From the NCBI GenBank assembly GCA_903813345.2, contig CAIIXF020000001.1, positions 58,330,270 to 58,394,269 on the forward strand: a stretch of DNA of 64,000 nucleotides, in the 5' to 3' direction. Of this stretch, positions 1 to 64,000 are shown one piece after another. The translations under genes were made by a program, and so were the position numbers. Each line of letters starts with the position of its first letter. Position 1 is the stretch's first letter. The DNA is from Owenia fusiformis. Taxonomy: Eukaryota; Annelida; Polychaeta; Sabellida; Oweniidae. The notes under the pieces were generated by a model. It was not told where the DNA came from, made no database searches, and saw nothing but the letters and a program-made list of their open reading frames with translations.

Positions 1-1190
1 ACGTACTTCTGTACGTACGTCCGGGCAATAACTCAAATACCATTGGCCCGATTTTTTTCATATTTTGTACACATATACCCTATGGGGGTAGAAGTTTTGC
101 TCGAAAGCCGATTTTCAAAATGGCCGCTCATTTAAAAATGGCGGCCATTTTAGTGCCGATTTTACAGTAATTTAGGTGCATTATGTAAAACTAATAGCAA
201 TATGTTTTAAATGTAAAAAAATTATATAGGACATTAATGAAGCTAGAAATGTAGATATGAAAAAAGCACATGGCAGCCATCGTGAAAAATGGCGGCCTTT
301 ACTCGTTATTTTATGATTTTTGCTGTAACTCGAAAAGTAGTGGAGCGATTTTGTTCATATTTGGTATGTGAATACTATAAGCATGGCACACTGTCTAATG
401 ACACTTTTGGTAGAAGGCGGCCATTTTGAAAAATGGCGGACATTTTTCAAAATGGCCGCCATTTTTAACTTATTTTACTAAAACTCGAAAAGTAGTGGAG
501 CGATTTTGTTCATATTTGGTATGTGAATATGTATAAGCATGGCACACTGTCTTATGACACTTTTGGTAGAGGGCGGTCATTTTTCAAAATGGCCGCCATT
601 TTAACGTATTTTACTATAACTCGAAAAGTAGTGGAGTGATTTTGTTCATATTCGGTATGTGAATACTGTAAGCATGGCACACTGTCTAATGACACTTTTG
701 GTAGAAGGTGGCCATTTTGAAAAATGGCGGACATTTTTCAAAATGGCTGCCATTTTAACTTATTTTACTATAACTCGAATAGTAATGGAGCGATTTTGTT
801 CATATCGGTACGTGAATACGTATAAGCATGGCACACTGTCTAATGACACTTTTGGTAGAAGGCGGCCATTTTGAAAAATGGCCGTCATTTTAACGTATTT
901 TACTGTAACTCAAAAAGTAGTGGAGCAATTTTGTTCATATTTGGTATGTGAATACTATAAGCATGGCACACTGTCTAATGAGACTTTTGGTAGAAGGCGG
1001 CCATTTTTCAAAATGGCCACCATTTTAACGTGTTTTACTATAACTCGAAAAGTTGTAGAGCGATTTTGTTCATATTTGGTATGTGAATATTATAAGGATG
1101 GCACACTGTCTAATGACACTTTTGGTAGAAGGTGCCCCTTTTGAAAGATGTTCGATGGGATTCGCTACGCTTTGGCGTTGCCGTTGTTCT
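1..1190. repeat. Tandem array with AAAATGGCGGCC palindromes, copy 1 (cut by window start)
   Basis: 'gcatggcacactgtc' recurs at about 381, 537, 672, 827 and 961, giving unit lengths of 134-136 and 155 bp. It is the reverse complement of 51650-52745, including the border 'gttcgatgggattcgctacg' followed by 'ctttggcgttgccgttgttc'. Apparent short ORFs here are repeat artefacts. Confidence 0.9.
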
Positions 1191-2074
1191 GGTTTGTAAA
1201 TAGTTTAGAGGGGTTTCGTTTATTATGCATTTTGTAATGTTGCCAGTTGTGCTAATTTGCAGATTTGAGTCTTGTTTAATAATTGAAATGTTGTTGGTTA
1301 ATAAGATGAAATAACACAAATGGCATCTTTGTACAACAGTAAAACTTTAAATATCATGTTTTCCGCATTCAAAATATCAAATATTTCTGGTACAGATTAA
1401 GAATAAGCTTAGAAATCAATTTCAATTCACAAAGACAGGATTTCTTTAATCAGCCAGGAGTGCAAATCTCAAGAGTTTTAATTAACCTGATTTGCAACTA
1501 ATATCAATGGCAAAACTTTTAAACAGAAAATTAAATATTCAAATTACAGGCTCAAATTTAAGTTCATACCCAAAATTCACATCCCTAATATCATCGCACA
1601 CCTCTTATACTTATTGATAAAACAAAATACATTCTTGTTTCAATATTCTAAGATGAGGAAAGCGGCTTATTCCAAATGACATCATTCTAAGCCACACCTT
1701 CGTAATCTCTTCTAAATTCGTATGTCACAAATATGGAATGAGCAACAGGATGTGAACTCTGATAATAACCTAGTTGTAAATCATTTTTCTAAGAACATTG
1801 CACCCTTATTAGTAAACCCAAATGAGACAGATAAACATGCTCCAGTATGTCATACTGACTGTGTAAACACCATGAAGCAATAAATTGTACAATTAGCAGG
1901 TGCAACTGGATCATTTTTAGGAAATTAACAAATGAAAATCATCTTTTCAGTAAGATTTGTTATAAATTGTGAAGGATTGTGTTGATTTTCTTTGCCTAGA
2001 CAATCAAGATATCTACAGTGATGTCTTCTTAATTCCTCTATATAATGTCACCTTAATGTCTAAATACCAAGATA
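1191..2074. other. No feature recognised
   Basis: AT-rich sequence with stops in all frames; no repeat partner within the window was noticed. Confidence 0.5.
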
Positions 2075-2565
2075 CTGTAGATTGGGTTAATTTGGCGCCC
2101 GCTTTAATTTGGCGAATTTGGCGAAATTGAAAAATTCGCCAATATAAATCTTCGCCAAAATTTAGAATGAATCCCCGGGAATTATCTAGGGTATTTCGTC
2201 GAGTGTATTTAGGTCACTTCCGGTTTAGTTTTTTCCAAAATATATGAAAAAATGTCTCTCATAAATTGGCTCAGAACTGGTCAGTCACTTATTAATACTC
2301 AGGGAAAAACTAGAAAGGAAAAGTACAGTAAGTATAGTAGCAGCATCAATCGAGGTGCAAAATGTAAAGGATGATCTCACAAAAATGTACAAACGTGGTG
2401 AATATTGCCAGTTGTCCTCAAAAGAAAAAATGAACATAAAATTCGCAAACAACGCGTGAGTTAATTAAAAATTTTTTTGCATATCCGCCAAATTAAATAG
2501 CCGCCAATATGCCAAAAATGGCAAAATCGCCAAATTAAGTAGCGCCAAATTAACCCAATCTACAG
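2075..2565. mobile_element. MITE, 491 bp, TA-flanked
   Basis: TIRs CTGTAGATTGGGTTAATTTG ... CAAATTAACCCAATCTACAG with TA on both sides. Subterminal sequence repeats 'tttggcg' / 'cgccaaat' several times. Same architecture as the MITEs at 44669 and 53337 but a different family. Confidence 0.88.
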
Positions 2566-2696
2566 TAACATATTACACCTAATATGTTCATCTTATGTAG
2601 CACAAAGAATAAACAGTGTGAAATGTTGAAAGCAATATGACCCTACGAATTACTTGTATAATGATAAAGAACAAAGAATAAAAATTAGACAACAAT

Positions 2697-2977
2697 TCAA
2701 GTCCCTATAAGTCATGTTAACTTAAAGTGACAGCAGTCGCTATAAGCCATGTGAACTCAAAGTGGGAGCAGCCCCTATAAGCAATGTGAACTTAAGGTGG
2801 CAGCAGCCCCTATAAAGCCATATGAATTTAAAGTGGCAACAGTCCCTATAAGCCATGTAAACTCAAAGTGGCAGCAGTCGCTATAAGCCATATGAATTTA
2901 AAGTGGCAACAGTCCCTATAAGCCATGTAAACTCAAAGTGGCAGCAGCCCCTATAAGCCATTTGAATTTAAAGTGGC
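2697..2977. repeat. 35-bp tandem array
   Basis: About eight copies of 'ctataagccatgtgaactca' plus 'aagtggcagcagtc', with alternating variants (tatgaatttaaa). Confidence 0.88.
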
Positions 2978-4969
2978 ATGAAAGGATATAGAGGCATCTT
3001 ATCAAATATGGAAGTAACTGGAGATTTTAGAAACAGACAAATCAAATTCATCTTACAAATATGAAATAATTGCGTCATTGCATGAAGATAGTTTTGGCCA
3101 TTATTGCAATGTCATATGAAGGTCAAAATGCCATATGAAATGTCAAACTTGAACCTGTGTTCCATATAAGGACATTGCATTGTGATGTCATGTAGGTGTT
3201 AATCGCAAGCTTGAAGCTTGCTGCCCGTGGTGCGATTGTTGCCAAAACGTCGTACTGATAAATGCCTTTAAAATGAATACTACCTTGGACTGACCTTAAA
3301 CGTGATGTACCTCTAGATAAGAAATTGATAGTCCCGTCAGGATACCAATTGTAACATTTTGATTAAAACCAACGTAGCGTGCCGTTTAACTTCTATAATG
3401 ATTTGACTTGGGATTTCAAAAGTGCTGAATCCTTCATATTATTTTTCTGGTGACGTGTTATTGTTGATAGCATTATCTAAATCGATGATTAGATGGTTAT
3501 TTACACTCATTGATCTCAATTTCACGAATATATGTTGTTTTTCCTCTACCGCGATTCGTATATGGGCTGATATATTGGCCTCTAGGTGCGGTTTACAGCT
3601 CGTTTAGAGACCTTGGTACACACAAACAAAAATACAATTACCAAAGATTGGTTTCTGGTAACTAAAGAGCGGATCAATTTCCAAATGGCTTCCAGAATCG
3701 CTTCTATCTTCAGAGATATTACAATATCTTAACAGAATTTAACACGACTATAAACCGGACTTGGCATTTTGTGCTCTTAAAGAATGTAATACAAGTTTTA
3801 TGTGCTCTTCTGTGCGATTCGTCCTTGTACGACAACTTATCAATTGTGCAAATGAAGATGTTTAATGAATAAAATAGCAATTGAAAATAATAATTCCCCT
3901 TGCATCATTTTCATGCGCATTGCAAGAGACACTGTCCACGATGAGTCTCAATGTACTTTATCCGTATCCAAGACTATTTATATTTTTTTAGATGCTAAAT
4001 ATTAATACGATACCTGAGGGAAATTTGTGTCCAAAGATTATTGTGTTATTATATTGAGTCTAGCAAAGACCGAGGGTGTAACGATTTCTTAAGGGGAGTG
4101 GTGTTACAGTGCTATTAAATCTTGAGAATGACTTTTGCGTTGACCTTTCAATCATTTATATACGTATTAACGACATAAACGATTCAGTAAGGAAGGAAGG
4201 GAAGTGTCTTAATAATCAAATAATACAGTAATATAGGTTCTGGACTGAGAGCACGATTTTTGTGATCAAATATCTTAAAATCTTGACTAAATTCAATCAA
4301 AACAGTAATTGTGTCAGTTAAACAAATAGAACATTAGTAAAATCTGAAAACGATTCTTACTGCAAATATTGGCATAAACTTCTATAGGCTTTTATTCCAA
4401 GCCAGCTATAAGTCTAGATGACCCGGCTGTCATAAAAAGATGTGGCTCCATAACTAAAATTGACGCATCAGTAGTTAATGTTGGGGAATCGGAACCATTT
4501 AGTAAATAAGACGACTTGAATCGATGAACTCGAGATATAAAAGCCTAGAAAATGGATATAAAGTATATCTTAAGAGCACTTAATGGTATTAACAGTAACA
4601 AAAATAATATTTTAAATCATTTTCAGTATCCATAAAATACAGGAGCTCATCTGACGTCATAGGAAACTGCACTGGACGACATGAAGAATGAAAGATGAAT
4701 AAATTGTACCAGATCTGATAAAGCAATGAGCAATAGATTATTATATATTAACAATAGCTGTTTCTGTGTTGAGGTATTGTTCAACATCCCGTTTATTTAT
4801 GGCTTAAGATCAGTTTACTAAACGAATGAGTCTAGTTCAGTACTATGATGTTACCTGTTTTTTTGTTTCAGTTCTGTTATTGAAAATTGAACCTTTTTTC
4901 GAGATTGACTTTTCGATTCCTCTTCGATTATTAAATGTCATACCTATTTCCAGCATTTCTAACTCTATT
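2978..4969. other. No feature recognised
   Basis: About 2 kb of AT-rich sequence. Short ORFs (for example 3422-3607) have no recognisable domain and no splice context. Confidence 0.5.
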
Positions 4970-6420
4970 TCAGGATATAACGTATACGTCGTACGAAACT
5001 TGGGACAATTAGCGTAACATAACTCTTTATAAACAGTGGCCTGATAGGGCACGAATAGGCTCATAATGTCAAAAACGAGCGTTACATCTTTTTTAGTTTT
5101 TGTCAGTTTAAAAAAAAGTGATTTAATTTTATCTTTAGACAAACATGATGAAATTTACAGAAAAACAAGATCTCGAAGAGAATATTTCTAAAATGTGGTT
5201 TGAATCTTGAAAAACGATCGTGTCAAATCAAAAATCGATACGATTGAACTTTTAGGTAAAAAAACGATTGCAATACATTTGATTAACACTCGTAACCAAC
5301 TACCCCACATCTTAAAGGCGTCAATCTGAGAAAATTCAAAAATTGAGGGCCTTGCGCAATTGTGACGTTAAAAACGTACATGTTCCATTGAAGAAAATGT
5401 GAAGTTTTAGCAAGATTTTGATGATTAATTCTAAAGTTATCCCAATTTCGACGCTCTGTAAGTCACCCTATGCAGACAGAGCCTGTGGGAAATATTGGGT
5501 GCGGAGCAAATGAGCGGAGGGTGCGGAGCTAACGGTCATTTTTGAATTTAAATTTGGGATATTTCTGAAACTAAGCCGTTTTAGGACTTCAAATATACCA
5601 AGATATGTGTATTTGACACCAAATATCAATACAATTGTGAAAATAGTAGCGCAATTCATTCTATAGCGACGCAGTGTGCCTTAAACCTTTCTCAGACCTA
5701 TATCTTTTGAAATTATCCTTTTAATACTGAGTCCCCAGCATTCATAAAAAATGGTGTTCAAGGTACACTATCTATACAAATTATTTTTGCATCTTGGAAG
5801 CCAGGCAGTATCTGTGTGATTTTATAAAAATTCGGAAATGTTTTTCAGATATGAGCCCCCTCTAAATATTGGATGCGGAGCAGCTCCATAAACGTACCTC
5901 CGCACCCAATATTTAGAGGGGGCTCATATCTGAAGAACATTTCCGAATTTTTATAAAATCACACAGATACTGCCTGGCTCTCAAGATGCAAAAATAATTT
6001 GCATGGGTAGTGTATCTTGAACACCATTTTTTATGAATGCTGGGGACGCAGTATTAAAAGGATAGTCTCAAAATATATAGGTCTGGGAAATGTTTAAGGC
6101 ATACTGCGTCGCTATAGAATGAATTGCACTACTATTTTCACAATTTTATTGATATTTGGTGTCAAATACACATATCTTGGTATAATTGAAGTCCCAAAAC
6201 GGCTTAGTTTCAGAAATATCCCAATTTTAAATTCAAAAATGACCGTTAGCTCCGCACCCTCCGCTCATTTGCGCCGCACCCAATATTTCCCACAGGCTCT
6301 GTCTGCATAGGGTGTAAGTGTGAAGGGTTACGTCTCACAATGTATTTGACGACGTCGTGGTATATCTAACTTCGAAAATATGTAAGATCACATCATGCAC
6401 CCTTTGACGTTTTGGACGTT
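4970..6420. repeat. Dispersed repeat, copy 1, split by a foldback element
   Basis: 4978-5463 joined to 6315-6410 matches 26292-27025 (for example 'gggacaattagcgtaacat', 'aagatctcgag', 'attctaaagttatcccaatt' against 'atttcaaaagttatcccaat', and 'tatttgacga'). Family unknown. Confidence 0.7.
5464..6314. mobile_element. Foldback element, 851 bp, CAC ends, 5-bp target duplication
   Basis: Two arms of about 420 bp in inverted orientation around a spacer near 5878-5895. Ends CACCCTATGCAGACAGAGCC / GGCTCTGTCTGCATAGGGTG. Flanked by 'taagt' at 5459-5463 and 6315-6319. The related copy at 26957 lacks the element and has a single 'taagc', confirming the borders. The mirrored 63-codon ORFs in the arms are artefacts. 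Confidence 0.92.
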
Positions 6421-7540
6421 GCATTATTTTTTCACAAAACAAAATTTAAATTGTAATTGAGAATCACTGGCGTGCTTTTTGGAAAGATTGCTTCTAACAG
6501 TTAACACCAACTGTCCCTTCTCCTATTCTACTTATAATACCTCTATAAGTTGCTATTGTATAGTTTCAATCTGTCAGGCTTAGGGAAGTTACCATTGAGT
6601 CTAGTTCAGTTAATCTGCCATTACTACTAAGTCTATGTAGTTCAGTTCAGTTACCAATTTATCTAGCTCAGTTAAGTCGCTCTTGATATACTTTACTCGT
6701 ATTTCTTAAAATCCACAACCAAAGCTAACAAATATGAGGCGGGCGATTAAAGAGAAGTATTAGTATTTTAAGACGTTATCGGAAAATGAATTTTAAAACT
6801 GAGGAAACAGGAGTTATATCCAAAAGTTTGTGACTCTCTGATATCCGAAAGTCTTAATGCGACCGATATATGATATATAAGGTGGCTAGTAGTACTGGTT
6901 ACGCCCCTGGGTTCTGCGCAATTTCTAAGAGAAATACTATATATACTAGACAAAACGTTAATACGTCTGACGTAAACCAGAGATAGGATTCATTTCACAT
7001 TATACTACTCCAGGCAGTACATCGATTTATAGAAACAAAAAGGGTCTAATTATTTTTATTCCTATGAACTAATACCTGATGGGTTGGTCGTATCCGCGAA
7101 CGTTTATATAGGCTCACCAGAGCGAGAGTCACAAGATTAATCACAGTTTCCCATGGAAATTTTCTCCCCAAGACAATTAGGTATGGCCAATTGATTACTT
7201 TGGGCTTTCTACTTTGGTTGAGCAACTTAAAGAGCATTGAATTTGATTCGGTAAGTGAATAAACGGAAGATTCTGAGATACAATATACAATGGGAGATGG
7301 TATTTAAGATCAATTCTGAGAGCAAATGACACGTGCAAGAATATCTCTAGCATGTGAGCTATAATTATGGTAATATCAATAATAATATACGCTTTTCTCT
7401 ATTCTGCTGACGTACACTCGAAGCGATGTTTTATATTTAGTTCTTAGTGTCTTTTGTTCAGCGTAATTAATGATTTTCTAAGAAGACAGTAGATATACCA
7501 TTCTTAGAAAAAACATACATTATGAATATATGATATACTT
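6421..7540. other. No feature recognised
   Basis: AT-rich, no repeat structure or credible exon. Confidence 0.5.
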
Positions 7541-7549
7541 GTTACGCGG

Positions 7550-8130
7550 TAAACACGATACAAAAATATGCCATATTCCGCAACGAATATGGCATATTCA
7601 CTTGCTGTGTATGACAGATTCACCTGCGGTATATGGCATACACAACAAGCAATGAGAACGTGGTACGGAAGTACGCAATTGTCAAGTAAAACTTTATGAA
7701 TTATTATAATTATTACTGAATCAACAGTACAGTTTATCGAATATATCAACGTATGCAGAAGTATCACTCACCAATCTCACGTAATAAACTTACCCAATCA
7801 ATCCAGGATTCATATATTAGTACTCGACGCACAATAATGGTAATCCAGCGTAGTTTTACATTTAGAGTCGATTCTCGCAACCAATCAAAACCAAGTCTTT
7901 CTGTATCACGTATTCACCTGCGGAAAATGTCATATTCACCTGCTGTATACGGCATATTCTGCAGGTGAGTATCGGGTATTCACTGAAATCAATGTATCGC
8001 ATATTCACTGCGGAATATCGCATACTCACTTGCGGAATATGCCATATACCGCAGGTGAGTATGGCATATTCACCGTATCACAAATACTGCGCAACCATGA
8101 ATGTATGCCATATTCCGCGTGACAATGCTC
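7550..8130. repeat. Clustered GGCATATTC-ACCTGCGG-AATATGCC motifs
   Basis: At least ten degenerate copies in both orientations (for example near 7570, 7610, 7915, 7935, 7960, 8000, 8030, 8050, 8105). Each full motif is nearly self-complementary. Confidence 0.75.
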
Positions 8131-8419
8131 ACGTAAATCGTGGTATGAAAATTATACAAAGAGGCCTATTTGGTTTTAAGATAAATTCAATATAGAATAA
8201 TGTCATTATTTTTATATCACTGTCCTTATCGACGTTATCCCTGTTACAAGCTTAGGCTTATTTGGGCAGCGTCCACTCGGTATCAGTATGTCTTTAAATT
8301 GTGGGTTAAACGGTCACGTTGCTATCGATTGGGCTTTTGATCAGATTAGGCTAGGCGTCTTCACCATTGTCCCCTTTAGGTGAATTCATCAAACTTACTT
8401 ACGTGTATGCATCTATTAC

Positions 8420-8560
8420 GTCTCGGTCACATTTGCTCTACGACGGCCGTAGTTTCACAAAATCGATATAGAAAATCTACACCGTACTGCTTATCCCTAA
8501 AGCTACGACCGCTGTACGGTTACCGTAGATCAAATGTGTCTGAGGCAATTACGTTCACTT
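8420..8560. repeat. Inverted repeat with ctacgaccgc/gtacggt motif, copy 1
   Basis: Contains 'cacatttgctctacgacggc' and, inverted, 'ccgtagatcaaatgtg', with 'tcgatatagaaaatctacac' inside. A related copy lies at 19795-19925. Probably a small MITE family; the borders are not fixed. Confidence 0.6.
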
Positions 8561-8814
8561 TTGAACTATGAAACAGGATAAACGGTTTTTACCAGGGCAT
8601 TTGCCATAATCGGATGAGAATATATTAGCTAACAAGCGTTGAGAGGTTTTTGACATCCAAGTATTAAACAAGTTGACATCGTGTCCTCAGGCTTATTAAT
8701 AGATCGACTGCTTACATCACGATGCAGGTAACAAATTAGAGAACAAGCATCACAGAATGAATAAATAGAATGCTGACATTATAACGATTTGCCTTTGTGT
8801 AATCAAGGAATTAG

Positions 8815-8893
8815 GCCTAATAGCTTAGTTGGAAGAGCATCTTCCTCCGGTTCACAGGTTCAAGTGGTTCCTGGTTCGATTCCCGGTTTAGAC
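8815..8893 (+). pseudogene. tRNA-like sequence (degenerate tRNA or SINE head)
   Basis: Shows an A-box (TAGCTTAGTTGGAAGAGC) and a B-box (GGTTCGATTCCC) with partial acceptor pairing (5 of 7) and a 4-of-5 T stem. The anticodon region carries extra bases and does not form a clean arm, so it is not called as a functional tRNA. Confidence 0.4.
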
Positions 8894-9627
8894 GAAAGAA
8901 CTGCATTGCATTTATGACCATTAAAGTGCACCTGATGGAGTTATTTAAATATTGTATAAAAGGCGGTGGAGAGAAAATGAATGTAATGTTTGGAACCGTT
9001 TCTGGCTTGACTATTTGACCTCTAATATATCGATGGATTGATAGGGGTTTTCACTGGAACATTTTTCTTAGATGAATTCTTCATCAAATGCAAATCTCTC
9101 CAAAGTAAATGTTAGCATAGATTGATAAAGGAAATGGTATCTAATATTTTCAATTATAACCAAACATTTCTTTCCTGCTTTGGGAAGCATAAACAGTTAG
9201 CAGATACACTTAATGAGTTTATTAGATGTACCAAGAATCCATGGCATAAGCGGCCGCTTGTTTATTATAGTAAGTCACATGAGAAACGTAACTGTGATTA
9301 AAATAATATTTTATTGTGGCTCAGGGATAGATTACACTGATATGAGTTATGGTATACAATTGTCAAAAAGGTGATTTGTCAAACCCATTCTCTTATTTCT
9401 GAATCATGTTTATAAATCATTATTTAGGTTCTGTACCGTTTATATAAACCATTGTTTTATTTCCATATCATCCTTGCTGCAAGGGTATTTTACAAGTATA
9501 TACCCTTGCTTCTCTCTATTCAATTGTTGGGCTTGTGCAAACAAACTGGACATTAAACAATATTAGCCTACACCACTGTACCCTAAGAGAACTACTAGAC
9601 ACAATGTACAAGGTTAATTATAATCCT
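8894..9627. other. No feature recognised
   Basis: AT-rich; nothing supported. Confidence 0.5.
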
Positions 9628-9632
9628 GTTGA

Positions 9633-11000
9633 CACGGGGTACCATCGAATAATTTTGGCAACGTACCGGAGAACGACATTTTACTAAGAAATGGCAATAA
9701 TTTAGCACAATATATTTTTTAACTAGAGTTCTACTTTGGTTTTGACAAAAGTAAGTATTCCATGCAATGGCTATTTCATTGATGAGTTTGTAGGAATTCT
9801 GTTGGAACCCAGTTCTGATCAAGTACGAAGTTATTGAAATCGGCGCAGTCGGACTTTACTCCGAAAGATGGTTTTTCGATTATAACTTTTTACAACATTT
9901 AAGTATAGACTTTTGAAAAAAGTACAGAATAGTCCTTATACTATTGAATAATTCTGTTATTTCTGATTCACACGACTCTGATTTGTTTAATTAAAAAAAA
10001 GTTTTAAAAATATTACTTAGGAACGTAACCGGAGCTGGGAACGTAACCGGAGCAGATCAGTTGAATTATATAATTTAAAAAATAAAATATATGATTTAAA
10101 GCATATATATTAATACCCTTTGCATTCGTTTGACTTCACTTCTTAAAAGAGAGCTTCGTCTTCACTCTTTCAAACTAAAATAAACCTGTGAACTCACCGC
10201 GCCAATCAGTGTTCGTCGGCCAAATTTGACCGACGTTCTTTATATGGTCATTCCTTCTGACGTCATCGTTGAGCCCAGAATTGACCAATGACATGCGCAT
10301 ATTTAATTAGAACGTATTTGGCGTATGTTTCTTCAAGCTCGCTGATTGGCGCTTAGGTCAAAAGTGATTTACCCAAACTGTCACCGGTACCCCGTCGTGG
10401 GGAGGGGCTACTAAACTGTAATATGGTCTCTACTAGGCAGAGTGTAGTTTAACTAGACTCTGCACGCAGGGTAATATATTAATAAATACGCATTCGAACA
10501 ATCCCGTATGTTTTTAAATTAGTATATGTGCTTTAAATCATATATTTTAATTTTTTTGATTAAATAATTCAACTGGTCTGCTCCGGTTACGTTCCCAGCT
10601 CCGGTTACGTTCCTAAGTAATATTTTTAAAACTTTTTTTTTAATTAAACAAATCAGAGTCGTGTGAATCAGAAATAACAGAATTATTCAAAGTATAAGGA
10701 CTATTCTGTACTTTTTTTAAAAGTCTATACTTAAATGTTGTGAAAAGTTATAATCGAAAAACCATCTTTCGGAGTAAAGTCCGTCTGCGCCGATTTCAAT
10801 AACTTCGTACTTGATCAGAACTGGGTTCCAACAGAATTCCTACAAACTCATGAATGAAATAGTTATTGCATGGAATACTTACTTTTGTCAAAATCAAAAT
10901 AGAACTCTAGTTAAAAAATATACTGTGCTAAATTATTGCCATTTCTTAGTAAAATGTCGTTCTCCGGTACGTTGCCAAAATTATTCGATGGTACCCCGTG
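9633..11000. mobile_element. Foldback element, 1368 bp, CAC ends, 5-bp target duplication
   Basis: Arms of about 485 bp (9633-10115 and 10515-11000), ends CACGGGGTACCATCG / CGATGGTACCCCGTG, flanked by 'gttga' at 9628-9632 and 11001-11005. Arms contain a duplicated 'gaacgtaaccggagc'. The unpaired centre of about 400 bp is less AT-rich and looks promoter-like. ORFs in the two arms are mirror images of each other and not genes. Confidence 0.9.
10196..10365. promoter_or_regulatory. CCAAT/CRE cluster in the centre of the foldback element
   Basis: GCCAATCAG (10201), TGACGTCA (about 10258), GACCAATGA (about 10282) and TGATTGGCGC (about 10342), arranged over 150 bp with an inverted symmetry of the CCAAT boxes. 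No ORF follows. Confidence 0.35.
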
Positions 11001-11005
11001 GTTGA

Positions 11006-11519
11006 AGGGTCCACAAAGTTGTCTTTATACTATAGCAGTATGCCCTTACATATCTTATGACTTAGAAGTTTGTAATCTGTAAAAAATCATAGGATTTATA
11101 CAAATATTAGCTTAAGAATAAAACATCGTCCGTAGAACATTCTATAGTCTAGTATGTCCAAAATTAAAATATTTAACCATTTCACGGAAAACAAAAATAA
11201 TATTGCAGAAATAAGGTGGTTTGAAGAGACACACATGGTAAGATTATTCATAAGTTCCAGGAAATAAGACATGTAATTGGACAATTTGCACAACGCATTC
11301 AGTCTGCGTTAACCACTAGGAAACTCAGGTTATATAAGGCCCCTAAAATGAAACTACCTGGGCTTGAGTGAAGGGCTGAATTTGAGCATAAATGAAGTCC
11401 TTTGAAGAAGGATGTTCCATATCACTATTATGAACTAGTGTTTTATTTCCATTGTACATACAAACTACCCAAAGACGAAGCTTTCTTTTAGAAGCGAAGT
11501 CAGACGAATACAAAAGGTA
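11006..11519. other. No feature recognised
   Basis: AT-rich spacer between the foldback element and the minisatellite. Confidence 0.5.
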
Positions 11520-12110
11520 ACGTTACATACTACTTACATTTGGGATATTCTCCCACATTACATACTACTCACATTTGGGATATTCTCCCACATTACATAC
11601 TACTCACATTTGGTATATTCTCCCACAGTACATACTATATTTGGGATATTCTCCTACGTTACATACTACTCACATTTTGGATATTTTCCCATGCTACACA
11701 CTACTTACATTTGGGATATTCTCCCACAGCACATACTACTATAATTTGGGATATTCTCCCACGTTACATACTACTTACATTTTGGATATTTTCCCATGCT
11801 ACATACTACTTACGTTTGGGATATTCTCCCACAGCACATACTACTATAATTTAGGATATTCTCCCACGTTTCATACTTCTTACATTTTTTATACTTTTCC
11901 ACATTTTATACTTCTTGCATTTTCTAGCATGATATTCTCCCATGTTACATACTATTTACATTTGGGATATTTTCCCACGTTACATACTACTCACATTTGG
12001 ATATTTTTCCACATTTCATACTTCTAGCATTTGGGATATTCTCCCACGTTACATACTACTAACATTGGGATATCATACCTTGTTACACACTACTAAATTT
12101 CCGGATATTC
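11520..12110. repeat. 35-bp minisatellite
   Basis: About 16 copies of 'acatttgggatattctccca' plus 'cgttacatactactt'. The unit lacks stop codons in all three plus frames, so long overlapping ORFs appear; they read the same repeat in rotating frames. Confidence 0.92.
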
Positions 12111-14239
12111 AGGGCACTGGCGATATCTATGAGGAGATTAAAATGTTTTTTACGAATCAAGATGCGAAATCTAAATTTACACAATTAGCAATAGACTGAC
12201 GGGTGACGGCACAAAATAAATTAGACTGACGGGTGATGGCAGGTTATCGATAGAAGACAGTTTATTCTTTGAAATATGATAATATTACTTCGGCTTATTA
12301 AATATTTACTGGTATATGGCTTTCATTGTTCTGCTACGACTACGATGAAGTAATCAAAGGTTAGATAATTGAAACATCATCACCTGAAGTATTATGCGCT
12401 ATACTTGCTTAAGCTTATGGACTCAGTTTCTATAATCTCTATATTGCTCTACATAAAGGAGATCATTGCTTCTATGGGGTATAATGGTCTAATGGCTAAA
12501 ATAGAAGAAAAAATGTTTTCATTACACCAAAAGCAATGCAATAAATTGGAAAGCATTTATAAGCAAATGGTGAATAAGGAATTTGTGAATAACAACTTTT
12601 TATATCCGAAATTGTTCATTGGTTAGGTGTGTGATTATATCGACTATATATTTTAGAGAAAGTTTTGAAAATATACCAATATAAAGGGGCATGATAAAGG
12701 TGTTCGCTTTAAAACTAAATATTGAGGTGATTTTTCTATTAAAACGACACATTGCTTCAACGAATTCTTGATAAAATCGAGATTTCTGTTACTCACGAGG
12801 TAAAATTTGTATTTGTCATTTACGACGTTTGAAATCTGACTGTTGAGTAAATCAATATCGCACCATGGGCTTTCAATTCTAGTTGAAAGCCCATGATCGC
12901 ACCAAAGATGACAACAAAATAATTACCCACTTTGATCAAGTGATATATCATTTCATTGGAAATTAAATTATCTTTTCAGTGGTACATCATTCATGCACAT
13001 TTCTGCTATTATTTTGAGGATATCCTAAATATGAAAGTCTATGACTTTTTATGACCACCCAGTAATCTAAGAGAATCTTCACGTTGTCCTGCAAATGCTG
13101 AGACTGAATGGGAGAGATGGATAATAAGGCGCCTCTATTACTTTTGCAGGGGAATAATTGTTTCCAAAGGTTTTATGTGTATAATTAAATAAGACACGAT
13201 TTTTTCATTCCAATACTCAGTCCAGTTCTGCCTTGCTTACTAGAATGGAACTGATTGAATTCTGTGATCCTTCACGATGCAATTTTGTTAAAATTCTGTT
13301 GATGGGACTCTGAATATTTCAACAAACATACAATTATTCATGTATATTCATTTAAAAAAGAGACCGTATGTCAGATCAGCAGATAGGTAGGCTGGTATGA
13401 ATTATGAAATGCCAAATTGTACAAAATGACAAATCCCACTTCTTTGGATTATTCTTAGAATGTAAAAATAAGGTTATGTTTACAATGTGTACTTAAGGGT
13501 TGAATTAAGTACTGTTTTGTGATTAACCCATTTATTTAATATAAATACATGAATTGAACATGATTAATAGTGATTGCCACGGTGTAGACTACAAGTGAAA
13601 TACTAGTAATATACGGTGAAATGACTGTTCGTGTTACTGTTTGATTGATGACTGTAGAAAACTCTGCAAAACTTATAAATAACTTAAACAATTTATTGAT
13701 TTATTTTCTATTATTGGAATCTAATTAATGGAAATCTCACTTTGAGGTTTGGTGATGAGGTTTAAGTTTTTATAGAACTAAAAGATTTCATACTTATGTG
13801 GCTTTTAACCTACATATGAACAGACGAGGATCATGATTGGAAGGGGTTTGTAAAACCACGAAGGCCTTTTGTGGACGAATGCAATTTAAGCGGTCGGAGA
13901 CACGATAACTCACACACTGAAGCAATCTTTTAAGAAGCTAAGTCAAATGACTCCGATGGGTATGAATTGTGTTATGCCAGAGTTACTCATTCATTTACTC
14001 TCGTCATCAGATCGCTAAGTGTCCACGTTTACATTTTATCGACATGTAAATATTTGAACAAATTATTTTCCCAGATCAGGATCAATATGTGTTTATTAAT
14101 TAACAGCATACTCAAGTCATTATCGAAGCGTTGAGATAAATCATAACTCGAAACTAATAAATACATGAAAGACATAACATAACATATGACATAAGTAACT
14201 TCAGAGTACAATTACAGCATACTTGAGCAAAGACCTGTA
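12111..14239. other. Mostly featureless; contains one hairpin
   Basis: No credible gene. An ORF at 12369-12626 has no domain or splice context. The only structure noted is the hairpin at 12864-12895. Confidence 0.5.
12864..12895. repeat. Perfect hairpin flanked by a 7-bp direct repeat
   Basis: CATGGGCTTTCAA and its exact complement separated by a 6-nt loop, with 'atcgcac' immediately before (12857-12863) and after (12896-12902). A related hairpin is at 15396-15421. Confidence 0.8.
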
Positions 14240-14900
14240 AATTGTCGACACTGTGTTCACAGTGGTTTTGGGTAGTTCATTTATCTAAAGAAATACAGCT
14301 AGGATACATTAAAAAAAGACCTGCAAAATGTCTACTATGTTTTGAGTAATTCATTTTTCTAAACAATGCAACGAGGTCTCAGTGCAAAGACCTGCAGATT
14401 GTCCCATTTGTCTCGAGTAATTCATTTTTCTAAATAATGCAACGAGGACTCAGAACAAAAACCTGTCAACTTTGTCAGACCTGCATATTGTCCCATTTGT
14501 CTCGAGTAATCATTTTTCTAAATAATGCAACGAGGACTCAGAACAAAAACCTTCAAATTGTCAACTTTGTCCAGTGTAATTCATTTTTCTCAAGAAGGCA
14601 GCGAGGGCACAATACAAAAACCTGCAAATTGTCGCACATGTCTAGAGTAATTCATTTTTCTCGAGAAGGCAGCGAGGGCACAATACAAAAACCTGCAAAT
14701 TGTTGCATATGTCTAGAATAATTCACTTTTTCTCGAGAAGGCAGCGAGGGCACTATACAAAAACCTGCAAATTGTCGCATATGTCTAGAATAATTCATTT
14801 TTCTCGAGAGGGCAGCGAGGGCACAACATACAAAGACCTGCAAATTGTCACATATGTCTAGAGTAATTCATTTTTCTAGAAAAGGGAGCGAGGGGTCGTG
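14240..14900. repeat. 70-bp tandem array
   Basis: About eight or nine copies around 'aaaacctgcaaattgtcgca', 'taattcatttttctcgagaa' and 'ggcagcgagggcacaatac'; the left copies are shorter and diverged. Confidence 0.9.
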
Positions 14901-15578
14901 ACAAAGACCTGGGAATTGTCTTATTGTCCATCTTATTTGATCATTCAGTTTGCTTCTTATTAATTTAATAGCATCTCACTTTAGACAACGGACTTAAAGC
15001 AACCAAAACAAAAGTAATGAATTCACAAGAATTACGTGAAAACCGTTTGAAATTACTTTTTCTGTTTTCTAGACGAATACTAGTCATGTAATAATAATAG
15101 TCATGTGTGCGTCCTATTCTCACGTTCTTCTTTTCCCAGGCGTGTCCGACAAGCACTACTTATCCTAGGACCGTCCAACTAACTATCATTCATAGCACTG
15201 GCAGACTACTAATCTACATGTATGCACTGGCGGATTAGGAGGGGCCTTTTTGGTCATTTCTTGGCCTTTTTGGGCTTTATTTTTTAATGTTAGGCCAAAT
15301 TATCAAGAAAATGGGCCTGTTTTTCACCGAGGGATTACTTACCTTAATGTATTCATTTGGAAATAAACCAACTGTGGGCCTAGTTGTATAATTTCCATGG
15401 GCTTTCTCTTGAAAGCCCATGATTTTTCGTAAAAATTTGAATTACAAACACAGGAATGATATTGAACATTCAGACAATTAATGATATCGAGTGAATAGCC
15501 TATAACTAATACTACAAAATAAACCACTTCTCCAAATTGAAATATCAAAGCCCTAGACTCAGGCAAATATTAGATATT
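14901..15578. other. No gene; second GGGCTTTC hairpin
   Basis: Hairpin CATGGGCTTTC-tctt-GAAAGCCCATG at 15396-15421, with imperfect 'attt' flanks. Nothing else recognised. Confidence 0.5.
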
Positions 15579-18500
15579 AGACAGGTTCCAATTTCAGAAT
15601 ATCTCAAGGGAAAGGGTTTTTGAGGCATTTTTTAGAAAAAGCAACAGACCTATTTTTTCTGGATCAGTTTTTCATGCTGATAAAGATATTAAAAGATGAC
15701 AGCTCAACGGGGTGGTCATGACACTGCATTTTAGCGTTTTTAACCCCCTAGGAAATTATTGTAGGGGGTACTATAATATTAGTTCATAACTCAAAGGATA
15801 TATAAACTATTGTTCTGAGTTCTACAGAATACATTGTTAGTACAGAGATGAATACTACCCTAAAGTTATAGGTTGATACCTTTGTTGGTTTCGGAAAAAT
15901 ACAATTAATTAGAAAAAAATATGCAATTTTTGTCATTTTGTTCTTGCTTATTTTATATTTGTAGCTTCAAGCAAAATATGATAACTTAAACAGCTCAAAG
16001 TAGTATTCTAACAACATTCCCAAGCTATGTGTGATATTGTATAGTGATGAAGTACTATTTTGTAATTTTAATATGACTTTATAGTGCCCTACCCCTGGTA
16101 AGTAGAAGAAAGTTGGTGTGGTTTTCTTCTGGTTTTAACATTTTATTGTCTTCTTAGTTGAAGATACAATCAATTCTGTCAGTTAACCATGAGAAGCTTT
16201 ACAATAGTTAACTATTCCCATGAATAGAGGGTTGGGACCTTAAAAATACCAGAACTGTTAAGTGGCATCCTTTGGCAACCCTCTTCAGAGCATTTTCCTT
16301 ATACTCCGATAAAATCTGCAGGGGATACTATAAGATACCTATATATCTAAGATACTAATGAAGATACTGAATTCAAATTTTCAGGATTTGGTCCTGGTAT
16401 GATAGGTAATCTGTATGACAAAAAAATGACAAAAAGAAAAAACTCTGTTGCCATAGTAACAAGAAGACGACACTATTTGTTTCCTAAGAAATGTGTTTTA
16501 AGAGGTTTTGTCATTCGCTTCTATGTCATAAAGATATGGTACGATCTCAGGTCAATCAATAAATTTCACAAGTGACACTCTATCTTATGCAGAAAATACT
16601 ATTGTATTTGAAGACATGTCAAAAATTTGGTGGAAATAATCTTGTCACTCCTGATTTGACCTGGAAATGTTCAGGTAAGTTATCACAAACAATTTCAGAC
16701 AGTTATATCTTTGATTATGACTATTTTCTGACCATGAAGACAGGTATACAGGGATAATAAAGTCAATCGGACTCGGAGATATTTCACTAGCAATCAACCC
16801 ATCAATATATTTTTTCAAAGTTGTTGACCTCATTTTCACCAAAAATGCAATCATTTTAACAATGTTTAATGCATTACTATTCTTAATGTATCAAATAGCT
16901 CTTGAAAAGAAAATTGAATTCTTCTAAGATTAGTGTTCCCCATGTTATTTCCCCTTTGAAAAAATTCATGCTATCCATTGGTTTCAGTTCATTTTCGTCA
17001 TCCAAATTCAGTGTCTTTAAAGTCCCTGGAGCAATCCACTTTTCCTCTTAGGAAATAGAACATGTCTCAAAGCATATTCTAATTATGCATTCAACAATAT
17101 AATTAAAGGTTGCATCTTTGGTAAAAAATTAGGTCAACATTTTTAGTAAAAAGTATGTTGATTGGGCCATTCCCTTTAATATCACTTAGGTCTGATTAAT
17201 CATTATATTTACTTTTCTTGAAGATAATGAATATATCTAAAAGATATACCAATGTTCATGGTCAGAAAATATTCATAATTCAAGTTAGAATTGTCTGAAG
17301 TTGTTTGCAATAACCTACATGCTCCTTTATAACATGATTATGTAAATACAGTAGAACCTGTGTAAGTGGAACACTCTCCGTTCTGCCACAAAGCGTTCCA
17401 CTTAGAAGGTGTTCCACTTACGGAGGTTTTGGGTTCGCAGGGAACATACAAGATCAAATATAGAATTTATATGTATCATTGGAAATATGATTCTCCCTTC
17501 ATTACAGGGCAGGTATATACCATTAATAATCCATTTATTTTACTCAAAAAGGTATCTGACATTCTTAATCCTCCTCATTCTGCCAAAAATGTTTTCTGAC
17601 ATTCTTAATCCTCCTAATTGTGCCAGTCTCAGGTACAAAGATTAGGCAATTAAGTTTTAAAGACTTGTTCCTACTGCTAATAATTCAATTGTTTTTAAAT
17701 GACATTCTTAATCTTACTTATCAAGTTTGAAACAAAAAGCAAGGGGTATAAATTAGTGGTAGCATCACGTGTCAAGTTTTACAGGAGGTTAATCCAATTT
17801 TCTGAATGATGATCTTATGAAATCCTAATTTGCTGATTATCAAATTAATTATTGGTTGCATCACATGTTGACCTCTACAGGAGGTTAATCCATTAAAATC
17901 CTAATTTGCCAATTATCACAGTATTACCTGTTTTCATACCCAGATATCATTGAAGGAGATTAATTCTGTTTCCATATATCAATATTGAAATCTATGGAAA
18001 TTGACTGTTCCACTTAGTAGGTTAATTTTTTTTCAATATGGGGTGTTCACTGTTCAAGTTTGGAGGTGTTCCACTTACAGAGGTTCAATTAACATTAAGT
18101 CAACGGGTTTTTAAAACGGGACTTTGAAAAGGTGTTCCACTTGGGAGGTGTTCCACTTACGGAGGTGTTCCACTTAGCAGGTTCTACTATACATTACTTG
18201 TGCATGATGACCACCATAGTCTAGTTGCTCAAATGAGATCAATTGATGATTATAATGTTTAGACTTAATGTCAATTTCCAGGCTGTATGCCAACCTCTCT
18301 AGTATGTGATTACACTAGATTTCATTATGATACATGTACTAAGTTGAAAACTTACATATAAAATATCTTAAGTCCTATATTCTAGTAATAAATGAATTAG
18401 AATGTCACCTAACATTTGATGATGGTATGAATTTATTGATTTGGTGTCTATCAATACATGTTTCTAACTTGATGCTGCAAAATGATAAAATTCACCACAT

Positions 18501-19030
18501 CCACTTTCTTCAATTTTCCAGGGGTAGGGCACCATAAAGTCATATTAAAATTACAAAATAGTACTTCATAACTAAAATAGATGTATTACAATACCACACA
18601 TAGCTTGGAAAAGTTTTAAGAATACTACTATGAGCTGTTAAAGCTGTCATATTGTGCTTGAAGCTACAAATATAAAATTGGCAAGACAAAAATTGCTTAT
18701 CTTTTTCCTGTTTTTTGTATTTTTCTGAGACCAATAAGGGTATCAACCTATAACTTTAGGATAGTATTCATATTTGTACTAGCAATGTATGGTGTACAGC
18801 TCAGAACAATAACTCATATATCCTTTGAGTTATGAACTAGTTTCATAGTACCCCCTAGAATATTTTCCTAGGGGGGTAAAAATGACAAAATTTAGTGTCG
18901 TGACCACCCCGTTGAGCTGTCATCTTTTAATATCTTTATCAGCATGAAAAACTGATCTAGTAAAAATAGGTCTGTTGCTTTTTCTAAAAAATGCCTCAAA
19001 AACTTGAATTATTTGAATTGGAACCTGTCT
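15579..19030. mobile_element. Long-TIR element, 3.45 kb, non-autonomous
   Basis: Arms of about 545 bp (15579-16122 and 18497-19030) in inverted orientation, ends AGACAGGTTCCAATT / AATTGGAACCTGTCT. Arms include 'gacagctcaacggggtggtc' and a stop-rich AT interior. The internal 2.4 kb shows no transposase. The target duplication is not clear (tat/tat possible). Confidence 0.8.
17349..18189. mobile_element. Nested TA-flanked element, GTAGAACCTG-TAAGTGGAAC ends
   Basis: Left CAGTAGAACCTGTGTAAGTG, right inverse CACTTAGCAGGTTCTACTA; TA on both sides. 'gttccacttacggaggt' type motifs recur at both ends and inside. Fits a pogo/Tc1-mariner-type MITE. No ORF with a DDE motif. Confidence 0.75.
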
Positions 19031-21379
19031 ATATGTCACAAGTAACTCAAAATAGGATCTTAATCGAAAATTCCCATTTTCCCGCCGATTTCTTGCCAGA
19101 TGATTAGATTATCTTCAGAATCTTCAGTCACTTCAATGAAACGCGTTTACTTTTATGGCACTTCTTGTGTCATTCCAACCACACACCAAACAGGGAACAA
19201 CATTTCATCAATCATCTTTCCTCTTACGTAATCTAATATAACGTTTTACTACGGATTAATTGAGTGCAAGAAGTTATTTTGGATCTTATATAAAGCAAAA
19301 TGTCTGGTGTCAGCAAAACAAGGGTAGAGTACTTGACTTCACACGAATTCGTGAATTTTTCGGAAATTACTTTTCTTTTTTTATTAAAGTTAGAATCAGA
19401 TATTACTTTCTCAATTTTGAATACTTTACAGATTTTTATCGTATTTTCATCATATATGTGTTTCTTTTTCTAAAAACGTTGATATCAAGACTGATTACAT
19501 CTCATTCTGAATCATTTTGAAACATAAGATTTTGGATAAATATAACTAAAAAACGCTGAATTGGTTTGTAATCGTAAATTCTTGTATTGCTTTTCATTTC
19601 ACTTCAATTATGACGGATCTTTATTACACATGGCATAACCTGAGTAGATATTATTGACCAATTATCACGATACCCGTGGCTCAGAATGAGAAAATCACAC
19701 CGTTGAAACGAAACACCGTTGTGAGAATTGAACAATTAACTACTACAGTAAAGCCTCTCAAATTGAACACTATTATATTGATGAAAACCTGAGTCACAAA
19801 GTCGATATAGAAAATCTACATCGTACTACTTATACATATATTTTATGCTGCATATTTCTCTCGATTTTCGGAAGCTACGACCGCCGTACGGTTGCCGTAG
19901 ATCAAATGTGACTGAGGCATTACGGGAACATTTCAAGAAGAAAGTTAACCATATATGGGTTTTATTTTTACTTAAGTATGGCCCCCTTCCATGAGCTTAC
20001 TCTAGAAGGACCATGAGCGTTGCAATTACACAGCCAATATAATTCGGCGCCGTTTCGGCATCAAAAAAATTCGCCGCTGTTCCGGCACCGAAACCTTTCG
20101 ACACCAAAATTTGGGACCGGACTAGTCAGTCCATTTGGTGCGAAATTTGGCACCAAAATGGCGTCAAAAATCAGACTGCATTTTGGGGGTGTGGGGGAGC
20201 TTTTGTATTTTTATTTCATAGTCCGAAATATTATACCCTTTGTGTTCCTTTGCGTTGACTTAGTTTCTTTTGGAAAATGCTTTATCGCTTCATCTACATT
20301 AGTTTAAAACTAAAGTGCGCTCGGTGTAGCCGAACTAGAAAACGCCTTTACCGGACTAACTGCCACAATCGACGTTTTCTCTTCGACCAAGCCTCCACGC
20401 GAGGTTTATCCTCGTCAGGAATGACCTCTTCAGGAGCACTGGGTTACAGCTATCAATCAGTATTACTATGATTCAATTATAACTTGCAATTTAGAGAAAT
20501 TTCCAGCAACTGGGAACCTATTAGTATTAGGTACGATATTATTGTCATGATCCATGCCTTCGGTTTTGCGGAATGGCGTCGGAAAAGTGATTAGCCTCTT
20601 GCATTCAACGTATACCAAGATTCATTGGTTTCTTTGGCTCAGGTGGGCTATCTCCGCATTCTACGGTCTATTCAGAACTAGGTTATCCCGACCCCGGGTC
20701 CCGAGCGCTGAATCATGGGGGGGGGGTAGTGGCCTTCTTTTGTTACTAGTGAAAGAATACGTGAATTCCATATATGCAGGTTACTATTCTATTTTAGAAA
20801 AATGCTTTAATGGGGGGGGGGGGAGTCGCATACAATTCACATAAGAATTTTTATTGTGGCTTATTGCAGTGTTGCCCTGCATAGAATAACTTTTTCAGCA
20901 TTTGATATGTCAAAACGGTAATACATTACAAACGGTATTAAAATATAGTATGTTGCTCAAATATTACAAGATTGTTATGACTGGATGAATATCCCAGTTA
21001 TTAAATAAAGACTAAAAGCAGTTATTCAAGACAGAAAGTCGTCTTGAAATTTCCTTGCTATCACTTTATTGGAATGAATTCTCTCGTTTTACGTGTTTTA
21101 CAGATTTGGTCCCAGGTCTCGAGAAACAGGAATCTTGAATTAGCAAAGCTTGATAAACAGGATACATATCGTTGTGCAAATGGCAGATAGATAAATTATT
21201 CTAGGAAATTAACATCTTATAAACTTGTTCCACTGTTTCTGTTTCCACACTGCTTTTGCATTAAGGCGTAAGGTCTACGTAAGAATGACAATGTGAACGA
21301 ACATATTAGGCTAAGTAAATGGAGTAAAAGGGATAAATAGTTGAGAGTACGCTCCAAAAACTATACATATTGAATATAA
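19031..21379. other. No gene recognised
   Basis: Apart from the repeat at 19795-19925 this holds a 'ggcgccg'-type motif region (20040-20160) and two long G runs (about 20717 and 20812). A GC-richer stretch at 20560-20720 has open frames without any recognisable domain. Confidence 0.45.
19795..19925. repeat. Inverted repeat with ctacgaccgc/gtacggt motif, copy 2
   Basis: Shares 'gtcgatatagaaaatctaca', 'gctacgaccgc' and 'gtagatcaaatgtg' with 8420-8560. Confidence 0.6.
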
Positions 21380-21770
21380 TATGTCAAAATATTTAGACAT
21401 TAACACAAAGGAACTTCAATATCACAATTTGACATTAAGGTGACAAGGGGACTTCAATATTACAATTTAACTTCAATATCACAATTTGACAAGATTACAA
21501 AGTAACTTAAGTAACTTCAATATCATAATTTGACATCAATGTGACAAGAGGACTTCAATATCACAATTTAATACTAAGCTGATAAGTGAACTTCAATATC
21601 ACAATTTAACATTAAGCTGACAAGAGGACTTCAATATCACAATTTTGACAAGCTTACAAAGTAACTTAAGTTACTTCGATATCATAATTTGACATTAAGG
21701 TGACAAGAGGACTTCAATATCACAATTTGACAAGGGAACTCCAAATCCCCAAGTTCAATATTACAAATTG
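21380..21770. repeat. Minisatellite 'acttcaatatcacaattt'
   Basis: About nine copies, spaced about 45-60 bp, of 'gacttcaatatcacaatttg' with linker 'acattaaggtgacaag'. Confidence 0.85.
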
Positions 21771-22421
21771 ACATTATAATGACACAGGGATAACATTTTG
21801 CAGAAACAATAATAATACCACCGTGCGATGACATCGTCAATCAATTCCTATAGACTCTGGTAATCAAATGCTTTTGTTACATCATATATGAAATAAGTAA
21901 ATTACCTTCTTCACATGTTGCCATATTCTAATTAAGTCAGTATGTAATCTATCCTCGTAGAGCTGATATCAAGGGGACAGTAATGAAATTACTGGTCAAT
22001 ATGTAGAGTGCATTTACGATAATCGATGGCAAAGGTAAATACTGGGGGTACCTGGCTTGAAGGCAAACAATTAAATGTGCAACTTCACATCTTTGCAGAA
22101 TGGGTGAACAATGTAAGACTCTCTGAATTGCAAAATATCCTGAATATTTAGACCTATCGATCTGTCAATTGACTGGTATATACAACAATAGGCATTGTCG
22201 ATGTTGCTGTTGAAAGAGGTTGAACCCGAGTGTGACCAACTGAAACTTAAAACGGTTGAAACTTAAAAGACAAAACAGCGAGAAACCAATGAAAATAGCA
22301 AGACATTATTTGTGAAAACATGCTTGAACTTTGAAACCCGTCACACGTCATGCATCACTTATAAATTGCTTGTTGGCTGTTTTAATTAATGATTTGAAAT
22401 AATATTATTGATTATCGTTAC
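21771..22421 (-). other. Start of the receptor intron; nothing else seen
   Basis: Downstream of the donor at 22421. No exon with ANF-receptor similarity was recognised. Confidence 0.5.
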
Positions 22422-22799
22422 CTTTATTGTTTTTCCGGTACTTGTTGTATCAAACGCCATCAGGGGTAATCCTAGTTGGCGACTAATTACTGTTGCTCGC
22501 TTCACATGGGAACTTTCCCCTACCACTAATAAAGCCATAAGAGGGTAAGCCTCGATTCTTTTACATACATCTTCGTAAAACAACTCCGGGCTCAGGCTCC
22601 AAGGTAAATGGACCAATTCAATGTTGAATGCTTTTCTGTGGAGGTTGTTAATCCTGTCAATGGCGTTTTTCATGATGTAATTGTTAGCGGTAATGTTGAA
22701 TCCGAGAATGACACCAATCCGAGCAGTTGGGAGAGTGAAGCCAACTTTAAAGACGTTTAGCAACCCTAGAGTGGCAAGCCAAATCACTTGCCATCTCAT
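22422..22799 (-). CDS. First coding exon of an ionotropic-glutamate-receptor-like protein
   Basis: ATG at 22799; 126 codons to AAAG|GTAACG at 22421, phase 0. It begins with a signal peptide (MRWQVIWLATLGLLNVFKVG, cleavage near FTLP). Then comes the first lobe of an ANF-receptor / periplasmic-binding-like fold: ARIGVILGFNITANNYIMKN (strand and helix), AIDRINNLHRKAFNIEL, EDVCKRIEAYPLMALLVVGE, and SRQLGLPLMAFDTTS. This order (IG-V, A-D-IN, C--I----ALLV, LPLM) fits the N-terminal domain of NMDA/kainate-type receptors; a receptor guanylate cyclase or other ANF-domain protein is possible. The next exon should lie at lower coordinates, but none was recognised down to position 1, so the gene has a very long intron or this is an orphan exon. 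Confidence 0.65.
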
Positions 22800-22804
22800 T
22801 GTAG

Positions 22805-22985
22805 CACCAACGATACACTAAAGTTCATACCTCTAGATCGTTTTCATCTTTTAATAAATAATCCGACGTATTCTGTTTTGAACCCATTTAGGTACACGAT
22901 ACACTAAAGTTCATACCTCTAGATCGTTTTCATCTTTCATCTTTTAATAAATAATCCCACGTATTCTGTTTTGAACCCATTTAGG
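22805..22985. repeat. Tandem duplication upstream of the receptor start codon
   Basis: An approximately 86-bp unit (cgatacactaaagttcatac ... gttttgaacccatttagg) occurs twice in direct orientation with a few differences, including a duplicated 'tcatcttt'. It sits directly 5' of the ATG, in the likely 5' UTR or promoter. Confidence 0.85.
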
Positions 22986-24300
22986 CACTTACAAATTCCT
23001 TCTGTTTTTTTCCATTGAGTTTGTTTTGTAGCTATATCCTAGTTTTTCCAACTACTAAGCAATAAGCAATACCTAATTATTGATGGCTGTTCATCTACCT
23101 TCATAACGCGTTGCTATAATTATACGCATGTCATATTCTTATAACTTCGGATTGTTATTGAAAAAATATTCTAAAATACATTATAAGTAATTACAACAGG
23201 TTGCGTTTCAGGATCCCAAGTTCAGGTGTACATTCTTTGAGTAATATTACTGTAATATCCATTCCATAGTTCGATGTATGGTCTAACGTTTTTAAGTTTT
23301 ATCCATTGTTTGCGTTACTCCTTTCCCAGTACAAATCTCGGATGTTTTAATATGTCACCCAGAGCGGCTTGTGTGTTATTAACGAGGTAGGGTTAATATA
23401 ATTGCGATTTATTTTAGCTAGCAATCGGATAATCCAAAAGTCGCGGATGAACGTTCATATTCCTTGCGTCCTTGTAGGTCTATTGGATATGCGAGCGTAG
23501 AACGCCGTATATGATATTGGATCGGATAGCCTTGCTCGACCATAGAGGTTGCATCTATTAAAGATGCGATGCACTCTATACTTTATATTGTTTGTAAGAG
23601 AAATTTCTAGAGAATGCATTAACCATTATTGTATTTCTGGCATTTCAAATTTAGCTCGTTTCCTTTTGCGTAACGTGATATTAAAATACGTTTGTTTACT
23701 TCAAAAAATGTTAATTGATCATGCTCAGTGCTCAAGAGTTTCTTCATTTCTGGCAATGTTCTTTGAAATAAAACTTTCTCTAGGATTGGTCAAATATTGA
23801 TCTGGGAAGAGCCCATGATGGAAAGCAAATATGATTTAATGTTTTTCTAGAGATTTGATTGTTGCTCTGAATCCGTACTGCAATAGAAGTTATGATATTT
23901 CAATAAGAAGCTATTCTGAATTCGAGCAATTGAATTCTGTGGGAATAAAGTCGATTGTGATTTAGAGGATCCTGGTTTCAAATGATCTAATTGACGCTAC
24001 TACTGTTTATGTATCTCAACAAACAAAGGTCAATTACCATTTGAGATTGGCAGATTGGAGTAAAAAGTCCCATTGGAATCAGAAACCGTATTTTATTGAT
24101 AATTGACATACAGTATTTACAAGGTTTAGAGTTCTTACAATGATGCAGTCTGACAGAAATCAACTTATTTTTGGCCGTTCATTCAAAAGACCAATTGTTC
24201 TTATCATGTGTACGAGCCATTTGTATTCCTGCCACTACTCATTACATGCGGATGTGTTTTAACTAATCATTTAGAAGCAGTCGGTAATAACGTATAGTAT
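22986..24300. other. No feature recognised
   Basis: Would contain the receptor gene's 5' flank. No clear TATA or CpG-rich promoter. Confidence 0.45.
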
Positions 24301-24459
24301 ATTACTTGAACTATATACAATTGTAGACCTCTCTTGAGGTTAACTGGCAAAATTGTATACCGATACTGTAAACCTTGCAGGCACTATTGACCGGAGGTCG
24401 AGGTCAACAGTAATTTCAAGGTTTAAAGTTGAGGTATACACTTTTGCCAATCTAGTTGC

Positions 24460-24535
24460 GGTCAAAAGTACCTAACAGCGGTCATCAGTACCGAGTAGCG
24501 GTCAACAGTACCTGATAGCGGTCAACAGTACTTAT
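24460..24535. repeat. 20-bp tandem repeat GCGGTCAACAGTACC
   Basis: Four copies of 'gcggtcaacagtacctgata' with small changes. Confidence 0.8.
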
Positions 24536-24610
24536 TGCTGACTTTTAATTAACCAATCAGAATTGAGTATTTCAACTGAGGTACTAACAATGAATATAGT
24601 CTTGTATGTA

Positions 24611-24930
24611 GTCGCCGGGTTGGCCTGGTGGTTAAGGCATTGGTCTGAAAAGCAGGAAGTCTGGCTTCAAGCTAAAAAGTAGAGGTCTTGGGTTCAAACC
24701 CAGGTCACAGCACTTCTTGTGATTTGCTTTGACCTATGACTGCTGACCTATACCGGCGATTACTAGAGTGCTGCTAACTCGATAAAAGGCTGGCGCTGGC
24801 TAGAATTGTCTATGGTTCTAGTCAGGATAAAGATACCAGTTCTTCAACTCGACAATGGGAAGAACTGCTCTACTTAAGTGACTAATATGTCGTGATATGA
24901 CATCTAAAGAGTCGATAAAAGATATATATA
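24611..24930 (+). mobile_element. tRNA-headed SINE
   Basis: The head has an A-box-like GGCCTGGTGGTTAAGGC and a B-box GGGTTCAAACCC; the body includes 'ggcgctggctagaattgtct' and 'gataccagttcttcaactcg'; the tail is TATA-rich. The acceptor stem does not pair, so it is not a tRNA gene. A truncated inverse copy at 48401-48606 confirms a repeat family. Confidence 0.8.
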
Positions 24931-26038
24931 CAGGGTGGTCCAAAAAAAATTGGAACATTTGGTAATTGAACGCAAAACCTTTATTTTTTCTCTAAAATGC
25001 ACCAAAATTTTACTGAGCATAGTTCAGTCACTTATTTATCTGATGTAAAGTTTATAGGTGAAAACCACAAAGTTAATGCATTAAACTAGTCAATGTTTCA
25101 TAGGACCCCCTTTTCTTAAATATACACTTGTCAATTTTGCCGCTTCTTTTTCAAGTATTCTTTATTTCAAAGCTCTAATGAACATGATGATTGCTATATA
25201 CATTTTATAAAATCATATTCACTTGACAAGAGGTATTTACATCTCTGGTTTACAAGAAAACTATTTTGTTATTGTCAACTTAATATCCCAAAATCATTAT
25301 TTTTATTTAAGAGTAGGAAAGAAAGAACATGTCAGAGGTGAGCGATTGCATAACCTGTACAGCCACTAAACTGACAAAATCATTGTTTCCATTTTCAGTA
25401 AAAAGGCAAATGACTAGTTATTTACAAGGCTTTATTAGAGAGGCTTTTTAGAGACCAACTCTAAGCACATATAATATATCATTTATTTATGTTCTGGGAG
25501 ACTCCTTTATGATATTGATATACATATTTTGATATATTCAATGAATATTATTATTATTAGAACGAGAAAGGGGATGGGGCTTCATTTACCAGTCAAAACA
25601 GACTGCACTGGTCCTTGTTGAGAATATTCAATCAGTAATACACCCATTAATAGCCATCAAAATATGCTTGATACCCATACATTTTGGTAAACAAATGTTG
25701 AATATGTAACTAGATTTGATCTTCCAAGGCAAATATGTAAGAAGTTTGGTCAAGTTGAATTTTTTAATCAAGATTGCTTGGACAAAAACAAACAAACAGC
25801 AAAAGGATTAATCATTTCAAAACGGAGTCCCAGGCTTGAAGTTGTAATTCAGGAGAAGAGGGGTCATATCAAACATTGTCTGGTTTAATCCATAAACTTT
25901 GTTGTTTTCACCTATAAACTTTACATCAAATAAATGAGTGACTGAACAATACTCAGTAAAATTTTGGTGCATTTTAGAGAAAAAATAAAGGTTTTGCGTT
26001 CAATTAACAAATGTTCCAATTTTTTTTGGACCACCCTG
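24931..26038. mobile_element. Tc1/mariner-type TIR element, 1108 bp
   Basis: TIRs of about 150 bp beginning CAGGGTGGTCCAAAAAAAA and ending in its complement, flanked by TA. CAGGGTG termini with TA are typical of Tc1/mariner elements. The interior of about 800 bp has no transposase frame, so it is non-autonomous. It sits exactly at the TATA tail of the SINE. Confidence 0.88.
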
Positions 26039-26284
26039 TATATATATATATATATATCATGCTCTCCTTTACTCTCTCTGGGATTGATAAGTGAGGGAGC
26101 AATATTATATTAGAATTTTAGTTCTATGATCCTCAGGGCATTAGCCTGAAACCTATTTAATGCACAACTTTTAATAGTTTTAGAATTTTGAAATGTTAAG
26201 TTTTATTTGGGAATTCCCAACAATGGAGTTCATGAGAAATAAGCCTAAATTATTTTGAAAGTAACATTAGAACGTCAAAAGGAA

Positions 26285-27030
26285 TAAATACTACACGTCG
26301 CACGAAACTGGGGACAATTAGCGTAACATTATGGCGTCAAAAAACCAAAACAAAACAATGAGCACTATAGGGCGCAAACAGCATTACAACGTCAAAAACG
26401 ACAAGCGTCACATTTTTTACAAGTTTACTCAACCTAAAAATAAAATACTTTATCGTTATCTAATCTTTACAAAATTCACAGGGTAGCAAGATCTCGAGGA
26501 CAATATTTCTAAAATGTTTTTGAATTTTGAAAAACGGTCAAGAAATCCATTTGGGGCGTTAGTAAATATTGATATGTATGGAATTTGTGGTACAAAATCG
26601 ATGCGTCACATTTTTTCAAGTCTCGAAAACCAGCTCTTATTTTAATATTATTTGCAAAATAGACAACTGGTTATTGTTTTGTAAATTTCGCCATGACAAT
26701 ATTGTGCAGTTAATTTTTCTTTCAAATCAGACCTAAATTAGAAGGTTAAATGAAGGTAAACTTATTGCTCGTCCCATTCGCCTTCAAAACCTTACACAAT
26801 TTTTAGATTTTTAAAAGCGTTCGTTTTAAGATAATTTGAACTGTAGCCGTCAAGCAATTGTGACGTCATAAATGCACATGTTCGATTGAATAAAATGTGA
26901 AATTTTTGTGCGATTTTGATCATTATTTCAAAAGTTATCCCAATTTCAACGAGCCCCGTAAGCGCAAAGTGTTACGTCTTACAGCGTATTTGACGATGTC
27001 GGGGTATATTTAACTTTAAAAATATGTAGG
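26285..27030. repeat. Dispersed repeat, copy 2 (without foldback insertion)
   Basis: Homologous to 4970-6420 without the element at 5464-6314; provides the empty site at 26957-26962. Confidence 0.7.
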
Positions 27031-27807
27031 ATCCCATCAAAATTTTGAAGGAAAAATAATTTCACTGAAATGCAAATAAAAAATACTTCAAAAAGGTATA
27101 TAAAACACATAGTTAGCTTTTTAAATGAGGCAGAGATTAACGCTCAATGCTGAGATCAGCCCGCATTTCCCGAATTGTCCCCAGGTCCTTGCACGTCATA
27201 TGATAGTTTTTTAAGAATTCCCCGTTGTGATTTTCGTACAGTGACAAAATATTTTGAACATTCTTTGAAACGGCCCATGTGCTATAATGTTGGAATGCAT
27301 TTATATGTGCACTTAATTTCACTGGTATTTTAGGTCAGAGTCAATTTCCATTCTCATCTCCTGAGCGTCTCTTAAACAGAACAAATGCTATATGTGTTGT
27401 TTTAGTGGAAAAATTAAACTTATTAATTCACTTGGTACCATCTTCCACGGCGACATAAATACGCCTACACCAACCGGATTTTCATCCAATTTTGCAATTG
27501 TATATTCTCCTCGAGCAAGCAAAGATACTCCAAGATCTATATTCTACGGCAAATGGGTTTCAAACTAATTAACCGAGTGAAAATATACAAGTGTGCCAAT
27601 TTTGGGGAATTTTCTTCGTCCTAAATAATACCAAGTAGATCGATCAGCCCATTTTGAAAACACGTGTCTAAAAGCACACGTGTGTACAAAATATTTACAA
27701 CATTTCCCAGCAGGTGATACTGTCTAAGTGATGTGACGTCAATATGTACTTTATATCAATTATTTTTATCATAATGCACTGACAGTTTAAACGCAACATT
27801 CCATATA
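27031..27807. other. No supported gene
   Basis: An ORF on the minus strand (27137-27322, QHYSTWAVSKNVQNILSLYE, EMRADLSIER at the end) reads like possible protein but matches nothing I know and lacks clear splice sites. Confidence 0.35.
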
Positions 27808-29448
27808 CAGACTTGCCAACCTAAAATGAAAAATTTTCGGGAGATTTAAAAAAAATTGCGGTACTTTTACGGGAGTTTTTTTCAAAATCCGGTAGTTTTT
27901 GCGGGAGTTTTTTGAAAAAAACCGGGAGTTTTTACGGGAGATTTTTGAAAAAACGGTAGTTTTTACGGGAGATTTAAAAAAAACGGGAGTTTTTGCGGTA
28001 AATTTTGAAAAAAACGGGAGTTTTTACGGGAGATTTGAAAAAACGGGGGTTTTTACGGGAGATTTTTTAAAAAAGGTATTTTTCGCGGTAAATTTAAAAA
28101 AACGTGACTTTTCTACGGAAGATTTCAGAAAAAACGGGAGTTTTTTCGGTAGGTTCTGAAAAAACGGGAGTTTTTACGGTAGGTTTTAAAAAAAATGAGT
28201 TTTTGCGGTAGATTTTAAAAAAAAAAAACGGGAGTTTTACGGTAGATTTCTGAAAAACGGGAGTTTTTACGGTAGATTCTGAAAAAACGGGAGTTTTTAC
28301 GGTAGATTTCGGAAAAAACGGGAGTTTATACGGTAGATTTCTGAAAAAAACGGGAGATTTTACGGTAGATTTTGAAAAAACGGGAGTTTTTATGGTAGAT
28401 TTCTGAAAAACAGGAGTTTTTACTTTAGATTTTGAAAAAACGGGAGTTTTTACGGTAGATTTTGAAAGAATGGGAGTTTTTACGCCGCGGGTAGATTTCG
28501 GAAAAAACGGGAGTTTTTACAGTAGACTTCGGAAAAAACGGGAGTTCTTACGGTATGTTTCTGAAAAACGGGTGTTTTTACGGTAGATTTTGAAAAAAAA
28601 CGGAAGTTTTTACTTTAGATTTTGAAAAAAATGGGATTTTACGGTATGCCAAGGGCAATCTTCGTGAGGTTCCACTTTTAGGTTCGGTTTTTCGTGCATG
28701 AGCATTAAATCCAGCGATTTAATTGGTTGAAATTATTATGACGCATGCGCAGTTAATAAATTAATCAGAACTTATAATCTAAGATAGATGTCACTTACGT
28801 TCATTATTTCACAGCAGTTCCTACCCATAATGCGCCTAATATTGCGGGAATATTTTGTTTAGCGCCATATAAAAACAAAATGTATTCTCCCGACAGAAGT
28901 ATGACAGAATATGAACTGGCCCCCGTTTGTGAACATTTGGTGTGCAAACTTATACCGAACTGATCGCAGAAAAGCAATTTGAATCATGGGAATGACGTAC
29001 TTTTAAGTTATTTATGAAAGTATCGATAGTGAACCATGGGAGCCAATCCTTTTTGAAGTAAAAGAAAGAAGCGTGCCTGCAATAATCAAGGTCACAAATT
29101 TGTCAAATTCCTTTTAAATACGGTAGATTTCGACAGCAAAAAAACGGAGATTTTACGGGAGTTATACCAAGAATACGGGAGATTTTACGGGAGTTATACC
29201 AGAAAACGGGAGATTTTACGGGAGTTATACCAAGAATACGGGAGATTTTACGGGAGATTTCAGCAAAAATACGGGAGATTTTACGGCCATATTTTAAAAA
29301 AAATTACGGGAGATTTTAGTAGAAATACGGTACGGGAGTTTACGGGAGTTTTTACGGGAGAAAACGGTACGGGAGTTTGGTATTTTTTACGGAAAAACAA
29401 AAAATTTACGGGAGATTCCCGTAAAAAAACGGGAGGTTGGCAAGTCTG
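27808..29448. mobile_element. TIR element filled by a 30-bp satellite
   Basis: Ends CAGACTTGCCAACCT / AGGTTGGCAAGTCTG, flanked by 'atata' on both sides. About 27 copies of 'cgggagtttttacggtagat' plus 'tttgaaaaaa' (27840-28650), unique sequence (28650-29110), then a related array 'acgggagattttacgggagt' (29115-29440). The array extends the CCCG motif next to the right TIR. No transposase. Confidence 0.8.
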
Positions 29449-31498
29449 ATATACATGATATCAGGCGAAAATGGGAAAAACCAAAGTTAAGAGATGTAGC
29501 GTGGTTTGAGCCATTTTGAAGATAAGTTGTACAATATGTTGTAGTTTGTAGAATAAACACTATAAATAAACATTACATTTTTCGAGAATAATAATTATTT
29601 TATTGTTGAGTGACATTGCAAAACTCAGTGTGATATTGGATTGGAAATACGGGAAACAAAACACCTACTTTTTAAGTATATTTGCTCTTAAATTGAAGAA
29701 CACTTTTCCTGATTCAAGGGCGCTTGACTAACGTAGAAACATTACAATTATTCTAACTATCGCAGTTGAGAAAATTAGGCGTGCGGAAAGAATGGCTACT
29801 TTATATCCTGACATCGCATATCCTAATAGTATCTCGACACTGACGCAAATTGTAACATACAGATTGACATCAACCTCTTGCCACATATTGTAATATTTAC
29901 ATACTGACATGAACATACGGACACAGAGTAGCCATAATGTATCACGGCCTGTTATCAAATTATCACCATACTGATACAATATTATGTAACAATACGCATG
30001 TGCATCCTGACATCGCAAAAGTGGTACATAGTGTAGCATATTTATCCTGACTCCACAAGATGACACGAGTTGACATAAAGTCATAAAGAAATAGCTAACA
30101 TCAAATTGCGTAATGGCCTAGGTTATGACATACTCGCAAAGTATTGCTTACACATCACAATCTGAACATACTGCTATTATTAAAATGACAGATGAAGTGG
30201 AAGATTCCAGGTATTATAAGCTATTACTGTTACAAAGACACGTAACATTTAGAGCCATTATTCTCCAGCGAGCTTAACGCTTTTCCATGTTCAATTGTGT
30301 AGAGAGCAAGTTAATCTTAATACGTACAATGGAAATGCTACTATTGTTAAAGGCATATTCCTGTCGTAATCAACCCAGAATATAATTCTAGTTTATACTT
30401 TATGACTTCTCTTACGTAGTTCATAAACAAGATTAGCAACAATGTATAAAAATAGGTTTTCAATTAAGAATAGACGTGTAGGCTTCTCATGGGCGTTTGC
30501 ATCGAAGCGAGCCCCATAAAGTGGAGAACGGGGTTCACCCCCGAAATTTTTAAAAATTCACATTCAGTAGGACGACACATGGTGCATTCTAAGCTTTTTA
30601 AACTATAATACAAAATTGCTTTTTTCTTTTTTGTTGGGGGTCACCCCTGGCTACGCCCATGACTTCTAGTAAAATATATTCCAAAAATATATTACGCCCA
30701 TGACTTCTAGTAAAATATATTCCAAAAATCCTTAATATCTCCATGATATGTGTAACATCTACAATTTGTATTCTATACCTGGCTACTGTTTATTGATATA
30801 AAGAAGATTTTTAAAAACGCCGAAAACACGATACAACCTAAATGCCTGGAAGGAACATAACTCCTAATTTCAGGTGTGATGCCAGGGAGGTTAGGCTACA
30901 AGAGAACTTGTGGATGAATGTGTACAATTATGGTCCTCAGCATGGGGATTAGTTCTCCCTTTAGTAGGGAACGTATTTTTCATATCTTCGGTGTACCATA
31001 GATAACAATATATTTAAACCTTATAAAACAACAGTGCAGTGAAATTGTCAAATGGTAAACTGTAAACTGGTAAAAGTGTTACCTTTTTAAAGGTTCCATT
31101 TTGCTGTGTGTAAATTAAAACAAAATCTCTTTGTTTTGATTCGTCAGAATTTATCATTTTTGTTTTGAACAACTGACAAATTTTGACTTTAACACTGATA
31201 TGTCTGTATGTGCCCTGTATATCGTTTTTTATACTGATTTTAGAAAAAACTATAATATATAATTCAAAACGTCATACTAACAATTAAAAGATGTTCCTGA
31301 ACGCCAGGCGCCTCTCAAATATAAAGCACCAATCCAATATATTTAAATAGACAATCAACAATTGTAATCGGAGTGAACGTGTAATCCTTAAATGATTGCT
31401 TCATTTTGGTCAGAAATTATTATTACAATTGTCTTTAATAATATTAACTACATGATCAACGACGTATTTTTCATATGTTCGGTGTACCATATTGAACA
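29449..31498. other. No gene; one short direct duplication
   Basis: About 2 kb AT-rich. 'acgcccatgacttctagtaa' with the following 'aatatattccaaaaat' is duplicated at 30654-30728. 'ggggtcacccctggctacgc' before it resembles a transposon end; no partner was fixed. Confidence 0.5.
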
Positions 31499-31501
31499 TT
31501 A

Positions 31502-32926
31502 TGGTACGTTCACACCAACGGCGCTTTGATGGCGCTTTAAAGCGGCTTGTAAAGCGGCACCAAAGCGTAACAAAGCTTAATTAAAGCGTCGGGGTCGTAA
31601 TAGGTCGTAGAAAAGCTCGGGAGTAAAGCGGGATATTCGGCAAGAGCGCTAAAAAATTTAAACTGTTTAAGCGTTCGCACCAACGGCGCTTTGATGGCGC
31701 TTTAAAGCGGATTGTAAAGCGGCACCAAAGCGTAACAAAGCTTGATTAAAGCGTCGGGATCGTAATAGGTCGTAGAGAAGTTCGGAGTAAAGCGGGATAT
31801 TCGGCAAGAGCGCCAAAAAATGTTAAACTGTTTAAAAATTTTGGGCGCTCTGTTACGAATCGATTAAGCGCCGAGAGCGTATCAAAGCTTAACAAACCGT
31901 AACAAAGCTCAACAAAGCTTGACTCAAAGCGTAGGAAAGCTTAACACAGCTTGGTTCAAAGCGGGGACCCCAGTCTATTCACGGTTTGTTACCACTTGAC
32001 ACGCTTCGTTAAGATGTCTCAAGATTTGCTACGATCTGGCATGAAGATCTGACACGAGGTCAGACGCTTTCATCAATATCTGACACTCTTTGTTACACTT
32101 TCCTGAGGGACTCTCAAGCTTTCCAACGAATTGAGACGCTTTAATCAAGGATTGAAACGCTTTGCTAGGCTTTGTTACGCTTGAAAGTTTTCACACGCTA
32201 TATCACGCCGTGCGACAAACGTCATGTCTTCTTCAGATAGGTCATGCTCTGGTCCATCTCGAATTTCTGGATCTCGTTGTTCTGCCATCGTGTTCTCGAG
32301 TCAAAGATGCAATGGTTTTATGGATCTACTGCATCTTTATATAGTCATTGGATCAAAAGCGGCATGGAATCGGCGATCTCGACATTTTCCAATGCGTGAC
32401 AGAGCTTAACAGAGCGTAACAATGCACAACAGAGTTTTGCAATCGTATCAGAGCCTGATTTAAAGCGTCATAATCGCATCAAAGCGTAATAATGCTTATC
32501 AAAGCTTTTCAAAGCGTGATTTCAAGCGTAACAAAGCCTGATCAAAGTGGGATCAAAGCGTGAGGAACCTTTTAGAGCTATGTTAAGCTTTCCTACGCTT
32601 TGGATCAAGTTTTTCTGAGCTTTGTTACGGTTTGTTAAGCTTTGATACGCTCTCGGCGCTTAATCGATTCGTAACAGAGCGCCCAAATTTTTTAAGAGTT
32701 TAAAATTTTTTGGCGCTCTTGCCGAATATCCCGTTTTACTCTGAGCTTTTCTACGACCTATTACGACCCCGACGCTTTAATCAAACTTTGTTACGCTTTG
32801 GTGCCGCTTTACAAGCCGCTTTAAAGCGCCATCAAAGCGCCGTTGGTATGAAGAAAAATGACAAAAATGACGGCGCTTTGCTCGCCGATTTAAAGCGTGG
32901 CATTCGCCGTTGGTGTGAACGTACCT
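31502..32926. mobile_element. Harbinger-like TIR element made of AAAGCG motifs
   Basis: Ends GGTACGTTCACACCAACGGC / GCCGTTGGTGTGAACGTACC with 'tta' on both sides (31499-31501, 32927-32929), fitting the 3-bp target of PIF/Harbinger. The left end segment is repeated in tandem (31503 and 31675). The interior has dozens of 'aaagcgtaacaaagctt' variants, in one orientation on the left half and inverted on the right. Confidence 0.8.
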
Positions 32927-33046
32927 TTAACAATAAAACATACATAATTCATATGTTATGCATATAATCCAACACATGTTTCTGTTTGATCATACGGGTG
33001 ATATTTCATTTCATGCAGTAATGTTGAAATAAGTGAATTCTGTTAA

Positions 33047-33190
33047 CTAATAGTATCAATATTATTGAACAGAGAGCATGTACAATTATCGCATCACAAA
33101 CAGAAATATACCTCGACCTTCAAGTGAGGTCATTTCCGTGTTTGTGATGTGATAATCCTACATGTTCTCTGTTTGATATGATATTGATAA
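33047..33190. repeat. Imperfect palindrome, 140 bp
   Basis: 'acagagagcatgta' and 'atcgcatcacaaacag' pair with 'tgtttgtgatgtgataat' and 'tacatgttctctgt' around 'ctcgaccttcaagtgagg'. Hairpin-type MITE or foldback remnant. Confidence 0.7.
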
Positions 33191-33672
33191 AATTAGTAAT
33201 AGAAATGGAAATTATCAATTATTTGATACTTTTCTTATTTCTATTAGTGGAGAACATTACACGTTATTAGTTTAGCTACATGCGTTTAAGAGAACTAGTG
33301 CGTGGATTTGGAATATGGTCCTTTTAGTTCTTCTCTTCGTATCACGTACATGCCCATTAGAGTATAAAATTACCTGTAAAAATACCTGTAAAAAGCTCCA
33401 CGAAAAATGGGGGGAGAGAGACAGTAGACCTTTAAATTCAGATTTGACCTTTCCCTTTAACATTTCAGAGGTCAAGGTTATTGATCTAGGTCAGCTAAAA
33501 TGGGCGCAATAAGATTGATTGCAAATTGAAATGTCTATTTATGACTTGCAATACCATTCTTTAGTGAACGTAAAGCAAAAAATACCCCCAGTGTCAATGC
33601 CAGGACGGTAGCATATTGAAACTGAATTACATGGCCTATATATTATGAAATTATGGTTATGTTGGCCACCTC
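33191..33672. other. No feature recognised
   Basis: Short overlapping ORFs on both strands at 33272-33512 without similarity. Confidence 0.45.
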
Positions 33673-34425
33673 TTAAATAAAGGAGTGGTATCGATATGGT
33701 GAACTTTTTGAAAACACGTTTCTCTTAAACCAGTCATAAAAAAATCTAAAAATTTAACACATCGTCAATTTAATGGTCATCTTTTGAATGGTAACAATAT
33801 AATTTGAAAAATATATGTATACTTTCATCTTTGTTGTTTTAGAAAACACATCAAACACTTGTTTTGTTCTTGGTATCATGTTTCCAGACAAAATGAAACA
33901 TTTTTCGAACCTAATTGGAACAAAACGACATAACAATAAACACAACATGTTTAGGTCTCTCAATATTGTAATTGTACAAAGGAAATTTGTTTTGATTTTA
34001 AAAAAGTATCTTGTTAATGAAATTGATTTTTATCTATTTTTTTTGGGGGGGGGGTTGCTTTAATGTTTTGAATACTTTTTTAAAATCAACCTAAAATTCC
34101 TTTGTATAACTATAATATTGAGAGGTCTAAAACATGCTGTATATGCTATTTTGTTCCAACAAGGTTCGGAAAGACATTTTATTTCATCCTCAAGAATTGG
34201 TAGAATGGAACAAAAAACAATTGCACTAAAACAAAAAATGTTAACAAAAACAGTTATATAAAATATTTCTCAATAATTTTCGCATTAAATTGTTGTCAAT
34301 CAGTCAACAATAAATAAAATACCGTGTTATTTACAGAATGTTTTCAATAAATGGTTTAAGAGAAAAAACATTGTTGAATTCAGTTCACCATATCGATACC
34401 TATCCTTTAGTCTTAAAATCATAAT
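33673..34425. mobile_element. Foldback element, about 750 bp
   Basis: Arms of about 350 bp meet at a G run (34043-34055). Ends 'ggtatcgatatggtgaac' and 'gttcaccatatcgatacc'; inside 'gaggtctaaaacatgctgta' pairs imperfectly with 'aacatgtttaggtctctc'. The target duplication is not fixed. Confidence 0.75.
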
Positions 34426-36031
34426 AAAAATAAGCGTTTTGTTTTAATAACAAATTCTCCCTATTTTTCTGATGCTGCTTCGCAAAATTCCAAATACTAC
34501 CCTTTTGTGCTGTTTCAAAATTATTATATGTAAGCTACTCAATATGTTGTAACTCTTAATGAGAACCATCACTCTTGCTTTCTAAAATTGATTTAATTAA
34601 CTGCATCAAAGATTAAAAACATCATTTTACTTTATTAATGCCCTACCCAAATGATCTAATTGAGAAGCGGCATTAACATTGATCAATGCTTATTCCGCGC
34701 AATGATCGTCATTTCGAGTCATAGAGAGAGAATATTACTCCCAAACCACTATCTGTTCTATCTGTTCTCAATTTCTGCATATCAAGTTCACTAAATAAGC
34801 CTCATGAAAAATGTACAGAATGGGGATCAATTTTGAAAGCATCCTTTAACTGTATTATATACACAGTTAAACATGTATATCCGAACACCTTACTAATCCG
34901 AACACCTCTCAATGTGAACACTTTTTTCCACCTCAGTCCCAAACTTGTTATCTCCCATCTGCCCACATTAGTATAATGCTCTTAGCATTATGCTAATATG
35001 TTTAACAGAGTAGCTTTGTAAAGAAAATGCGTTGTAATAATTACTTGGATACGATGATGACAGAATCAATGAGCAATGTTTCTCAACTAAGAACTAAGCA
35101 ATATGTCTCTGGTTCTGTAATTAAAACGAATTTCTCATCTTAATTGCCATTTGAATTTTACAAAGCACAGGTAATACAGGTATAATATTTGTAATCTACT
35201 TATAATTACCCTCAATTAGAATTTAATAAAGATATGCTTTGGAGATTTCTCAAAATTATTTATCACTAAACATGTATCCAGCCAAAAATCGCTAGTATTT
35301 GAGCTATTGTGCGGATAGACAGACGGAAGGACTGTTTGATGGATGGCTTTACTATATCCCTTATGACATTCGTTTGTTAGGATAATAAAACAAATAAGCT
35401 CCATGAATTATATATGTTTTGGTGAGTGATCAGCACAAAATACACAATATATTTTTTGCTCATTCTGCATTTGCTCTGCTACATCGATGGAACACGGTTA
35501 AACCGAATTTTTTTCTTGAGCATACTTAGCTCTCAGTTAATAGTTTCCCACAAATGGGTAACTCAGATGTGCCATGTGCCAAGAATAAAACGTTATTGAG
35601 TGCTAGTAAATATGGAGCTTGACTCCACTATGTCTGTCAAACAGTAAGAAAGCACATCAGATGTCCATTGTAATAATATCGAGGATGTATATTCTGATAT
35701 TATACTATCTTAGAGGCTCATTCAGGCCTCATAGCATCAGCAATGAGATTCTTAATGCCACTTTCACAAATTGACTCTCCCTTTCATTAGGAAAATATTA
35801 ATCAAGGTTTTGTTTTGACAATATAGACTACGGTCATATCTAGTTATCTGTGTCTAAATTCGTTAAAAATAATGCTTTTGTGTCTAAAAATCAAGCTGCT
35901 ATCACCCCCAAAATGCAATCTGATTTTCATCACAAATAATTGCATTGTGTGGTTCAAATCATTATCATCATCTCTCCGGAGAATTAACACATACAAAACA
36001 AGCCAAGTACCACAATTCAGTTGTGTATGCA
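34426..36031. other. No gene; repeat fragments only
   Basis: 34880-34930 has 'tatccgaacacc' repeats like the single end of a TIR element; 35316-35395 is a diverged copy of the 'ctatatccc...ggataataa' end. Nothing coding. Confidence 0.45.
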
Positions 36032-36545
36032 ATATGTCATTTCCCATAATTCTGTATGGTTAATGCATTTTCAATACAAAGTAGGCTTCAGCTAACATTC
36101 CAGAATTCTGCATGGTGCAAGCCTTGTCAAAGATTGATTGTTTGCCATAATTCTGTATTGTTAATTTATTTTGAATACAAATTAAAAATTAGACAACATC
36201 TCAGAATTCAGCATGACAGGTGCCATGTCATATACACATAAAGTAGGTCATTTCCCATAATTCTGTATGGTCAATTCATTTTCAATACAAAGTAGGTTTA
36301 AGCCCACATCCAGCAAATCAACATGAGAGCCATGTCATATACACACGAAGTAGGTCATTTCCCATAATTTTGAATGGTCAATTCACTTTCAATACAAATC
36401 AACATGAGAGCCATGTCATATACACACAAAGTAGGTCATTTCCCATAATTTTGTATGGTCAATTCATTTTCAATACAAAGTAGACTATAGCCCACATCCT
36501 GCAAATCAACATGATGAGAGCCATGTCATCTCCATACAAAGTATG
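36032..36545. repeat. Tandem array of about 85-110 bp units
   Basis: About six copies of 'gtcatttcccataattctgt', 'tcaattcattttcaatacaa' and 'gagagccatgtcatatacac'. Lies just downstream of the UCKL1 3' end. Confidence 0.85.
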
Positions 36546-37277
36546 CCATAATCTACAGAGCATTGATCTTTACATCCGCAGCCACCCAATAAAATCTTTG
36601 ACAAATTAGGAATTCCTTCAACATTGGTATAACTTCCTCATAATCAATAGTCTATTAAGCATCCTCTAAAGAGAGTAAGATGTGATTTTTGCCATCATAA
36701 AGAATAAGGAAAATCTGGAAATTTTTGAGATTCCTCAGTTTTATTACATTTTGAACATGCATGATTCAAGACAGAACATCTTTGTTTTTTATGGCAAAGG
36801 AACTATACATAAAAATAAACCGCATTTTAAACTCTCATAATGTTGCCTTCTTGTCATAAAAGTCACTATTGGATCGGCCATATCCGACACTATACCGTAT
36901 GCTCGTCAATCTGCTAAGTAAGCGTCTAACTTAGAAGTCAGTGAGCAAATACAATTATAGCTATTTTGAGAATATCATAGATTTTCTTATTAGTATGCCT
37001 CTGTAATGTTATAAATCCATCAGGTTGACTTTGTCAGATCTTTGAATAGGCCTCCATGGATGGAAACCACAGATAAAGACATTAATCTCCATTCTCCAAA
37101 CTACTGACATAATCCAAGTTCCGATCAATAATTTGAAAATTGAGGCACCTCTATCCATATAAAGAAGATTTCACACAGCTATAGAAATCTTCCTTATTTG
37201 CACCTGTATGTGTGATTAAGATGCATTTTAAGCTTGGATTTCAGATAAATAAATATCCTAGGAAAGTTTATGTTTGT
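36546..37277 (-). other. Probable UCKL1 3' UTR and flank
   Basis: No ORF. Contains the candidate AATAAA at 36745-36740. Confidence 0.4.
36740..36745 (-). terminator. Candidate UCKL1 poly(A) signal
   Basis: AATAAA on the minus strand, about 530 bp downstream of the UCKL1 stop codon. No other evidence supports its use, and other A/T hexamers nearby could serve instead. Confidence 0.3.
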
Positions 37278-37354
37278 TCAGTCTATAGTGAACACTCCAC
37301 TGTCTATGTCATCAAGCTCTAGGCCAGTTCCAAAGAATCGGTCTCCAAAGTTAC
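37278..37354 (-). CDS. UCKL1: UCKL1 terminal coding exon
   Basis: The acceptor is GTTTCAG|GTAACT; two bases complete Gly, then [20 protein letters not shown] and FTID before TGA. The PGIGNFGDR-FGT sequence across the junction is the C-terminal signature of the UPRT fold. The short acidic tail resembles that of other UCKL1 proteins. Confidence 0.93.
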
Positions 37355-40300
37355 CTGAAACAACGAGAAAAATATGGGTCAATATGGGCATAAATGCAAC
37401 AAACAGAGTGCATTACAAGCAAAACTGACTGGTTTAAATTGAATTACAGAACAGTTACCATGTTTTTTAATGTAACTTTTGCAGCTACTCCAGAATAGGG
37501 ATGACCTGCTTAGGGGTACTAATTGTGAAACATGGGCTACGCTACGCAGGTGTGTACACAAACTAACTATTGGCTTGCTTTGTTCCATCATAACATTGAT
37601 TACCTCAATGCATTAGGCTACATTGTCTCACTAATTCAGACCATGTCGGGAAGTATTGAATTTTCATTTTTCTACATAAATGTACATGTATGTCATGTAT
37701 TTGTGGCAGTTTAATTATGGATGTGAATAAAATGACATACAACAGCTCCAATTAATAGATGTCTACTGTATTGTAAGAAAAGCAAGATGCTACATGCTTT
37801 GTTTTATGTGATAACTGATATGCTTTTTATGATGAATCTTTTATTTAAAATCAAAAATAGAAGTTTTGTTATAAAAAGAACTAGAACTAGAAGATGAACA
37901 GATCGCTAACATAATTTGACGGACATGTATATTTCAACTCAAACACTGAAACAAGACTTTCTTGAATTCCTTTTGTTATTTGTAAGAGACATGAAATTAT
38001 CTCAAAGATTAGTCCTTGATCACACTGGGCATCAGGATGTTTAATTTAAGCACAAACATTGAATACAATTGAACGCATAGAGATTATAGAGAGAAATCCG
38101 AAATGGGAAAACTGCATCTCAAAACGATAAAATAATATTGGCAATTTAACCAACAGATGAATGTGGAGTCGCAAGAAAATTGCAAATCGACCAAATATCA
38201 TTATTCTCTTGTAAACATATCAGGTTTTTCAATACAGATTTGTAATTGTAAAAAGAAACTGATATTTCTATTGATTATATATGAGGTTAATTCACGTAAG
38301 TATATTACCATGACCCTAATATTGGTTTCACCATGTACCTCTGTAGTCCTAGCAAACACAATTAAAATAGAAAACACATTTCAAATTCATGTTATTAATT
38401 TTTCGATAATCATTATTCAAATCTCACTCGACAAGCTAGATGAATAAAGAATTGATTAAGGATTTATAAATTCAGTTGAGTATGGAGGTCTGATTATTAT
38501 CTATCCCTTCAAGTCAGTTTCAAAATGACCTAAGTGTCCATTAATAAGTTTAGAGTATTGCCCCAGTGTATCATACTGGAATATCCCAGATATGAGATCA
38601 TATGATAAAATTGTAAAAACCTTACCCTGAATCTCAATTAGTTAACTGCATCGCCCTCTGATTTTAGAGATGAGTTTATAGTGTTGATTCTGACCTCAAA
38701 TGATATTTTTATTGAAATTTGATATAAATGTTAGCTAATAGGACGATAATGGAGATTGGTGTAGATTTTGATTTCCTTATATGCACTTACTCTGGTTATA
38801 TAAAGAGTAGATCAAAGCATTGTCTCTCTTTAAGAGTGGATGTGAAGATCAACTCTTGCAAAGAGTAAAGGAACCTGTTCCCTTGAGAAAATGTGATGTG
38901 TGGAGACTTGACATTGATACATTAACCCATTTAATCCATACAAAAGCCCACAGAATGCTCAGTATAGCTTCCAACTAAGCCCCAATTATCTACATTTCCC
39001 AGTTGACTGATATTGATAAAGTATTCTAAAGATAGATTTTGGGAGTATTTTACAATATCAGAATTCAGGCCCATATAGCCAAATGCTTTATTTTGCAGGA
39101 TTTTATTTGGAAATAAATAAATTTGTGATCAGAATTTTTACCCTAAAATGGTAAAATGAATGAGAATGAATGAATGAATGCTGCAGATGGTAGATGGTAA
39201 GATATCTATATTTCCCTCAAGATATACCCCATATTCAAAACCTACCATAACATAATCCTCATATATCTTTGGTTTCCTTAGTCAGAAAATGTAAGCAATA
39301 AGTAAATGACCTGATAGAGAACAGATCCTGACAAGAATAGCTCTTTCAGTACCTCTTTAAGTATAAGCCATATACTTGTTGAAGCTAATGTGAATGGTGA
39401 CATGAATAACTCTGATATCAAAGCTGAATGGTTTAACTAACTTGCCTATTATATGACAAGAGCCACACTGACAATTTAAAGTGGCAGCAAAAGATATAGA
39501 ATGTAATATGTTAAAAGCAATCATCAATTCACATGTCAATGTGTCCAGTGCCATCCAAAATTAAATATCTGAACAAAGATATCCGAAATGGAAATAACTG
39601 AAGATTAAGGATGTAAATATGTTCCAATTTAGAATTAATAAATTGCAAAAATTCCTTTTTAAGAATCATTCCCAATCATTCCGTAAAACAGTTTTCTTGA
39701 TTTTGGTAATTAAAAAAATCAATATCCCAAGTAATCCAATTCATTTCAGGTATGCAAATTCAATATGTTTTTCAATCATTTCACAACTTTCAAAACAAGA
39801 TGCCAAAGATTTCAGTATGCAGAAAAAGTTCACCCTCAATCATCTCTATCACTTATTGCCCCTTTAATAGTACATCCAATAAATCCAATGCAAACAAAAA
39901 CCTTGACTCAATTCATAAATTAACAGAACAATGAGACAAAACATTGATAAAGCTGACCATTACTCCATCTCACTTTCAATCTCCCGCACACAACTGAAAA
40001 TTACTTTGAATTTGTAAGACTGTTCCCAGATATAGCACTGATACAATTTGCATTATTGACGGCTTTGATAAATGACTCTGATACGGCACAGTGATGGGCT
40101 TTAAAGGGACAGATATAAAGATTCCTGCTGATACAGAAAACTCATTTGATGGAGTAGATAATGAATTGGTATTAAGAAGTTAGGCAGTGGTTCTTTTAGT
40201 AATTCCCCATCAGTCAAAGATAATAGCCTATGACATCTATCAATAGTGCAATTTGTGAAATTGCTAGTTTATCTATTGTAATACACAATACAGCTGGAGT

Positions 40301-43300
40301 GGTATGAATAAACAAAGTACAATTGTGCTATCAGGAAGTAAAAGAAAGAAGATTTATTTGTTTGATTTTTGATATGGATGCTTACAGGTGATGAGGATAC
40401 ACTTTGATGATACACTACAATGAAAACATACTATGATGATGATACACTATACACTATATACACCCTATTATGATGATGCACAATGATGAAGACACACGAT
40501 GATGACAATACACTATGATGATGATACACTATACACTATATACACCCTATTATGATGATGCACAATGATGAAGACACACGATGATGACAATACACTATGA
40601 TGATGATACACTATATATGAGGATACACCCTATTATGATGATACACAATGATGAAGACACACTATGATGACAATACACTATGATGATGATACACTATATA
40701 TGAGGATACACCCTATTATGATGATACACAATGATGAAGACACACTATGATGACAATACACTATGATGATGATACACTATATATGAGGATACACCCTATT
40801 ATGATGATACACAATGATGAAGACACACTATGATGACAATACACTATGATGATGATACACTATATATGAGGATACACCCTATTATGATGATACACAATGA
40901 TGAAGACACACTATGATGACAATACACTATGATGATGATACACTATATATGAGGATACACCCTATTATGATGATACACAATAATGAAGACACACTATGAT
41001 GACAATACACTTTGATGATGATACACAATATATGAGGATACACCCTATTATGATGATAAACAATGATGAAGACACACTATGATGACAATACACTATGATG
41101 ATGATACACTATATATGAGGATACACCCTATTATGATGATGCACAATGATGAAGACACACTATGATGACAATACACTATGATGATGATAAATTACTATGA
41201 GAATACACACTATAATGGTGAAACACTACAATGAAGACACACCATGATGATACACAATGATGACACACTATGGTGAAGACACACTATGATGACAGATTGG
41301 CAGTACATTACGATGATGACAAACGTTTATGATAACATATGCCAGGATTCCATCAACTATTTACAAATTCTAGATATTGCAATCATTTACTTCACTTACC
41401 AATATCTAGCAGTATATGGTAGCAATATTTAACTTCACTTACCAATACCTGGTAGTATATGGTAGCAATATTTAACTTCACTTACCAATACCTGGTAGTA
41501 TATATGGTAGCAATCATTAACTTCACTTACCAATACCTGGTAGTATATGGTAGCAATCATTAACTTCACTTACCAATGCCTGGTAGTATATGGTAGCAAA
41601 CATTAACTTCACTTACCAATGCCTGGTAGTATATAATAGCAATCATTAACTTCACTTACCAATGCCTGGTAGTATATGGTACCAATCATTTACTTCACTT
41701 ACCAATGCCTGGTAGTATATGGTAGCAATCATTAACTTCACTTACCAATACCTGGTAGTATATGGCAGCAATCATTAACTTCACTTACCAATGCCTGGTA
41801 GTATATGGTAGCAATCATTTACTTCACTTACCAATGCCTGGTAGTATATGGTAGCAATCATTAACTTCACTTACCAATACCTGGTTGTATATGGTAGCAA
41901 TCATTAACTTCACTTACCAATACCTGGTAGTATATATGGTAGCAATCATTAACTTCACTTACCAATGCCTGATAGTATATGGTAGCAATCATTAACTTCA
42001 CTTACAATGCCTGATAGTATATGGTAGCAATCATTAACTTCACTTACAATGCCTGGTAGTATATGGTAGCAATCATTAACTGCACTTACCAATGCCTGGT
42101 AGTATATGGTAGCAATCATTAACTTCACTATCCACCATTGTTGTTACAATTTTCACCTTGGGGAATGCATAGGCAACAGAATGCACACCTGAAAGTGGAT
42201 AAATGCACATGATAGAATGCACACCTGAAAATGGATAAATACATTTGAATAGAATGCACACCTGAAAATTTAAAAATGCACACGAAACACACAGATTATG
42301 GAGTAGTGAAGTGACTATAATGTTTTTTGCTCAAAGTTGTTGATTAATTTATCATGACCAGTCAATCATGTATTAAGCCCTTGTGCAACCCCCTCCCAAC
42401 TTAACTCACAAACACAGGGGCCAAGTAGTTGATGCAAGAGTACATCATAAATGAAAATGTAAGACAATTGTTGTGTGCATCACTGCTTCATCCATTGTGA
42501 TTCACAGTCATATTCACTGTGATGACATCTTTTTTATATGACATACAATGTTTATACTAACGAAACAGCTGAATTAATTTAAATCATGTTTTCATATAGC
42601 ATGGACCGTCAATACTTTTTACATGAATGTTATATCTCCTATATTTACTAAATATAAAATATCTTGTGAAAACGAAAGATTACTATAAAAAGCAACAAAA
42701 AAATTCAATTCAATTACCTGACTCCGCCATCAGCAAACAAAGCAGCATAATATTTTCCTCAGGCACATCATGGTCTAAAAGAACACGAATTGCCATCATA
42801 GCAGCTGCTCCCGTGGCAACTGTCGCATCCATCAACATCACATGGTGGTCCTTGATATCCTTGGGCAAGCGCAAATAGTGCAACTCTGGCTCTCCAGTAT
42901 CAAAGTTGGTCTGAATAAGAATTTTTCCGAGTCTGATGTCCTTGATGACCTCAGTTAAAGCAGGTTCCATGGTCTCCCCAGCCCTCAAGATAGACACTCC
43001 AGACAGCTGAAAATGGAAATGTATGCACACCTTGGATCATAGCATGAGTTTATTAAGTGTACAACAGTCCCCTGATGAAACTTGTCCTATTTTAAATAAA
43101 AAAGATGGTATTTGAGGTCATTATAGTTGATGGAGCACATTAACCTTACTTAATATTTCATTCTGGACATCAAAACAATTATAGACCGTCCTGTCTACTG
43201 GTTGAGTCTCAAAATCATATGCCTCCGTTGTAAACCTCAAACTGCCTCTTGGTTTACAGTTTGGAGATATAAAGAGTCAAAACTAGAATTCCGCAACTCC

Positions 43301-46300
43301 ACGGAGTAGCAAATCCCAACGAACACTATATAAATCATGAATCTTTAGTCAAAATGTAATATTTAGCATCTACTCTTCCCTTCAATAAATACTTGAGATC
43401 ATTATAGTATCATGTAAACCATTCTTTAAAGTTTAAAGATATCTCTAAGTAATGGCAAATTCCTGCTCTAGGCAGCCATTTTGAATTTTCTGAGGCACAA
43501 ATCAGGAAAACAATACCAATCAAATTTGTCCGAAGCAGGGATAATGCTCATTTAGATTGATGAACTTTGTTCTCCAAACCGAGAATCGTCCTTTGATTTT
43601 TTTACATAATATAGATTTGAATGTCTTCTTTTGAATAGTCATAATTTAATTTGGGTAATATTTCTAGATTTTTCGCAAAAAAATATCAGCGCAGTACACT
43701 GATGAACTTCTTTCCCCAAATTGAGACTTGTATTCAGACCAATTTGTTATTTTTACATCTTGTAGATCTAAATGTCCTCTTTTGAATATTCATAGCTTAA
43801 TTTGGGTAATACTTCTATATTTTTCATGAAAAAAATTATTAGCCCAGGAGACTGTTCTCCAAACCGAGAATTGTCCTTTATGCATATTTCTGTTTTCCCA
43901 ACACCCCAAAAACAAGTAATATATGCGAAATAGATGGATGTTGTGAATATACTACCAAAATTTCAAATAATAATATTTATTACTTTGGTTTAAGATGAAA
44001 AGCATAGGATTTTTTCGAAAAATTCCCGCCATCTTGAAAATTCATTTTTGCGTAAAACTATTCACCAATATCGACTTTCCACCAAATATGAAGAAAATTC
44101 ATCCACTAGTATTCGCGTTATCTTCCTAAAGCACGGATGGTCAGACTGACTGACTGACGGACAGAGGGCTTCACTATATCCCTACCGAACTTCATTGGGA
44201 TAATAAGGTTCAAGCACCCTGTTGGGAAATAACCTTGAGAGCTCACTAACAGGTCTATTCTATTGTACTGACCTTTTTACAATTTAGTCTCTTCCCTTCA
44301 TATGAGATGCCTTGAGGAGTGTCAACAGTGACTGGCTGAAATTACAAATGATCAAAACATGATTTAGATCAATCATCCCAAATATGTATTATAAGTACAA
44401 AAGCACAGTATTAATAATCATATATCAAACCTATGTACCATATTTTCTCTAATAGACTCAAATAGCCCCTTAATATGATTTAGATCATACATTTCCCATA
44501 TATTAGTAGGCTATATGTACAAAATCACAGTATTAATAATCATATATCTAACCTATGTACCATATTTTCTCTAATAGACTCAAATAGCCCCTTAATATGA
44601 TTTAGATCATACATTTCTCATATATTAATAGGCTATATGTACAAAATCACAGTATTAATAATCATATACTGTAAAACGGGTAATTTTGACACCGGGAAAT
44701 TTTAGCGATTTTTCAATTTTAGGGGGTTTTAGCGCGGGAAATTTTAGCGAAATGAAGATTAATCTTTAAAAAATCAAATTAGCGAAATGCATTAGAAATT
44801 TTATCATTTATGGCAGAAGAATGAATAACGGACATGACAGAGGAATTATCAAAATGTAAGACTTCTAACGCACATGGTATTGGTCCAAACTACTGTAATC
44901 TCATCAGACAAATCACAAAATCACCGAAGCATTTAAAATCGTTGATTTTTCGGTCCAAACTAATCTCAAATTACAAACCGGAAGTCGAGCACTGAACGAA
45001 AAGCTCCTTAAATACTAGTATTCATGTAGTTTACCGGGAATTTTAGCGCCCGGTTTATTTTAACCCCGGTTTATTTTAGCGAATTGAATTTTTAGCGAAA
45101 CTATAGCGATCGCTAACAATCGCTAACAATTACCCCTCGCTAACAATACCCGTTTTACAGTATCTAACCTATGTACCATATTTTCTCTAATAGACTCAAA
45201 TAGCCCCTTAATATGATTTAGATCATACATTTCTCATATATTAATAGGCTATATGTACAAAATCACAGTATTAATAATCATATATCTAACCTATGTACCA
45301 TATTTTCTCTAATAGACTCAAATAGCCCCTTAATATGATTTAGATCATACATTTCCCATATATTAGTAGGCTATATGTACAAAATCACAGTATTAATAAT
45401 CATATATCTAACCTATGTACCATATTTTCTCTAATAGACTCAAATAGCCCCTTAATATGATTTAGATCATACATTTCTCATATATTAATAGGCTATATGT
45501 ACAAAATCACAGTATTAATAATCATATATCTAACCTATGTACCATATTTTCTCTAATAGACTCAAATAGCCCCTTAATATGATTTAGATCATACATTTCC
45601 CATATATTAGTAGGCTATATGTACAAAATCACAGTATTAATAATCATATATCTAACCTATGTACCATATTTTCTCTAATAGACTCAAATAGCCCCTTAAT
45701 ATGATTTAGATCATACATTTCTCATATATTAATAGGCTATATGTACAAAATCACAGTATTAATAATCATATATCTAACTCACATATTGATACGATCATAC
45801 AATGACTCTAGACTCATCTGATTTTAATCTGTACAAATATCTCTTTGACTTTGAATAATATAGGAAATTTATCAAAATTCTGCATTTAATCAAAACTCAT
45901 AAATTCCATCAATGCTTCATTGAAACAAAAACATGGGATGACTGGGCTTACTTTATGAGGAAGTAACGACAGGGCATATTCTATAAGCAGCCTCATCAGC
46001 CTTTGAGAGTAGAAGACAAATTCATCACGAGATGTGTCCCTGTTTCTGTAATAGAATTCAAATTTATATTCGTTTGAGCAAAGCGATTTAAGAATATAAA
46101 TACTTTCTATATATGTGCAGTGAAGTGAAGAAAAGGCATGAATCATGATTAGGGGATGTAGCATGCTGTTCGAATTGAGCAAAGATTCTCATAAATAAAT
46201 AAATATGTTAGGCCTTGTTTAGTGAGTGAGTTTTATGAATAGAGAAGTCATTCTGGGCTTGGTTTCCTAACAGTCAACTCCAAAAGTTTTAAGCAAATTT

Positions 46301-49300
46301 TTTTAAAGCTATTTCTGCATTCAAACGGATTTTACTTGTGACTGGGTCCGATAGGTTGAGAGGTGGGGTTATACCTTTCCATTGGGCATCGACATCAGTC
46401 GAATAGCGTCTTTGGTTTTAATGGTGATCAACCACCTCAATATCAATCGGGCAACAATTAAACTTTGCATACAAACTATTTTACTAATTGTACAATATAC
46501 CTGGCACAGTTTCTGCCATATGTACATGTATTATAAGATTTACAAATAAGCAGGGCATGCAAACAGTCTTACAAAACGATATCAATCACAAGTATTGTAA
46601 ACAGCTTGTCAAATGAGTTAAGTTTGCCAAGCAACAACATTGCTACAGTCTTAGCATAACATTTTCCTGAGTTTTTTACTCTTTACAATAGTTTGATTTT
46701 GCAGATCTGCCCCCTATGATCTCGCAAACCAAGAATCATAGGAGGTTGTATTAGATATCATTGGAAAGGTTATTCAATTCACAGTATTTTGGAAGAATTT
46801 GGGGTTTATCGTTTCAAGTCAAAATTACTGACAATTTGGGTATTTCGGTAACTTTCACCAGCTCACAATTTTTTGCTAAAACATGCTTTATTCAATTCTA
46901 AAAAAAGCCAGAAAGTTTCAGATCAAAAGACGTGAAAATATGATCTACAGTTGCCCAATCAAAAAGCATTCACCAGAGAACTACCTGACAAATGTGTGTA
47001 AACCCTGTATCTGTGGGGTGCACTCTAGTACATGCAAGGAGTTTGGAGGAGGTTGACCTATATGTGACTCGGCAAGTTTATTTCTGAGTTGATGCCCTCT
47101 CTGAAACATACATTCAGAATATATAGATTCATACTACATGTGCAAGATATAGGCTTTGCCCTTGATGGTAGATCCAATAGCAGTGGAATAAAACTAAGTG
47201 AATGAAAATATGATAGATAATTAATTACAATTTTAATAGCTTTGAACAAAATGAATAGATAAAATACTGTCACTAATTAAAAAATAATTATTTGCCACAG
47301 CACATTTAGATTTATAAATCAATGAGGATTAGAACAATCTAATGTAGCACTCTATCGCTGCCTGCCATTGTTAATTTTGTCATAGGCATTTAACTCATGA
47401 ATTCTATTCCACTTAATAAATTAGAGGATTATCAAAAAACATGCTTAATATATATTTCTACCTTCTGTAACTGTGTGTGGACATGTTGGACTATGAGATT
47501 TATGGCAACTTCATTTTCACCACCTAGAAATAAACGCCTTATTCTTCATGAAACTATACAACATAACAGACATAAATCTGACCCTATTTTTCTGACAACT
47601 AGCACGGACACTGACTGGTGATCCACTCGATAACGCTGGTTACCAAAACGAACCGTTTTGGTAACAAAATGTCGGAACGTCGAAGGCACGATTTTTCTTT
47701 TTTCCTAATTTCACGCGTTGTAGGCAGAATCCCCACAACGTATTTTCTCACAACGTGCATCAGTATCATATGTTTTAGAAAATGTACATGTTTGCGAAAA
47801 AAATAGCTCAGAGGACAACAGAATCGTCGATTTACTTCCTCACTTAAGTTACATAAACGCAGGGATCTCGCCAGGCTTTTAGAGTCCGGCGCCCCGCCGA
47901 TCTCTCTCATGTTCAGACCTGATAGCGCCAGTGTCTAATGCTAAAAATGAATGCCGCCGGTCTCTAATTTTTGGGATTTTTTTTTCATTGCCACTTTTCA
48001 TCCTCTTTAACTTCAGTTTTTGAGTTACAACTTCTCAAAACATAAGATAAAGTGTTCACTTACCGTACAGATTCTAATTTTCCAATATAAGGTCTTAAAA
48101 ACAGGTGATTTTCAATTGAAATCATCATATCATCAAGAACATTTTTGTTTCTTTCATGTGGTATGAAGGGAGACATCTATTGAGAAAATAGTAGTAATTG
48201 ATTCCAATATACATACTCCCTCCGATAAAATTTGGCAATTTCCAATTTTAAATAATTAAATCACGGGGAGGAACCTCTTAAACAAAACAGTAACTACATT
48301 AGGTTCATTTAGGAATGTGTTTAGTGGGAAATTTAAATTTGAATGTTTATGACAACATGATTGGTCAATTCATAACTTGATCTCATCACATGACTCATCA
48401 TATATATCTTTTATCGACTCTTTAGATGTCATATCATGACATATTAGTCACTTAGGTAGAGCAGTTCTTCCCATTGTCGAGTTGAAGAACTGGTATCTTT
48501 ATCCTGGCTAGAACCATAGACAATTCTAGCCAGCGCCAGCCTTTTATCGAGTTAGCAGCACTCTAGTAATCGCCAGTATAGGTCAGCAGTCATAGGTCAA
48601 AGACAAATAAATAGGTCAGAAGTTAGGATGTAAATATTGAACCACATGGTCTGGTACAGAAATGATAATGTTTATACTCTCATAAAAACAGCAATTTTTC
48701 TCTGAAATGTTTGGCTTGAAAACATATTTTAAGATCTTCTAAAGCTGATTCTGTTTACTTTTGAGTAATAAACATACTATTTTTGGAGGCAATTTTGCAA
48801 CCTCTCCTGGCCCAGTGTTACATATATATAGGTTATTTACTGGGAGGGATTGAATATGGGTTTTATTCCGAGGGACAATATGATATTGACCTTGGGTAAT
48901 ATGATATTGACCGAGGGAGCGCAGCGACCGAGTGTCAATATCATATTTCCCAAGGTCAATATCATATTTTCCGAGGAATAAAACCCATATTCAATCCCGA
49001 CCAGAAATAACCTATTTATTCCATAATACATTCTTCCTTAAAATGTTACATTTGGATAATGCTTTTATCAATTAGTCAAGGTTAAAAATAACCGGGAAAA
49101 CCAAAAATAGGTTAATACGTTCCAATACGATTTTTGTCCCGGGGACAATACGATTTTTCCATGTAATACGCTCCAATACGATTTTTTCCCGGGGACAATA
49201 CGATTTTTTCATGTAATACAATTTAATACGATTTTTATTCCTTCATATTTCCCTGGGAAAACAGTAGTATTATGGAATAAACTGGTATACCACATGAAAT

Positions 49301-52300
49301 GGTCAAGAAGGGGGGTCACTTTTTAAAAAATTCTACGGGGGGTTCAATTGGTGTCATTGGTGACAGGTCATCTCAACCCCAAGTCATCTCAACCCAGTCC
49401 AACTCAACCCCAAGTCAACTCAACCCCAAGTCAAGTCAACCCCAGTAAAAATCAACCCCAAGTCAACTCAACCCTGTAAAACTCAACCCCAGTAAAACTC
49501 AACCCTATTCATTTGTGCAATGTCTAATTTTATTTTTCTATGATGAATAATTTTAGCCATTTATTTCTGAAAATCTAGCATTTTGCATGATACTTTGAAT
49601 AGAAAGTTGTGAAAGTATTCAAAAAAAAAAACGATAATTCATCAAGTCGTCACTATTAATTAATTCAAGACATCTTTTAAAATCAAACTTTAGATAATTT
49701 AGAAATAATTAACAATGTAATATAACTTTTTATTTATATGAACATGCTTTAACAAAATCATTAACATTTAGTAATTAATAGACTGAAAGCATAGATGTAG
49801 CCAGGAGGGGTGCGCACACACCCTCCCCCCAATTTTGAAGGAAGTTGCATCATTTTTTGTCAAAACATATCTTTTTTGGCTCGCTTATGCCACGATCGGC
49901 ACCCCCTGACTGAAAACCTGATTTTTTGGGTGATCGCATCCCTCCTGACTGAAAGCTGGCTATGCCCCTGGAAAGCAATGGTCATGTTCCAGTTTTTCAA
50001 ATAATCAAGAGTGTCAACCTCATAGGGATTACAACAAAACAAACGTATTAGCAAGATTAATAAAATGACCCATATTTTAATCCTTAATACCATATTGACA
50101 TTTTGGAGATAAACTCATTATTAACTATAATCTAAAAAGGCAGTGGTCTAATAATGAAAATCACAAACTGAATCATCAGAATTGTTTTTATGAAATAAAC
50201 TTTCTTATAAGTTTATCAATATATAGAAATATAGGGGTTGAGTTTTACTGGGGTTGAGTTTTACAGGGTTGAGTTGACTTGGGGTTGAGTTTTACTGGGG
50301 TTGACTTGACTTGGGGTTGAGTTGACTTGGGGTTGAGTTTTACTGGGTTGAGTTGACTTGGGGTTGAGATGACCAGGAAGCGTTCAATTTTGGTCCAAAA
50401 ATGGCAAGATTTTGAACTTTTGGCTGGGGGAGTTTGGCTGGGGCTCGAACGTTGAATTTTTTTCCGGGTTCTAAAAATTTGCTGGTGAGAACCCTGAAAC
50501 GGTTTTTGGAAAAACAGTTAAAGTGCCCGATAAACGATAAAATGCGCATGCGTCCAGGTGTTGATAAACTATAAATAGCGAAAATCCAGGGTTTGTCACC
50601 ACAAGGTAAGCCAGGACGTGTTGAGAGAACAGCTAGTGTTGATATTGAATTTATATGTAGCCAGATAAGTTTCCTTATTGAAATTACATATGGTTATTAG
50701 CAATACTTTGTAGGTGCTAAATAATAAAATATTTAGAGTATATATGAGAGAAATTGGTCATTTCGAACCTGTTGAAAAGTTTGTGGCTCTCGGCTACACC
50801 GGGGAATTTACTTCCATGAGTACACACATAAATGTGGGGTTCCCCAAGAGGTACGCGACAAGGTGACCTGGCATCAAATGTGCGACTAAATGCTACTATC
50901 GAGAAGATAAAATAACGAATACGACAATAAGTTATTGCATGTGACAATTCCGAGCCTTCATCTCACTGAAGTATTTTGAAGTGAAAATAGGATTTTTGTT
51001 TTGATACATGGATTCAGATGAACGTAACATTATTCTGACAACTAATCAAAACTGAACAAAATTGATTGTACGTAACAGACAATTTATTGTTTTACAATGT
51101 TTTGATTGGCTAAACGAATGAAACCAACAAATTATGACATGTAAAATGACAATTTTGAAATGTAAAATTTAAAAGTGACAAACACAACCTCCCTATCCAC
51201 TCTTTGGGAGCCCTAGTAAATTAGTAATATGTACATGCAGCAGTGGTAGTGTACAGCTTATTATCACACTACGCTTTGTATTCTAAAGCCTGTTGTTTGT
51301 AATAACACTGTTCACTCAACGTATGTTTTGTGTGTGGGCAGTCAACGATAATTATTGTTTTATCCCGGTTATATGACCTCGGCAATTATAACAGAACCAT
51401 ACTAAACGAAAAAAACGCAAATAAGAGAAAGCTTTCACACACATATAAAAAATGAACTAGTCTAATCCGCCAGTATAAACTCTGTGCTATACGTAGCCGG
51501 GTCAGGCGCACACTTTAAGATCTGCACTTTTAACCCAAACCTTTATGTAACTAAGTGAGGAAGTAAATCGACGATTCTGTTGTCTTCCGAACTATTTGTT
51601 CGCAAATGTGTACACTTTCTTAAACATATGATACTGATACTGTTAAAAATGTCATGGGAATTCTGCCTACAACGTGTAAAACCAGAACAACGGCAACGCC
51701 AAAGCGTAGTGAATCCCATCGAACAGAAATGGCTGGCATTTTTACAAACGAAATATATAGCAAATATCATAAAACAACACACCAGAAAGGCCACCATTTT
51801 CAAAATGGTTGCTCACTAGCCAAGTTGTCATCAGAAGAAATAATATGCTTTTTAGTAGCCACCTATAAATTTTTTGAAAAATCGCACACATGTACTTGTA
51901 AAATAACATACATAAAAATGGTTGCCATTTTTCAAAATGGCCGACTACTCCCCAAAATTTTATTAGACAATGTGCCATGCTTAGAGTATTCACATTTCAA
52001 ATATGAACAAAATCGCTCCACTACTTTTCGACTTATACTAAAATACGTTAAATTGGCGGCCATTTTTCAAAATTCTTTTCAAAATGGCCACCTTCTACCA
52101 AAAGTGTCATAGGACAGTGTGCCATGCTTATAGTATTCACATACCAAATATGAACAAATTCGCTCTACTACTTTTCGAGTTATAGTAAAATATGTTAAAA
52201 TGGCGGCCATTTTTCAAAATGGCCACCTTCTACCAAAAGTGTCATTAGACAGTGTGCCATGCTTATAGTATTCACATACCAAATATGAACAAAATCGCTC

Positions 52301-55300
52301 TACTACTTTTCGAGTTATAGTAAAATACGTTAAAATGGCGGCCATTTTTCAAAATGGCCGCCTTCTACCAAAAGTGTCTTTAGACAGTGTGCAATGTTTA
52401 TAGTATTCACATACCAAATATGAACAAAATCGCTCCACTACTTTTCGAGTTACAGCAAAAATCGTAAAATAACAAGTAAAGGCTGCCATGTGCTTTTTTA
52501 ATATCTACATTGTAGCTTTATTAATGTCCTTTATAATTTTTTTACATTTAAAACATATTGCTATTACAGTTTTACATATTATACCTAAATTACTGTAAAA
52601 TCGGCACTAAAATGGCCGCCATTTTGAAATGAGCGGCCATTTTGAAAATCGGCTTTCGAGCAGAACTTCTACCCCTATAGTGTATATGTGTACATAATAT
52701 GAACAAAATCGGGCCAACGGTATTTGAGTTATTGCCCGGACGGACGGACGGACGGACGGACATACGGACGGATGGAGGCGTTCCCTATATCCCTCCGAAC
52801 TTCGTTCGATGGGATAATAAGGAAACGAGAAAAATCGTACCTTCCGGATGTTCCGACATTTTGTTACCAAAATGAATCGTTTTGGTAACCAGCGTAATCG
52901 AGTGGATCACCAGTGACAGAACTGATAGTACAATGGGAACCATGGTCAATGTTTTTCTTTGAACAAAATTGTTGTTTTACTATCCATGAAAATTAGCTTT
53001 ACCATAAAAGTAGTCACTTGCACACCCCCTCAAAGTTAGACTGTATAATAGAAATAATAATTAATAATAATAAAAAGATTTAAACAATACTACACCTCTT
53101 GGCACTATTATGTCTGCATAAGTCATGGTAGGCTCGATATAGTGTTCAAAGGCAGGTTTCACAAACTGTGTATATTGCTTGAGGACACCTTCTATTTCCC
53201 GACCTCGTTCTGTGATGTCACGCTTAAGACGACGAGCAAGTCGTATGTCAGAGTCTGTTTCTACAAAAATCTTCATGTCCATCATCTGGAACAAAGATTT
53301 TAGATCTCAAGAACCCTTATTGAGAAAAATATATTACCGGATTTTCTCGCATATAAGCCCTGGGCGTATAACTGAAAGAAGGGGTAATTTCGTCTGATAT
53401 TTTACCTCTTATTTTTCGCCCATTGGCGTATAAGTGTACTACTTTCGATTTTTGGCACAGTGGGCGTAAAGGTGAGAAGAGCTGATCTTCCTCAAAGACT
53501 ACAGTACCTACTGTTGTAGTCCTACCGCATGTTTTGTAAGAATTATGAAGGAAATGTCACCTACAACCTTGGACTTAATGTTGAAACAAAGTAACAGAAC
53601 GATCCACCACTGTCACTTACGGCACAGCGTTGAACTTAATGTTGAAACAAAGTAACGACAGAACGATCTGCCAGTGACAAAATACTCTTGAATTTATTGA
53701 AAAAATCAATAAATAGTCATTTTTATAGGCCCATGGGCGTATAAGCGTACTACATTCGATTTTTGGCCCATGGGCCTAAATTTAGGGGGGCGTATATGCG
53801 AGAAAATCCGGTAACATTTAATATTTCAGGCCCTTTTATAGGACAGAAAATAATATTCTGGGTCATGTTATTTCAAATTGTCATCTGGTTGATAAAGTGG
53901 GATACTTTGATGTCTTGATGAGAGCTTGGGAGATTTATGTTGCATATAATATTTTAGCCTTTCATATACAAACATAGTAGTACTTACGTCTCTCAATGAA
54001 GCTGTATTAAATGACATGATTCCTTCAAATATCACCACATTAGCACCATAAATAGTTTTCTGCAAATTCAAAATTGAACATTACATGACATTTGGATATT
54101 CAAGACATATACTATTTACAGCTGACACACGTAGTAGAGTTCACGACCTCTGTCAGTCAGTCCCATGATGTTGACATGGCCACATCATGTTGTGAATCTA
54201 TGATATTATTTGAAAAGTGTCAACAATCTGATGTGAATACACTTTGTTTTAACCTTAAGTAATTATCGACGCATAGAGGAAAGTTTAGAGGTTAATGTCA
54301 TGGATGAAGTAATCATATTCCCAAATTAGGAAATTAATTAAGGATTAACAAATATGCGAATTTACAAAGGCCGTCGATCCCACATGTGCGAGTTAGCAGT
54401 AATGTAGTTTTGAATAGATCTTTCTGAAAACACGGTTGGTAAGTAGAACATATTATTTTGTTCCTAGTTTTCCTTGGGATGTGGAAGGCATGCATGTAAG
54501 AAGAATGTTTGTGAACGCTAAAAGTTGTTATGACAGACTATGACTGAGAAAGGTAGTTCAACAGTTCACCAATTTCGAGGATCCGATGTGTAGGCTCATA
54601 ATGATTATTCTGGTGCTAGGACCCTTAATGTCAGTCTATAATGATTCTAAATCATGACAGACTTAACTTTACATTAACTTTACCTAATTTCCAATCTGAC
54701 GCCAAAGAGAAATGAAGACCCATTATTATAACACTCATTAAGCAATCTGGCGAAACAATAATATTATATAACATTAGTCAGACAGTTATTGGGGAGATAG
54801 CAGTTTTAGTAGACCTCAGTGCTTTTGCCTGCAAGATACCTGAGGGGGGGCAAGGGATAGACAGGACCCTATAGTTAGTTGCAAGGTACCTCACTACTGG
54901 TAGCTCATGCATATACACGTAAGACCCCATGTTTGTTTATAAGGCAGCTAGATGCCATAGTTTTACAAGGCACCCAGAGAACGGTGGTATTGAGACTGTA
55001 GATCTCCAGTTTTCTTTGGGAGACATCTGACAAGTGGTGGCCAGAGAGTTTGCAGACCCCGTAGTGTTATTTTTTATTTTTTTGAGGCACCTGATGAGTG
55101 GTTTTTTTTGAGGCCCCTGATGAGTGGTGGCCTGATAGTTTGTAGATGTTTTTTTGTGAGGCACCTGATGAGTGGTGGCCTGAGAGTTTGTGGACCCCCT
55201 AGTTTTTGTGAGGCACCTGATGAGTGGTGGCCTGAGAACTTGTAGATCCATAGTTTTTTGTGAGGAACCTGACGATTGGTGGCCTGAGAATCTGTAGATC

Positions 55301-58300
55301 CCCTAGTTTCTTTTGTGAGGGACCTGACGAGTGGTGGCCTGAGAATTTGTAGATCCCCTAGTTTTTTTGTGAGGCACCTGATGAGTGGTGGCCTGAGAGC
55401 GTGTAGATCCTGTAGTTTTTGTGAGGCACCTGAGAAGTGGTGTGAAATTATAGAATCATTTGACTTACCAAATTCATAACCATACTAGCATGTTTTCAGT
55501 GGCATCCGTGTCGATCTTAAATGCTGAAAACTGACCAAGGGCCAGGCCGCTAGCGTTGCGATGCTAGTAAATCCATTACTCCCATACCCTTTGCATGGAA
55601 ATTACCTCACTTACACCTAACCATATGAAAGTGCAGCTGAGGCTAGAAACAAACTTTGAGAATCAAGTAAAATCAATATAAACCAAATAAGGGTCAAAAC
55701 TATTTGTTAATCTTTTTCTTCACGCAGTCATTCATTTCAACCCTGTTTGGCCACCCGGATTGTTGATAAGATATTTTTGATTTCTCTCTGAAGTAATATA
55801 ATTAGAACCATAGAAACAATATAGTGAAAGAAATATATTCTATATTTTCCCCGGCTGTAATTTTCAATCAGGGCATGCCTAACATTATTAACACAATTAG
55901 CCGACAATACATTTTTTGAAATCAGGATGTCAGTATATATGGATAGAAGTGACACCATATATTTTTTTTCTCTTAGCCCACTGTTGCAACACAGAATTGC
56001 CACCACAGACCACACAGTAAGCTCAGGAGCTCATTTTCCAAAATTTGAGTCACTGGAAAGTTCAGATAAACCTAAAACTCAATCCATAAGTTATGGGAAT
56101 CACCACATATTTACATTTTCTATCTCACTTTCCCTCCTAATCACCAATACCATTGTATACTTGAATTGGAACGGGTTCTTTGATACATAGCAGCAGGAGT
56201 AGACAATAAAGGACATTGATAATTCAGGGATCATCAGACAGCCCTATGTTTCCCTAATGAGGCTATATACTAATCCCGGTGGCTTAGATCTCTCCATGGG
56301 TACTTAATGCTATTCACATACCATTGTCTGCCAAGGGGTGTAAATCAGATAATTTTTTCCCATCAGTTGGCTTCAGTTGTCTTGTTCCATGTGCCGACAC
56401 ACAAAATTATCATTAGCATTTCCCAGTTGATGCCGGGAAAGTACACATTACCTATCTCCTCTGGAAGAAAAGATCTCCAAGTCAACAACACTTGAAAAAA
56501 TATGTCAACAAAGGAAGTAAAAGAAAGGAAAATGTTTCAGATAATGAAGCATCTCTCAAACCTGGACAGTCACTTGGATGATGACGAATTATTATCATTT
56601 GAAAATGGGGATAATCTAACAGGTCTGTCCGTCGAGGAATTGAAGGAGGGGACGTTATCCCTAGGTTTTACCAAGGAAGAACTTGAGGAACTTTGCAAAA
56701 TGTCAAGAACAGATCAAAACAACCAGTGCGAAATGGTTAGATTGGCCCACTCTGCCTTATCTATCCACAAGGACGCTCAAGTTGAGAAACCAAAAGCCAA
56801 AAAGCCTAAGTTGGACTCAGTTGAAGAACAGGTCAGTCTTAAATGTTTGCTAGTCATAAGGTTTATTACCCTCGCATTTTTATTTTAATTCAGTTCTATG
56901 CCGCCTCTTTAAAATAAAAACGAACAATAAATTAACAAAATAAATGAATAAATGTAATTAATTAATTGATGATTTAATAAACAAAATTAGATAAACCACC
57001 TTGTAAATAATGGGAAGTTTTCAATCGCGCTTATAATTCTTAATATTCAACTCTATCATCAATCACAACCTAATATGCTTACCCCTAAATCACATATCAT
57101 TCATCCCTTCTTAATATGTTTACTCAAATGCCTCAGAGGAGAGACTAATAGATAGTGTTTCATTCATTCAGCCATAATGAAGTTAAGATGTCGATAAACT
57201 GGTAATTCATATATACCCCTTTATCTCATAAATCCCAAGCGTTATTATCCTCAATCCTTTTTATTCGCCCTAACATCAACAATAAACAAATGAATAAATT
57301 GTTGCGATATAAGTCCCACTCGCAAACTGTTTTCATTCTTAAGGTAGTTAAGAGGTAATGGAGTGTTTTATTAGTTATAGTTGTAGTTATTCACTGCTAG
57401 GTCATTCTGAGATTCAATTTTAAAACAAACAAACATTGAGCATGGTTAAGCATAGACCCCCTTAATTGACCGAATACATGACTACCTCAAAGCTCTGTAG
57501 TCATATCTTGTAGGTTGGTTCTCCCATAATTTGGCTTAATCCGAGTTCCAACAATATCACTTGATTAAATAAATCAAATAAAATTGCTTCAATCTATCAT
57601 TCCAGGATATACCTGGTAAATCACTTATTCGAGCAAGAATGGAACATTTAGACTCCCTCCTCCTTGACTCCAGATACGAAAAACAAAAAAGTTCCCTACA
57701 AATAGAACTCGAAAATTTTTTACTAAAATTCCACCCTCCAAAAGACCTTCAATCAGCCACACCCATGGATGTGAGGGTTTTCATAGTCAGCAAAGACCAC
57801 AAGGGTAAAACTGTTACCCATCTACCATCGTGTAACAATGAATCAGACTGTAATTGCCCCAAATCCCTGTCAGCGGGTTCCGTGGATAGTTTAATTGGTA
57901 AAATTCGAGCTATCTTCCGAGATAATGGTAGAGACATTGACAATCCAGCTGCATCCCCTATAATCAAATCACACCTTAAGGCAGTGAGGTTAGAACAATC
58001 AAAAGCAGGAGTGTTACCTAAAAAGGCAATTCAAGTTCAATTCCACAAATTAAACAAGATAGTGCATCATATTAGATACAAATTGAATAACCCCAGGCTC
58101 TCTACCTTACAAAAATACGTCCTTTTGAGAGATGTGACTTTCTTCATAATTATTGCTCAGTCAGGCGACAGGGCTGGGGATCTGGGACAGTTAAGACTTA
58201 ACAACATCATAGTGGCTCCAGATGAATCGATAATTCAAATTACTCTTACAATGGGCAAAACCACCAAAGTAAATTCTCCAAGAGTCATGATCTTACCTAA

Positions 58301-61300
58301 ATCAGATGGCCCTTTCTGCCCAGTAAGCGCATTTAAAACATACAATTCATTTCTCAATGAAAAAAACTTACAACAAACCGGATATTGCTTCAAACCACTC
58401 CTACCAGATAATAAATCATTATCGCTTGACCGTCCATTCTCATCTTCCTTGGCCAACGACAGATTAAAGTCTTACCTCACGCACTTAAAACTATGGCAAG
58501 GGGAATCATCACATGGAATCCGGCGCAACGTAGCATCCACCTTGATGCTTTTGGGGGTTTCCAATGAGGGAATAAAAGCACACATAGGCATCAACATGGA
58601 CAGTGTATTAAGAACTTATATAGCTCCAGCCCATTCCAAACTACAATTATCCACCTCAAAAAGTTTATCTGATAACATGGCGAAACTAAGTAAATAATCA
58701 ATCCCCCTTGCCAGTACTTTACCCAGGTTCAAAACATAATTTAAAAACACACACTTCATCCTGCATTTTTCAGTTAAGAGCTCTCAAATCAGAGTTACAA
58801 AGTGTGCAAAAAGCCCAGGGCTCCGACTCCGTTGCTTCAATTTTACGAGAGGTAAAGGAGTATGCAGCTAGGCGCGACCCAGACACAGAGGTCCTCCATA
58901 ACAAGCTCTCTGCCCTGGACCAGAGAGCGCGCTTAGCAGGTCACAAAGATGCAGACACCTATACCCACGTATTTGCGAGATTCATGGCAAACAAATCAAG
59001 TCGGAAAATCGGGGCTTTAGTTTCCAGCCTGCTGGCTACCAAAGCTGAGGCCGCTGTCATTGACAGGGAGCTCAAGTTTTTCAAAGCGCACCCCTCCTCC
59101 TCAACTAAAACACCCACCACCTCAGATCGCTGGAACACAACCAACAAGGGGGAGGGTTTTGGAAGAAATCGTCTTTCAATAGTATGCTGGATCTGTAACA
59201 AATCGGGTCACAGGTCATTTGAGTGCACTTCAAGAAAGCAAGATAATTAGGCAAACAGCTATGGAGAACAGTTTCATATCCAGCCATAAAACAATTTCAA
59301 TCTCTTTGCACAAAGGTGATAACCAACACTCTTGTTTCAGGACTATCCCTTGCAGTTGGCCAATACAAACATCAGAAGCTCTACACAAATTCCCTATGTA
59401 AACATTGGTGGAAAACCACTAGACTTAAACTCAGGTCATGTGCCAATGGAAGAGGCCCCCCTTTCAGGACACGTGAACATATTATCTATACCACTACCAG
59501 ATCCCAACTACTTTGTGGCTGGTAATGTACACAACTATTTACATAATTGGGATACTATAATACCAAAGGACTCAGGTAATAGAGACAGTATATTAGACTG
59601 GATAACCAACTGTGTCAATATTCATGATTTCATGGTTCCATTTAAAGGAGAATTTCAAGGTCAGCAACTTAACCATTCATTCCCACCTACAAGGGCATTT
59701 AGTAACACAAGTAAATGTGATGGTTTTGAGGAATTTATTGATGAGGAGATCCTATCAAGAGTGCAATCAGGGGCAATCACTTTCCTAGGTAAGGTTGGAG
59801 AAGTTTTACCCCCTCATATAATTAGTCCCCTTACAGTGGAGCCTAACAAGCCACGCTTATGCATTAGTCTCAGGTATTTAAATTGCTTCATGAGAGATAC
59901 ACCATTTACTTTAGACACTTTAAACGAAGTACCTAGAATTTTATCTGAAACCTCAAAAATGACAATTTTAGATGATCGTAAAGCCTATGATAATATCTTT
60001 ATTCATGAATCATGTAGAACTTTGACTGGATTTAGGTGGAGAGATTGTTATTTTGTCTGCAACACTCTGCCATTTGGCTGGAAAAACTCAGCGTATGTGT
60101 ATCACTCTATCAATTTAATAGGTATATCATATCTTAGGAAAATGTCAGTCTCTGCTTTGTTGTACATCGACGATAGGTTAGTTGAACACTACAATGGAAA
60201 ACTGACGAGCGAATCTGACAACAACCAAAGAGCCACCTTAGCTATCTACATGGCAACAGAATTGTTCTCCAGGCTCGGATATTTCATTGGCATCAGCAAG
60301 TCAGTTTTCCAACCAGTGGACTCCATTGTGTTTTTAGGTCTTATTTGTGATGCAAAGAAACTAGCTTTCTTTATTCCCCAAAACAAAAAAGAAAAGTTTG
60401 CTACCTTAAGGGAATATATTTTAAGTCAAACTCATATCGAACTAGAAACACTTCAAAGTTTTGTGGGCCTAATAATTAGTTTCACACCCGCTATTCCAGC
60501 TGCAAAGTTGTATACCTCCTCCTGCAACATAGCTATTGCAAAGTCGTCTGGCTCTTCCATTCCTATACAGGGCTCATTAGAACAAGAAATAAAATATTGG
60601 AGGTACCTAGATGAATGGAACAGTCACATGTCCTGGCAAAGTGAAAAACATGAAGTAATTCAGATTTTTACAGATGCAAGTAATCTTAAATGGGCAGGTT
60701 TGACTAAATCCAGTGAGGTTTCAGATTATTGGCTTGAGTCAGAACAGGGACAAGATATCATGGTGAAAGAAGCCATGGCACTGCTAAAAACCTTGGAATC
60801 CATGAGCAATCAATTAGATAACAAGCGCATTGACGCAAAAGTAGATAGTCAAGTACTCATTTATAGTTGGAAAAAACAAGGGTCCAGGTCCCCCGAATTG
60901 AATGAAGTCATGAAACAGATTTTTCATTTCCTGCTAAACCACAATGCCTCCTTGAAACTCGAATATGTTCCCTCAGCCGAAAACTTAGCAGATTTTCCAT
61001 CAAGAAAGCTAAACAAGACAGACACAATGCTGTCTAAGGCCAGTTGGCTAAGAGTGCAACAAGCATTTGGTGGAAAATCTGGACACACATTTGACGCAAT
61101 GTCTCTTGACAGCAATGTAATGACAGGATCTAGCAATTTACCCCTCCCCCATTTCACGCCCTCTGCCACACCTTTATCAAACGGAGTTAATTTCTTTTGC
61201 CAAAATCTGTCTCCTGATCAAAATTATTACATCTTTCCACCTTTTGGCCAAATTGCAACAGTTCTACATCACGTCCTTAAAGAAAAAGTAAGTGCCACCA

Positions 61301-64000
61301 TTATCGTACCTGCTTTAGAACCAGCTCCAACGTGGTTAAATTCGCTATCTTCACATTCAGTGGGATGTGTGGTCCTAGGTTTCAAAGGTGATAAACATGC
61401 TCTTAAATTCCCAACCAAAAAAGGTTTCCAACCTGACTCTAAAGGCCTCGTAACCAATCTTATTGCAGTCCGAGTCCATCCTGATTTCCAACCAAACAGC
61501 AATGAAACCCTTTCTGCTATGTATTCCAATCAAATATCTGACTGCAGAGTGTTGTTGTTAGGGGACTCTATGCTAAGATTTGTGAAATTAGATAACCCTA
61601 TGGTACAGGTATCATCCTTCTCTGGAGCTAAGATTCAAGATATAAACAATGTATTACAATCCACATTAAACCGCTTGCAACCATTGTTCTTATTATTGCA
61701 TATTGGTACAAATAACCTTAACAAACACTACAGCCAAGTACATAAAGCATGTAAACACTTTGAAGAACTAGCAGAAGTCATTACCTCAAATGTAAACATC
61801 ACGGTAATTATCTCAAGTGCAATCTCAACCAGTTCAGAGAGTGTAAATTTGAAAGTACAAGCATTTAATCATTTTATAGCATCATTATGTGCAAACAAGA
61901 CATGGTCATTCTTATCTCACAGTAATGTATTGTTGGAAGATTTAGCAGATGGTCTGCACCTAAATAGGAGAGGGCAGATTAAATTCATGAACAATATAAA
62001 TGAGGTTATTAATCTATCTTAAGTCTACCAGCCACTCAGTGTCCCCATCATTCCAGTGCACCAACTTACTATATTAAAAATGTAAAAGACAGAAAGGTAG
62101 TTATATCATTGCGCTTTACAATGTATGTAGTGCAAGACATTTAGTTTAAACAAGGACTTTGAGACTCTAACTTTTGACAGGCTGTGAAATTGTTTACGTA
62201 GAATTTGTATTTGTGTTATCACCATTTGACTTGTTGTAATAAACATTTTGGCTGATGACAATAGACCAGAACCATCATTTTTATGTTAACTTTAATGTCT
62301 GTTACAAGAAAGAAATAACAGTTCATTCTGATGTTGGATGAGTATGATGAGGTTTGAATGTTAAATGTGTATTGGAATCAGGATAGCAGATATAGTATGT
62401 ATCGCAGATATGGGTATGTAAGTGAGTGTAGTTCATGAATGTTGGGTATATGAACGGTGTGCGCATTTTCTCCATATCTTACATAATAAGTGAACTCTAT
62501 TAGGGAAGCTGTTAATAGAATACTATTTACAGCTGACACACGTAGTAGAGTTCACGACCTCTGTCAGTCAGTCCCATGATGTTGTGTTGGTAGACTTTGT
62601 GTTGGGAGGTCCTATCCACATCTCAATGACAGTATGCTGGGCCCCGTAGCCAATCATTTGATCTGAAGTATAGCCAATTCTGGCCCCGTTGCCAATTATT
62701 TGACCTGAAGTATAGCTAAAAAAAATTAAAAAAAAATAAAATAAAAAAAATAGTTGAATAAAATAACTGGAGGGGGGGGGTCCAAATCCGACAATTTTTA
62801 CCCACACTCACAATAAGCACTGAAACTGTAGAACAACTGCATAATCGTGAAAGAACACCCTCTAGATACGGGCCCAGTATCCTTTGTTCTCACCATAACC
62901 AGAACCTGTAGTATGTGAGAAATGCACGTCACGAGGTTTAGTGTAGCAGTAGCTAGTTCGTTCATAGCCATTTTCAGCCCCTGCCATTCACAAGAGTACC
63001 CACAACAAAAAGTCTATGCCATGTCGACGATAACTCAAGTAGCGGCACACAATACGGTAAAGTATAGCGATACCTCCAGATACACAAGGTGACAGCAGCA
63101 CAACCAGATAACCTTACATGAAACAACTCCGCCTGGGAATATGGTGAGTACAGAGCATTTACAACCTTTTCAGATGAGCCCCTCTGCACTCCTGCTTATG
63201 GAAGGACCTGCAAAGTAAGTCTAACAGCTCTCCTCAAAAGGGTACCCATCACTATTCGGGCAAAATACTTGGGGTGAGTATCTCTCTTCATTCAGATAGA
63301 AGCAGATAAAAACGCGACAGTTCAAGGTGAATATATCAAATAAAAATTTAAAAATGAAGAAAATAAATAAATCAAACATCATAACATAACAGAAAAATAG
63401 CACAAGTAGCTGGTAGCTTATAGCATTAAGAACACAAAGTGTGTAAACAATCATGAAAGTAAAATTAACGAACTCAGACAAATAAAGAGTCAAAGGTGGT
63501 TGACACTTTTCTAGAACAAGGTTATTCTTAGGGTTTCACTTATTCGCGCATTTTCTCCATATCTTACATAATAAGTGAACTCTATTAGGGAAGCTGTTAA
63601 TAGAATACTATCACCTGTAAATATAATACATGTAAATAGAAAAACTAGTAAAATTGCTGTGTGAGACTCTTGTGAATATGATTAAATAAAAAGAAACTAC
63701 CCCTGTGATGATTAAAATAAAGATGAATTAACCATCTATTATGGCCGTATAGTTGTAACAGCATTTTATTTTGGGCGCCAAAACATGTATTTAAAGATAA
63801 TCGAAACTTAAAATGGAAAAATTTAATTACTACATATGTCAGCACATTACAATGCACATGTTTATTTACCTTTTCTTTCTCTCTTGCATGTGTGGTGAAA
63901 TTATACACAGGAACTTCAATAATTTTCCCATCCTTCATTCGTTGTAATGTTGCTTCTAGTAGGTCAAAGTCAAAGGCATCTGGGTGGTCAAAATTGTACT
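37278..64000 (-). CDS. UCKL1: Uridine-cytidine kinase-like 1, ten 3' coding exons (5' end beyond the window)
   Basis: Joined exons, in gene order: 64000-63870, 54059-53988, 53285-53096, 47523-47462, 47100-46985, 46045-45952, 44335-44273, 43006-42718, 42188-42090, 37354-37278. They give 396 codons and a stop with every junction in phase and every intron GT-AG. The N-terminal part (window residues about 1-150) is uridine kinase: [42 protein letters not shown] and INLIVQHVH are family motifs. The C-terminal part (about 185-396) is UPRT-like: [33 protein letters not shown], the PRPP-loop equivalent [11 protein letters not shown] (about 301-311), and [13 protein letters not shown] at the end. Members of the family phosphorylate uridine and cytidine in pyrimidine salvage; activity of the UPRT-like half in animals is uncertain. 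The ATP-binding P-loop lies outside the window. Large introns carry most of the mobile DNA seen here. No exon is broken, so the gene looks functional. Confidence 0.94.
37355..40384 (-). other. UCKL1 last intron, unique part
   Basis: AT-rich intron without supported exons. The stretch near 39440-39610 echoes the text after the 35-bp array at 2697-2977 (gacaatttaaagtggcagc, agatatccgaaatggaaataactg), a dispersed repeat fragment. Confidence 0.5.
40385..41300. repeat. 83-bp GATGATACACTA minisatellite
   Basis: About eight to ten near-identical copies built from smaller gatgat and cacta motifs, for example 'atatatgaggatacaccc' and 'gatgaagacacactatg'. Intronic in UCKL1. No coding potential. Confidence 0.92.
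41345..42087 (-). repeat. 43-bp minisatellite derived from a UCKL1 exon end plus splice donor
   Basis: Sixteen copies in the intron next to exon 42090-42188. On the minus strand the unit reads from GTAAGTGAAG through TTAATGATTGCTACC and ATACTACCAGGCATTG; the latter two blocks are coding sequence ([11 protein letters not shown]) of that exon, whose last copy is the exon itself. GTAAG is kept in all copies; two copies (near 42005 and 42047) lack one G before it. Because the coding segment is conserved in UCKL1 proteins, the exon is the source and the intronic copies are derived. Confidence 0.93.
42090..42188 (-). CDS. UCKL1: UCKL1 penultimate coding exon, source of a splice-site minisatellite
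   Basis: Two bases complete a Gly codon, then 32 codons [11 protein letters not shown] ... [12 protein letters not shown] plus one base. The acceptor is CTTTCAG|GTGTGC and the donor ATTG|GTAAGT. Both borders are duplicated in the flanking introns: the acceptor region occurs again at 42224 and 42261, and the last 36-37 nt with the donor recur 16 times in the next intron. Reading past the donor meets an in-frame stop after GKCS, so only the first donor keeps the protein intact. Confidence 0.93.
42189..42270 (-). repeat. Triplicated 3' splice site of the same exon
   Basis: TTTCAG|GTGTGCATTCT occurs at exon starts 42188, 42224 and 42261 (units of 36 and 37 bp). Use of 42224 would add 12 codons in frame without a stop; 42261 would shift the frame. 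The copy at 42188 matches family alignment best. Confidence 0.85.
42271..42717 (-). other. UCKL1 intron, no further feature
   Basis: Ordinary AT-rich intron sequence between the acceptor copies and the donor at 42717; nothing else seen. Confidence 0.6.
42718..43006 (-). CDS. UCKL1: UCKL1 exon, UPRT-like catalytic core
   Basis: The largest exon in the window, 96 codons plus one base. The acceptor is TTTTCAG|CTGTCT and the donor TCAG|GTAATT. It encodes [24 protein letters not shown], the PRPP-loop equivalent [11 protein letters not shown] and [13 protein letters not shown]. Compared with true UPRT enzymes the loop is diverged, as in other UCKL1 proteins. Confidence 0.95.
44080..44220. repeat. 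Repeat end with gactgacggac run and ctatatccctaccgaacttc
   Basis: Same kind of end as at 52738-52825 and, diverged, 35316-35395. The rest of the intron 43007-44272 shows only a duplicated segment (gttctccaaaccgagaatcgtcc near 43570 and again near 43855) and no exon. Confidence 0.5.
44273..44335 (-). CDS. UCKL1: UCKL1 exon, 21 codons
   Basis: The acceptor is ATTTCAG|CCAGTC; it encodes [20 protein letters not shown] plus K. The donor is AAG|GTCAGT, slightly off consensus. It corresponds to the 'V-TPQG-Y-GK' strand of the UPRT-like fold. Phase 0 on both sides. Confidence 0.91.
44360..45775. repeat. 121-bp tandem array split by a MITE
   Basis: About eight copies of a unit with 'cctatgtaccatattttctc', 'tagcccc' and 'cacagtattaataatc'. 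Two variants (cccatatattagtagg and ctcatatattaatagg) mostly alternate, showing a dimeric higher-order unit. Interrupted at 44669-45160. Within a UCKL1 intron. Confidence 0.9.
44669..45160. mobile_element. MITE, 492 bp, TA-flanked, inserted in a tandem array
   Basis: TIRs CTGTAAAACGGGTA ... TACCCGTTTTACAG. TA on both sides. The uninterrupted neighbours in the array read 'atcatatatctaacc' at the same place, so the insertion point and the TA duplication are directly visible. The interior is built of 'aattttagcg' motifs in both orientations. No ORF. Confidence 0.88.
45952..46045 (-). CDS. UCKL1: UCKL1 exon, UPRT-like domain start
   Basis: The acceptor is ATTACAG|AAACAG; one base completes an Arg codon, then 31 codons: [20 protein letters not shown] and on to LLPHK. 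The donor is AAA|GTAAGC. The [16 protein letters not shown] stretch is strongly conserved in UCKL1. Confidence 0.93.
46046..46984 (-). other. UCKL1 intron, no further feature
   Basis: 939 bp intron, GTAGTT...TTACAG. No repeat or exon recognised. The 361-bp intron 47101-47461 is likewise plain. Confidence 0.6.
46985..47100 (-). CDS. UCKL1: UCKL1 exon, linker into the UPRT-like domain
   Basis: The acceptor is GTTTCAG|AGAGGG and the donor is GTCAG|GTAGTT. 38 codons plus two bases; it begins [13 protein letters not shown] and ends [11 protein letters not shown](R). The segment corresponds to the variable linker and then the 'R-G-M-H-T-I-I-R' type start of the second domain in UCKL1 proteins. Confidence 0.9.
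47462..47523 (-). CDS. UCKL1: UCKL1 exon, end of the kinase domain
   Basis: The acceptor is TTTCTAG|GTGGTG; two bases finish a split Gly codon, then 20 codons, [20 protein letters not shown]. The donor is AAG|GTAGAA. The NLIVQHVH motif is a family hallmark. It is too short for simple ORF detection and was found by continuing the frame of the previous exon. Confidence 0.92.
48401..48606 (-). mobile_element. 5'-truncated SINE, copy 2
   Basis: Matches the tail of the SINE at 24611-24930 in reverse orientation (for example GTCGAGTTGAAGAACTGGTA and GCCAGCGCCAGCCTTTTATC). The tRNA-like head is missing, as expected for incomplete reverse transcription. Confidence 0.8.
48829..49285. mobile_element. 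Palindromic MITE-like element
   Basis: Arms 48829-48920 and 48935-49015 pair (GAATATGGGTTTTATTCC, ATATGATATTGACC) around a centre 'gagggagcgcagcgaccg'. A second part (49016-49285) carries ATACGATTTTT-CCCGGGGACA direct repeats and ends TATTATGGAATAAA, the inverse of TTTATTCCATAATA at 49014. No coding potential. Confidence 0.6.
49366..50374. mobile_element. TIR element with TCAACCCC tandem ends
   Basis: Left 49366-49505 and right about 50230-50374 are inverted copies starting GGTCATCTCAACCCCAAG and made of short repeats (AGTCAACTCAACCCC, GTAAAACTCAACCCC). The interior of about 700 bp is AT-rich and includes a patch (49795-49985) with 'tagccaggaggggtgcg' and 'tggctatgcccctgg' in inverted arrangement. 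No ORF. The target duplication is unclear. Confidence 0.65.
50538..50580 (+). promoter_or_regulatory. NRF1-like site and TATA box in an intronic element
   Basis: TGCGCATGCG is followed about 30 bp later by CTATAAATAG. The pairing looks like a core promoter, but no ORF follows on either strand. Chance is likely. Confidence 0.2.
51690..52825. repeat. Tandem array with AAAATGGCGGCC palindromes, copy 2
   Basis: Inverted relative to 1-1190. Unit of about 135 bp with 'ccaaatatgaacaaaatcgc', 'acttttcgagttatagtaaa' and pairs of AAAATGGC/GCCATTTT. It ends in a ggac tetranucleotide run (52738-52770) and ctatatccctccgaacttcg, an end also seen in other repeats of the window. Confidence 0.85.
53096..53285 (-). 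CDS. UCKL1: UCKL1 exon, kinase lid region
   Basis: The acceptor is TTCCAG|ATGATGG and the donor is CCAAGAG|GTGTAG. It encodes 63 codons plus one base: [20 protein letters not shown], then [13 protein letters not shown], and ending IIVPR. The arginine-rich RLARRLKRD segment is the kinase lid. The next exon completes a Gly codon, giving VPRGGEN. A MITE lies 51 bp upstream of the acceptor. Confidence 0.94.
53337..53811. mobile_element. MITE, 475 bp, TA-flanked
   Basis: Terminal inverted repeats begin CCGGATTTTCTCGCATATAA and match the right end CGTATATGCGAGAAAATCCG(G). Flanked by TA on both sides. Internal sequence repeats parts of the termini (gcgtataag, ttcgatttttggc) and a direct duplication near 53565-53670. 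No ORF. Tc1/mariner-type by the TA target; the exact superfamily is not settled. Lies in the UCKL1 intron. Confidence 0.8.
53988..54059 (-). CDS. UCKL1: UCKL1 exon, 24 codons
   Basis: The acceptor is TTTGCAG|AAAACT and the donor is GAC|GTAAGTAC, both strong. It encodes [15 protein letters not shown] and on to LRD, the Walker-B-like strand region of the kinase. Phase 0 on both sides. The intron before it (54060-63869) holds the retrotransposon; without that insertion the intron would be about 310 bp. Confidence 0.94.
54060..54108 (-). other. UCKL1 intron remnant left of the retrotransposon
   Basis: The 49 bp between the exon acceptor and the element's left end include the polypyrimidine tract. 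The insertion is therefore very close to the acceptor, yet splice signals remain intact. Confidence 0.6.
54109..54173 (+). repeat. Split direct repeat A1 (left terminus)
   Basis: Identical over 65 bp to 62520-62584. It begins with the core 'atactat'. Outside it the sequence is UCKL1 intron, 49 bp from the exon. Confidence 0.9.
54174..56501 (+). other. Retrotransposon 5' untranslated region
   Basis: 2.3 kb between repeat A1 and the first ORF. It contains a degenerate 53-bp tandem array (54840-55445) and otherwise no coding signal. A promoter for the element should lie in this region, but no convincing TATA box or initiator could be chosen. Confidence 0.6.
54840..55445. repeat. 53-bp minisatellite inside the retrotransposon leader
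   Basis: About nine copies of a unit around 'ggcacctgatgagtggtggc ... tagttttttgtga'; the central copies are best conserved and the outer ones decay. An open frame on the minus strand through it is a by-product of the repeat and not a gene. Confidence 0.85.
56502..56831 (+). CDS. Shared 5' exon of the retrotransposon (110 codons)
   Basis: Starts at ATG 56502 and runs 110 codons to GAA CAG|GTCAGT, a phase-0 splice donor at 56832. The protein is acidic ([28 protein letters not shown]) and ends in a basic stretch [10 protein letters not shown] that could be a nuclear signal. I recognise no domain; a Gag N-terminus is the best guess. Unspliced, the frame would read on to a stop at 56888. Three phase-0 acceptors follow: 57606 (recombinase), 58774 (CCHC ORF) and 59341 (RT ORF). 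It could therefore supply the start codon to all three, which matters because the RT ORF has no ATG near its start. Confidence 0.65.
56832..57605 (+). other. Predicted intron of the retrotransposon
   Basis: Runs from GTCAGT to a pyrimidine-rich tract ending CATTCCAG. The 774 bp are AT-rich, full of stops and show no coding signal. Both borders leave phase 0. Confidence 0.6.
57606..58697 (+). CDS. Tyrosine recombinase (YR) of the retrotransposon
   Basis: Open from the acceptor at 57605/57606 (11 codons, [11 protein letters not shown]), then an internal ATG at 57639 and 352 residues. Numbering from that Met, the N-terminal part carries a Cys-rich segment (C65, C71, C73) followed by [20 protein letters not shown], found in eukaryotic YR elements. 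The catalytic set is complete: R178 (GDRAGDL), H292-x-x-R295 (HGIRR), H315 (AHIG) and nucleophile Y327 (LRTYI). It would integrate the circular cDNA by strand exchange at the 'atactat' core. It lies upstream of the RT, unlike in DIRS or Ngaro, where YR comes last; as I recall, VIPER of trypanosomes has YR before RT. The stop is followed after 10 bp by the ATG of the CCHC ORF. Confidence 0.9.
   Translation, partial: DIPGKSLIRARMEHLDSLLLDSRYEKQKSSLQIELENFLLKFHPPKDLQSATPMDVRVFIVSKDHKGKTVTHLPSCNNESDCNCPKSLSAGSVDSLIGKIRAIFRDNGRDIDNPAASPIIKSHLKAVRLEQSKAGVLPKKAIQVQFHKLNKIVHHIRYKLNNPRLSTLQKYVLLRDVTFFIIIAQSGDRAGDLGQLRLNNIIVAPDESIIQITLTMGKTTKVNSPRVMILPKSDGPFCPVSAFKTYNSFLNEKNLQQTGYCFKPLLPDNKSLSLDRPFSSSLANDRLKSYLTHLKLWQGESSHGIRRNVASTLMLLGVSNEGIKAHIGINMDSVLRTYIAPAHSKLQLSTSKSLSDNMAKLSK
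58774..59250 (+). CDS. Gag-like CCHC zinc-knuckle protein of the retrotransposon
   Basis: The open frame has an ATG at 58708, but a strong acceptor (ATTTTTCAG) at 58773 falls in phase 0 inside it and is preferred here. From that point [12 protein letters not shown] continues the SVEEQ end of the 5' exon as one predicted coiled coil, typical of Gag. Then an alpha-helical region ([35 protein letters not shown]) and near the C-terminus a zinc knuckle C-x2-C-x4-H-x4-C ([14 protein letters not shown]). The likely role is RNA binding and particle assembly. If the ATG at 58708 were used instead, the protein would be 180 residues. Its stop is TAG at 59248. Confidence 0.75.
   Translation, partial: LRALKSELQSVQKAQGSDSVASILREVKEYAARRDPDTEVLHNKLSALDQRARLAGHKDADTYTHVFARFMANKSSRKIGALVSSLLATKAEAAVIDRELKFFKAHPSSSTKTPTTSDRWNTTNKGEGFGRNRLSIVCWICNKSGHRSFECTSRKQDN
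59341..62022 (+). CDS. Reverse transcriptase - RNase H - SGNH hydrolase polyprotein
   Basis: The frame is open from codon TTG 59332 to the stop at 62022 but has no ATG at its start; the acceptor CTTGTTTCAG|GACTAT at 59340/59341 is phase 0, so a spliced start is inferred. Numbering from 59332: RT with motif A (LDDRKAYD, D214) and motif C YIDD (278-281), preceded by [19 protein letters not shown] as in DIRS-type RTs; RNase H with D448 (TDAS), E480 (KEAMAL), D505 (VDSQ) and D554 (ADFPSR); a post-RNase H segment [19 protein letters not shown] ... WLNSL also seen in DIRS/Ngaro proteins; and at about 738-896 an SGNH hydrolase with GDS (744-746), GTNN (792-795) and D873-x-x-H876 (DGLHLNRRG). All key residues are present. 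SGNH domains are known in some Ngaro elements; here it is fused in one frame to the RT. Confidence 0.92.
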   Translation, partial: DYPLQLANTNIRSSTQIPYVNIGGKPLDLNSGHVPMEEAPLSGHVNILSIPLPDPNYFVAGNVHNYLHNWDTIIPKDSGNRDSILDWITNCVNIHDFMVPFKGEFQGQQLNHSFPPTRAFSNTSKCDGFEEFIDEEILSRVQSGAITFLGKVGEVLPPHIISPLTVEPNKPRLCISLRYLNCFMRDTPFTLDTLNEVPRILSETSKMTILDDRKAYDNIFIHESCRTLTGFRWRDCYFVCNTLPFGWKNSAYVYHSINLIGISYLRKMSVSALLYIDDRLVEHYNGKLTSESDNNQRATLAIYMATELFSRLGYFIGISKSVFQPVDSIVFLGLICDAKKLAFFIPQNKKEKFATLREYILSQTHIELETLQSFVGLIISFTPAIPAAKLYTSSCNIAIAKSSGSSIPIQGSLEQEIKYWRYLDEWNSHMSWQSEKHEVIQIFTDASNLKWAGLTKSSEVSDYWLESEQGQDIMVKEAMALLKTLESMSNQLDNKRIDAKVDSQVLIYSWKKQGSRSPELNEVMKQIFHFLLNHNASLKLEYVPSAENLADFPSRKLNKTDTMLSKASWLRVQQAFGGKSGHTFDAMSLDSNVMTGSSNLPLPHFTPSATPLSNGVNFFCQNLSPDQNYYIFPPFGQIATVLHHVLKEKVSATIIVPALEPAPTWLNSLSSHSVGCVVLGFKGDKHALKFPTKKGFQPDSKGLVTNLIAVRVHPDFQPNSNETLSAMYSNQISDCRVLLLGDSMLRFVKLDNPMVQVSSFSGAKIQDINNVLQSTLNRLQPLFLLLHIGTNNLNKHYSQVHKACKHFEELAEVITSNVNITVIISSAISTSSESVNLKVQAFNHFIASLCANKTWSFLSHSNVLLEDLADGLHLNRRGQIKFMNNINEVINLS
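62238..62243 (+). terminator. Candidate poly(A) signal of the retrotransposon
   Basis: AATAAA 216 bp after the RT ORF stop and about 220 bp before repeat B1. It is the first good hexamer in the sense strand. Because B2 lies further on, a full-length genomic RNA would have to read past it. Confidence 0.4.
62461..62526 (+). repeat. Split direct repeat B1 (internal)
   Basis: Identical over 66 bp to 63546-63611. It ends in 'atactat', which is also the first seven bases of A2. Confidence 0.9.
62520..62584 (+). repeat. Split direct repeat A2 (internal)
   Basis: Identical copy of the left terminus. The B1/A2 junction is what a circle junction of the two outer ends would look like, as in the usual model for these elements. 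Confidence 0.9.
62585..63545 (+). other. Non-coding stretch between A2 and B2
   Basis: About 960 bp with an A-rich low-complexity patch and a run of eight or nine G near 62773. No supported ORF. It is part of the element because B2 closes it. Confidence 0.6.
63546..63611 (+). repeat. Split direct repeat B2 (right terminus)
   Basis: Identical to B1 and ends in the 'atactat' core, after which the UCKL1 intron resumes with 'cacctgtaaa'. Confidence 0.9.
63870..64000 (-). CDS. UCKL1: UCKL1 exon (kinase core, partial at the window edge)
   Basis: The reading frame starts with two bases of a split or cut codon, then 43 codons beginning [14 protein letters not shown] and ending THAREKEK. The substrate-site motif NFDHPDAFD is typical of uridine kinases. 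The donor is AAG|GTAAATAA at 63869. The exon may continue past 64000. Confidence 0.93.

Follow-up and report, generated by a model that had tools for sequence, protein, structure and literature searches.

A DIRS-group retrotransposon of Owenia fusiformis with one coding leader exon and three predicted splice acceptors for recombinase, Gag and reverse transcriptase

Introduction

Retroelements need much Gag and less enzyme and must also keep unspliced genomes, and their usual answer is fusion by frameshift or readthrough. Foamy viruses are retroviruses and thus unlike the element described here, and to our knowledge they have no coding leader common to all of their proteins. Their Pol is made from its own spliced subgenomic mRNA with no Gag-Pol fusion (PMC7828637). 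In Cer1 of C. elegans, an LTR element, CERV comes from a spliced mRNA, has N-terminal peptides in common with Gag and carries a nuclear localisation signal; the verified acceptor is TTTCAG, and in the sections cited CERV alone is described as spliced (PMC10309623). Splicing also sets the shGAG mRNA of the Arabidopsis Ty1/Copia element EVD apart from the full-length RNA, with one spliced product (PMC8892269).

The element described here belongs to another group. The ALOG-containing DIRS1-type retroposons of Iyer & Aravind (2012) were reported from marine animals and Ectocarpus, with RT placed ahead of the ALOG ORF and with metazoan copies described as inactivated by stop codons; in that description "intron" and "splic" have 0 occurrences (PMC3537659). 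Our element has the same tyrosine recombinase (YR) with an ALOG domain, zinc-knuckle Gag, RT-RNase H and terminal direct repeats, but differs in having YR first, an attached GDSL domain, and a leader exon plus three acceptors. It resembles PAT of the DIRS group (PMC4157794) in its split direct repeats (A1-B1-A2-B2), its Gag zinc finger (Pat1-like form) and its YR, but not in gene order or expression, and the MT domain was not detected in it by profile. SymbioDIRS-Dnmt3 likewise has two structures in one genome that differ in YR/Pol ORF order; it differs in carrying DNMT in Pol, and the cited sections describe no splice switch (PMC5890265).

Results

Identity of the element

The window is a 64,000-nt stretch of O. 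fusiformis contig CAIIXF020000001.1 (positions 58,330,270 to 58,394,269). Window positions 54109-63611 (+ strand) are a YR retrotransposon with split direct repeats that are 100% identical from copy to copy, laid out as leader exon, YR, Gag (CCHC), and RT/RNase H with a GDSL-like domain (Table 1). The A1-B1A2-B2 repeats are arranged as in PAT, and split direct repeats are also a Ngaro trait. A host gene with introns was ruled out as the identity of the locus by the identical repeats together with the element ORFs.

The YR ORF matched Pfam ALOG_dom (E 2.7e-20), PDB 8p5q (LSH3; E 5.7e-11) and Phage_integrase (E 9.8e-4; 19.4 bits, under the cut-off of 27.1). The RT ORF matched RVT_1 (E 2.6e-7), weakly RNase H (E 0.04 for RVT_3, and 0.2), and Lipase_GDSL_2 (E 5.1e-5, under its curated cut-off). 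The FPP motif region after RNase H, which is conserved in loci L009 and L011, may be linked to the inactive N6-adenine methylase (MT) region, for which the window element gave no Pfam match. The element is an ALOG-type DIRS-group retrotransposon: tyrosine recombinase and ALOG domain share one ORF, and RT-RNase H occurs without a DDE integrase or aspartic protease, there being no integrase-core or protease families among the Pfam matches of its ORFs up to E 1. The order of that type is Gag, RT, YR, whereas here YR stands before Gag.

Table 1 Features of the window element (vertical bars mark predicted exon-intron junctions)
Feature	Position	Strand	Basis or remarks
A1, left terminal repeat of the split direct repeats, 65 nt	54109..54173	+	100% identity with 62520-62584
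Tandem array, unit ~50 nt, 5' untranslated part	55010..55442	+	7 in-register copies
Leader exon, 110 codons from ATG, basic stretch KAKKPK near end	56502..56831	+	ORF, homologues, purifying selection
Splice donor CAG|GTCAGT, phase 0 (predicted)	56832..56833	+	same 9 nt in L005
Acceptor 1 (YR), phase 0 (predicted)	57604..57605	+	ATCATTCCAG|GATATA; same position and phase in L005
YR exon	57606..58697	+	ALOG DNA-binding domain ~57666-57989; tyrosine recombinase catalytic domain ~58125-58631
Acceptor 2 (Gag), phase 0 (predicted)	58772..58773	+	GCATTTTTCAG|TTAAGA
Gag exon with CCHC zinc knuckle (~59182-59232)	58774..59250	+	Pfam zf-CCHC E 1.4e-4
Acceptor 3 (RT), phase 0 (predicted)	59339..59340	+	CTTGTTTCAG|GACTAT, identical in L006
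RT exon	59341..62022	+	reverse transcriptase ~59944-60342, weak RNase H, YIFPPF-motif region, GDSL/SGNH-like domain ~61603-61977
AATAAA, candidate polyadenylation signal common to the mRNAs	62238..62243	+	sequence only
B1 repeat, 66 nt	62461..62526	+	100% identity with 63546-63611
A2 repeat	62520..62584	+	100% identity with A1; ATACTAT in common with B1 end
B2, right terminal repeat	63546..63611	+	100% identity with B1

One donor and three acceptors in a single phase

A first-pass annotation of the window had proposed that alternative splicing of one 5' exon to three acceptors expresses recombinase, Gag and RT separately. The places and phases of these predicted sites were confirmed from the sequence and the stop-to-stop frames: the donor is phase 0, and each acceptor opens its own stop-free ORF in phase 0. 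The first methionine past the acceptor is residue 12 of 363 in YR, 71 of 158 in Gag and 36 of 893 in RT; thus a plausible independent start is missing from Gag, and that of RT comes late. The Gag acceptor had also been said to join the halves of one coiled coil, and this agreed with what we found, hydrophobic residues at -6, -3, +1, +4, +8 and +11 forming a 3-4 heptad across the leader-Gag junction. In L005 the residues at -3, +1, +4, +8 and +11 are hydrophobic and that at -6 is not. The predicted structure of the leader alone was uninformative (mean pLDDT 47.6).

Conservation in diverged copies

The same genome contains four further related families (B, C, D and E). YR lies ahead of Gag in the window element, L005, L006 and L007, and the order is gag-RT-YR in families C, D and E (9/9 loci). 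The homology of the L005 leader stops at the same CAG|GTCAGT, and the YR and Gag homologies restart at the same acceptors, in a comparison made where synonymous sites are saturated. Flanking intron sequence is 45-57% identical between the two, against a mean of 52% and a 95th percentile of 60% for random pairs; the last 20 intron nucleotides are 85% identical before the Gag acceptor and 65% before the YR acceptor. The Gag acceptor reads TATTTTTCAG in L005 and ATTTACAG in L007 (family B), the YR and Gag acceptors of L007 are both phase 0, and in L006 the Gag acceptor is deleted. A GT stands at the place homologous to the window donor in the family B loci L008, L007 (where CAT precedes it) and L021, and has been lost from L022.

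Leader homologues have 59% (L005), 30% (L008) and 32% (L007) amino acid identity. The leader values (pS 0.85 and pN 0.23 for window against L005; dN/dS 0.13 for L008-L007) and those of gag (dN/dS 0.24 for window-L006; pN 0.15 and pS 0.88 for window-L005) indicate purifying selection on leader and Gag. The ratio was 0.46 over the 35 codons from RT acceptor to first methionine (window-L006) and 0.54 over 51 codons of the family D leader; from YR acceptor to first methionine it was 2.57, which gives no support for selection and at 11 codons is too short to judge.

Families C-E have a leader exon upstream of gag-RT-YR. Phase-0 leader donors are TCG|GTGAGT in family D (4/4) and AAG|GTAAGC in L016. 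In family C the donor is a weak one, CAG|GTACCC, and a higher-scoring GT of other phase lies no more than 180 nt from the leader ORF end in 3/3 copies. L009 has a strong GTGAGT, which by hand calculation falls in phase 2. Phase-0 acceptors stand at the YR start in L011/L017, L010 and L016 and ahead of RT in L011, L010, L009 and L016. The YR acceptor reads CGG in 3/4 family D copies, and the L016 gag acceptor is poor (score -4.8). A Gag acceptor of other phase in L010 (family D) was ruled out: one extra base downstream, relative to L012, L014 and L015, gives phase 0. The first-pass annotation had named relatives that lack the acceptors or have an unbroken ORF as grounds for rejecting it, and the relatives from this genome did not refute it: acceptors in phase 0 are present in four other families and a phase-0 donor in the majority of copies, with individual sites weak or missing in some copies. 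None of the loci read contained a continuous frame from the leader into Gag, YR or RT. In two DIRS1-like elements of this genome the ORFs overlap in the ordinary way, and the leader and acceptor design is absent.

These comparisons bear on whether Gag alone is spliced, with leader joined to Gag, the YR gene inside the Gag intron, and YR and RT made by re-initiation or from internal ATGs. Such a scheme would account for a coiled coil that spans the leader-Gag junction and for methionines as near the acceptors as those of the window YR and RT. We consider it improbable, given that L005 keeps the YR acceptor with its phase and L007 has a phase-0 YR acceptor despite a diverged intron, that RT acceptors are present in C, D and E, and that RT has no methionine before residue 182 in L009 or before residue 82 in L010.

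Leader similarity is significant inside A/B and inside C-E (C with D/E, profile E 1.9e-5). Between the two groups none was detectable (A/B with C, profile E 0.47; A/B with D/E, 0.31), and the correspondence of their leaders rests on place and phase. A methionine lies within 2-3 residues of the acceptor in L009 gag, L011 YR and L016 YR, and fusion to a leader is therefore not strictly needed there. Both observations would suit a promoter for each ORF, with the acceptors serving separate 5' exons or spliced-leader trans-splicing rather than a common coding exon. This we regard as very unlikely: the acceptors share phase 0 with most coding leaders, the leader protein is conserved right up to the donor, and the window Gag has no early methionine.

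Phase statistics

For 18 ORF starts of families A-E we scored the AGs in the 120 nt ahead of the conserved region and took the highest. The scoring matrices were not trained on this host, and the anchors were hand-chosen; L009 YR (decayed), L006 (Gag acceptor deleted) and further near-identical copies of C and D stood outside the test. The best AG was phase 0 in 14/18 (p = 1.4e-4 against 1/3), and in 12/16 with the second A copy removed (p = 8e-4). In control ORFs the best site was phase 0 in 21/54, against which 14/18 gives p = 0.004. At four of the 18 starts the best AG lay in another phase, and 2 further starts had a phase-0 best AG followed by a stop. Phase 0 plus an open frame was found at 12/18 ORF starts and in 10/54 controls (p = 2.8e-4), and in families C-E an open phase-0 acceptor was among the three best AGs at 11/11 scored ORF starts. 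As phase-0 AGs are frequent, any single site taken alone is weak evidence, and conservation in diverged copies is stronger evidence than the phase statistics.

Frameshift between the ORFs

Gag and RT are separated by gaps of 72, 289, 144 and 433 nt in the four loci measured, and the ORFs do not overlap in the window element, L009, L010 or L011, which excludes a direct gag-RT frameshift. A YR-Gag frameshift would be possible in the window, because the Gag frame opens 8 nt ahead of the YR end; it was rejected on the in-frame stops that lie between these ORFs in L005. That phase-0 best sites are common in controls speaks for splice-like signals arising by chance, the proteins then being made by frameshift, readthrough or non-AUG starts, but we give this hardly any credence in view of the conservation at saturated divergence, the gaps between gag and RT, and the excess of open phase-0 sites over controls.

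The family C leader search matched 3 places, all of them known elements, and thus brought up no inserted copy of a spliced mRNA. An IMG/VR scan with the RT alignment gave 45 pattern matches and no relative.

Discussion

Comparison with relatives supports the proposal of alternative splicing, and we think it likely that one donor and alternative 3' splice sites yield three proteins sharing an N-terminal domain. One pre-mRNA would start upstream of the coding leader exon, and its single donor would be joined to the YR, Gag or RT acceptor. As all sites are phase 0, the 110 leader residues would form the N-terminal domain encoded by every mRNA, and recombinase, Gag or RT-RNase H-GDSL would come after it. 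The retained unspliced RNA would be the genome and would presumably be exported as such.

What the common domain does is a matter for a more tentative proposal, which we hold to be possible and rather doubtful: the leader, with its basic stretch and a coiled coil complete only in the Gag mRNA, may be a common assembly tag on Gag, RT and recombinase, by which the enzymes would be brought into the Gag particle with no need of a Gag-Pol fusion. Because each ORF has its own phase-0 acceptor, genes and leader would then be interchangeable cassettes, and YR could move from last to first place without loss of expression.

The first-pass annotation had called expression by splicing unusual. This is so for three ORFs on one coding leader but not for splicing as such, since single spliced retroelement proteins are precedented in foamy virus Pol, Cer1 CERV and EVD shGAG. 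The novelty would be the dependence of all three ORFs on one coding leader; the element class itself is known.

The design of the window element fits the published inference that mammalian TMPO and ZNF451 acquired a DIRS1-like gag together with the splice acceptor of that gag; the LAP2alpha exon of TMPO and ZNF451 differ in belonging to host genes, and the source text treats the ancestor as DIRS1-like without establishing the ALOG type (PMC4495291). Some of the stop codons reported in metazoan ALOG-DIRS copies (PMC3537659) may be intronic, which is now a testable question. If true, one coding leader with three acceptors would give retroelements another way to balance Gag, enzyme and genome, and would explain the change of gene order within a family.

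The element and its relatives

Both ends of the tyrosine-recombinase (YR) retrotransposon are present in the window, and the insertion is probably young judging from its split direct repeats, the copies of which are 100% identical. The repeats enclose four coding parts: the leader, a recombinase bearing an ALOG DNA-binding domain, a Gag-like ORF whose knuckle is of CCHC type, and a long ORF composed of reverse transcriptase (RT), a weak RNase H and a GDSL/SGNH-like domain, the last under the Pfam cut-off. The aligned RT ORFs of the related loci L009 and L011 stop short of this last domain; PMC6681497, in the portion available, notes that some DIRS elements carry hydrolases of unknown role. An AATAAA lies upstream of B1. 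Transcripts polyadenylated at this point would be missing the internal repeat that genomic RNA would need, and poly(A) choice may set mRNA and genome apart. The motif ATACTAT recurs at the A1 start, in the B1A2 overlap and at the B2 end, the pattern that a recombinase core site should show.

Positions of features in the window and in related loci of the same genome
Feature	Locus	Position	Remark
Window	C1	58330270-58394269	genome 498 Mb, 525 contigs
YR retrotransposon	window	54109-63611	
A1	window	54109-54173	split direct repeat
Leader exon	window	56502-56831	
Donor GT	window	56832-56833	
YR acceptor	window	57605	AG end
Gag acceptor	window	58773	AG end
RT acceptor	window	59340	AG end
GDSL/SGNH-like domain	window	61603-61977	on RT ORF
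AATAAA	window	62238-62243	
B1A2	window	62461-62584	split direct repeats
ATACTAT	window	62520-62526	
B2	window	63546-63611	split direct repeat
Leader exon, open	L008	2558-2893	family B
Further ORFs	L005	about 4343-8927	some repeated
Extra ORF	L011	3207-3821	RT on +
Extra ORF	L013	2260-2889	RT on +
Extra ORF	L017	4924-5577	RT on +

Relatives were collected by protein searches of the genome with the YR, RT, Gag and leader, and in a later round with the leader of L008 and the YR of L017 as queries; part of the matches was fetched and sorted by similarity into five families: A (window, L005, L006), B (L007, L008 and the leader pieces L021 and L022), C (L011, L013, L017; main matched pieces 95-100% identical in amino acids, leader DNA 98-99%), D (L010, L012, L014, L015) and E (L009, L016). 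YR precedes Gag in all four A/B loci showing both (window, L005, L006, L007), and the order is gag-RT-YR in 9/9 loci of C, D and E (L017 with an internal deletion). RT and YR are clearly related across this divide (RT identity to the window 40% for L011 and 35% for L009), and Gag weakly so (window-L009 E 4e-4). The L008 leader, followed by 7 kb without YR, Gag or RT similarity, may be a solo remnant or a captured exon. The further L005 ORFs, immediately after the Gag fragment, are perhaps another element inserted in that copy.

One donor and three phase-0 acceptors

The first-pass annotation proposed that one donor and three phase-0 acceptors express recombinase, Gag and RT separately by alternative splicing. 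All four sites are where it placed them, and each is in phase 0. In the window the first Met of Gag is residue 71 of 158, and that of the RT ORF, said to lack an ATG, is residue 36 of 893. The suggested leader-Gag coiled coil was borne out by a heptad run spanning the junction, just before which the leader has a basic stretch. The leader is under purifying selection (dN/dS 0.13, L008-L007).

The window and L005 have diverged to saturation at synonymous sites (pS 0.85 and pN 0.23 in the leader, pS 0.88 and pN 0.15 in the Gag N-terminus), yet L005 has the same nine donor bases, CAG/GTCAGT (slash, exon boundary), with YR and Gag homology starting directly after CTTTCCAG and TATTTTTCAG. Intron identity is 57% over the first 60 bases and 45% over the following 60. 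In the 20 nt that adjoin the acceptor it reaches 65% for YR and 85% for Gag, and in the 60 nt preceding these it is 45% (YR) and 55% (Gag); random pairs have a mean of 52% and a 95th percentile of 60%. GT stands at the donor place in five of the six A and B leader copies reaching it (window, L005, L008, L021 and L007, the last with CAT before it), and is missing from L022. L007 has phase-0 acceptors for YR (TAATTCCAG/TTG) and Gag (CCATTTACAG/CTT), neither being its top-scoring AG. The RT acceptor is exact in L006, weak evidence because the surrounding 1180 nt are about 84% alike anyway; the L006 Gag acceptor is gone through deletion.

A similar layout, in another gene order, in families C, D and E

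These three families likewise have a leader exon upstream of the ORFs, ending in phase 0 at TCG/GTGAGT in D (4/4), AAG/GTAAGC in L016 and a weak CAG/GTACCC in C; the sole strong donor of L009 is in phase 2. Open phase-0 acceptors for Gag, RT and YR are GCTTCCAG, GTTAATAG and CCTTTCAG in C, and AATTACAG (poor tract), ATGTTACAG and CTTTTCAG in L016. Those of D are GTTGCAG or GTTATAG (Gag), CTTGTAG or CCTGTAG (RT) and GCTTTCAG (YR, CGG in three of four copies). L009 has ACTTTCAG (gag) and TTATTGCAG (RT), its decayed YR start being left out of scoring. D and L016 have an apparent additional 5' exon upstream of the leader exon. Family C has an extra ORF between leader exon and Gag acceptor, with an ATG, a signal-peptide-like hydrophobic start, NST/NSS motifs and a membrane-span-like hydrophobic stretch; in the Ectocarpus element 5' ORFs diverge fast and one is a predicted 7-TM protein (Iyer and Aravind, PMC3537659, in the part available).

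Under a fixed rule, the best AG within 120 nt upstream of the first conserved codon, this AG was in phase 0 at 14/18 ORF starts (p = 1.4e-4 for an expectation of 1/3; p = 0.004 relative to the 21/54 of control ORFs) and both in phase 0 and open at 12/18 versus 10/54 control ORFs (p = 2.8e-4), figures that serve as a guide because anchors were hand-picked from protein similarity, scoring matrices were not trained on this host and a second family A copy supplies two of the 18 rows.

Leaders of A and B are clearly related (L008-window E 2e-14), as are those of C and D/E (profile E 1.9e-5; L010-L016 E 6e-11). A/B against C-E leaders gave no significant similarity (E 0.31 and 0.47), and therefore the leader exons of the two groups correspond in place, phase and role only; they may have diverged too far, or one leader may have replaced another.

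Modes of expression

Gaps between the Gag stop and the RT frame of 72 (window), 289 (L011), 144 (L009) and 433 nt (L010) exclude direct gag-RT frameshifting in these copies. L009 RT has no Met until residue 182. Met lies within 2-3 residues of the acceptor in L009 gag and in L011 and L016 YR, which leaves room for an untranslated or separate leader in these cases. In L018 and L019, taken for DIRS1-like by layout, gag has an early ATG, the ORFs overlap and nothing matches the leader; among the loci read, the leader design is limited to the ALOG group.

On the comparative evidence a splice switch is the best reading. Most likely a single transcript would have its leader donor joined to one of three acceptors, giving leader-YR, leader-Gag and leader-RT mRNAs, and unspliced RNA would serve as template; we infer the use of the sites, the ratios of the products and the export of RNA that stays unspliced.

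In the parts available, "intron" and "splic" are both absent from a DIRS overview (PMC3266345), from a paper on fungal DIRS (PMC3783388) and from that on ALOG (PMC3537659), PMC4157794 lacks the word "intron", and the lone "splic" passage of PMC6681497 concerns host genes. No YR retrotransposon with such expression was found described in the literature searched, as far as its text was available; one may be in print in the reviews of Poulter and Goodwin (2005) and Poulter and Butler (2015). Shuffling of YR/Pol order, like the gene-order change here, is already known from SymbioDIRS, going by the part of that source available. The element class is known, and the proposed expression from a leader and three acceptors is what appears to be new.
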